DNA of 64,000 bases. It comes from Tomocerus qinae. Lineage: Eukaryota > Arthropoda > Collembola > Entomobryomorpha > Tomoceridae. The notes beneath the pieces were generated by a model. It had not been told where the DNA came from. It ran no database searches and saw only the letters and a program-made list of their open reading frames with translations. Location of the stretch: NCBI GenBank assembly GCA_020055645.1, contig CM034546.1:682001-746000 (forward strand), in the 5' to 3' direction. This document shows, in pieces, positions 1 through 64,000 of the stretch. Position numbers and translations under genes: made by a program. Each line of letters opens with the position of its first letter. Within the stretch, counting starts at the first letter, position 1.

Positions 1-981
1 TTGAACAAAAAACACGCGAAATTTGTGGATGTATTCCATACATCGGATTTTATGGGGAAGGTGAAGACCATTGGACATGCTGATATATATTCAAATAGTG
101 ACTTGTTCGACTATGGCTGGTCACAAGACTGTCGAAATCTGAGCCTGATGGATAGAGGTTCGGATAAACAATTTATTAACATATTTATTATACTTTTACA
201 TTTTAAAATATTTATAGATATTCAAAACGTTTTAACTACTTGATTTGCATATTTGTTAGCTTCCTGCGCCCATCACAAAGCCCACGAACTATTTGCTTTC
301 TCAGTTCTCAACCCAGAATATCCGATTGGTTACGAATGCGAAACAACTTTAACAGGAGTTATTCTCAAGAATGACACTACGCCCATACGAATCGGAGAAT
401 ACATGGATAAGAGGTACGTTATTACATTCTATATGCATAAAATGTATATGCATAAATAAATATATGAGCTTATATGCTTATGTGAAACCCGACCTAATTT
501 TATTTAGATGTACTTTCATTTCCAAAATATTCTCTCCTGAAAATCTAATTTGCTACATAAGATGTGTGTTTACAACTTATAAGGATTTGGAATATCTTCA
601 GTTACTAATCCCTGTCATCACTTTAAACAACTTAATTTTTTTGAAATAATAATAATAATAATAAGAGTTCCTTTTTTGTTTCTTGGCAGACACTAAATCA
701 TAGCATAAGGATTGCAATGGTTGTAGAACTTTTCAGAATTCGAGTCATGTTTCTTGATTACCAGATACTTTGCATTTTAAAGATTACACATTATTAATTG
801 GTTTAATTTGTGTAGGACTGACGGAGTCTACTGCTTCTGTCGAAATATGCTTCCAGCAAGTTTAGAAAAAGTTTTGAAAGCAACAGTGGAAATAGAAAAG
901 CAACTTTTTGATGAATCAACTCAACCAAAATGGGAAGACTTATTTGCTCAATGGAACGTCAACGAGAAAGATGAATGCTAA
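1..981 (+). CDS. Pancreatic-type lipase family protein, 3' part of the gene
   Basis: Three exons are readable: 1-157, 260-413 and 816-981 (stop at 979-981). Junctions are AG|GTTCGG, TTAG|CTTCC, AG|GTACGT and GTGTAG|GACTG, and the phases agree (1, then 2). The first exon has the lipase signature around HAKFVDVFHTS and IGHADIY, which in pancreatic and phospholipase A1-type lipases holds the region near the catalytic Asp. The second begins SCAHHKAHELFAFSV, equivalent to the family's CSHxRAxxxF(A)ES block after the catalytic His. The last exon encodes a short C-terminal tail ending NEKDEC. The catalytic Ser region and signal peptide lie upstream of the window. The family hydrolyses ester bonds of triglycerides or phospholipids and is normally secreted. 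An AATAAA lies at 1134-1139. No PLAT domain is visible, so this is the short arthropod type. Family assignment is firm; substrate is unknown. Confidence 0.78.
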
Positions 982-1657
982 AAGTTAACATAATCGTAAA
1001 AAATTGTAACAATTATAATTTTGATGGCCATAATTACTTTACGCCAATGACGTTCATTTAAATTGTACAAACGGTATATTTGCATCAATTAAATACTTAG
1101 ATTGGAATGGAGAACCAAAATGCTAGCTTTCAAAATAAATTGAATTTGGAAACTTGATTTAAACTTTTGGCATAAATATTTAGTAATCTTGAATCCGTTG
1201 CATTAATTATATCATTCTGTTTAGGTTAGATCTGGATGAATGAAACTTTATGTGCTTGTCCATAAGAGAGATAACGACATAATATTTTAATAGAGTGAAT
1301 GTAAATGTCAAGACTTGTTAAGGTCAACTAATATCTAAAGTCAACATTTGTCAAATAAATTAAATGTATCTTTTTTGAAGACGTCGAAGGCCCAACATAA
1401 CTTCATAAGTCTGCTTATTATATATGTAAAGAATGCGATAGAGTGCAGTGTCACCAGTTATTAATGAAATGAGTGAGTTGTTTTTCATCTGATGCAGAGT
1501 ATACTGTGAACTGATCTGGAAACAAATAATGATGATAAATACACAAAATCAAATGTTTTTATACCTTTATCTCCATTAGGTAGATGCAGATTTATATTAA
1601 GTTGATACAACTCTTTTTAGTTTTTAATTATTATCACTGGGTTAAAAATGCACAGTA
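982..1657. other. Intergenic, no gene seen
   Basis: Low-complexity AT-rich DNA containing the probable 3' UTR and poly(A) signal (AATAAA, 1134-1139) of the lipase gene. No open frame with coding character and no RNA gene was recognised before the mobile element at 1660. Confidence 0.5.
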
Positions 1658-1659
1658 TA

Positions 1660-2757
1660 CAGGGTGGTCCAGAATGAACCGGAATTTTAACTTTGACTCT
1701 TAATAATTCTGCAGTAGGTAACTGTATTGAGACTAAAATAGTAGCATCTGAAAGAGCATGCGTTTCTTAGTCAGAATTGAAATTATGAACACAATTGTTA
1801 CACAAAAGCAGACTAAAGAAGGGTGAGAAAAAATTAAAAACGACAAAATCTTGCAAAATTGACATTTTAAAAAATTTAATTTTCACATTTAATGTTTGAA
1901 ATGAAAATGGCGAGATTGACGATAGAGCAGAAAGTGAAAGAATAAAGAGGTTAAAAAGGTCTAATTCAGTTTCATCAAAAGTTGAACTTTGTTCCCAAGC
2001 TTGACACGTTCCCAAGTCGTTCCCTTTGTGTGTGGGGTGACATTTGGTCAGGGGGTCGGGGGGGATCTTTTGGTCCGTTTTTCTTTACATAAACATGTAA
2101 CGGCAGTAAAACATGGTAAACAACAAAATCTGGCCAGCAATTCATGTGAAAACTTTATGCTAATGCAAGATCTTCCCACTTCAGACTGGATGGATGAGCA
2201 ATTCCGGGATAAATGGATAGGTAGAGGTGGTCCAATTTCATGGCGCCCAAGTTCCCCTGATTTGAGCCCTATGGATTTTTCAGTATGGGGTTCGATGAAG
2301 GATAGAACGAATGCTAGAAAGCCGAAGACTATTGCTCAACTTGAAGTTGGACCTAAGATGCCTCCTGACCAAAGGCCAGCCCACACACAAAGGGAACGAC
2401 TTGGGAACGTGTCAAACTTGGGAACAAAGTTCAGCTTTTGTGGAAACTGAATTTGAACTTTTTTTACTTTTTCATTCTTACACTTTCTGCTCTATCGTCA
2501 ATCTTGCCATTTTCATTTCAAACATGAAATGTGAAAATTAAATTTTAAAAAATATAAATTTTACAAGATTTTGTCGTTTTTAATTTTTTCTCACCCTTCT
2601 TTAGTCTGTTTTTGTGTTACAATTGTGTCCATAATTTTAAATCTGACTAAGAAACGTATGCTCTTTCAGATGCTACTATTTTAGTCTCAATACAGTTATC
2701 TACTGCAGAATTATTAAGAGTCAAAGTTAAAATTCCGGTTCATTCTGGACCACCCTG
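1660..2757 (+). mobile_element. Tc1/mariner-superfamily element with ~375-bp terminal inverted repeats, defective
   Basis: The element begins CAGGGTGGTCC and ends GGACCACCCTG, flanked by TA on both sides (1658-1659 and 2758-2759), the target duplication of the Tc1/mariner (IS630) superfamily. The arms 1660 to about 2035 and about 2381-2757 are near-complete inverted copies of each other. The middle 350 bp encode on the plus strand (about 2160-2300) a transposase piece with DWMDEQFRDKWIGRGGPI and then SPDLSPMDFSVWG, the block around the third catalytic acidic residue of this superfamily. The rest of the transposase is missing, so it cannot move itself. Apparent open frames in the arms belong to the repeat and are not host genes. 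Confidence 0.85.
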
Positions 2758-2759
2758 TA

Positions 2760-3583
2760 TAGCATATTATATGTCAATCAATCAGCATTTGATACTATAG
2801 TTCAAAGTTGAAAATGCTTGATTTTTCAGGGATAAATGCTGTCGTCTTATATGAATTCAGCAAATGTAATCAATTTGAACTTCAGTAAGCTTTTGTTACT
2901 TTTAGCATCCTTTGAAGTCTTAAGGATGAATGGTGATTTAAGTAAATTGTCGTACTCGTATTTATAGAGTCAATTTTCATTGCCTCATAGTTTGGCGACC
3001 AAATTCCGACTCAAAGTCTTTCCAGGCCGTTTCCATTCCAACCGCAGCAAAGGATTCAGTTTCTACTTAATCGAATGTCTACAATTACAAGTAAATGCCT
3101 TACAAAGCTATTTATCATTTCGCTTTCTCAATTGTCCCTGTTTCCGCATTGCGAATATTGCTTCCCACTTTTGATTACAGCTTTAAATAACTACTTTAGT
3201 AAACTTTAGTAGTATTTAGTATGCCAACTTTTCTGTTCCTTTTCCTAGAGAGAACAATGCCAAGTTTACATTCAAGCTTCAGATTTTTGTTATACATTTT
3301 CATTGTCATTGAACATGAATTGAATGCAAATGAGACTCATCAATATTAATTCACATGTTTTTAAAATTGTATTCAAGTACAAATATCTAGCATTTGCAGA
3401 TACGGCATGAGGTATAGTGTGCAGTATTTCAAGGGTATGAACTAATGGGACTAATTCCGAGGCAGTAGTGCTACAGGAAAAATAAACACCTGACTGACTG
3501 AAAACATAACTCTTCGGATATAATTATTCAATTTGTCAATCGGTCATTATTGTTCACCTGTAAAGCATTAAATATCCAAATCA
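2760..3583. other. Intergenic, no gene seen
   Basis: AT-rich spacer between the mariner-type element and the promoter of the lectin-like gene. A 64-codon open frame at 2980-3174 has no recognisable domain and no supporting splice or promoter signal. Nothing else was found. Confidence 0.45.
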
Positions 3584-3590
3584 TATAAAA
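3584..3590 (+). promoter_or_regulatory. TATA box of the lectin-like gene
   Basis: TATAAAA lies 128 bp upstream of the ATG at 3718. A possible initiator (TCATCACAAG) lies about 30 bp further on, in the right place for a focused RNA polymerase II promoter. Confidence 0.5.
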
Positions 3591-3717
3591 GCGTCAAATA
3601 ATATCTTGGAGTCATCACAAGCTTTTTTAAGTAATACAATTAATTCCGTCACCATTTACACCTGTAAATAAATATTAGCTTTTAATTTTCGTCTAAATCA
3701 AACGAAAACTCTTTAAA

Positions 3718-4369
3718 ATGAAATTCCAAGTAATTGTGTTCATTGCTTTCATAGAAGGATTAGCATTAGGATACTTAGACATCACATTTGACAAAACAGG
3801 AACGGCAGTCTTTAAATCGGCTGAAAATTCTAGTCTGTGCATCAGAACCGAACGGCAATCAAAAACTAATTCTATCTTGAGACTTATAAACTGCAATGCG
3901 TAAGTTATTTATTCTCGAAAGTAGAGAATGGACACATTTAAGAAGGAATTGTTTTCTTGGGAGTAATTCCTTGTATTTATAGTTTCATTATATTTGTCTT
4001 TATTTTAGCACATATCCCCCTTTTATGGGGAACAAGTGGTTTGCTGTTGGAGAAATAGAAAACACTACAAATATTCAACTGAGAACTACTCATGTCCCTG
4101 AGGATGGTGCGAGGGCGACTTACCATTGTCTTTTCCCAGAGATGGAAATCAGCTCGCCAATTCTTACAAAGAAATGTAATTACAATGATGCATGGCAGCA
4201 TTGGAACTTTGTAGACTTGTCAACAGTTCAGGTACAATTGCGTCACAATAAAACAAATACATGTGTCAGGGCACCAGAAATTCAAAATTCCGTCGTCCTA
4301 CAAATATCGAAATGCAATTCCACTGAAGCTAACCAAATGTGGATTAAAGAATTCACACCCAAAAAATAA
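3718..4369 (+). CDS. Secreted ricin-B/beta-trefoil lectin-like protein
   Basis: Two exons, 3718-3899 and 4009-4369, joined by a GT-AG intron (GC|GTAAGT and TTTTAG|CACA) with matching phase 2. The product is about 180 residues. It starts with a signal peptide (MKFQVIVFIAFIEGLALG). It then shows beta-trefoil-like repeats: LCIRTE...LRLINCNA, then WQHWNFVDL, IQLR/VQLR strands, TCVRAPE and LQISKCNSTEANQMW. The ending NQMW resembles the QxW motif of ricin-type lectins, and four or more cysteines fit paired disulfides. Such domains bind sugars and are secreted. The repeats are degenerate, so sugar binding is inferred. A TATA box (3584) and AATAAA (4377-4382) frame the transcription unit. Confidence 0.62.
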
Positions 4370-4376
4370 TAACTTA

Positions 4377-4382
4377 AATAAA
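4377..4382 (+). terminator. Poly(A) signal of the lectin-like gene
   Basis: AATAAA begins eight bases after the stop codon, giving a very short 3' UTR. Confidence 0.5.
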
Positions 4383-4908
4383 ACTTATTAACTCTATGTC
4401 ATTAATGTAATGAAGGTAATGGTCATGGTCATACAATGCAAATTATTATGTAGTTTTTTGGATTTATATTTCTAAAAGGAGAAATGATCCGCTGAAATTT
4501 TTAAAATACAATTATTACCACTATTCAAAAATTGACCACTTTTTCAGAACAAGCCACTATTTGGACCATTACGGTATTATTGTTATCTCAGCCCACTAGC
4601 TATACATACATTGCGTCATCAGCATACCTATATAATGTCTTGTAAAATATATTATGTATATAATAAAACAGTAAAATAATAGAAATCAATGTTTAAAAGG
4701 CATAGTTGGTTGCATTGCAATTTGTTTACATTGTATGTTAGTGGGAGAAAGCAAATTTATTATTGAAAGTAAATTGCAATACCGCTCAAGCCGCGAGGAC
4801 TTACTTGCAGTGTGGCTCCCAAATAATTTGTTTACATTACTCCGCTTCGTGCACCAATGTTGAAACAGATGAAAATATCGATAAGATCCGAATCTTAAAA
4901 CGCAAACT
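4383..4908. other. Spacer between convergent genes, no gene seen
   Basis: AT-rich DNA between the plus-strand lectin-like gene and the minus-strand peptide gene. The only open frame (4763-4972) lies opposite the 3' end of the minus-strand gene and lacks coding features. The minus-strand poly(A) signal is at 4914-4909 (TTTATT on the plus strand). Confidence 0.4.
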
Positions 4909-4974
4909 TTTATTCAGCACAAAAATACAGGTTTTGCATTTGGACGAATCCAAAAGGTTAATGGTATTATAATA

Positions 4975-5314
4975 TTATGATTTATCAGTTGAATTATCGG
5001 ATTTTCCAGAAGGTTTTGAATCACTTCCTGAAAGAAATGGAAGTTTTGGAACCTCAGGTAACTTTGGTACGCCGGGGACAACTGAATCTCCTTTACCGCC
5101 ACCTGCGCCTGGAATACTTTTAGTCAATCCTCCGGCTAAAGCCGTAAAAGCATCCAAAGGTCCTTGGGGAAAGGCCTGCAAAGTTAATTTGGAAGTCCAC
5201 TAAATTACAACCGCCGAATATTTGTTTTTTGCGTTTATAAATATGTATTTCAATTACATGACACAATGCGAGACACGTCACGGACACCAACACGATAGCT
5301 AGTAACAATTTCAT
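4975..5314 (-). CDS. Small secreted Gly/Pro/Ser-rich peptide
   Basis: Minus strand: exon 1 is 5314-5258, the intron 5257-5176 (CAT|GTAATT ... TTTGCAG|GCC), and exon 2 is 5175-4975. Splicing in phase 0 gives an 85-residue product. Residues 1-19 (MKLLLAIVLVSVTCLALCH) are a strong signal peptide. The mature part starts AFPQGPLDAFTALAGG, continues with a Gly-rich loop and a VPKLPEVPKLP repeat, and ends in a Ser/Lys/Asp-rich hydrophilic tail. There are no cysteines after the leader. No family was recognised; it could be a cuticle-associated or hemolymph peptide. The Met at 5314 was chosen over one seven codons upstream because the signal peptide begins there. AATAAA lies 60 bp past the stop. Architecture is convincing; function is unknown. 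Confidence 0.6.
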
Positions 5315-6710
5315 CCCGATGGAGCTTTGTGTCAAAGAAAAATGAAGAGTGAACTATTTTAATCACTAACTGAATATTGAAGAATTTATTAAGACCATAT
5401 GGAGAGAGGTTAATGATACTTTTAATTATTGCATGATAAAATGCAGTAAATAATAACCACATTAGAAGCAAAATTAAAGCCTTTAAAATGGGATTATGTT
5501 CTATTGTTCTTCAGTCTTCCAACTTTAAATGTACATTTATGAATATTATTTAATTTACTCACGATATATAAACTGTCCCCATTCATCATGCACTGCTAAA
5601 TATTTATATGAATGAACAATTGAAAACCTTGAGTATTAGTATTTTTGTCGGGATGAGTGACATCTTTTTAACATTTCTGATTTTAATGAGGTGATATTGG
5701 ATCTTATATAGTTTGTGCGTCATTGATGCAAACGCCACTCAAACATTGTTACGTAGTAGATATATTATTATGTAAAAAATATACCACTCCACAAACAAAA
5801 ATGATAATTCGTCATTAATATAGCTTCAGTTTTGTACACTGGTTGTCTGATCATACAGAAAGATTTTGTTGCAGAAATCGATGACGAAAATTGTGGAGAA
5901 GTTTGCTACTCTTTAAATGGTCAACTACATGGCAGCCGAATCGGAGGGATCTCTGCCTCAATGTGTTTCAGTTTGGAGGAAATGGAAAAATGTCATATTC
6001 TATCATCTTCATCCTCCTCAAATAGATATCTACCTACCTGTATTATTATGTCGGGACAATATAAAGCTAAAATGCAATATACCATTGCAAAATGGAATTA
6101 TATAATAGCAGCGCAGCGGCGAAGTATTTAAATAACTTTTTACGTTGAATAGAATCGCCATTTACATCAGTTGATTTACTTAAATATATGAAAGTACTTC
6201 ATCGCAATTATAACTTGATATTAAAATCAAGCGATTGTTGCCGTAATTACATGACCAAGTTCCTCTCCGATCCATTATAGGAATTGTTCTCCATTGTATG
6301 AGTAGGTGCATTTAGTACAGTTATCACATTCCTATAACTTTGTGGTATGCTATGCTATATATTATGATTATGATAGATTGGATTAGGGTAATACGTGATC
6401 TGTATATGACATTATAATTATTATTGATTGATATAATAATATAAGACAGTCCTGTTATGATAAGATCAAATGGCCAATATTGGGTAATGAGTAATGACAT
6501 AATAAGAGCCTAGCATTATCAATTGATGCTTTACTCCATAAATATTGATTGAATTTATCCCGCACAAAATATTTACGTACAAGGCGTGCCTTTCTACTGC
6601 ATTCTTAATTTTGGTCTGTGCTAACACAATTCCCAATAATTGGATAGACTTTCCTTCGCCTACTATCAACTCAGTCAGGTTGTTTAGAAGATTTAATCCC
6701 ATTTTCAAAG
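5315..6710. other. Intergenic, no firm gene
   Basis: About 1.4 kb of AT-rich DNA. One stretch (5832-6131, plus) has a 99-codon frame preceded by a TTGCAG-like acceptor near 5873 and containing EIDDENCGEVCYSLNGQLHG, but it matches no known domain and has no partner exon. It is left unannotated. The 5' UTR of the Rdl-like channel probably lies at the right edge. Confidence 0.4.
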
Positions 6711-8069
6711 ATGGGTAGACTATTTGTATATTTATCAATTTTAATTTCCCTTGTTATAAAATTAGTTGAGACATCACGAAATGAAACTGAAGGAAATGAG
6801 TGCGGTGGCCAAACTTGCAAATCCCTCGGAGAAGAAGTTACTGAAATTCTGAATGATATGCAGAAGAATTACGACAAACGAGTGCGGCCAAATTACGGAG
6901 AAGACTCTGTCTCGGTTGGAGTGTCGATGTACATCTTGAATGTATTCTCGGTGTCTGAAGTGGAAATGGATTTCACGATCGACATCTACTTCCGTCAATC
7001 CTGGACCGATCCCCGGTTGAAATTCGAAGGAAGCCAAGGAATCGAAACTATTTTCGTCGACTCGGAATTCGGGAAATCTTTCTGGATGCCAGACACGGTA
7101 TTTTCAAACGAGAAGAAGTCGTATTTCCATGAAGCGACGGGCCGCAGTGAAGTATTTACTATTTCCTCGGATGGGGAAGTTCTGAGGTCCACTCGGTTGA
7201 CAGTGACCGCTTCTTGTCCCATGGACCTCAGCTACTTTCCCATGGACAGCCAACTCTGCTCCCTGGACATGGAAAGCTACGGCCATACGACCTCTGAAGT
7301 GCATTACTACTGGGCCAGCGGAGAGGACTCCATCGTAATCTCCCCCGACGTGACTCTTCCACAACTCAAAGTTCTCGGCCACAAACAGAAAGCTGATGAA
7401 AGATCTATGGCGCTAGGAAAATATTCGCATCTGGTTTTCTGGATTAAGTTCGCTCGTCCTTTGGGCTACTACCTGATCCAAATCTACATTCCTGCAGGGA
7501 TGATTGTCATCATTTCGTGGGTGTCCTTCTGGCTCAACCGAAATTCGTCCTCTGCCCGAGTGGCCCACGGCGTAGCCACCGTTCTGACTATGGCCACTCT
7601 CTTGTCATCTGCCAATGCAACTCTCCCCAAGATTTCCTATGTCAAGGCAATGGACGTCTACCTGGCCACTTGCTTCTTTATGGTCTTTGCATCTTTATTA
7701 GAAAATGCTACCGTGGGCTTCGTCTCCGAAATGCTCGAAAAGCTTCAAGATGACCAACTTTCCAAATCCGTTACACGAAACGAAGAAGAGGATCGCCGGC
7801 TACACAAGATGGGCTTAGCAACTAATAAGGATGGCATCCCAGAAGTTAAAATCGGCAAACTAAATTCTGTTTTTCCCGAAGACAGATCTTGCAAAGATGT
7901 CCCACTTCATTTCAGATTCGTCACACCTGATCGAATCGACAACTACTCACGTGTTTTGTTCCCTGTCATCTTTTTTCTTTTCAACATTCTCTATTGGATC
8001 ATTTATTTAAACATTTCCAGCGTTGTCGAGGATGACTTGATTTTGCTGAAAACTAACCGAAGCATTTAA
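6711..8069 (+). CDS. Rdl-like: Rdl-like GABA-gated chloride channel subunit, intronless, altered pore
   Basis: A 452-residue Cys-loop receptor in a single exon. Residues 1-22 are a signal peptide. The ligand-binding domain holds YDKRVRPNYG, DFTIDIYFRQSWTDPRL (loop D region), the Cys-loop C169-C183 (CPMDLSYFPMDSQLC) and a loop-B-like MESYGHTTSEVHYYW. M1 is about 251-275, M2 282-301, M3 313-334 and M4 413-434, with a short M3-M4 loop of roughly 75 residues. Flanking wording (GYYLIQIYIP, LPKISYVKAMDVYL, CFFMVFASLLE) is closest to the insect Rdl subunit. M2 reads SARVAHGVATVLTMATLLSS. The usual Pro at -2' is Ser, Leu 3' is His and the 6' Thr is Ala, while Ala -1', Arg 0' and Ala 2' are kept. Anion selectivity is therefore uncertain and picrotoxin-site binding is likely changed. 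Lack of introns suggests a retrocopy or ancient intron loss. Poly(A) signals lie near 8311 and 8424. Confidence 0.9.
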   Translation: MGRLFVYLSILISLVIKLVETSRNETEGNECGGQTCKSLGEEVTEILNDMQKNYDKRVRPNYGEDSVSVGVSMYILNVFSVSEVEMDFTIDIYFRQSWTDPRLKFEGSQGIETIFVDSEFGKSFWMPDTVFSNEKKSYFHEATGRSEVFTISSDGEVLRSTRLTVTASCPMDLSYFPMDSQLCSLDMESYGHTTSEVHYYWASGEDSIVISPDVTLPQLKVLGHKQKADERSMALGKYSHLVFWIKFARPLGYYLIQIYIPAGMIVIISWVSFWLNRNSSSARVAHGVATVLTMATLLSSANATLPKISYVKAMDVYLATCFFMVFASLLENATVGFVSEMLEKLQDDQLSKSVTRNEEEDRRLHKMGLATNKDGIPEVKIGKLNSVFPEDRSCKDVPLHFRFVTPDRIDNYSRVLFPVIFFLFNILYWIIYLNISSVVEDDLILLKTNRSI

Positions 8070-8998
8070 CAGATTTAAAAATTTCAATCAAATCGTCAAA
8101 CCCGAAATCACACAAACTTTACCCCTGTCATTCATCAAATGATACTTCTGCTAATGTTTGTGTCATTATTTTATCTACTGTTTCCCTGGAATCTAGAAAA
8201 CGTTTGTGAAGGTTAACACTGACACACTGAAATGAAATGTACTTTCTATTTAGATGTCCGAAAGAATTTAAAAAAAGCGTGGTAGTGGGATGAAATGTAT
8301 ACATTGAAAAATAAAATGCAAATATGTAAATAATTATTTGCAAGAAATACAATTTGGAAAAGTTTTAAGTTGTTATGCTATATATTGTAGGATTTGTAGA
8401 CTATTAAGCAATCAATATTAGATCAATAAAATCGTACCGCTGACAAATCATTTATGCAGTAATTAAATTAATCACTTGACTAATATTACGATCCATAATT
8501 CCTTAAAGCAGCAAGCAGACTACGCCAAAAAAACATTGACTAATGTTCTACTAGGTAGCCAGGAAATATAGACTTTTAATTTAGAAAAGCAAAATTGGTG
8601 TTCGGATGTTTCTTGTCCACCATGTATTCCAATAGTAATCACATCACTGATATAAAAACAACCATAGTATGTATTTCATTTTGAAAAATACACGTGTAAG
8701 AGTTTATTCTGCACTTATTCATAAGAAACGGTCAAGTCGAAATCGTAATTGCAATAATCTTCATTTGGGCAGATAGTGAGACAAATCAAATACACAGACA
8801 CTGTTGTATTTGTTCCTCAATTTCCAATGGAGGGTGGGTAACCAAATAGCTTATTGCTTATGCAAAATATAAATATATAAATTTGTTTGTATAAATTATA
8901 TTCTAATTATATTTAAGGATCACATAAATATGTACCTACTGTTTGTGAAATCTTAATTCTTTTAAACAACCTTTCACTTTCATTTAACTTTTTTGGAG
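8070..8998. other. 3' UTR region and intergenic spacer, no gene seen
   Basis: Contains AATAAA hexamers near 8311 and 8424 that could end the channel transcript. The remainder is AT-rich with no convincing coding frame. Confidence 0.4.
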
Positions 8999-9005
8999 TA
9001 TAAAA
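8999..9005 (+). promoter_or_regulatory. TATA box upstream of the interrupted small ORF
   Basis: TATAAAA lies 88 bp before the ATG at 9087, a normal spacing that suggests the small open frame was once a transcribed gene. Confidence 0.45.
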
Positions 9006-9086
9006 CTAGCTTTAAGCTGAAAATCACTACTAAATTTACGAAAAAAAGCATAAAGACAGGGAAAAAGAAAAAAAAAGTCCAGTAAA

Positions 9087-9421
9087 ATGGCAAAGCCTAA
9101 CCCTCTTGTCTCTTCAACAAAAAGATTTAAAGACAATGTTGCTGATGCCTTGGAAATGAAGCGTTGTAAACAGGGCCGCAGCCAGAAAAAAATTTGGGGA
9201 GGGGCACCAAGAAAAAATCAGCTCGTTGAAAATTTTAGCGCTTTTTTGCGATTTTAGACAAAATTTTCTGGCACGTGCCCCGGTGCCCCCCTCGCTGCGG
9301 CCCTGGTTGTAAAGATATGACGGATAATGCCAAGAGGAGTTACAACATGGCAATAAATAGCCTTCGAAAAAAGGCTGCGGAAGCTAAGAGGCGCTTTGAC
9401 ATGGAAATGACGATGAATTGA
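9087..9421 (+). pseudogene. Small lysine-rich helical protein gene interrupted by a hAT-type MITE
   Basis: Reading from ATG 9087 gives 28 codons (MAKPNPLVSSTKRFKDNVAD, then ALEMKRCK) up to the left end of a MITE at 9171. If the MITE and one copy of its 8-bp duplication are ignored, the same frame resumes at 9314 with DMTDNAKRSYN and runs to TGA at 9419-9421. The undisturbed gene would encode about 63 residues. That product is basic and predicted helical, with no signal peptide. The insertion adds 143 bp, not a multiple of three, and the frame then meets a stop inside the MITE, so the present copy is broken unless spliced. A TATA box sits 88 bp upstream. No family was recognised. The continuous frame on both sides could be coincidence, but that is unlikely over 63 codons in DNA this AT-rich. 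Confidence 0.5.
9171..9305. mobile_element. hAT-type MITE, 135 bp
   Basis: Terminal inverted repeats CAGGGCCGCAGC and GCTGCGGCCCTG bound the element. The 8-bp sequence GTTGTAAA is duplicated on both sides (9163-9170 and 9306-9313), the target-site length of hAT transposons. It has no coding capacity. A degraded relative lies near 43155-43305. Confidence 0.88.
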
Positions 9422-9500
9422 AGTTGACCGAAACAACGGAGTGTGACGAATATTACGAATAGTTTATTTGTAATTAAAATATTTTTAATGCTGTATAATA

Positions 9501-9737
9501 TCATCTTAGTTTTTCTCCGTTTTTCATCTTAATTCTACATAAGGGTAATGGAAGACCAAAAAGATCATTTTGCCTTGCCATACCGCTCAGGTAATACAAA
9601 CAAAGCAAGACAGTAAAGTAACCGCCAACTCCTACAACCACAACAACACATAGTTTGAATTCCTTGTGTGTTAGTCGGTTGAAATCAAGTTCGTCGGAGA
9701 AAATACTCTTGTCTATTTCTAAATCTAAACTGCACAC
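9501..9737 (-). CDS. Small single-pass membrane protein
   Basis: Minus-strand frame of 78 residues, ATG at 9737 and TGA at 9503-9501. A hydrophilic acidic N-terminus (MCSLDLEIDKSIFSDELDFN) is followed by one long hydrophobic segment, roughly residues 29-52 (LCVVVVVGVGGYFTVLLCLYY), and a basic C-terminal tail. This looks like a small integral membrane protein, possibly of an organelle or the ER; the family was not recognised. A minus-strand AATAAA lies at 9468-9463, 33 bases after the stop. Its start codon is only 59 bp from that of NUF2 on the other strand, so both probably use one bidirectional promoter, typical of housekeeping genes. It converges on the interrupted ORF at 9087-9421. Confidence 0.55.
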   Translation of the reverse strand: MCSLDLEIDKSIFSDELDFNRLTHKEFKLCVVVVVGVGGYFTVLLCLYYLSGMARQNDLFGLPLPLCRIKMKNGEKLR

Positions 9738-9796
9738 AAAATAAAATTTAAACTTAATTATTGACTGTGTTTCGTTCGTGGAGTTTAACGTAAAAC
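9738..9796. promoter_or_regulatory. Probable bidirectional promoter for NUF2 and the small membrane protein gene
   Basis: Only 59 bp separate the two divergent start codons. No TATA box is evident, which fits a housekeeping-type shared promoter whose start sites lie inside this interval. Confidence 0.45.
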
Positions 9797-12214
9797 ATGG
9801 CAGCTGGTGCTAATAAAGGAAAGAGCAATGGACCGAGCGATGTGACTTATGTCAAATTGGGTCTAATGATGGTTAACGAAGACCTAGGGACAGACAAAAT
9901 ATACACTCTAGACGATATAAAAAAGCCGACTCCAGAAATAGTCCAGCAAATCCTCATTTCGGCTCTGAGCCGAGTTTATGGACATGAAAACTTCACAAAT
10001 GTGAGTTTACTCTTGCTTTAAATGAAGTTTTAAAATTAAATTTTTTTGATTCCAACTGAAACGTAGGTTGAGGTAAATCATGATAGCAAAGGTTGTTAAT
10101 GAAAAATTTCCAAGTCTGAGCTTTGCAAGTATGCAAATAATAATTAAAATAACAAGCATATTTTATAATAATAATAACCACAAAAAAGAATACTGTCGAG
10201 GAAAAAAGATAATAATTTAGAATTCAGTAGAAGTTACAACGTGACTACCAGTTTCGATATTTTTAGAGAATATACTTCGTATTGTTATTAGTTCGTATTA
10301 TTTAATAATAGATGTTATGTTGGTATCTAAAATCCACAGGTTCCTCAACAAGAACTGGCAAACTTCAACAGCCATAGCCTCGGACCTCGCCTCTTCGTCG
10401 ATGCTACTGTAGACAATATTTATAGATATGTTTTAAAGTGTGTTCCGAAAAGTTCCGATATGATTGACTACAGCATCCTGCTTAATCCTTGTGGAGGTTA
10501 GATTTACTTACACCCAAACTTATTGCCAAAAAGTATAAGTTGATTTAGACCTAATGCAAATTTAATTTTTTTAGATCTAAAAAGAACGTATCAGCTGATT
10601 AGCTACATCGTTGCATTTACTTTATTCTGCGACAGAATCTCAGAAAATTTTGAGGGCGTAGCAAACGAACTTACTAATGAAAATCAGGTTAAAATTGATC
10701 TTTGTGGGGAAATCGAAGAGATCCAGGAGAAATGCGCCGCAGTGGAAAAGAAAATCAATGATGCAAAACTAGAAATGCCTGTTGTAAGAAAATATGCTTT
10801 TGGGGACTATTTATTTGTGTTACTGTTTGTTTGAATTATTGAAACTTTGTTTATTTGAAACATATGATGGGACATGGGACTGTACAATGTGTTTATTTTT
10901 ATATTTATTTGTATAAAGGTAGAGGCTACTTTGCAAGGACTAAAAGATGTTGTTAAAAGTGTGGAGGATGAAATCAGCTTTATTTCAGAGCAAATGCTTC
11001 AAGATCAACTGAAATATGACGAAATCGAAAAGGGAAATAAAAAGTTGGAGAGCACAATCACTCAACTGCAAAACACAATAATCGCCCTTGAAGATCAAGT
11101 CGTAGCGTCTCCTGAGGAGATTTTAAATGAATTCGAAACTGTGAAAAAAACTGTAAGTCATTAAAAATGCGTGAATAATTAGAAATTTGGCTTTATATCT
11201 TCTTTTCCTTTACAGTTGGAAATGGCAAAAACAGTTAGAAGTCAGTTGAGCAGTAAATTAGATGAAGAATCAGTTAGAGATCAAATCATTAAGAACGTGA
11301 TCGATATGGGTGAACGCTGTGTCTCAACTTTTGAAGAACTAGTCAACAAATTGAATGACGAAGAGTGAGATTTTTTTATATTTTCCATCCTGAAGGAAAA
11401 CGATATTTTATTTTAATTAGCCATATATTTGTTTAATACAGAGAAAAACTCACGGAAGCTTCCGCAATTGCAAGGGACATTCACCAGGCCAATAGAAAAA
11501 TCGAAAGTATTCAAGAGACTATAAATGAAATGACCACCACTCTTCTAAAATTGACTGAAGGAGAGACGGAAGAAAGTGCTTTGCATAAAGAAAAGATTGA
11601 ACAGATTCAGTTCGATGTTCAGGAGTTAACACGGTATGCATTTTTGATAAGTTATTCAATGCACCAAAGTAGTAAGTACATTGACAACGCAATCTAAGCG
11701 ACAAAGAAGTGTAACCTCAACTATTAGTTGTGTGCAGAAAATTTTTTAAGCATGACATTACATAATCTCCGACTCTGAAATGATATCTACTTGCAGAGTA
11801 CAAAATATTGTTTTTTAAATAATGCTTATAAATATGAAGTGGCATGAATTGTTATGGAAATTATTTTTGTTGTCTTTGTTTCATAGAACTAAAGAAGAAA
11901 CTTTAATTTTGCTGGACGTACTTAAATCACAAATTAGTGATGAACAAAAACGCTCTGACGATCTCCAATGTCAACTAGCGGATGTGAAGACCAGTAATAA
12001 GGATCATGAATATTACTGTAACACAACAATTGTGAACATCAGCCAATCTAATGTAAGTGAACAGTACCCTTACTTTTAACACGTTGACGATTCTGCCGAA
12101 TCTATCGATCTATTGAATGTACAATAATTGTTGTAATTTTTTTTGCAGAGAGCCCGATTTCAAAGAAAAATGCAAAATTTTAATGATTCCATTTTGGCCC
12201 ACAACAAACAATAA
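9797..12214 (+). CDS. NUF2: Kinetochore protein Nuf2 (Ndc80 complex), eight exons
   Basis: Exons: 9797-10000, 10340-10496, 10575-10783, 10919-11152, 11216-11364, 11442-11633, 11887-12052 and 12149-12214. All have GT-AG borders and compatible phases (0,1,0,0,2,2,0). The product is about 458 residues, against 464 in human Nuf2. Residues 1-165 form the calponin-homology domain: KPTPEIVQQILISALSRVYG parallels the family's PKPEVL...ALQIVYG block, and DLKRTYQLISYIVAF parallels KAKRTARFLSGIINF. The rest is a long coiled coil, including VVASPEEILNEFE, matching the conserved IVDSPEKL stretch that marks Nuf2. Nuf2 pairs with Ndc80 and links kinetochores to spindle microtubules at mitosis. The gene starts head-to-head with a small membrane protein gene. 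Identification rests on domain order, length and two conserved blocks. Confidence 0.88.
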
Positions 12215-13671
12215 TAATGAAGATTTAACAATTTCTCTTTCATTGTCTACGTTACGGTAAAAGCCAAAAATGTAACTGTTTTTGCTTAGTATGCAGAAGT
12301 TTAACTCTGTGCTTTGCATATAGTGATATTTTCTGTATTTTGAAAAAATTCAAGTGCTAATTTCAATAGCCTGTTAAAAATCATTATAATTTAGTTGGCA
12401 TTCCTTTTCTAATGATTTTTTTAAAAAAGCTACCGTTTGTATAATATTTAAGTGATATTTAGTTTGTAATCTTTTAATACTCGCTAAAATTTCAACAATG
12501 AACGAATCAGCTGGTTGAAAATTAATTATAATATCAGCATCCTTAATCGTTTGCCTTAAAATGACTGATTTTTTGCATCTAATATAGTGCGTAAGTATGT
12601 GAATATTTTAGTTATTTGAATTTGCTTTTGAATTTTAGTTATATGAAGTTAACATTCTCTGTATTTGTATTTCGTTCTAAGTAAATTTCAAAAATGAACT
12701 GATTCTTGTGCTATTATTCCCATTTTTGATAGGAAAAAAACTCAAAATCAGTGTGGTTTTCAGTTGCATATTTTTCTGGTCACATTTACCTGATAATTAT
12801 TAAATTGTTTTAGTAGACACTGACAGAAACTTTCCTTGGTATTGAATTGGTACTAAAATAATTCTTATTTTATTGCCAATTAATTTGTCACAATGCTTTC
12901 CTTGAAACATTAGGAAGGTCGTGCAGTATACATTGGTAGAAGGCCAGTTTGCGTGACATCATTACAGTTCTACTGAAAGATAGGTTTCGTCACTTACAAC
13001 AATGCAAATAGTTAGCATTATCGACGTCATGCGAAAATAATGTTGACAAAATCGTCTTATAATTACACTACAATGGAATTAGAAATCCTTGTCGATTAGA
13101 ACCAATGATTTAATTAGTATTTATGACGCAGTTACAAAAACTTCTGAATTTCATTTTAATTCCACAAATAAAGTTTCAACATAATTTCAAACCATACAAT
13201 TACAAGTTTTCCAAAGTCTTTTCCTGTAATGTCAATGTTATGCCAAAAACTTTTCCGTCAGCAACTTGAATGTAATCAGTCCCTAAAAACCAGAATCAAT
13301 AAATCCGATATGTTTACTTCTTCAATGGCAATTACAAGTTTCTAAATATTTGATATGACAAATTTGTAAGAGCAATGCGGAAAACTTAATTTCAATGAAG
13401 GATAAATATTACTTCCTACTGTGTTATTATTTCCTGGAAGAAAGTAATTGCTATTTATTCGAGTTTTAGGTACTCTAACAATACAAATTGGAACAATTTC
13501 GTTCAATTGCTTAAATTGTAATGAATCCGGAAAGTGCATTCTACATTAAAGGACGTGTTTCATGTAGAGTCATTGAAAAACTGAAAACACTAGGAAATAC
13601 TCACAACTGGACGAAGAACAGCCAGTAAAGTTAGAATAAGTGATATTTGTAAAATATATTTATTTCTGAGA
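12215..13671. other. Intergenic, no gene seen
   Basis: AT-rich spacer between NUF2 and the first receptor-like gene. A 65-codon minus-strand frame at 13342-13539 has no recognisable domain. The last 60 bp before 13672 are likely 5' UTR. Confidence 0.4.
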
Positions 13672-15747
13672 ATGGAGTTGCTACTACATGCAATACTTTT
13701 CTTCGGGGTCATTCCAAAAGTAAAAACGCAATCTTTTATTGAAATAGCCGATTTAGGATCAGTTGTGCAGCCATTCTCAGACTGTGCAGTCGTTTTCCTT
13801 TATAAGCAATACTCACCTCTTGTAAACCAAGATTTTGGATTTCCTATCGTGATTTTGCACTATGATCGATATAAATTGCTGTCAACCAGAAGAAAATGGA
13901 TTTTGCCATATTTAAGGATGAAATTTTGGTTTGAAACAAAAAGTTCTTATTTTAAGGAGCCATTTCATATTTGCTATCACCCTTCTGTCCATGTACAAGT
14001 CCAACGACTTGGAAAACCTGAATTTTGTTATGAATCTTTCGGGTATAGCATTTATGTCTCGCCCTTCACCGCTGCTAACATCCATATTCTTGAAGGACTT
14101 TCTTTAACGTTGACTATGGATATCAATTCCATAAAATCTAGAGAGAATTATCCATCGTATGACCTAAAGCTTCAACAAACTGTTTGCGTCGGCTGCCCAA
14201 TTATGCGAAAGGATCATACTCCCATCCCATTTATGAATCTAACGGAACTTTTATCCGTTACTGACGATTCCTTAGGAAGAAGAGCTGCCGCTGTAACCTT
14301 TAAAAATTTTGTATCTGCATTTCATCGTTCCAAAATTGTATACGAAGTCATTGACTCAAAACTTTGTGCATTAAATGGAACGTTGTCAATTGATGCAAAA
14401 TGGATAAACCCTTTCAAAGCATTAACCGACCAACGTTTAATGCTGAAATCCATTTTCGAAGTATTTATGTGGGAAGATTTCAATGTCATCACTTGGAATT
14501 CCAAATACACCTTTCACTATTCTATAATTGGAGGCATTCTGAAACAACATCATGGTCCTTCGGCTCATATACCTCAGATACTTGTGGATTCTGATGAATT
14601 GAAATTTGTGACATGTGCTGGAGTATTTAATGAGTCTCTCTGGAAGGATTATTTCGAACCTTATGATACAATTTTCTGGATAATCTTTTTTCTTGTGACC
14701 ATTTTGATTGCAATTGTATTTACAGTCCAAAATGGGTGGACACGAACAGAATTGAATTTTAAAAATATCTTCTACAATTTATATTACTTTTTGGCTGCAA
14801 TGTTAGAACAATCTGTAAGTGTTGGTTCAGCCATGGAGAAAAGAAAGCTGACATTGACATTTGGTATTTGGATTATGATAAGTATTATTTGCAGCAATGG
14901 CTACAAAGGAATTCTTGTAAGTCGACAGACTATTCCCCCTTCTCTAAAAACCTCTTACACGTCTTTTAAAGACCTTCACAATTTTTCAGTGATTGGGCCT
15001 AATAATTTTGAATGGTCTTTACTCTATAATTCTGTATCGGATCTCGATTACTTATTCTATTTAGAATTCTGTTTTGACCAAAATAAAACCCAAGAGGATT
15101 CTTGTGGAAAATTGGATCCCCATACTTGTTACCTTCATAGAGATAGTAGCGGGATTGCACTGGCTAGACACAACATTTTTGGGAATGAAAGGACCGAGTG
15201 GACTTGGATTAAGTTGACAGACAGGGACACCAATTATGTACCAAGGAAAAATATTTTACCCACAGACTTAATACTTGGAAAATTGGAGTCGCGTTGCCTT
15301 AAAGGTTCCCATAAAGATTTTGAGGAATTCCCGTCCTTCATGAAGGATTGCTCTTTGAAAAGGGCCTACGTGGATTTCAGCAAACGACTCCGCCTATACA
15401 GCGACCTGGTCTTTGACGAAAGGAAGTTTGTCACTAGAAACGCTAACACGATTCCACAAGTTTCAACATTTTACATCCCTAATTACACTTTGATTAAGCA
15501 ACAACTCTATCTCAAAGTCCAACATTTCCAAACTTCAGGAATTTATTTACTCTTTCAAAAATGGAACTGGCATTTCCAAAAAAAGAATTATCAATCGCAA
15601 TTATCAATTCCTAAAGATAATCCTCGTAATGCACAATCTGTACGTTTATTTGGATTCTTTAGTATCTGTGCTTTACTAACAGCACTTTCTTTTATAGCAT
15701 TTTCCTTTGAACACATCTACAAAATTTTTTTAATGAGTTGTAACTAA
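13672..15747 (+). CDS. Divergent ionotropic-receptor-like channel, copy 1
   Basis: Single-exon gene of 691 residues. Residues 1-20 are a signal peptide (MELLLHAILFFGVIPKVKTQ). An ectodomain with about 12 cysteines follows, in two lobes split by the channel core, as in glutamate-receptor relatives. The core is M1 about 333-353 after FEPYDTIFW, a re-entrant pore segment 366-386 (FYNLYYFLAAMLEQSVSVG), and a pore-lining helix 394-416 (FGIWIMISIICSNGYKGILV) ending SRQTIPP. This parallels the SYxxxLxSxLTVP end of arthropod ionotropic receptors. A last helix lies at 659-681. There is no amino-terminal domain of the iGluR type. IRs are ligand-gated cation channels used in smell, taste and humidity sensing; that role is inferred. 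Four relatives lie in the window, all plus strand and all without introns in the aligned region. Confidence 0.78.
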   Translation: MELLLHAILFFGVIPKVKTQSFIEIADLGSVVQPFSDCAVVFLYKQYSPLVNQDFGFPIVILHYDRYKLLSTRRKWILPYLRMKFWFETKSSYFKEPFHICYHPSVHVQVQRLGKPEFCYESFGYSIYVSPFTAANIHILEGLSLTLTMDINSIKSRENYPSYDLKLQQTVCVGCPIMRKDHTPIPFMNLTELLSVTDDSLGRRAAAVTFKNFVSAFHRSKIVYEVIDSKLCALNGTLSIDAKWINPFKALTDQRLMLKSIFEVFMWEDFNVITWNSKYTFHYSIIGGILKQHHGPSAHIPQILVDSDELKFVTCAGVFNESLWKDYFEPYDTIFWIIFFLVTILIAIVFTVQNGWTRTELNFKNIFYNLYYFLAAMLEQSVSVGSAMEKRKLTLTFGIWIMISIICSNGYKGILVSRQTIPPSLKTSYTSFKDLHNFSVIGPNNFEWSLLYNSVSDLDYLFYLEFCFDQNKTQEDSCGKLDPHTCYLHRDSSGIALARHNIFGNERTEWTWIKLTDRDTNYVPRKNILPTDLILGKLESRCLKGSHKDFEEFPSFMKDCSLKRAYVDFSKRLRLYSDLVFDERKFVTRNANTIPQVSTFYIPNYTLIKQQLYLKVQHFQTSGIYLLFQKWNWHFQKKNYQSQLSIPKDNPRNAQSVRLFGFFSICALLTALSFIAFSFEHIYKIFLMSCN

Positions 15748-17004
15748 AACTTTATTGCTGCTCCCTTAAATGTCAACCACCTATGATTATATGCAGAAGG
15801 TTATTTGTTAAATATGTTATGTACTAGTAGATGAATTGGCTTATCATGTTATAAAAATCAGCCGCAGTATTTAAGTCATGTTCAAAAGAATGTTATAACT
15901 TTTTCAAATTATGTTGAATTTACTATGGGAATCGTCTACAGCAATAGATTCTCTCATATGTATGAAAATACCATTCTTTCAAGGCAAAATGTTCTCAATA
16001 TAATAATCCGTTTAGTCTTTAGTGTTTCAACTTATGGCAAGCACACGTCAATTTCGTTTAGTAATTTCATACCGAGATTCCCAAAAAATTGAATCACTTG
16101 AGAATGTAATTTCTAGAGAGAATAGTCATTATATGCGCCTACTCGACTACTTGGAGCCATGCATGCATGATTGAATTTTCTGGAGACATTCACAAGAAAC
16201 TACTGAATTAAAACTGCATACTTCATGAAGCAACTAATTCATAGAAATGTGCAACAACCGCGCTGTTAGGTAGTCATCCTTTTCTTATTTGTTCGTAAGT
16301 TAGATAGTTAGTAAGCCCGTATTTTTTATAGAAAACTATATCGTGTCAGGACGAATTATAACTTTTTTTGGGTAGTACTGCACATTATTTGTAATTATGA
16401 AGCAAAACTTACATTTTATTCAATAATTTTTAATGACTACCTAAGTATGTAACAGACTAAAGTAAACAATATACTAGGAATAATATAAGAACTGTAGGGG
16501 TACTAGACCAGAGCAGCTCCCCCCCCCAATATTCTAAACACACATTGGATATTTGCTCTAAATTTAATGTATTTTTATCCAATAGAAAATTCTTGTCAGA
16601 TGTTCTAGCATCCCCAAATTCGTGTTGTGGGTACGCCCTAAACATACATTAAAATAAGTAGTTACACTTTAAACATGCCTGCTACACCTAAGAAAATATA
16701 AACGTTTTAAAAGTTAGGTTTATTTGGTGCACATTTATCTTTATCGCAATCACGACAAAACTAGAATAAAAAGTATCACACACAATAGAAATTACTGAAT
16801 GGCATTATTGCACTTGAGTGGAATATTATGAAATTAGATATAATTTGAAACCCTTAATCAAAGCCAATTTATAATTTTTGTACTTGAATTATCGCAGCAT
16901 GAACTATTTATGCAAAAAAGACACTCAAAAACTGCTGTGAGACTTGTGGGAGAAATTGTGAAGTAAAGTAGGTTAAATATTTTCAATGAATAGTACAGAG
17001 AAAT
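15748..17004. other. Spacer between receptor-like genes, no gene seen
   Basis: AT-rich DNA with no convincing frame or RNA gene. A short C-tract (16511-16519) is the only compositional feature noticed. Confidence 0.4.
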
Positions 17005-19287
17005 ATGTATCGTGAAACAATATTAGAAATTGTAAATGCCCCGAAATTGAAATTGCTTCGACCAATCATTCTATTTTTTGGAATAATTCCAACCGTGAAG
17101 TTGCAAGCATTTGTTGAAGTATCTGATTTGGATACAACGATTTTGACATTCTCAGATTGTTCGGTCGTTTTCATTTATAAAAACTCCTCCCCAATCATAG
17201 ATCGGGATTTTGGGATACCAATTTCAATTTTGGATACGGATCGATATCAGTTGTTGTCTGCTCGAAGAAAATGGATTTTTCCGTACTTACGAATAGATTT
17301 TTCTTTCGAAACCAAAAGTTCCAATTTTATTGAGCCCCTTTCTATTTGCTATAAACATCCTAATCATAAAGGAAATGTACTTGATAAACCTCAATTTTGT
17401 TATGAAACTTTCGGTTACAACGTGTACCTGTCTCCTTTTATAGCAGATAATGTTAATTTGCTTGAGGGGCATTCTTTAGTGTTAACTGTGGATATCAATC
17501 TTTTAAAATCACAAAAGAACTTTCCATCGTACGATATAAAATTAGAACAGACAGTTTGTTTTGGCTGTCCAGCTGTTTTAAAGACAAATAATATCTCATT
17601 TATAAGCGTAACTGACATTGCAGCAGTTCCTGACGGGAATTTTGGGAAAACATTAGTTATGTCAAGATTTAGGAATTATGTGGATACCTTTCACCATTCC
17701 AAAATTGTATACGAAATAAGGGACTCTAAATTTCAAGTTTTAAATGGATCTTCGTCGATTGATGCAAAATGGGTAAATCCTTTCAAGCCAGTGCACTTGC
17801 AAAGTAAAGGTTTTCCATTGGAATCAATTTTAGAATTATTTATGTGGGAAGATTTCCAAGTGATCACTCCACAGAAGAAACACCATTTCCAATACACAAT
17901 TGTGTCTGGCGGGAACCTGAGAAAGATCCCTGGGCCTTCAGCTCACATACCTCAAATATATCTTAGTATCGATTACTTAAAATTTGTGACTTGTACTGGA
18001 GTTTTTAAGGAGCCCTTCCTCAAATCTTATTTGGAACCTTATGATACAATTGTCTGGATATATTTTTGTGTCGCCATGACTTTGCTTTCGATAATATTCA
18101 CCGTTCAAAATAGATTGTCACACTCTACATCTTTGAAAGGCATTTTGCACAATTTTTATTGCTTCTTTGCTGCAATGTTGGAACAAGCTATGAAACTTGG
18201 CGTAGCCATGGACAAAAGAAAGTTAGTTTTGACGTTTGGAGTTTGGATTATTATTGGAATTACATGCAGCAATGGCTACAAAGGTACACTAGTAAGTCGG
18301 ATGACAGTCCCGCCAGCTTTGAAGCCTTTATTCGCTTCTTTTAAAGAACTTGACAATTTCTCTGTAATTGGACCTCTTGATTTAAAAATGTACTTCATTA
18401 ATAATGGCTTGGCGAAAGAACGGTCCATACATTATCTAGGTTTCTGTTCCGATGAAAACAAAAAAAGTGAAGATTCTTGTGGAAAATTAAATCCCCTTAT
18501 TTGTCGTTACCACAATGAAAGCAACGGACAATTATTGGTGGAGCACGAGATTTTTGGAAAGGAAGTCACCGAGTGGACATGGACGCAGCTGACAGAAAAT
18601 GAAATGATAAACGATAGAAAAAGAACAATTTTGCCAACAAATCTTTTACTCGGTTTATTACAGTCGCGATGCTATAAAAATCCACAAACTTATTTTGACA
18701 AAACTAGATTCTTTTTGAAGGACTGCTCGTTGAAAAGAGCTTACGTTGATTATGGCAGTCGTTTAGGCCTGTACGGTGAATTTGTATTTGAAAAAACGAA
18801 GTATGTAACCAGCGATGCTAATATTATCCCAAAAATATTCATAATTCATGTCCCTAATTACATTGTGATTAAGCAACAACTCTACCTCAAAATGCAGCAT
18901 TTTCTAACGTCAGGAATTTATTTAATGTTTCAAAAATGGAACGCAAACTTTGAAAATAAATATTATCAAACAAAATTATTATTTCCAAAAGATAATCTTC
19001 GTGATGCACAATCTACACATTTATTTAGTTTCCTTTATTTCTGCGCTTACTTGACAGGATTTTATGTCCTCGTTTTTAGTTTTGAAAATATCTATGGAAC
19101 AAGATTTATTGTGTTCTTGTTAAAACTCTATGGCTGTTTATCCAAATTGGACAGAACCATTATTGTTATCACAGGATTTTTGAAAACCTATGGGAGTAAC
19201 CTAAATGCTTATTTTTGCAGAAAAATGTTTCTTGGTAATAACACTTTTCATTCCATATCTAAACGAATTCCATGCCAAATGTGTTAG
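17005..19287 (+). CDS. Divergent ionotropic-receptor-like channel, copy 2
   Basis: A 760-residue single-exon paralogue of the gene at 13672. It keeps the signal-peptide block (IILFFGIIPTVKLQ), the paired cysteines (FSDCSVVFIYK, FCYETFGYN, CFGCP), the pre-M1 motif LEPYDTIVW, the pore LHNFYCFFAAMLEQAMKLG and the pore helix with CSNGYKGTLVSR. The start codon used by its relatives corresponds to TTG at 17047. The open frame runs up to ATG 17005, adding about 14 residues (MYRETILEIVNAPK) before the hydrophobic leader. The C-terminus is also about 50 residues longer than in copy 1, continuing past the last helix with a second hydrophobic stretch and a Cys-containing tail (RIPCQMC). The channel role is inferred from topology. 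Confidence 0.75.
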   Translation: MYRETILEIVNAPKLKLLRPIILFFGIIPTVKLQAFVEVSDLDTTILTFSDCSVVFIYKNSSPIIDRDFGIPISILDTDRYQLLSARRKWIFPYLRIDFSFETKSSNFIEPLSICYKHPNHKGNVLDKPQFCYETFGYNVYLSPFIADNVNLLEGHSLVLTVDINLLKSQKNFPSYDIKLEQTVCFGCPAVLKTNNISFISVTDIAAVPDGNFGKTLVMSRFRNYVDTFHHSKIVYEIRDSKFQVLNGSSSIDAKWVNPFKPVHLQSKGFPLESILELFMWEDFQVITPQKKHHFQYTIVSGGNLRKIPGPSAHIPQIYLSIDYLKFVTCTGVFKEPFLKSYLEPYDTIVWIYFCVAMTLLSIIFTVQNRLSHSTSLKGILHNFYCFFAAMLEQAMKLGVAMDKRKLVLTFGVWIIIGITCSNGYKGTLVSRMTVPPALKPLFASFKELDNFSVIGPLDLKMYFINNGLAKERSIHYLGFCSDENKKSEDSCGKLNPLICRYHNESNGQLLVEHEIFGKEVTEWTWTQLTENEMINDRKRTILPTNLLLGLLQSRCYKNPQTYFDKTRFFLKDCSLKRAYVDYGSRLGLYGEFVFEKTKYVTSDANIIPKIFIIHVPNYIVIKQQLYLKMQHFLTSGIYLMFQKWNANFENKYYQTKLLFPKDNLRDAQSTHLFSFLYFCAYLTGFYVLVFSFENIYGTRFIVFLLKLYGCLSKLDRTIIVITGFLKTYGSNLNAYFCRKMFLGNNTFHSISKRIPCQMC

Positions 19288-19869
19288 AGAACAACCTGAT
19301 AGTATTGGCGTAGCCATATATAGGTACAACTATTTTGGTTTTTATATTCACAATATTGGTATTACCAGCAGAAACTGCCATACAAATTAATCTATCTTAA
19401 ACTTACATATATATTATTATACAACACAATTTTCAAAAATATTAAATATTTGCTTATTTACGTTCTGACAGTTGTAACCGACATAAAGTGGTTATTTGTA
19501 TAAAATGACTCATGTCAGCATTTCTTGATAAAACTTTTTGTAGCGACTAAAAACATTTTGCTTATTTTTATTATAGGAAGTTGAGATAATGCTCATGCCT
19601 GGCCATTAAAACTTACAAAACATAACAGGTCTTAAAAGCTGTAAATACCTTTAAATCAAACATGCAAACTATCATTCACAAAAAATACTTTATGTAAACA
19701 CAGCGATTAAAGTTTAACTGCACGACAATATCGATGTATTACTTTCAATACAATAGGGTGCAACGAAACAGGTGCCCGTTTGTATGAAAAGAAGTAATTG
19801 ACGAAATATCAAAAAAAGCTTTTAAAACATGCATAATTGTATTTTAGGAAACGTTTATTCGAATGTGCT
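19288..19869. other. Spacer, no gene seen
   Basis: AT-rich sequence between receptor copy 2 and the left LTR of the retrotransposon. A short frame overlapping the end of copy 2 (19205-19390) is not supported. Confidence 0.4.
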
Positions 19870-20073
19870 TGTTGCTACGATATTTATCTAATAGTTTGTT
19901 TATTCATCTATTTCTATGTTTGTCATAATTTTATGAAAAATGATCAGTCAGTAATGTAAATGTCTCGAGTCGACACGCATGAAAAGTGTGGCTCTCGAAA
20001 AGTGTTAATAAATTCATGACAGTTTATGTTTAATGTCTGCTACAACCAGAAGTACTGATTTTTAGCAGTTACA
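19870..20073 (+). repeat. Left LTR of the Pao/BEL element
   Basis: A 204-bp direct repeat, TG...CA bounded, about 98 percent identical to 25979-26182. A candidate AATAAA occurs within it near 20008-20013. Confidence 0.9.
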
Positions 20074-20076
20074 TTA

Positions 20077-23000
20077 ATGGTCCTTCGTTCAAACATTGAA
20101 TCAACCATGGAAAACGTCCGGAATCGAGGAGGATTTGAAGCAAATCTTTTGGAGGGAGGAGGAGCTCATGCTGACACAGATCTCCGAAGAAGTGTTCGTC
20201 CGAGTAAAGGAATTCCACCCAAGAAGCACGATGATTTTGTAGAAACAGTCAAAAGGACATATGCTACCAAGAAGGATCACGTGAGGGTTGGAGCAGATAA
20301 TGCCGGAGAACTACTGGGAGGAAATAGATGTGCAGATGAAGAGATCTCTTTACCCAACGGATTGTTTCATTCATGTCCGTCGGAAGCCGGAAGTGTCAGG
20401 AGTAAAGCAACTAGCCGCCGAAGCAACAAATCTCAAGTGGAAAGATTACGTTTGCTGGTGGAAATTGAAGCAGCTGAAGCCGCAGCTATTAAAGCTAAGG
20501 AAGATGCATTTCTAGCACAGAAACGCCTACAACTAAGGATGCTAGAATTAGATGAAGAGGAAGAAAATGATGCAGAAAGTCATGTTGAAAGCAAAATGAG
20601 TCATCATGAGGCGCAATTTCGGAACAGAACCGAACATTGGATTGAAAGTATCCCACCTACATCTGAAAATCCGAAATCTAATGGTCAAGAACGGGATAAT
20701 CAACGTTTCAAAGATCAGTCTGAAGAAAAGTTACAAGATAATGTCAAAACAAACTTCCAAAAGGAACAACAAGAGTTTTCTCAAAATTTTCATGGCTATG
20801 AAAATCCCTTTTCTCAAAATTGTCATGGCTATGAATATCCTTTTCCTCAGAATTATCGTGGATATGAAAACGATAATCAGAATTGCCATGGGTATGAAAA
20901 CGATAATCAGGATTGTCATGGGTATGGAAATAATGTGATAAATTGTAATAAACGACAAGTGACATCAGATTCAATTGTTGAAAAGTTGATACAAAAATTA
21001 AATGAGCCTGTAAGAAATGATGCTACGATGAAAAGTGGAGTTTGTTCTGGTTTGCCTTTCTTCGACGGAAATCCTTTGGATTGGATTACTTTCCTATATG
21101 CATATGTACGTACCAGTAAAAGATTTAATTTATCTGATGGAGATAATCTCGACAGATTACAGTCTTGTTTAAGAGGAAAGGCTCGAATTGCAGTGCAATT
21201 CATGTTTCATGCGGAAGAAAATGTTGGTATGATTATGGAGACTCTGGAAATGCGATTTGGAAGACCAGACATAATCATTGATACGTTAATCGATATTGCA
21301 CAGAAAACAGCCTCACCCTCTGGAGAAAATCTTGAAAGTTTCATCGAATTTGCTAATGTCGTTCAAAATCTTGTCATGACTATGGAATCTATTCACTGCG
21401 TTGGACATATGACTAATCCTTCCCTATTGAAACAATTAGAAGCTAAATTGCCACCATTTATTAGGATGGAATGGGGAAGAGAAAAGGCCAAGATCAATGG
21501 TATGACCACAATAGCAGATTTTTCTCTATGGCTAAATGAATGGGCAAGTGGATGCAGTCTTGTTTCTGTCCCCGTTATTAAGAAACAAAACGATTTTCAT
21601 CGAAATGAAAACAAACATGATGCTAATGTCAGAAAGTTTCAAAAACATATTTTTAATGTAAACGAGGTTGATGAAGATGAAAAGAGAGATGACAGATGTT
21701 TATTCTGTAAAATGAAGAATCACAAATTCAATAATTGTCACAAGTTTGCTAAACAAAACTACGCAAGTAGGAAAGCCTTTATCAAGGAAAAGAAATTATG
21801 CTTTATATGTCTTTCTCCTACGCACCGCATGGATGACTGCGACTCAAACAAAAAATGTGGAGTCGACGGATGTTACGTCAAACATCACCCCTTTCTTCAC
21901 GAAAAAAGGAAAAGAAATTTCACACGAAATGAAGAACGTGTACAAACAGCAGTAGACATAGAAGAAAAGATAAAAACAGAAGATGTGCGGGCACAATGCA
22001 CTGTGTTTTCCAACAACATCCTGTTGGAGATCTTACCTGTCACATTGCAAGGACCTTCCGGAGAAATTGCTACTTACGCATTCCTGGATAGCGGTTCTAC
22101 CATTACAATGATGGAAGATGAAATTGCAAATAAGTTAGGACTAATTGGTGACTGTACACCACTGAAAACGAAATGGGCTTACGGAATGACAAACACTATT
22201 AATAATTCTCGTATTGTTTCCGTCAAAATCCAAGCAGAAAATGGAAAGTCATTCGTGTTGGACTCAGTTAGAACTGCAGAAAAGCTAGATTTACCAATAC
22301 AGAGTGTGAATGTGGACAAATTAGCAAAGTATTGGAAGCATATTCAACGTACTGAAGTAAAATCGTTGGAGAATGCAAAACCGACTATTCTGATCGGAAA
22401 AGACAACAATCACTTAATTATCCCTAAACGTGTGGTCAAAGGAAATGGAAATGTACCTTCTGTGTCTCTCACAGAATTAGGATGGGTAATTTCTGGTAAT
22501 GTTGGTTCTTTCTGGAAATCAAGGGTTGACGAAGGATTTTCTTTCCATGTTCACCATCATGATGAGGATTTGGAGGAAATTCACAGAATCGTGAAAGAAA
22601 GTTTCTCCACAGAATCCTTTGGTGTGAAAATCCCAGAAAATCAACTAAGGTCTAAAGAAGAGTCAAGAGCTCTCTCTATTTTGGAGAATACGACTAAAAG
22701 GATTGATGGAAGATGGGAAACCGGCTTACTGTGGAAATCAGATGAGATAGTGATGCCACGAAATAAGTACAATGCCTTTAGTCGATTGAAACTAATGGAG
22801 AAGAAGATGGACAAAGACAATTTATTTGCTGAACAGTACTGTGCTAAAATCAAATACTACGAAGAAATTGGCTATGCACGAAAATTGGAAAAGGACGAAT
22901 GGATAAATGACAATCCACGTAACTTTTACCTACCACACTTTGGAGTTTTCAATCCAAACAAGCCAGGAAAATTACGATTTGTCTTTGATGCTGCTGCAAA

Positions 23001-23550
23001 AATAGATGGAGTAAGTTTTAACGACAACTTACTGAAGGGGCCAGATTTGCTAAACTCCCTCCCAGCAGTTCTCTTTAAATTCCGCCAAAGAAAGTTTGCC
23101 TTTACTGCGGATATTAAAGAGATGTTCCATCAGGTTAGAATAAGGAATGAGGATCAGCACTCTCAACGTTTCCTCTGGAGAGGAATGGATCGTAATCGAG
23201 ATCCAGATGTTTATGTCATGCAAGCGATGACTTTTGGAGCTATTTGCTCCCCCTGCTCTGCTCAGTTTGTTAAAAACAAAAATGCTTTGGAATATATGGA
23301 TGATTATCCTAACGCTGCAAAAGCAATTGTGGAACGTCACTATGTAGATGACTATTTAGATTCTTGTAATGCGGAAGATGAGGCTAAAGAATTAATTCAA
23401 GACGTAATTAATGTACATAAGCATGGAGGATTCCACATTTGTAATTGGATTTGCAACTCAAAAAATGTATTAATGTCCATTCCTTCAGACATGAGAGAGA
23501 CAACTCAGGAAAAGAAATTAAACCTGAGTCAGCAACTGAAAGAGTCTTAG
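20077..23550 (+). pseudogene. Pao/BEL Gag-protease-reverse transcriptase part (first frame)
   Basis: An open frame of 1157 codons. The N-terminus is a charged Gag-like region with five near-repeats of a QNCHGYEN-type octapeptide (about residues 233-287). A central Gag domain and Cys/His clusters follow near residue 542 (CLFCKMKNHKFNNC, then CFICLSPTHRMDDC). The retroviral-type aspartic protease active site is FLDSGSTITMM (about 669). Reverse transcriptase carries its catalytic YVDD near residue 1088. The frame then leaves the homologous reading between about 23490 and 23530 and stops at 23550, while the homology continues one frame back. Pao/BEL elements normally have a single polyprotein, so a one-base deletion is the simplest reading. 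The first Met overlaps the LTR-PBS junction; ATG 20107 is an equally good start. Confidence 0.85.
20776..20936 (+). repeat. Short tandem repeats coding for QNCHGYEN-like units in Gag
   Basis: About five imperfect copies of a unit encoding (Q/D)N(C/F/Y)(H/R)GYEN, within the Gag part of the Pao/BEL element. Spacing varies (DNQ or PFSQ linkers), as expected for slippage-driven repeats. Confidence 0.6.
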
Positions 23551-25943
23551 GATTACATTGGAATCCTTCAGAAGATACATTTAGTTTTAACACTAAGTTT
23601 TCGAAGACTGACCCAGCAATTCTAAGTAATGACAAACGACCAACGAAAAGACAAATGCTAAAGATTGTCATGTCGGTCTATGATCCACTGGGATTTATTG
23701 CACATTTTATGATTAAAGCAAGAATTCTTCTGCAAGATGTATGGCGTGCTGAGTTAGGATGGGATGATGAACTTACAGACATTCTGAATGAAAAATGGAA
23801 AGTTTGGGTGGACGAATTAAAACAAGTTACATCCGTATCCATCCCAAGATGCTACAATGTTGAAATGGCAAATGTTTCCGCTATTCAACTGCACACATTC
23901 TGCGACTCTAGTGAGAAAGCTTTAGTTGCAGTTTCTTACCTAAGGATGATCTTTGGTGAAAATGTAGGAACTGCATTTGTTTGTGCAAAAACGAGGGTAT
24001 CTCCCGTCCGTCAAATGTCAATTCCACGGCTGGAGTTACAAGCTGCAGTAATGGCGAGTAGGTTGGCTAAAACTATTCAAGAAAATCATGATCTTGTCAT
24101 TGAATCTAAATATTTCTGGACGGACTCACAAACAGTATTATGTTGGATACGTTCTGAGACTAGAAGATTTAAACCGTTTGTGGCTCATCGTGTCAGTGAG
24201 ATACTTGAACTGACAGATGTTAATGCATGGCATTGGGTCCCCACTAAGGAGAATGTAGCTGACGGTGCTACGAGAAATTCAAAAGAGACGGATTTCAGTA
24301 CTAACAGTCGGTGGTTTTGCGGCCCAGAATTTCTGAAGAGACAGGAATTGGATTGGCCTAAAGAAAGCCAGGAAGATAAAAATGAAATTGATCCTGCTGA
24401 ACTTGAGTTGAAAACAGAATTTGTAAATGTTGTTCTGGAACAAGAGTCTTTTCTACCCAGTATGAATTTATTTTCATACAGAAAACTCATGCGGTCAACA
24501 GCGTGGATGCTAAGATTTATTTACAATTTGAAAGTGAAAAGCAAACTACTGAATGGCGAAATAATTTCTGGAGAACTCTCCCCAACGGAAATTCATAATG
24601 CAGAAACCTATTGGTATAAGCATGTACAAGAAGATAGCTTCTCGAATGAATTGAAAGTTTTGCGGAAGAATTTACCTTTGCCAAAATCGAGTAAATTATG
24701 TCAATATTCACCCTATCTGGATGAAAATGGAATCATGAAAATGAACAGTAGAATTGCAAGAGCTCGCCATATTTGTCAAGAGGTGAAGAATCCGGTAATT
24801 CTACCGTCGAAACATGATTTTACACGTTTGTTAATCTGTCACTATCATGTCCTATCGTATCATCATGGCCGAGAACGAGTTATAAATGAAATTCGTCAAA
24901 AGTTCATAATTCCGAAGTTAAGGACAGAAGTAAAGAAATGCTGGAATTCTTGTCAAGTGTGTAAAAACAAGAACGCTATTCCTATCATCCCTAAAATGAC
25001 AGAGTTGCCACCAGAAAGATTACAAGCTTTTGTTCGTCCATTCACTGAAGTCGGAATGGACTATTTTGGACCATTTGAAGTTGCAATCGGTCGGAGACGG
25101 GAGAAGCGTTATGGAGTCATATTTTCGTGTATGACCACCCGTGCTATTCATTTAGAATTAGCTGCATCTCTTTCTACTGACTCCTGTATTGCTGCTATCA
25201 GTACATTTGCATGCCGAAGAGGCAGTCCACGTCAAATCATGTCAGATAACGGTACCAATCTCCGCGGAGCTCATAATGAGCTCAAAAAGTGCTTAGAAGA
25301 ACTAAACCAAATGGAAATTACTCAAAATCTGACTGCTCGCGGAATTAATTGGAAATTTAATCCCCCCGCTGCCCCAAATTTCGGAGGAAGCTACGAGAGA
25401 CTCATAAGGAGTGTTAAGATTGCATTGAAAGCCATTCTAAGGGAACGAGCACCTAAAGAAGAAACTCTGTCGACAGTTTTCGCAGAAGCAGAGCATATTG
25501 TCAATAGTCGACCTCTCACAGATGTATCTTTGGATCCTGATGATTCTGAAAGTTTAACCCCGAATCATTTTTTGATTGGTTCATCAAATGGTATCTTGAG
25601 TCCTGGCTACTTTACAAATGCGGATCTGTGTCTAAGAAAGCAGTGGAGGATCGCCCAACGTCTTGCGGATCATTTCTGGATGCGATGGGTAAAGGAGTAC
25701 CTCCCAAGTCTACGTCAACGGACGAAATGGCATAGCGAAGTTGATCCTGTCAAAATTGGAGACATTGTGATCATCGTTGATAATACCTTGCCCAGAAACT
25801 GTTGGCTGAAAGGTATTATTGAAGAAACTTTTCCCGGAAATGATGGCCAAGTTCGTGTTGTAAACGTGCGAACTAATTCTGGACTATTTAAAAGACCAGT
25901 GTCAAAGATTTGTGTATTAGATGTAAAATCGAATTTGAATTAG
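23485..25943 (+). pseudogene. Pao/BEL RNase H-integrase part (second frame)
   Basis: The frame is open from at least 23445 to TAG at 25941-25943, but homology to Pao polyproteins starts only near 23490-23530 (ERVLGLHWNPSEDTF follows). It holds RNase H with TFCDSSEKA (about 23897) and FWTDSQTVLCWIRS. The integrase zinc-binding block is HYHVLSYHHG...CQVCK (about 24840-24970). The integrase catalytic core has MDYFGPFE, SDNGTNLRG and NFGGSYERLIRSVK. A C-terminal region typical of Pao elements (WLKGIIEETFPG) ends the frame. It is one frame behind the upstream Gag-Pol part and has no start of its own, so it is dead as it stands. Confidence 0.85.
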
Positions 25944-25978
25944 TTATGAGATATAGTCTCATAACGGGTGGAAGGAAA

Positions 25979-26182
25979 TGTTGCTACGATATTTATCTAA
26001 TAGTTTGTTTATTCATCTATTTCTATGTTTGTCATAATTTTATGAAAAATGATCAGTCAATAATGTAAATGTCTCGAGTCGACACGTATGAAAAGTGTGG
26101 CTATCGAAAAGTGTTAATAAATTCATGAAAGTTTATGTTTAATGTCTGCTACAACCAGAAGTACTGATTTTTAGCAGTTACA
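25979..26182 (+). repeat. Right LTR of the Pao/BEL element
   Basis: A 204-bp copy of the left LTR with about four substitutions, directly after the polypurine tract 25966-25978. Confidence 0.9.
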
Positions 26183-26367
26183 TTACTATTATTAGAATCA
26201 ACGCCGGGAGAATGTACTTCGATACGTAATGTATACTAAATCCTCAGTGACAAGGTTGAAACAGAAAAAAAGGTTCTGGTCATTGCGTGACAGTGGAAAT
26301 CGAATTTAGAAAAGGTGCCCTTTAAATTAATCGGTATTGAAGCAACATAAAATCAACATTTCCGAAA

Positions 26368-28247
26368 ATGAAATTGTTAACTGTGATATATCCTATCATT
26401 TTCTTTGAAATAATTGAAAAAGTAAAATTACAATCATATATCGAGATAAAAGGTTTGGAATCAATTGTGTCGATGTTCTCACATTGTGCTGTCGTTTTCA
26501 TTTTTAAGAAAAGCCATTCTCCACTCTGGGCGACATCAATCGCTGTCAGCTCAAAGAAAGAGGATTTTTCCAAATTTAAGAATAATCGTTTTTCTTGAAG
26601 CAAAATATTCTAATTTTGTTGAGCAATTTTCTATCTGCTACCAAGACTATCAGCATTCAAGGAAATGTACGCGTAAAACCACCATTTTGTTATGAAAATT
26701 TTGGCTACAACACTTACATTTCGGACTTACCTGCTGCTAGTGTTATTTTTCATGAAGGAATTTCTTTAATGCTAACCGTCTATATTAATCCTTTAAAATC
26801 AATGCGAAATTTTCCATTGTATGACATAAAGTTTGAAAATTCTAGATTTAGAGATTATGTTGACATATTTTATCGTTCGAAAATATTATTTCAAAGGAAT
26901 CAAAACTTGGTACGCTCAATGGAACGTCTTCAATTAATGCGAAATTTATAAATCAATTCAAACCATTATACCGCTTGAGTTTAAGCTTAGACTTTATTTT
27001 CTTGACATTTATGTGGGAGGATTTGAAAGTCATCAATTCTGAAAACAAGCCCAATTTTCACTACAATATAATTGGAGGCGTTCTGAGACAGAAATTTGGG
27101 CCTTCTGCTCACATACCTCAAATACATGGGACTGGACAATGATGGTTTAAAATTTGTTACCTGTGCTGGAGTTTTTAATGATTACCTCTGGAAATCCTAT
27201 TTGGAACCTTATGATACAATTTTCTGGATATGTTTTTGTGTCGCCATGATATTGGTTTCAATGGTATTTACTTTTCAAAATGAAGTGCCACACACGGCAA
27301 AAAACTTGGAGCAAACCTTCTACAATTGTTATTCTTTTTTTGCTGAAATGTTGAAACAAGCGATCAAGATTGGCAAAGTTATGGACAAAGGAAAACTCGC
27401 TTTGACTTTTGGTATTTGAATGATTCTTGGAATTACTTGCAGCAATGGCTACAAAGGAATTCTTGTGAGTCGGCTGACGACAGTCCCTCCTCTTTAAAAC
27501 CTATATTCACCACTTTCAAAGACATCTCTAACTTTTCTGTGATTGGACCTACTAACTTGGTACGATATTTCATTACTAATGGTTATGTATCAAATCCAGA
27601 CTACTTAATTTATCTAGAATCCTGCCACGACAAAGTCAATAATGATTCTTGTAGAAAATTAAATCCCCTTTATTGTGCTTATCATTGAAACAACAGTGGG
27701 AAAGTCTTAGCTGATTATAACATAGCTGGAAACGAAATAACCGAATGGCTATGGCTCATGTTAAGAAAAAATAAAATCACACTCAATGATATACCTAAAA
27801 CAAAAACTTTGCCAATAAATTTAATATTGGGTAAATTGGAGCCACGTTGCAATATCGATTCCCAAAGTTATTTTGAGAAAACTAGAGAGTTTTTGAAGGA
27901 CTGCTCGTTGAGAAGGGCTTATCTGGACTACAGCAAGCAACTAAGCCAATAATATAGTGAATTTGTCTTTGAAACCAATAAGTATGCTACACTCAATGCT
28001 AACACGATTCCTCAAGCCATGATACTTCACATCCCTAATTACATTTTAATTAAACGACAACTCTACCTCAAAATGCAACATTTTATGTCATCCGGAATTT
28101 ATACACCATTTCAAAAATGGAATACATATTTTACTAGAAAAATTTATCAATCGCTGCACTTTCAGAAGAAATTCCCCGTGATTCACAGTCCATCCATTTG
28201 CTCAATTTCTATTTGTTTTGCACAACTTTGCAAGTTTTTTCCCTCTT
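26368..28247 (+). pseudogene. Broken ionotropic-receptor-like gene (copy 3)
   Basis: Homology to the receptor family can be followed from the signal peptide (MKLLTVIYPIIFFEIIEK at 26368) to the C-terminal region (IPNYILIKRQLYLKMQHF near 28030), but across all three forward frames. There are frame changes near 26500-26600, 26640-26700 and 26880-26960. About 40 codons are missing between DIKFE and the RFRDYVDIF block. A TGA at 27417-27419 sits in the pore helix, followed by a further frame change near 27470, a TGA at 27686-27688 and a TAA near 27950. The final transmembrane part is also shifted. LEPYDTIFW, CSNGYKGILVSR and CSLRRAYLDYS blocks remain recognisable. The damage is too extensive for a working gene. 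It lies just downstream of the Pao/BEL element, which landed outside the coding region. Confidence 0.88.
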
Positions 28248-28259
28248 AATATTTTGTTT

Positions 28260-30075
28260 GGAAATCTTTGGTGGCAAAATGTATACCGTATTAAATTAAT
28301 AATAGTTAATGAAAGTTAATTAATATTTAAACTAATGTTTTTCAGTTACACATTAATAGATTAATTATTCTTGTCAAAGTAAAGGTGACAAGAATTACCA
28401 ACCTTTTAATGTATATATTATGCTATGTATATTACATACTTTTCAGGATAGGTAAACTTTTAAAGTAGGTACTAATATGTATGCTTTTAAATTCATTATC
28501 AGATATGGCGAGTTGAATATAAAACTAGCCTCTCATAAACGGAGGAAAAATTTTCAATTTGTTAAACCATAAAATTTTTTGTATTGAAATGATTGATATA
28601 CCCTTCCATGAGATTTGTATAATTAATTGCAAACTGTATGCATAGAATACAACCCGAGACAGCTGTCATTAATTCTATCCGGATGGGGTACGGGTTGGCT
28701 AATACCAATGAGTCGACTTGTGCAAGGGAGGGAAAAGAAGTCTGTCCCGTGGCTTGCACGAATTAAACAAGAACAGACAAGTTCATTAAATATTTACGGC
28801 AACCGATTTAAATTGTTATGTCCATATTTCCTCCGATAATGCTGTTCATAAAAAAGTTTCAATGGTTTCTTTAAATATTCAATGTTAACAGAAATTACTT
28901 CGAAAAACTTTTGGAAGTATTTTATTGTTATACGCAAAGATGCAAATAAGGAAATATCGGCCTTAATAATAGAATCGCGGGAGGTCTATGAATAACGAAT
29001 ACTGCCACCACAATAAAACAAGAAGAGTCTAAACCAGTCCTTTATTACAATGAATCAGGAAACCACTGTAACAGTCCGCACGAAACTTTCATTAAAATGG
29101 ACATACTGATGTAGCAGGGCCGGGTCTAGCTTTTGCGGCGCCCTGGGGAAGGTGATTCCGCGAGGCCACATAAGCTATATATAACTATTCGAGTCGCTTC
29201 TATAAGACATGATATGCTACAAGTACTGATTCCACTTTAGTATAGCTAACCTTTCTGCTGCAATTGTCAATGTCTTAGAGCATTTGTCATTTGAATGCCA
29301 TTTTCTTCAGACAAACGAGAAGACAAAGTTGTAATCTAAGATTGTATTCCAGTAAAATTTAGATGGCTAAGATTATCGCCGAAAATGTTCGCTATGCATG
29401 GAATAAATCCGTTGTCAGTAAATAGTATTCATATTTTTCAAATTGCTTTCAAAAGTCAGTTAGTCTTAGCCTGAAAACAAAAACTTTGCCAAATCAAACT
29501 TCGGGTAGCAGAAATTTCACGTAAAAATTTTATTGTATATTTTCGAGCGAAGCGTAAAAACGTTTTTGGTGGTTGGTTGACAATTGTGGGCTAGTAATGA
29601 AAAGATATTATTTTTAGCACTCTGACAATTTTTGCATAGATTTCGTTTGTGGCGGCACAAAAAAGCAGTCTGCAAGGATTAATGAGCACTGCATGAGAAG
29701 CTCACTCAACCACAAAGTCGTCTACTGTTTTTAATTTTTTTTATATTATTCTTTTACTTCATTATCCTATCTCATTGTCATAATTCGTGTGAATATAGAA
29801 GTATCTTAGAAAAGAAAGTATCAAACGCAAAGTTTGAAAACTATTTGATGTGGCAAAACAAATGAATGAGGAAATGTCACCAGGAAGGCTATTCATCAGT
29901 TAATACTTAATACGTAAAATTCGGAAACCACTTCTACATTGCTTTGCAGTTGTATATATAACTGAAGTGATAAAAATATTTAGACACAAAATATAACTAA
30001 TACAAATCATAATAAGATTGAGTGTCAGCTACGGAAAACATTTAAAAAATACAGAAATTTAAATTTGTTTCTAAA
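28260..30075. other. Spacer, no gene seen
   Basis: About 1.8 kb, AT-rich. Near 29118 a GC-rich CAGGGCCGGGTCTAGC stretch resembles a hAT-type terminus, but no matching second end was found. The TATA-like TATATATAA at about 29952 may serve the next receptor gene. Confidence 0.4.
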
Positions 30076-32172
30076 ATGGAATTGCTGCTACGTGCAATAC
30101 TTTTCGTTGGATTCATTCCAGACGTAAAATCGCAATCATATATTGAGATAACTGATTTAAAATCAATTGTGGAGACATTCTCGGACTGTGCTGTCGTTTT
30201 CATTTACAAGCATAACGCCCCTCGTTTAGGTGGAGATTTCGGATTGCCTATAGTAGTATTGAATTCTGACCGGTATAAATTGCTGGCAACTCAGAGAAAG
30301 TGGATTTTCCAATATTTAAAAATAATAATTTCTTTTGAAGCAAGAGGCTCTTCTTTTATAGATCCAATGGCTATCTGCTATCAGTATTACCATTATTTTC
30401 ACCTACTGCAACGTAGAAAACCTCAATTTTGCTATGACTCGGTCGGGTACAACGTTTACATTTCGACCTTCAATGCTGACAACATTAATTTACGCGAAGG
30501 ACTCTCTTTAATGTTAACTGTGGATATAAATCTTACAAAATCAAGACCTAATTTTCCATCGTACGATATAAAGTTTCAACAAACTATTTGCTTTGGCTGC
30601 CCAATTTTTTCTAAGCAAAACAGTCATAACTCAACTATTATAAGTATAACAGAAATTAAAGCATTTCCTGACAGGGCTTTGGATAAAGAGTCAGCCATGT
30701 TAGGATTCAGGGGTTATGTGAATACAATTTACCGTTCTAAGATTGTATACGAAATAAGGAACTCAAAGCTTTGCCCTTTAAATGGAACTTGGTCGGTCGA
30801 CGCGAAATGGATGAATCCTTTCAAGTCATTAATCAGTCAGGGAATAGTAGATTTGGGTTTTATATTCCAAGCGTTTATGTGGGAGGATTTCAAAGTCATG
30901 CATTTACAAAATAAAATAAATTTTGAATTGTTTATTAGTAGTGGACTTCTGATACTGAGAAACGGACCTTCTGCGCACATCCCTCAAGTACATGTCGATA
31001 TTCAAGAATTGAAATTTATGACCTGCACTGGAGTGTTTGACAATTCTATCTGGACGTTTTATTTCGAACCTTATGATGCGATTTTCTGGATAACTTTTTC
31101 CGTAGTCATGATTTTGGGTTCGATAGTGTTTACCTTTCAAAACGGGTTGTCCAGAAATTTAAAAGAAATACTTTATAATTTGTATTGCTTCGCTGCCGCA
31201 ATGTTAGAGCAATCGGTCAGTATCGGCCAAATCATGGACAAAAGAAAACTCGGTTTGATATTTGGGATTTGGATTATTATTGGAATTATTTGTAGCAATG
31301 GCTACAAAGGAGTACTCGTGAGTCGGCTGACAGTTCCTCCTACTTTGAAGCACTCCTACAAATCCTTCAAAGAGCTCAACAACTTCTCTGTGATTTCGCC
31401 TGTTGATTTACAAATTTCTGCATTTCAGAGCGGTTATGTATTTCAAAGCAAAAACCTAAGAGATGTAGAGTTCTGTTTTCACAAAAGCAAAACAAAAGAA
31501 GATTCTTGTGGAAAATTGAATCCGCGCTACTGTTCTTCCAACAATAGTAGCCAAGTATTGGCTGAACATCAAATTTTTGGAAATGAAATCACCGAGTGGA
31601 CCTGGATTAAATTGACTGAACCCAAAATCATGATCGACGGTATGGCAAAGAAAAAGATTTTCCCAGATAGTTTTATTCAAGGAAAATTAGATTCACGTTG
31701 TCATAAAAACCTTCAAAGTTATTTTGAGAAAACTAGTTCGTTTATGAAGAACTGCTCTTTGAAAAGGGTCTACGTTGATTTCAGTAGCCGCCTTAACCTA
31801 TACAGCGACATAGTCTTTTCGAAAAAGTATGTCATACGAAATGCTAATTTAATTCCCCAAACAATGATGTACCACATCCCTAATTACACTTTAATCAAGC
31901 GACAACTCTACCTTCAAGTGCAACGGTTCTTGACAACGGGCATTTATATCCTCTTTCATAAATGGGACACACATTTTCGTAGACAAATTTATCAGTCAAT
32001 GAATTTTCCAATAGACAGCTCTCCTAATTCACAATCTATGCGTTTATTCGGTTTCCTTATTTTTTGTGCTTCTCTAACAGCGCTTTCTTTTCTAGTATTT
32101 TGTTTTGAATATATTTACATCAAAAGGTACACCAAGTATGTACTACATAAAACTTTGTGGATGTTATTCTAA
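30076..32172 (+). CDS. Divergent ionotropic-receptor-like channel, copy 4
   Basis: Intact single exon of 698 residues, close to copy 1 in length. The signal peptide is MELLLRAILFVGFIPDVKSQ. Family blocks are present in order: FSDCAVVFIYK, the FCYDSVGYN and CFGCP cysteines, FMWEDFKV, GPSAHIPQVHVD, FEPYDAIFW before M1, the pore LYNLYCFAAAMLEQSVSIG, the pore helix with CSNGYKGVLVSRLTVPP, the extracellular CSLKRVYVDFS, and a final helix (FGFLIFCASLTALSFLVFCF). A short basic tail follows. The gene is on the same strand as its relatives and ends about 100 bp before the fold-back element. Chemosensory function is inferred from topology and copy number. Confidence 0.78.
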   Translation: MELLLRAILFVGFIPDVKSQSYIEITDLKSIVETFSDCAVVFIYKHNAPRLGGDFGLPIVVLNSDRYKLLATQRKWIFQYLKIIISFEARGSSFIDPMAICYQYYHYFHLLQRRKPQFCYDSVGYNVYISTFNADNINLREGLSLMLTVDINLTKSRPNFPSYDIKFQQTICFGCPIFSKQNSHNSTIISITEIKAFPDRALDKESAMLGFRGYVNTIYRSKIVYEIRNSKLCPLNGTWSVDAKWMNPFKSLISQGIVDLGFIFQAFMWEDFKVMHLQNKINFELFISSGLLILRNGPSAHIPQVHVDIQELKFMTCTGVFDNSIWTFYFEPYDAIFWITFSVVMILGSIVFTFQNGLSRNLKEILYNLYCFAAAMLEQSVSIGQIMDKRKLGLIFGIWIIIGIICSNGYKGVLVSRLTVPPTLKHSYKSFKELNNFSVISPVDLQISAFQSGYVFQSKNLRDVEFCFHKSKTKEDSCGKLNPRYCSSNNSSQVLAEHQIFGNEITEWTWIKLTEPKIMIDGMAKKKIFPDSFIQGKLDSRCHKNLQSYFEKTSSFMKNCSLKRVYVDFSSRLNLYSDIVFSKKYVIRNANLIPQTMMYHIPNYTLIKRQLYLQVQRFLTTGIYILFHKWDTHFRRQIYQSMNFPIDSSPNSQSMRLFGFLIFCASLTALSFLVFCFEYIYIKRYTKYVLHKTLWMLF

Positions 32173-32269
32173 ATACAAAAGAAATTGCAGCATAAATGTT
32201 TTGAGAAATTTTAGAAAATGTGCACAGATTCCCCAATCAACTTCCCTGGTTTTATGAAAATTAGAGATG

Positions 32270-33049
32270 GTGTTAGGCGAGGTGGCCCCATGGAAACTGG
32301 CCCCCCGGACACCTGGCCCCATGGCAAGTGGCCCTATGGATAGCTGGCACCAAGTGGGAGGAGCTTCCGTGTATAGTCCGAGCTTGTCGATGAGCTCGTT
32401 AACTTCCATCAATCCCTTTCCCAATCAATGTACTGGCCCTCAGAAGGGCCATCACATACATACTACGACTCTCTCCAATGCTAAGTCCCCATGCTAAGTC
32501 CCATGTTAAATCCCCATGCTAAGTCCCATGTTAAATCCCCATGCTAAGTCCCATGTTAAATCCCCATGCTCGTAGCATGGGGATTTAACATGGGACTTAG
32601 CATGGGGATTTAACATGGGACTTAGCATGGGGATTTAACATGGGACTTAGCATGGGGATTTAACATGGGACTTAGCATGGGGATTTAACATGGGACTTAG
32701 CATGGGGATTTAACATGGGACTTAGCATGGGGATTTAACATGGGACTTAGCATGGGGATTTAACATGGGACTTAGCATGGGGATTTAACATGGGACTTAG
32801 CATGGGGATTTAACATGGGACTTAGCATGGGGACTTAGCATTGGAGAGAGTCGTAGTATGTATGTGATGGCCCTTCTGAGGGCCAGTACATTGATTGGGA
32901 AAGGGATTGATGGAAGTTAACGAGCTCATCGATAAGCTCGGACTATACACGGAAGCTCCTCCCACTTGGTGCCAGCTATCCATAGGGCCACTTGCCATGG
33001 GGCCAGGTGTCCGGGGGGCCAGTTTCCATGGGGCCACCTCGCCGGACAC
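32270..33049. repeat. Fold-back (palindromic) element with internal 25-bp tandem repeats
   Basis: Two arms, 32276-32570 and 32574-33043, are inverted copies round a 3-bp centre (32571-32573). Identity in the non-tandem part is nearly complete; one difference was seen (near 32390 versus 32935). The outer ends are GGCGAGGTGGCCCC and its complement. Matching weakens over the next six bases, so the limits could be 32270 and 33049. The inner part is a 25-bp unit containing GGGGATTTAACATGGGACTT, about ten copies on the right arm and three on the left, which explains the unequal arm lengths. No transposase and no clear target duplication are seen. Open frames across the arms are identical by-products of the inversion and are not genes. 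Confidence 0.88.
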
Positions 33050-36000
33050 GAGTTATTATAGCTATCAACAAAGCTTTTTTAATGGGAATGTCCCTGCGTG
33101 CTGTCCTGTTAGATTCCGAGATGCGATGACTTGAGACCGATTTACAGATGTCACGTGTCACATATATATACTGGCCAAAAGGCGGTTCAAAATCTAAAAT
33201 GTGAAGTTCCGGTGCCTTAATCGTAGAAAACCGTGTAAAGCTTTTTAACAGGGAAAGAGTCAGGTACTCTACTAAATAGACTATTGTTACAGTAAAATGA
33301 TAATATTTTTGGTATGTTATGGCGAGAGATTTATTCACGCCCAATGAAATAATGTTTATGAACTCTCTGGATGAGTTGATGTAACCTAATTGGTACCGAA
33401 TTGATGGTTGATGAAATAATGTTCTTTCCTTTTTTTCTGTATAAATATTTCACTGCAGTGCCATCAAGAAATTGAACTCTCTCTGTGTATTTACTGACTC
33501 CTAGAACAGTGCACTTCACTCAATATTTGCAATCTTGCTTACCTAGAGGCCAATTTGGTCACAGTTTATTGAGTTTATTTTGTATATTATTATAATACTT
33601 GTAGAGCTGACTCTCCACGCTCAATGTTTATTTCGTTTTAAACAATATTTCATCGTCAAAATATTTAAATTTAGATTTCTTAAGTCTAAAGTAACTTAAT
33701 ACTGACATTTCGTCCACCAGTAGCCCGGACGAAAATTTGCCAGCCAGCTGGCAGAAACGAAAATTTGGTTGCGAAAACCCAACCCTGAAGAAAATAAAAC
33801 CTATTGTGGGTTGTAATTAGCATATTTCGTCGTTAAACTAAACTGTGATGCTTATATATTTTGAAATTTAATAACAGTACGGCGTCCTAATTCTCTTTTG
33901 AGTTGTATATAGTGGCTTGCAATACCTTCTCATGGGTACAAACATACTGACATAAAAACATACGGAATTATTCAATGCGTATGCTTTAGTTTCCGTTTAT
34001 ACTGTAGTCATGATTTAATAACAATTGGCAAATAAATACATTTCTAGAGTTAAAAACTCTTTAATACTGGTGCTATTATATTACCAAAACGGCCGAGCTC
34101 AGCTAGGCGGCCGGCTAAGGCTTCAATCTTTAGACAGCAGTGTTATTAGATCAATTCCAACCCGGAGTTGCTCGGCAGACATTGGCATCTGGAAATAGCT
34201 TTTCTTCCCAAACGTGTAAATTAATTACCATAATCCATAGTGCAAAAGGTTTTCCTATTCGTATAAGTTACTTGAAGGAGCAAATCATTGACCTTAACAT
34301 TATAGCCGCTTCACGGCTATCCTTCTACGCTCCTTCTGTCTCTCTCTCTATCTGCTTTCCTATCAGTAACTTTATCTACAATTATCTACCTTATTGTACA
34401 TATAGGCGACCTAATGTGCGGAACGTAATTCACTTGATGCATAATCCTTTACCCACCTGGTACCTATATAAAAGAGAAGGTTAGCTTTCGCTGCATTGAT
34501 AGGAATGGGAGAGGAGTACGGATACACTCATGTGTGTACATATTGTATGAATTTCTCACCAAATTGGTAGGACTTTAGGCTCATATACTCAAGGAAGTAA
34601 GACCCACCCTTTTTATATTACCAAAACCGTGGTTTGGGAAACAATGTAATAATCTTCAGGGGCGTCATGGACAAGTATTTTTTATGCACGGTAAGTATTT
34701 ATATATAGAGCCCGTGGGAAAACTGACGGAGTAATCCTACATTGACGTATTTACGTGGAGTTGCTTTTATAGAGGCTGGAAATTTTGGTCAGGTTTTTAT
34801 TGTGTAACTTAAACTTTGACGTGAAACCAAATCATCTACTAATTACATATTACGAAACATGATTGCATACTTCTACCGTAAATTCTGTAACAAACGCCGC
34901 GGCAAGTTATAAGCGTATAGTATGTGATTCGCTTAATAATTAAAGACCCGACTGATTCTCTAGCCGAGGACGACGGGATGAGAAAATTTTCAGACAGTAA
35001 ATATAATAATAACCATTTATTACAAGATGATTTAAAATGGTAGCCTTTTTACAAGTTAAACTAATGAAACTGAAAAAATTATATTTTATTATATGTACAC
35101 GGTCCAAACGTCCAAACCTTCCCAAGGAGGTAGTTGCAATTACCATTGTACAGCATCAGGAAAACTATTATTTTAATTACTACAATATGGGGTGTTGTGG
35201 AATAAAAATACTTATAAGATTTACGAGATATGATTGAGATTGTTAATTAATGGAACAGATCAACATCATTATTATGTAGAGTCAATAATATACACATACA
35301 AGTTACCTTTAACACCTATTGTAGATTTTAGATCTCCAGTCTCCAGTGCAGTGGTATCTAATCTTTAGATTCATACCCATCGCACCATGTAGGGTAAGGG
35401 AGCCCCACCCAAAAATGGAGCCTTTTAGTCTTGTCACACTCCTTAAGGACATTTCTCTAATCTGGTGAACCAATTAATGATAATTGGGACTTTGCATAAG
35501 ACAGTAATGTGACTATTTAAAGTGGCGTACCAAAACGTAGTTTAGGTAGCGATATGAGCTGTATTTTTAATATACTGCTACCCTGTCTGTAATTCAGAAC
35601 ATGATTTTATTATACTTCCACCAAATTAACAGAAATTTTGACTGACTTTATTAGAGGTTTGAGTTTATTGGGTACCAGGCATTTACTAAAGAATTTACGG
35701 CAGTAGTCTTTAATGTTAAGCCATTTAATTTTGTTACGATCATCATTTACTCTAAATCCCCTACACTCTATTTTCACATACTGCAAGAACTGTAGTGTGT
35801 GAAAGGAATTAAATAATTAGTGCAAAATCCCCTTTGTTCTAGAAATATTATTATGTTTTGTGGATAAAAACTCATTCCAAATGTCTTTAAAAGATGACCA
35901 CTAATATGAATATAACTTCATTTGCACTCTCATTATTTTAGTGATGGGATATTTGTTGGCAGATAGTAGAATTTCTTTGTTCATTTAAGTCGCCTTTAAA

Positions 36001-36728
36001 TAAGGAGTCCATATCTTCAGTCTGCACATTTCTATATCATGTGGGGTAAGTTGAGGCTTAACTATAAAATTAACTATAAATGTTTAAAGCGTTAATAAAT
36101 ACACATGGAAATTAAAGTCCCCAATATCTACTACGATAATTTATCATTTTGTTTGGATTTAAAGGCGTTATTTTGATTTTTTATTATCCCGTCGACTTGA
36201 GGTTATTATAAACTCCTGACATTTGCCTTGAAATTAAAACTCATTTTAACTCGCAGCTTCAACTTAATCCCGAAAATGAGACACAATATACTTTGAAAAT
36301 CACTATCTAAAAAAGTGAGATGCGAGCGAATAAAAGTGCTTTACAATTTTAAGTAATGATTATATTCACAAAATTTTATATTTCCTTACTTTTTCAATTA
36401 ATTTTTAGTTAAAAGGTGCTGCTATGGCAAGTCTCGAGGCTCCGGAACTCCGGAAATTCTTATATTTAATTTGTTGCTCGATTTTTTTACACATCTTTTA
36501 ACATTTCCATTTAAAAATTTCAGGAGAAGAATTAATAAAATATCTTATTTTCACTCTGAAGGGAAATCAATCCGTTGCATGACTAGTTAATATTATTTCT
36601 GTTGATGAAATACAAGGGGACTACCCTTTCGAAACTCTTGGTTACACGGATACATAAAAATAAAAATGAACCTCATATATATAATTTTTGTTTTTTTACA
36701 AAGTCATTTAATGTTCGTTGCAAATTAG
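33050..36728. other. Intergenic, no gene seen
   Basis: About 3.7 kb without a supportable gene. A TATATAAAAG sequence near 34465 resembles a promoter but only a 21-codon frame follows. Pyrimidine-rich microsatellite DNA occurs near 34335. The short frames at 34140-34484 and 35037-35237 show no domain. Confidence 0.4.
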
Positions 36729-39700
36729 GAAAAAAGAAATCTGGTTGGATTACTGCGGCCGTTGACGAGGAAACGGCTCTACAGGCAATTGTGCTGGCAA
36801 AATCGCTATTGCAAGTCGTCACGGAAGCCGAAAGGATAATTTTGGTATCTGAGGATGTTCCGGATCATTTTTGGTGGGTTATTTCTGATCCTAATTTTAA
36901 TTTAAATCGCTTATTGCTCTAAAAACTGCCTTTCGAAACTGCCCTACAAAATTCCAATTGTCAATGATAATATTAAACCACCATACAATGTTGAACCATT
37001 TACTAAGAAGACACGCTGTGCAGAAGTTAGTTAAAGTAAGGCAGAGGTCGCACAAATACCTATCAATGTTATTAAGTTGGGCCTCAAAAGCGGGTCCTGA
37101 TATATTCCCTATGTATTTCAAGGAGCGAATTTTAAAATGTGCAAACTTCTACCTTACTTTAACCCAAAAATAAGGTATTTGACATAAAAACTACAAATAA
37201 AAACACTCATGATAGTCCGGAAGTAGGTAGATATTTTATTTTAAGACTTACAACTTTTACAACATCTCTGTATTTTGTGTGCAATTTATCATCCTAGTTA
37301 TGGGAATAATGTTTGTGTTATAATTACTATCTAGGTATCTATAATTCCAGTCTTGATGGAGTAATAAATTTACCTACTTATATATCATGCATACGTGAAT
37401 ATGTATAGTGGGGTAAGTACATGGGAGATTTGAAACACCGATCGCACCGTGAGAAAAACATTTCATAAAAACACCAGCTTACGCATGCCGGCAGTAACTA
37501 GATATCCTTGGTAGAAGATAACATTAGAGAAGGCGGGAGGAATTGTCGTTTGTTGCATTATATCTTCCTATATTCTGCCATTTTCTGCCGGTGAAACCAT
37601 TTTTTTTCTAAAATCTATTTTTTCCACCCAAATACTTTATATGTATACAGCGCAGTACCATAATAATGTAATACTTTTCCCACACAGTTCTAGGTAGATT
37701 TATTATAGGCTGGCAATTAATGAGCCTTTAAAAAACCATGCCTTTAACTTTATTAATTAATGTAAATTTAATGACTCGTCTTTACGAAACAAAGGAATAA
37801 AGTAATGAACCGGTACTGAGGAAAGATATCGGCCTTTACAAATAGAACTACTGAGTGTAGAAGTGAACAAGCCATGCCAAATAATAGACGAGTTGCAAAA
37901 AGGGTCGCCAAATGATCGCTGCTGGCGGACCACAGAAATCCTATGCAAAGACAGCCGACAGTGATAGTAATGAATGCAAAAATGCAATGTTGAAAGCAGT
38001 ACTCAGGTAGGTAAAGATTATAGATCGGTTTTTAGACAGAATAATAATGGTTTCTGGAATTATTAAAAATTATTAAATAATATCCCAAATAAATTAAAAA
38101 AGCTTCAAGTTCTATTTGTGTAGTGTAAAAGTGTTTAATGATTCCAGAAACCCTTATTATTATTATTCCTAAACCGATACCGATCTATAAAACTTTACCT
38201 GCAAGTACCGCATTCGACAATGTATTCATCACTGTGTAGGCTGTCTTTACATCGGATTTCTGTGGTTCGCCAACAGAGATTCATTTGGCGGCCCTTTTTG
38301 CAATTCGTCTATTGCTGCTTGTACCCAAGAGGAATGTACTATTACCAAGAAGTCAGAATTGAACCATGTTTACTAATCGTAAAAAATAACATAATAGTAA
38401 TAGTCAGTTAAATTTTGAAAACGGTGAAGATATTTTCTTTAAATTTTTTTACTCGAAACATTTTGCGTAATTTTTTGATTTAAAAAATGTTTACTAAAAC
38501 TTTAGATTTTTTAAAGCCATAAATTTAAAAAATTTTTACTAAAAGTTTAGAATTCTTTAAGCCATAAATTAAAAAAACTTTTACTAAAAGTTTAGGTTCT
38601 TTGAAGCCATAAATTTAAAACATGTTTACTAAAACTTTAGGTTTTTTTGAAACCACAAATTAAAAAAAAGCCTTCTAAATCTTTAAATGTCGAGATACAA
38701 AATCGACTCTCAGTTAGGGTTGAAAAACGTTTATATAAATAAAATTCCGACGTCTGATTATTGTCTACCATCTACCAATACATTTCTGCAATACTTATGA
38801 ATACATTTCATTCAGCCATACTACTACATTCAATAAAAATTGACTAATGGATAATTGTTTTATTGGTAAATGTTGATTCCTTTATACTTAAAGAGAATTC
38901 ATTTGTTTAAAGAAATGGTTTACGGAAAATGTCATTTTAAAGTACCATATTTCTGTAGTACACCACCTTTTAATTTAAAGGCTCATTCATTTAAACTACC
39001 GGTTAATTAAAAATAAGTCTTTATTATATACTGTACATTTACTTTGGTAGGATTGTTAAGCACCCTAGTGCATAGTGCCCTTAAATACGTCCTTGACTAT
39101 AATGCCAAAATGCAAAATACGCAAGCGCTTATTAGATGCATATTTGCATAGAACAACACTCTTGAATAATAAGAATGTTTCGAAATTATCAAATGTTGGT
39201 TCCCAAATCTTATGAAATTCAATAGCAGTATACCAGGGCAGGGGCGTAGTGAAATCAAACATCTACCGATGTAATAATTGCCAACTTCTAATTTTTTACA
39301 GTACCCTTCTGTCCAAGTTTTTCGACTCCGTCATTTCAATCGACTTGAGATTTAAAACATCCAAATTGCCGAAATTAGAATTCCTCATCACCCACGCCTG
39401 GAATGTGACCAGATATGCGAAATGTGTCGTTCTCTACCCCAATAAAATGGTACTTAGTTTCTATTTCATTATACTCATTCCATTTGCTGACTCTTTGGGG
39501 AACTCAGACTCAGTGGCCATGTATATACATGTCTAAGATATTTAAATTTCCCATATATTTTTACTGGGGAAAGTGGAATGGGGAATGATAAAAATGGAGA
39601 AAAAATAGATATCATTTTACTATATTATTAAGCCTTATTCTTGTGCTATAATCAATGAAACTTATTTGCTCTTAATTTAATCTAGGTGGTGAAAAACTGT

Positions 39701-40323
39701 GATGAATTATTTGACACTGAAGAAGTCTTTTCGGCAGCTAATATTGGGGAATCTGAAAAGCTGATTGATGTGTCGGTGATGGTAATTGAACCTGGATTTG
39801 GAGATTTCAGAATTATCAACAAGTTGGCTATGTTCGGTCAATTTAACTTTCGTAAGTCTACTACTTTGTGCCTACGTGTTTATTATTAAACTTACATTCA
39901 GAGAGTTATAGTTCCAAGGTGACAAAAAAGACCTTTTTTGCCTTTTTATAATAAAGGTAGGAGTAAGTTATTTTTGCCTTTTTACCTTTTTTGATGCAGC
40001 AGCGTGCGCTAGTTACTTTCACTTTACTTGTAAATAAAATAAAAAAGGTAAAAGACCTGCTTTTAAAAAAAAGTAGTACTTTATTTTTACTTTTTTGTAA
40101 AAACGGAGTACCTTTTTTGTCCACTGTTTAGTTGGATATCTTGCCTACAACCAGATAACCTCAAAGCATATTAACAAAATTAAAATGCATAATATTATTA
40201 TATGATATAATTTATCTGACTTTTAGTAACGGATCTTATGAACGAGCATTTTCTTCAGTTAAAAAAGGGTGAGCTGACAAAAATCTACAATTTTGATGTC
40301 AAAAGTCAGTCTGTGATGGAATC
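36729..40323 (+). CDS. Glycogenin-like (GT8) glycosyltransferase fragment, four exons, DxD lost
   Basis: Four exons fit together: 36729-36873, 39302-39449, 39686-39851 and 40227-40323, all GT-AG with matching phases. Their order and content follow the GT8 domain of glycogenin. SGWITAAVDEETALQAIVLA matches the N-terminal nucleotide-binding strand, FFDSVISIDL and THAWNVTRYAKCVVLYPNKM the region round the metal site, CDELFDTEEVFSAANIG the following helix, and MNEHFLQ...KIYNFD the segment before the second metal ligand. Glycogenin primes glycogen by self-glucosylation using UDP-glucose. Here the DxD of the FMDADTLVL block reads LYPN, and the DQG motif is replaced by LTD, so catalysis is doubtful. 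No start exon or last exon (the H..G..KPW block) was found. It is either a degrading copy or a gene with unrecognised end exons. Confidence 0.5.
37868..38323. repeat. Inverted-repeat element inside the long intron of the GT8-like gene
   Basis: Left arm about 37868-38060 and right arm about 38125-38323 are imperfect inverted copies. For example, GACGAGTTGCAAAAAGGG pairs with CCCTTTTTGCAATTCGTC, and ATAATGGTTTCTGGAATTATT pairs with AATGATTCCAGAAACCCTTAT. The matching protein-like stretch RLSLHRISVVRQQR appears on opposite strands in the two arms, which is only a result of the inversion. Likely an old non-autonomous transposon. Confidence 0.65.
38482..38665. repeat. 45-bp tandem repeat, about four copies
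   Basis: The word TTACTAAAA recurs at 38491, 38536, 38581 and 38626, exactly 45 bp apart, each followed by GTTTAG- or CTTTAG-type sequence and AGCCATAAATT. Purely AT-rich minisatellite inside the GT8-like intron. Confidence 0.7.
39915..40130. repeat. Possible fold-back MITE in the intron between GT8-like exons 3 and 4
   Basis: GGTGACAAAAAAGACCTTTT at the left and TACCTTTTTTGTCCACTG at the right are imperfect inverted copies. A poly-T/poly-A-rich middle repeats CCTTTTT words. The target duplication is not clear, so the limits are approximate. Confidence 0.4.
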
Positions 40324-40552
40324 GTAAGTTAATACTTCCATTATTTATTCCAATATTTGTCGATAAAAATTTTGTAAAGTTGGGGTGCTCCGAGTGGACC
40401 TCAGTTTATTTTTGCAAAATAACCTATTATTAGTTTTCAAGGTTGTCCCACCCCACCACTGTCTATAAGAAAAATTACAAACATATAAGCCATTATTGAA
40501 TTGGCAGTCTTTCAATTGGTCAGACAACAGAAATTTTGCCAGCCTTATTATA

Positions 40553-40580
40553 AAAATTCCAACAATATTGTTGGAATTTT
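40553..40580. repeat. 28-bp perfect palindrome
   Basis: AAAATTCC, a 12-bp palindromic core AACAATATTGTT, then GGAATTTT. It can form a hairpin with essentially no loop. Confidence 0.7.
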
Positions 40581-41190
40581 AGGGAAAAGGACCTTGAAAT
40601 CAAAGTTAATTGCGCGATTATGTGTAAATTGTAGACTATTTTTGTCAAAATAGGCTTAAACTTACCCCGCTTCGCCCTATTATATGATTTTTTCTATTTT
40701 CGGCAAAAAAAGAGTTTTAAATTAACGGGCTTCGGGCAAATATTTTTAACACGTATTATTTCATATAGTTTATTGGCATTGTCCTCTTCGATATCGACTT
40801 CTAAATACAATACTGTATAGGGTGCCGTTTTCGCTTCCCCAAATTATGGTCAGCCTAGAATGAAGGATAAAACATGTGACTGTGAACCACTATGCAATGG
40901 GTATATCGTATATCGCTTTCTGCAAATATAATATCAAGAAAGTGAAAACTGTATGACAGGAGATAATTTATTATCGAAAGAGAAAACAAAATAATATTAT
41001 GACCATCGTACTATACTCCTCTTGTAATGTCCTTTTTCAAATCATCCGCTGGCCAAGAAGGCATTTACCTGACCGCTGGGGTAAACCATTTACCCGCGAT
41101 TTAGTGGGGGCGGAGCGTCCCCCACCTAAATCAGAGAAAAAGAGAGGGTTTTTTCCAAAAATGGCCAAAAATTGCAAAAGATTTATTTAC

Positions 41191-41255
41191 GCGAATATGT
41201 CTTGCTTTTAACAGTATTTTTGGTTGCGCCCCCCTTAACCAAATTTCTGGATACG
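41191..41255. mobile_element. Right-end fragment of the MITE family found at 54737-54920
   Basis: Shares CGCGAATATG, a CCCCCCTT tract and CTGGATACGTG with the intact 184-bp copy downstream of the PKS gene. The left half is unrelated or too diverged to align. Confidence 0.5.
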
Positions 41256-41574
41256 TGTCTGCAATCTGCATGTGGAAAAGGAGCTAAGAGATTTTTGTAT
41301 TTTTAATATCTGAGTCAAGGAAGATAGATATAGGTAATAGGTTAATCTGGAAGAATAATAGTGTGGATGGGACGAGGACAGTAGCGGAGCTGCAGCAGCA
41401 ACATTTCCAAATACAATTAAAACCTGACAGTTGACAAGAGAACTAATTGGCGCCTCCTACTATATAATAGTAAAGTTACCCGTCCTACGGACGGGGTAGT
41501 AACAGAACGGTGGCATTCCTTAAAAAAGTTCTCAATTTTTAAGTTTAAAATTTGTAAATGTTATTCTGATCAAT

Positions 41575-41912
41575 GTGTAGAGTAGAATATGGAGTAAAAT
41601 ATAGAGTACGTGTGGAGTAGAATATGGAATATGTATGGAGTATAATATGGAATAAGTATGGAGTAGAATATTGAATAAGTTTGGAGTAGAATATTGAATA
41701 AGTATGGAGTAGAATATTGTATAAGTATGGAGTAGAATATGGAGTACGTGTGGAGTAGAATATGGAGTAAGTATGGAGTAGAATATGGAGTAGAATATGG
41801 AGTACGTGTGTAGTAGAATACGGAGTACATGTGGAGTAGAATATGGAGTAAGTGTGAAGTAGTATATGGAGTAAGTGTGGAGTAGTATATGGAGTAGGTG
41901 TGGAGTAAGTGT
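41575..41912. repeat. 23-bp minisatellite, about 15 imperfect copies
   Basis: Units of the form GAGTAGAATATTGAATAAGT plus ATG vary at a few positions (TTG/TGG, AAGT/ACGT) along about 340 bp. Its minus strand is open in two frames with a Tyr/Ser/Thr-rich repeat, which is a by-product of the unit. Confidence 0.75.
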
Positions 41913-41924
41913 AAGTCCAATTGC

Positions 41925-42085
41925 CCATCAAACATCTACCTGCCGTCCACTTGCCCAACAAACATCTAATCATATCATCTCAAATTCTACCTGCCGTGAA
42001 ATTACCCTTTAAAATTCTACCTGCTGTGAAATTACCCGTCAAAATTCCACCTTCCCTAAAATTACCCGTCAAAATTAAACCTGCC
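41925..42085. repeat. Roughly 30-bp tandem repeat, about five copies
   Basis: Units containing CTACCTGCCGT followed by GAAATTACCC and TCAAAATT recur across 160 bp, immediately after the 23-bp array but unrelated in sequence. Confidence 0.6.
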
Positions 42086-42963
42086 GTCGATGAGAGTTGG
42101 TACACGTGTAGTGTGGTCTCGGCTTTCGAATAATTCGTCTCCCAGCTACATGAAATTAATTATTTTATAGTATACCCATTGGTAGATCTAGTTTGATGCT
42201 TTCTTTTACAGTAGTTGCCTAATTGATTGCCTTCTTTTACAGCCTATCTAATTAAATGAGATATTTCATCTTACATTACATAACTTGTTTGGCAATCGAT
42301 TAAAATTTCCCCTACTGGCATTTTTGTAATTATTTAAATGTTTTTATACTACTACTAGGCGGTCACAGGGCCCAGGCCCTATTAGAAATAGGTTACTTAC
42401 TTCAACCAACTTTTGTTTTTAAATTGAAATGTGGGCATTGGCAAATTATTCCGGTCGCCCACCATGATCACTTGGCTAAGGATCTACGGTACTCTGAACC
42501 ACCATTATACAAACTGCCATTAATTGACAATGGCCATTTTTGAGGTCAACTTTGCCTTAATTGACAATAAGCGATCAATTAGAAAATTGAATGTTATTGA
42601 TTGGAATTTATGTTCCATAAGAGAGTTTGAGGTTTTATATGGGACTTTTTTTCGAATTGACCTTATTATTCCTGAGTACCATTACTGTCTCAATGGTCTG
42701 TTATACTGGGACCAAGATTCAAGTAGTCATGGGTATTCAGCCTTTGGAGTTAATTAATTACAAGACCAATAATACGAAAATGAGTGAGGGGAAGCAGTTT
42801 ATTTGTCTCCGTCGGATAAAAGAGAATAACACTTGACAGTATGCATAGTGGTGAGTCAGGTAACTTCTTGTAGTCTATTCATATTATTTCATAATAAGTG
42901 AATCAAAAGTCGGAGTCTAATTTTTTTAAATCATCTTATCTACAACGTGCTTTAATTTAAGAT

Positions 42964-43096
42964 CCCTCCTCTTCTCTTCAGAATAAATTGGCAAAAAATT
43001 GTATACTCTACAGTCGTTCATAGTGATAATCAATCACTAATAACTATACAGAAGAATGTTGTAGTTTTCCAATTTATTCTGAAAAGAACAGGAGGG
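42964..43096. mobile_element. Fold-back MITE, about 133 bp
   Basis: CCCTCCTCTTCTCTTCAGAA at the left pairs with TTCTGAAAAGAACAGGAGGG at the right, with AATTGG/CCAATT continuing inward. No coding capacity; target duplication unclear. Confidence 0.6.
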
Positions 43097-43154
43097 GAAA
43101 TGAAAAATAAGAGATGAGTAGAATCCCTATACTAACCACACAACAAAGTACTGA

Positions 43155-43305
43155 TCAGCAGGAAAAAATTTCGGGAGGGGGGGGGGCACCGAGAGCGCAA
43201 AAATTTATGCGATTTTTTACCATTTTGATATTCAATATTTCTTTATTTTTCTCGATTTCGGGGGGAGAGCAGCCCTCAGTGCCCCCCCTGTCTGCGGCCT
43301 TGCTG
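43155..43305. mobile_element. Degraded hAT-type MITE related to the one at 9171
   Basis: GGAAAAAATTTCGGGAGG and GGGGCACCGAGA resemble the left half of the 9171-9305 MITE, and GCCCCCCCTGTCTGCGGCC resembles its right end. The left terminus is eroded and no 8-bp duplication can be seen. Confidence 0.5.
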
Positions 43306-43863
43306 ACCATTTTTAGATTGCATGATCTATTATGAAATTATTGATCGCAAAGTGCGAAGTTTTGATATATACACTATGGCTTGAATTCTTCTGGTTCGGA
43401 CGTGTAGGGATTTGACCAATTTAGTGCGCTGTTGTGCTTGGTTTTTGGTGCTTAGCTGTGTTTTAGAATTGGGGAAAATTATTACACAGAGAAGTACAAA
43501 CATACAAACGGAATTGTCACGTGACTAACTTTTGCCGTTTATCTAATAGTAAAGTAATGATTGAATGAAGAAGTTTCAACTGCCACGACGCACAACAGTG
43601 ACTTTCATTATCGCGCAAGCGTGTATGCATTAAACCAAGTACAGTGGCCGAGTAATAACATTCATAACTTAGACCATTTTGTTTTGAAACTGCGAACACA
43701 CAACATACAAACATCCGTACATACAAGAATTCCGATTATGTTTATATTAGTAGTGATATTTACTATAAATATTTTTTACCTTATATAGTTGGTTTTTTGC
43801 AAATTAAAATACCACGTATTCTGACATGAGTTTGTTAAGTATAAATATGTTCAATGAAATGCA

Positions 43864-43935
43864 AGATGCATATAGGATGATTAAGATGCATATATGATGA
43901 TTGAGATGCATTTATGATGATTAAGATGCATTTAA
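43864..43935. repeat. 20-bp tandem repeat, three to four copies
   Basis: Unit AGATGCATATATGATGATTG, repeated with single-base changes. Confidence 0.65.
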
Positions 43936-45728
43936 AATTTTTATAGTAATTAATTATGATTCACAATCATTTATGTTATATTAATAGTGAGGTATGGGGT
44001 TTTATAATCATTTAAAAATAGGTGCTGAAACTAGAATGGTCTAGTCTTAGCAGGTGCTGTAATTATCTCTGTCTCGTTTCAACAGGGTGCTGAAAGGAGA
44101 TTTGGTCTATTTTCAGCAGGTGCTGGAACTGAACAAAATCTCGTTTCAGCAACTGCATCTGCTGAAACGAGATCCCGGTAAAAATCTCCTACTATAACCC
44201 TAGATTTTAGATGGCTTATCCATGGGTTGATCTGAGTTCACAGAGTCAGACAAGTTTGTATAGTCAATAGTGACTCCTACACTACTTTGCAGATAATAAG
44301 GATTTTCACTTATAATCCCCCCACCACCATAGCCAAACACAGTCTAGAGTCGAGTCTAAGTACCTTCTTGTAGAAAATCTTGTAGCAAATCTAACCGACT
44401 CTAACGCAAATGATTAAGAAAAACTGGGTAAATTATTTTTTGAACAAAAGAAGCTGAAAATGTTTGGAAAACTTTTATTAACAACTTATTGATTTCACAA
44501 AAAATACTTTCCTCCACTCTGAACGTACCGGTGCGGTGCACGTTCAACTTTTGTATGCATGTGGACAATTTTCAATATGTTTTAAATATATACATACTAA
44601 ACCTTGAGAAAAATTACCTATTATAGTATTAACAAAGTCAAGAATCCGTATTTTATAAGTCGAGTTCAAAGGGCACAGTTAGTTACAGGATATTTGCTCC
44701 GTTTTGTCGCAAATGTGTTAAAAAATACCAAAAATAAGACTGCCTTAATAACACTTAGACATTTCCTTTTGGAGGTAAAACTCAAAGAAGAAAATGAAAC
44801 TTGTATGTTAATTATTAGTGGATTAAATTATAATTACATGCAGCAGTTGTAACATGGAAAGGCATACATTAGGTTATATATTAGGTACATTAGTACTCGA
44901 AGTAAGTATCTTAAGCTCCTTATTAGTTCGTGCTACCTTAATTTCCTAAACCGTTGTGCAATGATGGCTGCGTCATAAAATATCCTTAATTCGAATGGTA
45001 TGTGTTTTAGTCGACTGTGGGACGCCAAAATTCTGTCCGGTTTAGAAAAAAATTGGCCTCAAAACCAGGGAGTGCTAAATGGCATACTACAGGTACTTTA
45101 GCATACTATATATACATAATATATTACATTTTTTTAAAATTTTATTACATTACATACGCAGGATTGTGAATTTGTTTTTTTGAATTTTGATAAATATCAC
45201 AACCCACTTCACTTTTTGCCCTTTTTGCCCATCAAAGTGGAAAATGTGCCTATAGATATAAATCTATAAATATATAAATTCAAATAGAATAAAATAAGTT
45301 GTAATTTGTATGTCCTACGTTATAAAAGTTACATAAAATGGCATTATTATTTTGTCATGTGAAGCGAAGGTTTGCAACAACTTCTAATTCAATCATAATA
45401 CTGCTCCACATATGTAGAGAATGCCATTATAAAAAGTTACAACGGCATAAAGGCAACCGTTTTTATGCCCTACTTATAATAACTCCTGAAATGTAATTTT
45501 TGGGTTTTTCACAATATATACGATAATGGGCACTAAAGCTCCCTCAAGGACGGCACCTGGGAAATAGCCACCTGGAAATTAGTTGCGTCTTCTACATTTT
45601 GTCTATGGATAGAACACTGTAAACTACCTGATTATTTGCATTTGTATGATAATTACTTAAAACGTTTACAGGGAGCATATACCAGATTGTTAACATGGAG
45701 GCAACAGACGGAAGAACAACTAAGTGCA

Positions 45729-48700
45729 ATGTCATCCGGCAAAAATATCTTTGAGGTAGAAAAAAGTGCATATTATAAAGACTCTATTGCCATTGTCGGA
45801 CACAGCTGCCGATTCCCTGGAGCCAACAACATTGACGAGTTTTGGGAGCTGATTAAAAGTGGAGGCGATGGAATTCGGTCGGTTCCAGTGGAGAGACTTT
45901 CGGAAAGTCAACTCAACGATGTGAGATATACAGAATCGAAGGCTGGATTTCTGAAATGCCCGATCGACGAGTTCGATGCCAAGTTTTTCGGAATCAGTCC
46001 TCGAGAGGCGGCTTTTATGGATCCACAGCAGAGGCTTGTGGCTGAAGTGGCTTGGGAAGCGTTGGAAAATGCGGCAATCGATCCACATTCTTTGAAAGGG
46101 AGTAACACGGGAGTATTTACTGGAGTGTGGACACACGACTACGAAAGAGTGATTGCCGAAAACTCAACTGCACAAGATTTTCACCATGTGATCCTTGGAA
46201 ACGCCTTTTCTGCAACATCCGCGAGAGTTTCTTACTTCTTGGGTCTCAATGGACCGAATGTGGCTACAGAGAGCGGCTGTTCCTCTTCGATGGTGGCTCT
46301 TCACCTGGCTTGCGACAGTCTCAGGAAAAGGGAAACCAATTTGGGTTTGGTGTTGGGGGCTAACATAATTATTCTGCAATTGCCACTCGGGGATATTCCA
46401 ATTCTGGCCAAAGATGGTCACTGTAAAACTTTCGATGAATCGGCGGATGGGTTTGGCCGAGCAGAAGGAGTGGCCGCAATTGTTTTGAAAAGATTGCCAG
46501 ATGCAATTAAAAATGGTGACAGGATTATGGGCATTATTAGAGGGACAGCAGTGAGTAACGAAGGAACATCTTCCAATTTCGGAACTCCGAGTAAACTCTG
46601 TCAGCAAATTGCTATAAATCATGCTTTGAATAATGCACGAGTCAAGCCAGGAGATGTTGATTATGTAGAGGCACATGGAACTGGAACCCCCATTGGGGAT
46701 CCCATTGAATTCGCCGCCATTTCCGCTGGCTACACTGGAGAAAGGGAAAAACCACTTTTAATTGGGTCGGTCAAGACAAATATAGGTCATACTGAATCGG
46801 CAGCTGGTTTGGCTGGACTAATGAAGGTCATTCTGGCGATGGAGCATGAAGAGATTCCTCCACATAGAAATTTCACTAAACTAAATCCAAGTATTGACTT
46901 AGATATTGTTCCAGCTATTATTCCTCTCGAATCTACACCCTGGTTGAAAAACCCTGAAAGAACTCGAATTGCGGGTGTGAGTTCATTTGGAATAAGTGGG
47001 ACCAATGTCCATGTAATTGTGGAAGAGCCGCCGTGCGATACAAAAACACGGCCTGTAGAACTAAATACTCTTGAGTCTGAAAAATCTCATAATATTTTAA
47101 CTCTGTCTGCAAAATCAGAAAATGCTCTCAAAGATTTGACCAATCTTTATGCAAAGTATTTGAACAATAACCCAGCCGTTAGTATTACTGATCTTACTCA
47201 CACCTGTAATACAGGACGAGCACATCACAAGTACCGGTTAACAGTTACTGGGAAATCCGTGGCTGATTTTCAAAAAACTTTAGAAAGTGATGTGCATATT
47301 CCACAAACACTTAATGATAAACCCAAAGTGGCCTTTCTGTTTACTGGACAAGGTTCGCAATATACAGGAATGGCCAAGTCTCTGTTTCAGTCTAATTATG
47401 TATTTAACCAAGCATTCACTGAATGTGATAATATTATTAAAAATAATATTGGCATTTCATTGAAAAATGCTTTGTGGAACGACTCAGTTGGTAATCTATT
47501 AGATCAAACAGTTTGTAGCCAACTTTCCATTTTTGCAGTTGAATACGGTCTTTTGAAATTGTGGGAAAGTGTGGGAATTATTCCAGATGTCGTTTTAGGG
47601 CACAGTGTAGGCGAATTTGCTGCTGCGGTGGCTGCTGGGATAATTAATCTAGAGGACGCTTTAAGTTTGCTTGCTGAAAGAAGTAGATTAATTCAGAGTC
47701 TCCCACCAGGTGGAATGATTGCTGTTCGTTCACCAAAAGAAAAAGTGTCTAAATTAATTTCGGAATTTTTAAATATATATTCGGATATGTGGCTGGATAT
47801 TGCTGTTATCAATTCCGAGGAAGAAGTGGTCGTGGCTGGAAGCAAAAATTCAATTGAAACTTTTAAAATATTTTGTGACAATAATGAAGTAAAGATTCAG
47901 GTTCTTGCAGCTTCTCATGCTTTTCACTCTCGAGATATGGATAAAGTCATGAAAGAATTCGGAGAGTTTTCAAGTAAATTATCTTACAAATATCCGACAT
48001 GTCATTACGTATCAGGAACTACAGGTAAACATCTGTCTAGCAATGAAATGGAGGATGGAAGTTATTGGGTGAGACATGCAAGGGAATCAGTCAATTTCCA
48101 ACAAGGTATGTTTACACTGGGTGATCTCGGCTGCAATGTTTTTGTAGAAATTGGAGCACATCCTGTATTGTTGGCATTAGGGATGAACAACTTAAATGGA
48201 TCAGGAAGTGAATTGTGGCTTCCTTCTTTAAGACGAAATAAGGACGACTGGGAAACGGTTTTGAGTAGCATGGGGACATTGTATAAAAATGGAGTAAATA
48301 TTAATTGGGAATCTTTGGATAAATCATGGTCACGGAGAAGGTTGCAGTTGCCAACTTATCCATTTCAAAGGCAAAAATATTGGGCTGAATTGTCTGGAGA
48401 TATCAGTGACAAAATAATTCATCCTCTTCTTGGAAAGAAGGTTTCGGTAGCTGATGTACCCCATCATGTTTACGAACACGTTTGGAATTTACGAGATCTG
48501 CAATACATAAAGGATCACCAAGTTGCGCATATAATCGTTTTACCTGGTGCCGGATTTTTAGAAATTATTTTAGCCGCAGGAAGGGATATTTTTTCGAAAA
48601 ATAAGGAAAATAATTTTGGTCTGCTTACTGTCAAAGATTTTGTGGTGGAATCACCATTGGAGATGGAAGAAGGAAGAAAATACAAAATTCAAGTAGTTGC

Positions 48701-51700
48701 ATCGCCTGTAGAAAATGAGGCCGGAACCTTCCATGTCAAGGTGTATATGTTTAGAAAACTTAATGGCTACAATGACGAGAAAGGTTGGAAACGATATTCA
48801 AGTGCAAACGTCACTCTTAGCGAATCTGTAATTTTACCATTCAAGGATAAATCGGTGGAAACAAATATTTCGGAAAAAGATAAAGAAATCAAATCTGAGA
48901 CTAGATATCTGACAGAAGAAATTGATCTTGTTAAAAGTCGTTGTCCTACTACAATGGATTCTAAAGAATTTTATAAATTGGCTCCAGAGATTGGAATATT
49001 TTTTGGCGAGACTTTTCAAAGCATAGATTCAGTTTGGGTGGGAGAAAATGAAGCTATGGCTTTAATTCCATCACCGACAAAAGAAGGAAATTTAGCTGAT
49101 TATGTTTATCATCCAATAGTTTTAGACGCCATGATTCAACTATTCGGGTTAAGTATTGGAAAGGATAACGTAGACCTTTATTTACCAGTTGGCATTGATA
49201 GTGTTTTTCTGGTGGACGATTCTGTTTCCTCAGAGATGTTTGCCCATGCAAAATGGTGTGAAGATAAATCCCAGGGAACTGTTGCTCTTTATAATGACAG
49301 AAACATCTTACTCGCAGTTGTTGTGGGTATCCGACTTATAAAGACATCTGTCAGTTCATTTCTGAATGTGATTAATTCTCACAAGAATATGTTACCCGGT
49401 ATGTACCAGGAAGTGTGGAGACAAAGAGTAGGGCCAGTGCAAGCTAGAATAGACGTTAAACAAATAGTTGACACCGAAGATATCATTGAGCCACTTGCAG
49501 CTAGTATGGAACAACATATGCATTTGTTTGAACTGGAATGCCAAACAAAGTCTGACGAGGGTGTAAAGTGCGGCATAATGAAAATGTTTCGACAAAACGG
49601 ATTTTCACCTAAAGTAGGAACTGTTTATTGCATCGAAGAGTTTCTTCAAAACTACTTGATACATCCCGAACATCGTCTATTTGTAAAGCGGTTGTTTGAA
49701 TTTTTATGTGAAGATGGTTACGGTCAAGAAATTCACAACGAATCTGGATTTATGGATGAGTGGAAATGCATTAAAGAGTTTCCAACTCTTGAGGAAATTG
49801 AAAAGAGTATTTCGGAGATTGACAGTTTCATTCATTGCGAAGGTGCAACAGTAGGACGAACTAGAGCATGTGAAATTGTTCAACGTTGTTTGAAACACAA
49901 TTGGGATGTTTTAGTAGGAAAGAGAACGGCTGTGTCTGCCCTATTCGGAAGCGAAGATTTGAATCCATTAGATATCTACACGAAGAGCAATGAATGCGTT
50001 GTAGCAAACATGCGAGCGGGAAGATATCTTGGCTTAGCACTTAAAGAATTTAAGTCAGATCCAAAAAAAGAAGATTCGATTGTTAGGATAATAGAAATAG
50101 GAGCTGGCAGTGGAGCTACGACGAAAGAAATTTTGGCAATTTTACAAACAGAGGAAATCCCATTTCGTTACACTTTCACCGATGTTTCGCCTCATTTTCT
50201 TGAAGGAGCAAAAGAACAATTTTCAACATTAAATGGAGTTGACTATAAGGTGTTGGATATAGAAAAAGACCCAACCGGACAGGGATTTTGTCCCCAGCAT
50301 TATGATGTAGTTGTGGCTGCTAATGTCATCCACGCAACTGCCGATTTAAAAAGATCGATGACTAACATTCGTAAATTGATTCGTACCGATGGCATTTTGT
50401 TATTGGAGGAGATTACTGATCCAAGTAGAGCAATTGATTTCATTTTCGGCGTTTTGGAAGGATATTGGAAATTTACCGATTTCGATGTGCGATCCCGTCA
50501 TCCGATGGTATCTCCACAAATTTGGAGTAAAGTTCTGGATGAAACGGGATTTACCGAGGCTATTAATGTTTCATCCCAAGATGAATTTATCACTGTTTTA
50601 TCATCTCGAGCTGTAGATATAACATGCGAAACTACAAATTCACTAGATATCCTGAATAAAACAAGCCACAAGAAATCAGCTTGGCTAATTTTTGGAGAAG
50701 ATTATGATTTGTCAATTCATATTCGAGAGAAGGTTTTATCTGTATCCGATGAGGTAATTTTAATTCAAAATGAAAAGAAGGAATTAAAAAAATGTCAGCA
50801 CATATTGTCTTGTAACCAAACCGACATTGATTCCTTAAAAGTAATTACATCGCCGTTATTAGATAAATATCAAGTTAAAGGTATAATATATTTAGCTACC
50901 AACACTGACGATGAAAATAGTCAGTTGGTGTTTAAATCTATATTAAATGTTTTTAAATTCACATCCGAAGCTGCGTATCACAATTTGCAGTTCGTTATTG
51001 TTACTAGAGGCGTGTATTACTTACAAAATCAGAAGACAATGTGTCCGTTTAACGCCGTAATATGGGGAATGGCAAAAAGCATTGTGAACGAAGTTTCAAA
51101 ATTGCAATGGAAAATGATTGATTTAGATCCAGATGAGTCTGACTATGAAGTTGATAGTCAACAAATATTTTTTGAAGTCTTTGAGCAAAAAGAACTTTTG
51201 GTTTCGTTTAGAAATAAGAAAAAGTTTGTATCGAGAATAATAACTCTGCCAAAGACATTAGCTCCTTTGACACTTCCTAAAGGACGATTTACAATTGATA
51301 TTCCTAAAACGAAGAAAATTAACGACGTCAGTTTCTCCTCGATGGAGAAGGAGCCTCTTAGTTCTAAACAGGTAGAAGTTGTAGTTAGAGCTGTCGCGTT
51401 GAATTTCAGAGACATTTTTGTCATTCTCAAGCCGGATATGTTTGCCTCATTGAAGGAGACAATAGGATCAGATTTTTCAGGCATCGTTTCTAATATTGGC
51501 CCAGATGTCACTAAAGTTAGTATCGGGGACGAAGTTTATGGAATTGCACTAACCAGTAGTGCAGCTAGTCATGCTATAACTCACGAGGACATAATCATAC
51601 ATAAACCAAAAGAAATGACCTTCACAGATGCTGCTACTCTCCCGTCTGTTTTATTTACAGCATTTTATTGCATGGTGACTGTGGCGGATTTGAAAAAAGA

Positions 51701-54692
51701 TGAAAATATTCTAATTCATGTTGCCTCTGGAGGGGTTGGATTAATTGCCATCCAAATAGCCAAAAGAATCGGAGCTAAAATAATTGCCACTGCCGGTTCT
51801 CATCGAAAAAGAAATTACCTTCGGACTTTGGGGATTGAGCATGTTTTCCATTCCCGAGATTTGACGTTTGGAGATGAAATAGCTAGAGTGACGAATGGAC
51901 GAGGTGTAGACATGGTTCTCAATTCTCTGACTGGACACGGATTCAAAGAAACAACTCTCAAAGCTTGTGCACAAAATGCACGTTTTGTGGAGATTGGGAA
52001 AGTCAATATCTGGAAGCCGGATGAAGTCCTGGAATTACGACCCGATGTTCAATACACAATTGTAGATTTGGAAAAGTTGACAAGTACACAAATGGGGGAT
52101 TTGATATATCAAATGAAATCCCACAGCAATAAGGATTACAAAGCATTGCCATATTCCAGATATGATGTCGTAAATATTAGAGATGCTTTAAATTATTTTC
52201 TGAAAGCCAATCACATAGGGAAGATTGTGGTGACTATGCCGGACTTAGTTGAAGTAGGAAATCAGGTCACCATAAAAGACGTAATGTTTAGTTCCACTGC
52301 CACGTATTTAGTTACAGGAGGTTTAGGTGGAATTGGGCTTGAAGTTGCGAAATGGATGGCAGACTCAGGTTGCAAGTATCTTGTTTTGGTTGGTAGATCT
52401 GCACCAAGTGAAGCTGTTTCACAAGTTCTTAATAATTTAAGAGCGAAGGGTTGCAAAATATTTTCATTCCAAGTCGACATTGGAAATTGGGATCAATGTA
52501 GATCTCTTTTCGAAACAATCTCCTCACCCCAACTTAGGCTTCCTCCTCTAAGAGGCGTGATTCATTCTGCTGGAGTCATTTCTGATGCAATTTACATGAA
52601 CCAAACGTGGGAAAAATACCAAACCGTTTTTAATGCTAAAATCGCAGGATGTCTCAATTTACACAAATTGACTAAAGATTTGCATTTAGAACATTTTGTT
52701 TTATTTTCATCCATGGCTGGTTTGGTCGGTCCAATGGGACAAAGCAATCATGCCGGAGCCAACGCTTTTCTAGATTCCTTTGCTAGTTATCGGCAGTCTA
52801 TTGGTCTTCCTGCTCAGACAATAAATTGGGGAGGATGGTCAGAAGTCGGAGCTGCTTCTAATACTGCTTACGGAAAAGAAGGTCTGTTTGGTGTCAAGCC
52901 ATTTACACCCAATCAAGGCATTGCGTCTTTAAAATTTATCATGAGTCGGCCGGACTTGTTACAAGTTGGTGTCGTTCAGATAGATGTAGATGAATTTAAA
53001 CAGCACTTTGGCATGGGGAATATATTATCAGAATTAGAAGCATACGACAATAAAGAGTCTACGAATTCTGCTGCTGCCATTCAATCAGAAAAGTTTTGGT
53101 CTGAAATTGGACCACTTAGTGCGGAGGATAAACATTCTTATATTAAATCCAAAATCACTGCAATCATCAGAAGGACGTTGAAACTGCCAGAATCAGAGGC
53201 CATTGACGAATTTCAAACTTTCCAAGAAATGGGATTGGATTCTTTAATGGCTGTCGAAATGAAAAACAAACTTCAAAATATCGTAGGGAAAAGAATAACT
53301 TTGAATGTCTCAGCAATGATGGATCATCCAACTATAAACTCACTTAGTAAATATTTACTTGAGCAAATACTAGCAGCAGCCACCGATGCTGATTCTCAGG
53401 AACAGAGAAAAGAAGTGAAAGAAAAGGAGTGCACACTTGAAGAAATGTACGAGTTGGTAAAACAGGATGCTAAGCTATCGGAAGAAATTCAGGCTCCACA
53501 AAGTTACAAAACGCAAACTAAAATAACTTCTATATTGCTAACGGGTTCAACAGGTCAGCTAGGGGCATATTTGTTACAAAATTTAACCCAAATTGATGGA
53601 TTAAAAATTTGTTGTTTGGTCAGAGGAAAGTCAGCAGAACAAGCACGGAAGAAATTGATAGCCAATTTGAAAAAATTTGACATATTGGATAATATAAATT
53701 TAGATAGTATTACTGTCATCATCGGTGATATCACACTCGATAATTTAGGAATTCCTGCAGAAGAATACAGTAATTTTTCGACAGAAATTGACATGATTAT
53801 TCATCTTGCAGCCAAAGCAAATCACGTAGAAAAATATCAAGTCAATAAGGGCAATAAAAATGATATTCGGTCAGTCAATGTGATAGGAACGGTTAACATT
53901 CTTAGATTTGCTTCGAATATCAGAACAAAGAGAGTTGTATTTCCATCTTCATTTTCATCCATAAATCGTCTAACGGATGATGGATTCATTTATGAAGATT
54001 TTCCTGATGATGAAAATAATGCTGACTGCATTACAATGGGCTATTCTTTGTCCAAATTTGTTTGTGAAAAGTTATTAAGACAGGCAAATGAGCGAGGAAT
54101 TCCTTGTACTGTAATTAGATATTCGAGCATTTTAGGGCACAGCGAGACGGGGCTTTATATGACAAACAAAAATTCGGTTGTAAATCAACTTCTCTTTTGC
54201 CTCCGACTTGGATCAATTCCGAATGTTGAAGGTTGTTGGTTCGGAATTCCTGTTGATGTGGCTAGTAAGCTAACATCAGAGCTGATTTTCAACGATAAAG
54301 TCCAATCTGCTGTTTATAATATTGTTCAACCAGTTCCCATGTATACCAAAGATTATATTATGGTAGCTGAAAGACTCGGTTTTCACTTGAAACTGGTAAG
54401 TGTGGAAGAATATGCAGAAATGATTCAAAAAGAAATTGAGGGTAGCAGCTTCCTAACCATTTTTAACGATGGTTACGGGAGAGATCTGTCGCACACAGAA
54501 CTTTCCAAGAACCATCCGAAATTCCGAGAGTTTTTAGAGAAAGGAATTAACACAAACAAAATTAGTGACAAGTGCAGGGAATTAATTCCCGATATCAACG
54601 AACGGATTCCTCATCCTCACGATATTTATTACGTATGTTTGCAATTCGCCCATCGAACTGGTGTTTTTGAAAAGTTTGGAATTGTACGGTAA
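45729..54692 (+). CDS. Highly reducing type I polyketide synthase, KS-AT-DH-MT-ER-KR-ACP-reductase, single exon
   Basis: Numbered from ATG 45729 the product has 2,987 residues. KS: C184 (ESGCSSS), H316 (VEAHGTGT) and H354 (NIGHTES). AT: S626 in GHSVGE; HAFH at 730-733 predicts malonyl-CoA. DH: H930 and D1133 (DAMIQ), with His for the usual Gly in HxxxGxxxxP. C-methyltransferase: EIGAGSGATT near 1457. A structural KR half is followed by ER (HVASGGVGL near 1997). KR: TGGLGGIG 2196-2203, S2328, and His 2341 where Tyr is normal. ACP: S2505 (GLDSL). Terminal thioester reductase: GSTGQLG 2606-2612, Y2772 and K2776 (YSLSK). It should build a methyl-branched, reduced chain and release it as an aldehyde or alcohol. 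The frame is open back to 45537 without an ATG; that stretch (DNYLKRLQGAYTRLLTWRQQ) resembles a docking coil, so an upstream exon is possible. The gene resembles bacterial or fungal enzymes more than animal fatty acid synthase, suggesting horizontal origin. Base composition matches its surroundings. Confidence 0.93.
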   Translation: MSSGKNIFEVEKSAYYKDSIAIVGHSCRFPGANNIDEFWELIKSGGDGIRSVPVERLSESQLNDVRYTESKAGFLKCPIDEFDAKFFGISPREAAFMDPQQRLVAEVAWEALENAAIDPHSLKGSNTGVFTGVWTHDYERVIAENSTAQDFHHVILGNAFSATSARVSYFLGLNGPNVATESGCSSSMVALHLACDSLRKRETNLGLVLGANIIILQLPLGDIPILAKDGHCKTFDESADGFGRAEGVAAIVLKRLPDAIKNGDRIMGIIRGTAVSNEGTSSNFGTPSKLCQQIAINHALNNARVKPGDVDYVEAHGTGTPIGDPIEFAAISAGYTGEREKPLLIGSVKTNIGHTESAAGLAGLMKVILAMEHEEIPPHRNFTKLNPSIDLDIVPAIIPLESTPWLKNPERTRIAGVSSFGISGTNVHVIVEEPPCDTKTRPVELNTLESEKSHNILTLSAKSENALKDLTNLYAKYLNNNPAVSITDLTHTCNTGRAHHKYRLTVTGKSVADFQKTLESDVHIPQTLNDKPKVAFLFTGQGSQYTGMAKSLFQSNYVFNQAFTECDNIIKNNIGISLKNALWNDSVGNLLDQTVCSQLSIFAVEYGLLKLWESVGIIPDVVLGHSVGEFAAAVAAGIINLEDALSLLAERSRLIQSLPPGGMIAVRSPKEKVSKLISEFLNIYSDMWLDIAVINSEEEVVVAGSKNSIETFKIFCDNNEVKIQVLAASHAFHSRDMDKVMKEFGEFSSKLSYKYPTCHYVSGTTGKHLSSNEMEDGSYWVRHARESVNFQQGMFTLGDLGCNVFVEIGAHPVLLALGMNNLNGSGSELWLPSLRRNKDDWETVLSSMGTLYKNGVNINWESLDKSWSRRRLQLPTYPFQRQKYWAELSGDISDKIIHPLLGKKVSVADVPHHVYEHVWNLRDLQYIKDHQVAHIIVLPGAGFLEIILAAGRDIFSKNKENNFGLLTVKDFVVESPLEMEEGRKYKIQVVASPVENEAGTFHVKVYMFRKLNGYNDEKGWKRYSSANVTLSESVILPFKDKSVETNISEKDKEIKSETRYLTEEIDLVKSRCPTTMDSKEFYKLAPEIGIFFGETFQSIDSVWVGENEAMALIPSPTKEGNLADYVYHPIVLDAMIQLFGLSIGKDNVDLYLPVGIDSVFLVDDSVSSEMFAHAKWCEDKSQGTVALYNDRNILLAVVVGIRLIKTSVSSFLNVINSHKNMLPGMYQEVWRQRVGPVQARIDVKQIVDTEDIIEPLAASMEQHMHLFELECQTKSDEGVKCGIMKMFRQNGFSPKVGTVYCIEEFLQNYLIHPEHRLFVKRLFEFLCEDGYGQEIHNESGFMDEWKCIKEFPTLEEIEKSISEIDSFIHCEGATVGRTRACEIVQRCLKHNWDVLVGKRTAVSALFGSEDLNPLDIYTKSNECVVANMRAGRYLGLALKEFKSDPKKEDSIVRIIEIGAGSGATTKEILAILQTEEIPFRYTFTDVSPHFLEGAKEQFSTLNGVDYKVLDIEKDPTGQGFCPQHYDVVVAANVIHATADLKRSMTNIRKLIRTDGILLLEEITDPSRAIDFIFGVLEGYWKFTDFDVRSRHPMVSPQIWSKVLDETGFTEAINVSSQDEFITVLSSRAVDITCETTNSLDILNKTSHKKSAWLIFGEDYDLSIHIREKVLSVSDEVILIQNEKKELKKCQHILSCNQTDIDSLKVITSPLLDKYQVKGIIYLATNTDDENSQLVFKSILNVFKFTSEAAYHNLQFVIVTRGVYYLQNQKTMCPFNAVIWGMAKSIVNEVSKLQWKMIDLDPDESDYEVDSQQIFFEVFEQKELLVSFRNKKKFVSRIITLPKTLAPLTLPKGRFTIDIPKTKKINDVSFSSMEKEPLSSKQVEVVVRAVALNFRDIFVILKPDMFASLKETIGSDFSGIVSNIGPDVTKVSIGDEVYGIALTSSAASHAITHEDIIIHKPKEMTFTDAATLPSVLFTAFYCMVTVADLKKDENILIHVASGGVGLIAIQIAKRIGAKIIATAGSHRKRNYLRTLGIEHVFHSRDLTFGDEIARVTNGRGVDMVLNSLTGHGFKETTLKACAQNARFVEIGKVNIWKPDEVLELRPDVQYTIVDLEKLTSTQMGDLIYQMKSHSNKDYKALPYSRYDVVNIRDALNYFLKANHIGKIVVTMPDLVEVGNQVTIKDVMFSSTATYLVTGGLGGIGLEVAKWMADSGCKYLVLVGRSAPSEAVSQVLNNLRAKGCKIFSFQVDIGNWDQCRSLFETISSPQLRLPPLRGVIHSAGVISDAIYMNQTWEKYQTVFNAKIAGCLNLHKLTKDLHLEHFVLFSSMAGLVGPMGQSNHAGANAFLDSFASYRQSIGLPAQTINWGGWSEVGAASNTAYGKEGLFGVKPFTPNQGIASLKFIMSRPDLLQVGVVQIDVDEFKQHFGMGNILSELEAYDNKESTNSAAAIQSEKFWSEIGPLSAEDKHSYIKSKITAIIRRTLKLPESEAIDEFQTFQEMGLDSLMAVEMKNKLQNIVGKRITLNVSAMMDHPTINSLSKYLLEQILAAATDADSQEQRKEVKEKECTLEEMYELVKQDAKLSEEIQAPQSYKTQTKITSILLTGSTGQLGAYLLQNLTQIDGLKICCLVRGKSAEQARKKLIANLKKFDILDNINLDSITVIIGDITLDNLGIPAEEYSNFSTEIDMIIHLAAKANHVEKYQVNKGNKNDIRSVNVIGTVNILRFASNIRTKRVVFPSSFSSINRLTDDGFIYEDFPDDENNADCITMGYSLSKFVCEKLLRQANERGIPCTVIRYSSILGHSETGLYMTNKNSVVNQLLFCLRLGSIPNVEGCWFGIPVDVASKLTSELIFNDKVQSAVYNIVQPVPMYTKDYIMVAERLGFHLKLVSVEEYAEMIQKEIEGSSFLTIFNDGYGRDLSHTELSKNHPKFREFLEKGINTNKISDKCRELIPDINERIPHPHDIYYVCLQFAHRTGVFEKFGIVR

Positions 54693-54736
54693 CTGTCACA
54701 CAATTTATTTCTGAAAAATATCTCCAATATCTTACC

Positions 54737-54920
54737 CAAGCACGTATCCAGAGGGGGGCCGTGGGGGTCCGGGCCCCCCCTAAGTATCCAGAAAAATGCA
54801 ATTTTTTTGTCAAAAAAGGTGAAAAATCCAAAAAATTTTCGCGCTTCGCGCGAATATGACTTGACTTTACCAATATATTTTGGTGGCCCCCCCCGGGTCA
54901 AATTCCTGGATACGTGCTTG
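54737..54920. mobile_element. hAT-type MITE, 184 bp, just downstream of the PKS stop codon
   Basis: Termini CAAGCACGTATCCAG and CTGGATACGTGCTTG are perfect inverted copies. ATCTTACC is duplicated on each side (54729-54736 and 54921-54928), 8 bp as for hAT elements. It starts 45 bp after the PKS stop, so it probably lies in that gene's 3' UTR. The next AATAAA hexamer noticed is near 55458. Confidence 0.88.
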
Positions 54921-54928
54921 ATCTTACC

Positions 54929-55534
54929 TATTATAAAATTTGAAAGTTTTAGATTCTTGTTTCTAACGTTTGGTCCAATTCCATTTTTTTTATTTTCGTC
55001 TTTGTCTAATCTGGAAATATATAGAGCAACTTAGAACTAATATTTTGTTTTTCAAGGTAAGGTAATATTGAGGTGTTACAATTTTTCCAAAACAATACCG
55101 TAGAGTTAGCTAGCAATAATCTAATAGATAAACGTTAATTACTTTTATATTTAAAGTTGATACTGTGTGTTTTATGATTTGTTTGTACTGTGTTAAAAAA
55201 TGTTTTACATCTGGCTCCATTCCTCCGTAAGGATAAATAATTTTATTGGACTTACATTTTTGGAATCGTGGACTATTGAGGAACACACGAGGACGACTGG
55301 ATTTTTGATATTGTTGCTTTGAATTATTGTGTAATAACTAAAACTGACTCACATTTTTGGGAATTAGATTTTTTTATGTAAAATATTTTTTAACATGCAT
55401 TTAGATAACCCCATGTAGTTGATGGCGCGATGAGCGTCCTTAATGGTATGGTAAGAAAATTAATAAAGTATTAATTTTCTAATTAGCATCAATTAACGTG
55501 GATCAATATTGTAAAATAATGATCATTCTTAAAA
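54929..55534. other. Probable 3' flank of the PKS gene, no other gene seen
   Basis: AT-rich with an AATAAA near 55458 that may end the PKS transcript. No coding frame was recognised. Confidence 0.35.
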
Positions 55535-55714
55535 TTAAAACCTACGGCAAGCAATAACATAAGCTTTCCTGAGTAAAGGAGAGCGTGTGCACATTTTTGG
55601 TAGAAAATAATGATGTAGTGATTAATAAAATCGAAAGAAAACCAAACTCAATTAATATTTACTATTTTAATCAATACAATGTGAAAATCGATTAATATGG
55701 ACTATCATAATTAA

Positions 55715-56435
55715 GGTTGGCTCTACGGATCTTCATTACGTTTCGCAAAATCCTCCTACATCCATTACCACAAGGCGTACGAACCCAAATTTGAAATTGA
55801 CGATTCTTCGACTTATTATCTAGTGAACCTAGTCCTTAGAATTTTTTTAAACGGAAAGGTAATACATGCAAAAGAGCCTGTGAGACAGATACATTACATC
55901 GGTAGTCGTTACTAATGGTGTAATTGAGAAAAGTAAGCTCTAGGTTCACTAGATATTTTTTTTCTCTTTCTTTTTGGTATCTTTACAAAATCCCTAAAAG
56001 TGACCCCAAAAGGTCAAATCACGATTTTCAGTTATTAGATGAGAGGATTGATATCATTGAGTAGGATGTCACTCTATTACCAACAGCAAATAGGAAAACC
56101 TGAAATGAAAAGTTTTGCGGCTGATTTGTGATTGCACTTGCCAGTTGCCAGTATAATACCCATAATGTTACAATATGCTTAGCATAATATAACGTATACG
56201 TAATGTACGTAATAGAATAATGATCATAATGTTTTTGTAACAGTGCGGTTTTAAATTTTCAATATTCTGTGTATAAAAAATTGATTCATTTTGTGACACG
56301 GAACAAAACAGAGTAGGTATAATTCAATACACTACCTACTATAACATGAAATTATGGGGAGTTCATGTTTTATGTTGCTCTACGGCGCGAGAGTGGGCAG
56401 TATTTAGTAAAAGGTGAAAATCCGTAGAGCCAGCC
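55715..56435. mobile_element. Nested TTAA-flanked MITE, 721 bp
   Basis: Ends GGTTGGCTCTACGGAT and ATCCGTAGAGCCAGCC are inverted copies with one mismatch, each flanked by TTAA (55711-55714 and 56436-56439). It carries a further 16-bp perfect inverted pair (TATCTAGTGAACCTAG at 55817-55832 and its complement at 55940-55955), which may be a third, smaller insertion. No coding frame. Confidence 0.75.
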
Positions 56436-56830
56436 TTAACAAAAAATTAAAATTGATGGTTTCCGAAATAAGAAGAAAATCAAAATTGATTAATATTGTC
56501 TATGAAATTCAAAACAAAATCAAAACAAATTCAAAATGACTATCAAATTTAAAACAAAATTGATCTGCCTGATCTGGAGCTTATAGAAACGCACCCAAGA
56601 TAACTTTAGAACGCAAAGATTGAAGTTGACCAAACAATGCTTAAGGATCCTACTGATTTTGGTATAAATCGGTCCATAGGTTGCTGAGAAACCTCGCGCT
56701 CTTTTTGCCTTCATTTTGATAGTCAAAGTGAAAATTGAGCATTGAATATTATTCAATTTTGATTTTTTGTTTATTTTGATACTCAATATTATTCAATTTT
56801 AATTTTTTTGTTTATTTTGATACTCATTCT

Positions 56831-57213
56831 TAATCTATTTTGATGTTCTGTTGATTTACATAGTCAACAATTATCTATTTTGATTTTCTGTCGATTTTAA
56901 TAGTCAAAATTAATCTATTTTGATTTTCTGTTGATTTTAATAGTCAATATTAATCTATTTTGATTTTCTGTTGATTTTAATAGTCAATATTAATCTATTT
57001 TGATTTTCTGTTGACTTTAATAGTCAATATTAATCTATTTTGATTTTCTGTTGATTTTAATAGTCAATATTAATCTATTTTGATTTTCTGTTGATTTTAA
57101 TAGTCAATACTAATCTATTTTGATTTTCTGTTGATTTTAATAGTCAATATTAATCTATTTTGATTTTCTGTTGATTTTAATAGTCAATATTAATCTATTT
57201 TGATTTTCTGTTG
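56831..57213. repeat. 40-bp satellite, about 9.5 copies
   Basis: The unit TAATCTATTTTGATTTTCTG followed by TTGATTTTAATAGTCAATAT recurs at exactly 40-bp steps (56831, 56871, ... 57191). The last five to seven copies are nearly identical, and the first two are more diverged. Confidence 0.9.
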
Positions 57214-57245
57214 CTACGGCTTGGCTTGCCGTAGGTTTTTAACTG

Positions 57246-59059
57246 TGAAATTGCATTTTCAGTGAAGCAGAAAAAAATACTTGCGAGCACAAAATCATCT
57301 TTACATTATATACATTACATTTTCAATTATCGATTAAATACTAAATTGCTGCATGTTCTCACTTTGCTGATGTATAAATAAATTAAATATTTCATCCGCC
57401 GTATTTCTTGCTTTAAACGTCGAGAAATATTTGTGAAGGAGTCGAATACGGAGAATAATTGCCTTTATTAATTAAGAAAAGAGATTTCCTTTAACTTTTG
57501 GTTTAAGTATTAATCAGTGATCTAACTAAATACTAAACATGGACTCATCATTTTTTACAAACCCCAACCTCCTTGACATATAGCGCCAACACGTCGAAGA
57601 ACGAAAAGCAAGAAGAAGAAGAACAGGTTTTGGAGTCAATCAAGTTATTGTAGGTCTTGGTTTGGCCCTGGAAGGATCTAAAATCGAGAAGTGGAGGTGG
57701 ACAAGTGAATCCGAAGAAAGAAGCAAAAATTTCATTTTTTGGCGGGTTGTATTTAGACTTGGATGGCAGGGCCATTAGAAGGTATTATGGAAAAGTCGGG
57801 ACAAGTCCGAGCAAAAAATGAGACAGATCATTAGGAAAGAATCGGAAAAGTTTCAGTGGACTCGTTTTTGAGTTATGACCGAAATGGTCGAAAAATAAAA
57901 TTTGAATTTCAAATGTAGTTCACAGCAAAGGAGAACGACAGAGCTGAAAAGTCATGTGAATTTTTGTTCTCTCACAGGTATTAGGTACATTTCCTCATTT
58001 GCCGCTCAAGCAACGCATTGTTTCTGCTCTAACTACTTTCGTTCTTATTCCTGTAGAAAATTCCTACTTCGGAGGAATTCCGCTAGTTGCTTATATAGTG
58101 GTAGCTAACGACCCACGTTAAAGTGGAGAAACCCTGGAAATATTTATCAAAACCGTATTTTGGGCAACTGTACAGATAATTGCCTTTTGTTATACTAAAT
58201 ATTTGATAATAAAATTACAACGGTCTATCCATAGTATAAGAACTGTTTAATGGCCATTCCGAAGAAATTAAAGTTTTCCGGTTGTCCTTTCTTTTCATGC
58301 AGCAATACCTTCAATTTTAGATATATAGTCCAATGTCCAATCATAATTATCTATGCTGAAGTTTTTAAATAATTAAAAGGTTTGCTACTTCAAAAAAGTT
58401 GGGTTTATTTATTCAACGATATCATTGGTATTCAATATGCACCTTTCATACGACTCGAATTAAAAAGAAATACACTCTAATCTAAGCTAATATTTATGAA
58501 GGGACATTATGAGAATACGGATATCCGGATAGCCGATGAATAAAGCTTATTCAAATTAGGTGTACTTCGGTACTTGGCACTCAGCAAATTGAAATACCCA
58601 TCATTGTTATGAGAAAAGAAAGTTTTATTGCTCGCACAGGAATCAGCAAAAGCCATTTATAATTTGAATTCATGAGACATTGAAGTTATTAAGCCGTAAC
58701 ATTATAAAATATGGCCTGCGCAAGATGTAGATAGGAGTGAGATGGAGAGGAGGAGCTATTGAAGTAAGGAAAAAAGAATTTTCAACTTTTCGGCAAGTGT
58801 GTTTCTGCTCGCCCTCTTGCAACGACAAACTTGTGGTCTGTCTGTCGTGCTTCGCCATTTCTTCGAGTTTGTATCGTGGAATTTCTAGTATTCATCCCCC
58901 AGAATCGGCACATTCTTGCACTGAATCCTTTGACTTATATTAATAGTTTAGTGACGGGTTTGCGAATAGTATCCTAACGCTTACACTAACATATGTAGGT
59001 TTAACTATTAATAATATTGATTCTGAGCCTGGAATAAATGCACCCTTAACTCTCCCAAA
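57246..59059. other. Intergenic, no firm gene
   Basis: AT-rich. A possible decayed frame starts at 57539 (MDSSFFTNPNLLDI then TAG) with further coding-like sequence rich in Arg/Glu up to 57730, but it has no known domain and is broken. Short frames at 57902-58108 and 58737-58943 are unsupported. Confidence 0.35.
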
Positions 59060-61228
59060 ATGAAATGTCAACTGTTTCCCATTCTATTCTTTGCAATCAT
59101 TCCAAAAATAAGGCCGCAACTATATTTAGATGAGATAGTTGATTTAGAAGTAATTTTGTGGACATTCCCAGATTGTAACATTCTTTTTATCAGTAAGAAC
59201 TATTCCCCGAGATTAGAAAGGGATTTTGGTGTGTCAATTACAATTATACGACCCAATCAATCAAATTTGGTCTCAAATCGAAGAAAGTGGATATTTCCAT
59301 ATTTAAAAATAAACATTTCATTTGAAGTTAAGAGTTCTAATTTTGTTGAGCCATTTTCTGTTTGTTATCAAAACTATAAAATTCAAGTAAATTTACCTGA
59401 AAAACCTCAATTTTGTTATGAAACTTTGGGCTACAACATCCACTTGTCACCTTTCACAAATGCTAATGTCGATTTGTTGGAAGGACACTCTTTGATATTG
59501 AGCGTGGGCATTAATCCTTCAAAATCTAAAGAGAATTTTTCATCGTACGACATAAAGTTGGAACAAATTCTGTGCAATGGCTGTCCAACTGTTTCTAAGC
59601 AACCAAACACACCATCATTTGCTAATATAACGAGCATTAGAGCCGTTCCTGTCGATTTTTTGGGGAAAAAACACACAATTTCCAGATTTAGGGAATATGT
59701 GGATACATTTCACCGTTCCAAAATTGTATATGAAGTACGGGACTCAACACTTCATCCTCTAAATGGAACATTGTCGATTGATGCAAAATGGATAAATCCT
59801 TTCAAACCACTGCTTAGCCAGCGTTTGAGTTTAGATTCTATTTTCGAAGCATTTATGTGGGAGGACTTCCAAGTCATAAAGCCAGAATTTAAATTGTACA
59901 AAATAACTGGGGGAGCTCTGATGCGGAAATACGGTCCCTCCCCACACATCCCTCAAATACACGTTGATATCGATGACATAAAATATGTGACCTGTGCTGG
60001 AGTAGTTAATGACTTTCTCAGGTTATCTTATCTGGAGCCATATGATACAGTTTTCTGGATAACGTTTTCTGTAGCCATGATTTTAGTTGCGACAATATTT
60101 ACCATTCAAAATGGAATGCCAGACAAAAAATTAAATTATAAAGATGTTTTTCACAATTTTTATTGTCTTTTTGCTGCAATGTTAGAACAAGCAGTCCTTG
60201 TTGGTCTATCGATGGACAAAGGAAAACTGGTTTTGACATTTGGGATTTGGATTATAATTGGAATTACATGTAGCCATGGGTACAAAGGAATTCTTGTGAG
60301 TCGACTGACAGTTCCCCCCACTTTGAGAACCTCTTATGCCTCTTTCAAAGAACTTCACAACTTTTCCGTAATTGGGCCTATGGATTTAAAATTGTTTTTT
60401 ATTAAAAACGGCTTATCGAAACAACGCAACTTAATGTATTTAGAATTTTGTTCCGATAAAAACAAAACAAATGAAGATTCATGCGGAAAGATAAATCCAC
60501 GCTACTGTCGTCATCACTTAAATAGCAATGGAGACATTTTACTGGAGCACGAGATATTTGGAAATGAAATCACCGAGTGGGCATGGATTATGTTGACAGA
60601 AAATGAGTTCGTAGTCAATGGTGTAGCAAAGACAAAGACTTTACCAACGAATCTCTTGCTTGGTTTACTAAAGAGACGTTGCTTCAAAAATTCTCAAAGC
60701 TATTTTGAGAAAACTAGATCATTTTTGAAGGACTGCTCGTTGAAAAGAGCTTATGTTGATTATAGAAGTCGACTAAGCCAATACGTTGACTTTGTATTCG
60801 AAGAAAGGAAGTACGTAGTAAGCAATGCCAACACAATCCCACAGACACTAGTCCTTCATGTTCCCAATTACCCCTTGTTGAAACGACAACTCTATCTCAA
60901 AATGCAACACTTCATGTCGTCCGGGATTTACGTTCTCTTTCAAAAATGGAATGTTCATTTTGGCAGAAAAAATTATCAATCGCTGCATTTTCCAAAAGTT
61001 GCTCATGATCCACAGTCTATACGCTTATTCAGTTTCTTTCATTTTTGTGCTTTCCTAACTGCGTTTTCTGTTGTACTGTTTTGTCTCGAACACTTTTGCA
61101 GAGGATCCTTTAACATTGTTAAAAGCTTGCTACTCGCAAAGTTTCAAAACTGTTTTACTTTTAATGAAGACCAAGTTGACAAGGAAATGATTTTCTATGG
61201 TCGTTTTGAGAAAATTATGAGCAAATGA
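59060..61228 (+). CDS. Divergent ionotropic-receptor-like channel, copy 5
   Basis: Intact single exon of 722 residues. It is separated from the rest of the family by about 27 kb, including the GT8-like and PKS genes. The leader is MKCQLFPILFFAIIPKIRPQ. The family cysteines (FPDCNIL, FCYETLGYN, CNGCP), FMWEDFQV, GPSPHIPQIHVD, LEPYDTVFW before M1, and the pore FHNFYCLFAAMLEQAVLVG are present. The pore helix reads CSHGYKGILVSRLTVPP, with His for the Asn that the other copies share. The last helix is followed by a longer cytoplasmic or luminal tail of about 45 residues rich in Lys and Phe. Role inferred as for the other copies. Confidence 0.78.
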   Translation: MKCQLFPILFFAIIPKIRPQLYLDEIVDLEVILWTFPDCNILFISKNYSPRLERDFGVSITIIRPNQSNLVSNRRKWIFPYLKINISFEVKSSNFVEPFSVCYQNYKIQVNLPEKPQFCYETLGYNIHLSPFTNANVDLLEGHSLILSVGINPSKSKENFSSYDIKLEQILCNGCPTVSKQPNTPSFANITSIRAVPVDFLGKKHTISRFREYVDTFHRSKIVYEVRDSTLHPLNGTLSIDAKWINPFKPLLSQRLSLDSIFEAFMWEDFQVIKPEFKLYKITGGALMRKYGPSPHIPQIHVDIDDIKYVTCAGVVNDFLRLSYLEPYDTVFWITFSVAMILVATIFTIQNGMPDKKLNYKDVFHNFYCLFAAMLEQAVLVGLSMDKGKLVLTFGIWIIIGITCSHGYKGILVSRLTVPPTLRTSYASFKELHNFSVIGPMDLKLFFIKNGLSKQRNLMYLEFCSDKNKTNEDSCGKINPRYCRHHLNSNGDILLEHEIFGNEITEWAWIMLTENEFVVNGVAKTKTLPTNLLLGLLKRRCFKNSQSYFEKTRSFLKDCSLKRAYVDYRSRLSQYVDFVFEERKYVVSNANTIPQTLVLHVPNYPLLKRQLYLKMQHFMSSGIYVLFQKWNVHFGRKNYQSLHFPKVAHDPQSIRLFSFFHFCAFLTAFSVVLFCLEHFCRGSFNIVKSLLLAKFQNCFTFNEDQVDKEMIFYGRFEKIMSK

Positions 61229-63230
61229 CGGTTTTCATTGAAACATTTAAGTATAAAAATTACAAAGCCCATTTTGGATTTTAGTTTTCATTTACAAGCA
61301 CCATTACTACATACATTAAATTATTTATTCCTATGTCACATGTATGTCTTTCGAATTTAAGCTAATAGTTGTTAAATTACATACTATTTAATAATTCATG
61401 TTTTAATGTCTACTTTTCAAGAGTTTGTACAAAATACTGGGGGCCTATTTAGTAATCATAGTTGGTCATTAGTCATTATAGTTGGATAAATTTATTGCTT
61501 CATCAAGTCAACGATTATAATATAGATACTAGCTGCAAACATACCACAATGTGTTAGAAAAATGTTATAATAAGTTTTAGCGACTGAGCATGGGTCTTAA
61601 TTTAATCGATAGACCGGCTGCGGTGATTATTTTTTGATTCACAAGCTTTTTGAAATTAAAAAGCAGTACTGGTAGCCTGTAGTCATTCAGATTACATTTG
61701 TCTAGTAAATATGAAATCTTAGATGGACCGACAGTTGAAACAATAAAGGCAATAGTGTTTTTTCTAATTACTTATGGCGGCCATAATTAGTGAAAAAAAT
61801 TTAACCTCTAACGGTTAATTATAGCATTGAAAAAAATATTTATAAATATCTATAACTAATTATGATTACCTAAGAACTGTTATTCCTTAAGTTTATTGTC
61901 ATATTAAATGCCATTCATTTAGTTCTATTCAATAACTGTTAAAAGTGAAACCTGTTACCTGTAAGTGTATACTTTGAATTTTGAAGGATGGTTATACATG
62001 ACTATAGTAACATTTAAAGTTTTGCAGTCTTCTGTATAATAGTTTCTATTACTTAGTGCGAACAAAAATACTTATTTCCTATTTAGGAAGTACAACAAGG
62101 AAATATATTTTATGAACTATGTCAAAAAGGATCAACTTATCAAAGGGGGAAGGCATAAATACTTTTTCACCAAGTTTGCGAAACCATTTCAAATTCTGAA
62201 TAATCGCTCTAAATCAGACCAACCAATTGTTATTTACTATCACAAATGAGCAAATGAGGAAATACTATAAACAATTGCATGCTAAGAAAACTTTTCCATG
62301 AATGCAACTATTGTAATAGATAAAAATGAATACCTTGCTATATAAGTAGTACGTCGTAATTTATTTTAAACTAAAAACAGGTAATGATGAATGATTCTTT
62401 CTGGAGGACAGTTTCCTGTATCATCAATAAGTATCAATTTAAATCCTAAGCTGTACTTAAATTAATAAATATTTAAATGACTACAACAGTTTATGCACAC
62501 ATTTACATCCTGGCTACTTGAGTTTAGTCTTAGGGCTAATTTAAACCACTTTCATAAATCCTAAAGTATGAAAATCCGTAACACAACATTCATATGCTTA
62601 GTAATGATTATGTTTAACTTAGATACAAACATAAATTTGGTATTATTAAAAACTTAGATTTTTATTGATAGGAATCAGCATTTAATCTTTTCATCATTTA
62701 CATTGTGTCAAGTATATATTCGTTAGTACTTTTGAGTAATTCAGTCATGTATATACAAGTCATTTATCATAAACACAAAAATAATGTTATACAAAAAAGC
62801 ATTAGCAACTAAATAATAAACAGAGTTGTGTAGTTTGGTAAAATATTGCCTGTTCTCTCCATTAGCCTTAAATTAGTTGTGCTATCACTATAATTAGAAT
62901 ATAAACAAGTGTAACTATATTCCAAAACGAATTTTGATAAACAACAAATATAGCCCTAATAAAAATTATTAAGTATATAAAAATGGTTTTACAATTTCCT
63001 ACTTTTCGTGACAATTTTAAACCGATTTTTACACGTATATTTAAAAACTGGCTTAAATATTAGAGTAGTATCTGGTAATATTTTGAACTGATATGTAGTC
63101 AATCCTGCCTAAAATAAATAATTTAAAATTATGAGGCTGAATGCAATTAAACGTTACAATATATAGTGACTACAGTATATTACATTATTTGTATGATTGG
63201 ATATTAAGCTTACCTAAGTACGATGTGAAT
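61229..63230. other. Intergenic, no gene seen
   Basis: Two kilobases of very AT-rich DNA without a coding frame above background, a tRNA-like fold or an obvious repeat array. Confidence 0.45.
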
Positions 63231-63660
63231 TTAGCCTAATCCATTATTGATTGCATTTTGCTGTGCCACGTTTCGGTAGAATCCTTGTTCGTTAATTGCG
63301 TTTTGGGTGTTGATGGCCTGTCCAAGGTTCACAGCATCCCGAATCCGGGCTTGTTGGGCAACGTTGTCCTGATAAGCTTGTGCCTGGTTTAGAGCTATCA
63401 CATCCGCTGGATTTACGTAAGTATTAAAATATTGAGCTGCAAAAACAAAACAGAATTAATTAGAAATATCTATCTTTAAATTATCTAAGAAATTGTTGTA
63501 TCTAATAAATCAACAATCATTCTCATTATTATTACTGGAATTAATAATTTTTGAATTTGAATCAAAAATCAGTAAATTGAAACTTACCCATTCCGGTTTG
63601 GATATTTAAGGAAATGCAAAACACAAGAACCAAGACTGTCAAACTGCTGAAGGAAGCCAT
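63231..63660 (-). CDS. Small secreted Gln/Asn-rich peptide
   Basis: Minus strand: exon 1 is 63660-63588, the intron 63587-63437 (ATGG|GTAAGT ... TTTGCAG|CTC), and exon 2 is 63436-63231 with TAA. The phase-1 junction joins cleanly, giving 92 residues. Residues 1-25 are a signal peptide (MASFSSLTVLVLVFCISLNI and following), probably cleaved before QYFNTY. The mature part (VNPADVIALNQAQAYQDNVA and following) is rich in Gln, Asn and Ala, has no cysteine, and looks helical and repetitive (QARIRDAVNLGQAINTQNAI). No family was recognised; structural secretion, cuticle or hemolymph roles are all possible. A minus-strand TATATAAAA at 63758-63750 is about 90 bp upstream of the ATG. Confidence 0.68.
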
Positions 63661-63749
63661 TTTTGCGGGTGCTCACTGGAGGAGGCCAAAAAAGTTGCTA
63701 TCTTGTCAAATCGAGGAGAGCTAATGAAAGAATCAAACACTAAAACGTA

Positions 63750-63758
63750 TTTTATATA
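63750..63758 (-). promoter_or_regulatory. TATA box of the Gln/Asn-rich peptide gene
   Basis: TATATAAAA on the minus strand, about 90 bp upstream of the start codon at 63660. Confidence 0.5.
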
Positions 63759-64000
63759 CGCCTTTCTATTCCTAGCTCTGCACTGGCTGACACAGTTAGC
63801 TTACGAATACTTTGTATCTTTGTGTAATCTTTACCATTTAAACTCTACCAATGCTTAAGAAATTGCCTCATGAAGGATAGGTAGTACAATATTAGTTTAA
63901 GATAAGCTGAGTTTATTACCCAGCATAGTAATTATCAAGATCGAGGTATGTCTATATACTTGCCAATATTATACACATTTTTATATTAAGAGAATTGTAC
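63759..64000. other. Upstream flank, no gene seen
   Basis: AT-rich sequence to the end of the window; nothing recognised. Confidence 0.35.

Follow-up and report, generated by a model that had tools for sequence, protein, structure and literature searches.

The window, a stretch of 64,000 nucleotides corresponding to C1:682001-746000 on a 140-Mb contig of a 334-Mb springtail assembly, contains on its plus strand a single stop-to-stop frame (45537-54692) that runs for 3051 aa without a stop or frameshift. Along the encoded protein, Pfam orders the domains as KS-AT-DH-MT-ER-KR-ACP-TR, and the frame and this order bear out the original prediction of an uninterrupted 9-kb polyketide synthase (PKS) frame with KS-AT-DH-MT-ER-KR-ACP-reductase. 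The KS (45780-46874; ESGCSSS, EAHGTGT and KTNIGHTE; ketoacyl-synt, E-value 8.9e-73) is followed by an AT (47334-48296; GHSVG and HAFH; Acyl_transf_1, 9.8e-58), a DH recognised by Pfam and motifs (48420-49256; PKS_DH_N and PS-DH, about 5e-19), a C-methyltransferase (MT, 50070-50555; Methyltransf_12, 5.9e-17; nearest solved chain CurJ, 167 bits), an ER recognised by Pfam and a motif (51366-52232; ADH_zinc_N, 7.6e-19), a KR (52299-52844; KR, 2.2e-65), an ACP (53151-53357; GLDSLMAVEM; PP-binding, 4.5e-11) and a terminal thioester reductase (TR, 53532-54431; NAD_binding_4, 3.3e-47; nearest solved chain MxaA, 136 bits), all on the plus strand. With KS, AT, DH, ER, KR and ACP in one chain, this is a reducing type I PKS. 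The best NCBIfam models are those of bacterial type I PKSs, the best 25 of 133 all scoring below their curated cut-offs; the TR reaches 200 bits against TIGR01746, for which the cut-off is 213.

The gene had also been taken to consist of one exon. The 9-kb frame is indeed unbroken, but it appears to be the main exon only, starting in phase 0 and extending from 45672 to 54692 on the plus strand, with the stop codon at 54690-54692. Directly before it, an AG at 45670-45671 forms a probable 3' splice site: the same AG precedes an identical phase-0 codon in all 21 family copies that we fetched, these copies being related and not independent, and it is from this codon onwards that the protein can be aligned across copies. 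As the AG is universal among the copies and an in-frame ATG at 45729 is present in only some of them, the start codon probably lies in an upstream 5' exon. Similarity comparisons among the upstream stretches of the copies, made in search of this exon, returned scattered or repeat-like matches and similarity beside the acceptor only.

Elsewhere in the window, five frames (13594-15747, 17005-19287, 27087-28249, 30046-32172 and 59027-61228) appear by eye to belong to one divergent, ionotropic-receptor-like family; only that at 17005-19287 matches Lig_chan, and does so below the cut-off. A BEL/Pao retroelement at 20077-25943, fitting an arthropod, consists of two overlapping frames (DUF1759, RVT_1, Peptidase_A17 and DUF5641), and in the putative NUF2 region, at about 9794-12079, exon-like coiled-coil pieces can be seen by eye, separated by short gaps.

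The catalytic motifs of the KS, AT, DH, MT, ER, ACP and TR are kept in the window and in nearly all of the 20 to 21 copies, the departures being found in single copies (ASRAFHSR in an AT, NVLHTGKT in an MT and TGSTSHLG in a TR); from one copy, L037, the part from KR to TR is missing from the frame. The KR is the exception. At the position where most KRs carry their catalytic Tyr, its motif GQSNHAGAN has a His, and this is true of all 20 copies with a KR in frame; of the four bacterial KRs picked up by the search pattern, that of Nostoc has a His and the other three have a Tyr. The statement that every domain is intact is therefore right for the catalytic motifs searched for and in need of qualification for the KR, where the His may, judging from the motif, weaken ketoreduction. 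Read from the domains, the AT, whose HAFH motif we take to be of the malonyl type, would load malonyl units and the KS would condense them; the MT would methylate the chain at carbon with SAM; the KR, DH and ER would act iteratively in reduction, as far as the KR His allows; and the terminal reductase would free the chain as an aldehyde or alcohol. We can only guess at a cuticular or defensive role for the product; the cuticle chemistry of springtails is described as unusual and little studied (PMC10825826), with no tie of the window PKS to it.

The gene does not stand alone, and the original prediction missed both the more than 100 sister loci found by our genome scan and the KS core that is shared among part of them. 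The scan with a KS model gave at least 127 matches (163 candidates, 123 scored); merging of fragments reduced these to at least 123 KS places and, after removal of one fatty acid synthase (FAS) and nine multimodular KS, to at least 113 places of the family, the window included. In this search, as in those for the KS tract, the AT control, Chitin_bind_4, DIOX_N and condensation domains, only scored candidates were counted, and the numbers are thus lower bounds. Of the 113 places, 48 (with the window) entered our tree and the others are counted by their KS match alone; similarly, full-length data come from 20 uninterrupted copies, again with the window, and one interrupted copy, the remainder being KS pieces or places. 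The frames are of at least 2880 aa at 45 places, of 2300-2880 aa at 16, of 1000-2300 aa at 15 and shorter at 37, and the short ones may reflect introns or decay. A stop falls inside the KS match at two places; at L059, on C4, the KS frame breaks and then resumes in another frame, as at introns, and at L066 it ends early. Among the 21 long copies, L037 alone is interrupted, with frames of 2154 and 868 aa, and for this reason it was excluded from the dN/dS analysis, the fourfold pair comparison and the tree of the 3' part. The family would have spread mostly along one chromosome: 85 of the 113 places are on C1. A group of family KS places, mostly with short frames of 300-400 aa and including L059 and L066, is found at C4:6.3-8.0 Mb.

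The 20 full copies form 190 pairs, with medians of 0.146 for dN, 0.910 for dS and 0.16 for dN/dS (range 0.125-0.229), and the family is kept by purifying selection. The earlier view that the gene is maintained is supported by this ratio.

A protein of bacterial type in a long frame could be symbiont or contaminant DNA misjoined to the host, and this was one reading that had to be weighed. It would have to account for at least 113 family places spread over five contigs of 24-140 Mb, for a splice acceptor present in each of the 21 copies and for intron-like breaks in the KS frame of relatives, after which it resumes. The window PKS itself is flanked on both sides by long frames of one gene family (30046-32172 and 59027-61228), and its composition is host-like, as had been proposed, GC3 of the PKS copies being 0.31-0.34 and the GC content of the window 30-41%. 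Given all this, we regard a misjoined foreign sequence as scarcely credible and treat the family as integrated in the springtail genome. The same assembly has at least 114 matches to Chitin_bind_4, a marker family of arthropods.

A phylogeny of the KS had been set as a test of the foreign origin, and it places the KS with bacterial cis-AT enzymes and outside metazoan FAS. In the tree of 73 rows, whose references were 18 bacterial rows and three FAS without fungal, amoebal or other animal PKSs, and among which long branches are flagged, the 48 family KS form one clade (100/100) on a stem of 0.7 changes per column; this clade joins bacterial cis-AT KS and the multimodular KS of the same genome at 97/94, and FAS stands apart at 100/100. 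Nine of 75 KS were kept out of the tree as duplicates (L016, L017, L067 and L068), near-copies (L001 and L006-L008) or partial (L013), and L059 is without a full KS. All 48 placed family KS have ESGC followed by SSS, ASS or SSA, most other rows having DTACSSS. In identity, the window KS is closest to CurL (48%), three cyanobacterial KS (46-47%), EryA1 (42%) and MAS (41%), compared with 29-32% for three FAS. Against solved structures, the KS scores 552 bits with 7zma (the best, with two KS stretches summed), 406 with CurL, 375 with Ery and 342 with MAS, followed by Dictyostelium Pks16 at 293 and LovB at 272.

These comparisons also bear on the idea that the window PKS is a metazoan FAS or an animal FAS-like PKS (AFPK), a natural thought given that AFPKs are common and indeed dominant in arthropods and that a few of them carry a terminal reductase (R) domain (PMC10764717). 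With those few, the window PKS has in common the arthropod host and the terminal reductase; the KS, however, is of FAS type there and of bacterial PKS type here (PMC10764717). No FAS is found among the best 60 of the 77 solved chains that match the window KS, while the KS of the animal's own FAS, a separate and intron-bearing gene located elsewhere, matches mammalian FAS at 353-356 bits, EcPKS1 at 252 and CurL at 171. For the whole window protein, the scores are 791 bits for MAS (two stretches summed), 737 for CurL and 682 for an Ery chimera, against summed scores of 460 for the FAS 8vf7 and 384 for EcPKS1. Though AFPKs enter this comparison through bit scores only, a FAS or AFPK identity is in our judgement extremely unlikely.

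We infer from these sequence relationships a horizontal origin of the family, which would go back to a single gene of the bacterial cis-AT type. The original prediction of an acquisition from bacteria or fungi was right in so far as the enzyme is of bacterial type and not a metazoan FAS, but no close donor was found, long matches reaching at most 39%. A tblastn search of plasmids left 4290 of 4290 records below 60%, with the long matches listed at 28-34%; a scan of bacterial contigs with only six short peptide patterns gave five loci at 26-39%; and in five genomes the best match was 36% over KS-AT, with short pieces up to 45%. A scan of viral contigs with six short peptide patterns, a weak test of viral origin, gave no match. 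The lack of a close bacterial relative in the plasmids, contig scan and five genomes, together with the long stem and thus deep origin of the family, would fit genes that had descended vertically from an old animal PKS without any transfer. On the other hand, the family groups with bacterial cis-AT KS and not with FAS, and other authors have called springtail PKSs transfers (PMC5490193 and PMC10764717, as far as their descriptions go). Vertical descent thus seems to us doubtful, while keeping an appreciable chance, and transfer is the reading that we favour.

The most unusual property of the family lies within the KS. A tract of 741 bp (45984-46724 of the window, plus strand) is nearly the same at all 25 family places of C1:0.4-12.5 Mb; it includes the Cys of the active site and the first catalytic His but stops short of the second. 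A DNA search of the genome with the tract (40 places scored of 100 candidates, all 40 overlapping KS places of the genome scan) found all 25 at 95-100%: 20 at 100% as rounded, the window itself included, and the others at 99, 99, 97, 97 and 95%. In a control stretch from the AT, the 24 other loci are at 76-92%. The mean fourfold difference of the 190 pairs is 0.029 inside the tract versus 0.454 outside, being lower inside in each of the 190; median dS by domain is 0.86-1.66 but only 0.22 for the KS (with saturated pairs dropped, 134-190 of 190 were used). In steps of 30 codons, the fourfold difference is 0.008-0.041 at residues 166 to 375, rises to 0.17 and 0.09 in the adjoining steps and is 0.3-0.5 farther out; at a resolution of 10 codons, the edges fall at about 45,980 and 46,720. 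In 17 of the 21 copies, 0-2 of the 738 sites depart from the consensus, the numbers for the remaining four being 6 (L018), 19 (L034), 21 (L020) and 39 (L035), and the divergence of the copies has no relation to their distance along the chromosome. A second, short dip is seen in the ER at 51882-51971 (residues 2116-2145), where the fourfold difference is 0.14, perhaps marking another small conversion tract.

Synonymous sites are thus uniform inside the tract and not in its flanks or in the family sisters, and the group of C1:0.4-12.5 Mb is evolving in concert. A recent origin of the copies does not explain the flat KS core, as a tree built from the sequence 3' of the tract shows structure, 12 of its 17 inner branches being starred. 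Neither does a synonymous constraint common to the family, as 37.5-64% of the tract's fourfold sites are different between the window and the sisters L040, L043 and L045. Selection on the nucleotides themselves, through an overlapping signal or a small-RNA target, would suit a tract that is almost invariant across some 740 bp; yet the protein of these sisters differs by just 5-10%, and 3' of the tract no equally long stretch behaves alike, with no window of 246 codons falling below a fourfold difference of 0.38. We consider such selection very unlikely. The bounded tract in one group is instead explained by gene conversion.

Near-identical repeats are where assembly errors arise, and the tract was judged from the assembled sequence, which brings up a more technical reading: one consensus sequence may have been given to many loci by the assembler or by polishing. 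The AT control speaks against this, as copies that are 8-24% off the window there could be mis-mapped only if the tract had been near-identical beforehand, and a consensus step would have removed the 6-39 differences that four fetched copies retain inside the tract. An artefact is unlikely, if somewhat less so than selection on the nucleotides, and we retain gene conversion as the source of the tract.

Beyond the group, the places that follow are at 91, 87, 83, 80, 80 and 79% in the tract versus 84, 79, 76, 74, 73 and 73% in the AT (for example, 91/84% at C1:40.8 Mb, 87/79% at 128.1 Mb and 79/73% at 77.6 Mb), and this excess likeness of the tract is partly plain protein constraint. Among 26 other KS pieces, from which L059 and L066 were left out, the median fourfold difference of the 325 pairs, mostly near saturation, is 0.68 for the tract and 0.67 for the 3' edge. 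Close pairs give a mixed contrast (L038/L041, 0.078 in the tract and 0 of 20 and 0.19 at the edges; L039/L046, 0.26 in the tract and 0.40 and 0.22 at the edges; L060/L061, 0.54 in the tract and 0.48 and 0.17 at the edges), and conversion is therefore supported for the one group only. GC3 of the tract is raised (0.407, with 0.333 in the three sisters), but the 5' edge, which is not homogenised, is equally high at 0.408, and GC-biased conversion gains little support. The GRINS of bacterial PKSs are known for an intense nucleotide skew over a repeated stretch; in the window copy, with which this comparison was made, the tract is not skewed more strongly than the rest of the gene.

The process that we propose is ectopic gene conversion, which would repeatedly overwrite some 740 bp surrounding the active site of the KS in 25 loci. 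As conversion overwrites the KS tract, the condensing core would stay common while the part from AT to TR diverges; the tract is probably short because the flanks have diverged beyond the near-identity on which conversion depends. We consider it likely that the elements hold jointly, that is, that the springtail carries an integrated, large family of reducing, single-module PKSs of bacterial type, kept by selection, with the KS core converted in 25 loci. To the wider picture we lean with less assurance, judging it slightly better than an even bet: a library of more than 100 PKS loci in which about 25 genes over 12 Mb form one conversion pool and diversify in tailoring and release, with a multimodular PKS on the same chromosome. 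If true, a fixed condensing engine would be combined with changing parts for methylation, reduction and release.

Type I PKSs as such are already known from springtails, and an arthropod PKS has precedents: 30 type I PKS clusters, held to be foreign in origin, were reported from Folsomia candida in 2017 (PMC5490193), and one of its PKSs, OXA62418.1, is named in PMC10764717. Both are arthropod genomes with numerous type I PKS genes; they are set apart, by description and not by sequence, by 30 clusters versus at least 113 KS places, and KS-core conversion is absent from the description of F. candida in PMC5490193 and PMC10764717. What look new are the scale and the sharing of the KS core. Among solved structures, CurL/CurJ, mycocerosic acid synthase and the erythromycin PKS are nearest in KS-AT and MT; compared with the bacterial cis-AT modules, the window PKS is a single module that ends in a terminal reductase of its own, carries ESGC where they have DTAC around the KS cysteine and is encoded by a host gene that is probably spliced. 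Homogenisation by internal recombination, or concerted evolution, of KS and AT domains is known from bacterial PKS clusters (PMC4256081, as there described); the bacterial case is within gene clusters, whereas here the genes are separate, at distances of as much as 12 Mb along an animal chromosome, and the tract edges lie inside the KS. For KS-core conversion among dispersed animal PKS genes, we found no report among the titles and abstract openings listed by our literature searches. A large lineage-specific set of PKSs in a eukaryote is also described for Dictyostelium (PMC3188802; PDB 9nju), though the KS of Pks16 is farther from the window KS than that of CurL (293 vs 406 bits).

Polyketide making in animals is mostly credited to FAS-like enzymes or symbionts, and a family of more than 100 places, many intact and under selection, would make an arthropod the source of its own natural products and offer a system in which to study the retention and diversification of PKS genes by a host. 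The KS tract would show conversion acting in nature on single domains of dispersed megasynthase genes, and it touches on the question of how a PKS can swap domains and still work.

The genome has other candidate biosynthetic genes. A DIOX_N search gave at least 19 matches. The best of them lies in L076 (C1:120031200-120032400), a frame of 374 aa of the 2-oxoglutarate oxygenase type, with 489 and 450 bits to two solved oxygenases and 93 to isopenicillin N synthase; this best match lends no support to a beta-lactam pathway, and L076 is possibly another transferred gene. Condensation domains of NRPSs, a class surveyed in animals (PMC10531068), occur in frames of 1602-2456 aa at C1:108415927-108418740, C1:41016451, C1:39005011, C1:41173166 and C1:60143135. 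A second type of PKS (L001-L008; C1:34004020-34019998, C1:35263003-35286506 and C100) has nine DTAC-type KS about 7.6 kb apart and frames of up to 3769 aa. In the three of eight pieces scanned for domains, L004 and L005 read ER-KR-ACP-KS-AT and L003 reads ACP-KS-AT, and the KR Tyr is normal in seven of the eight pieces; going by this arrangement, it looks like a multimodular assembly-line PKS, apparently on an arthropod chromosome.
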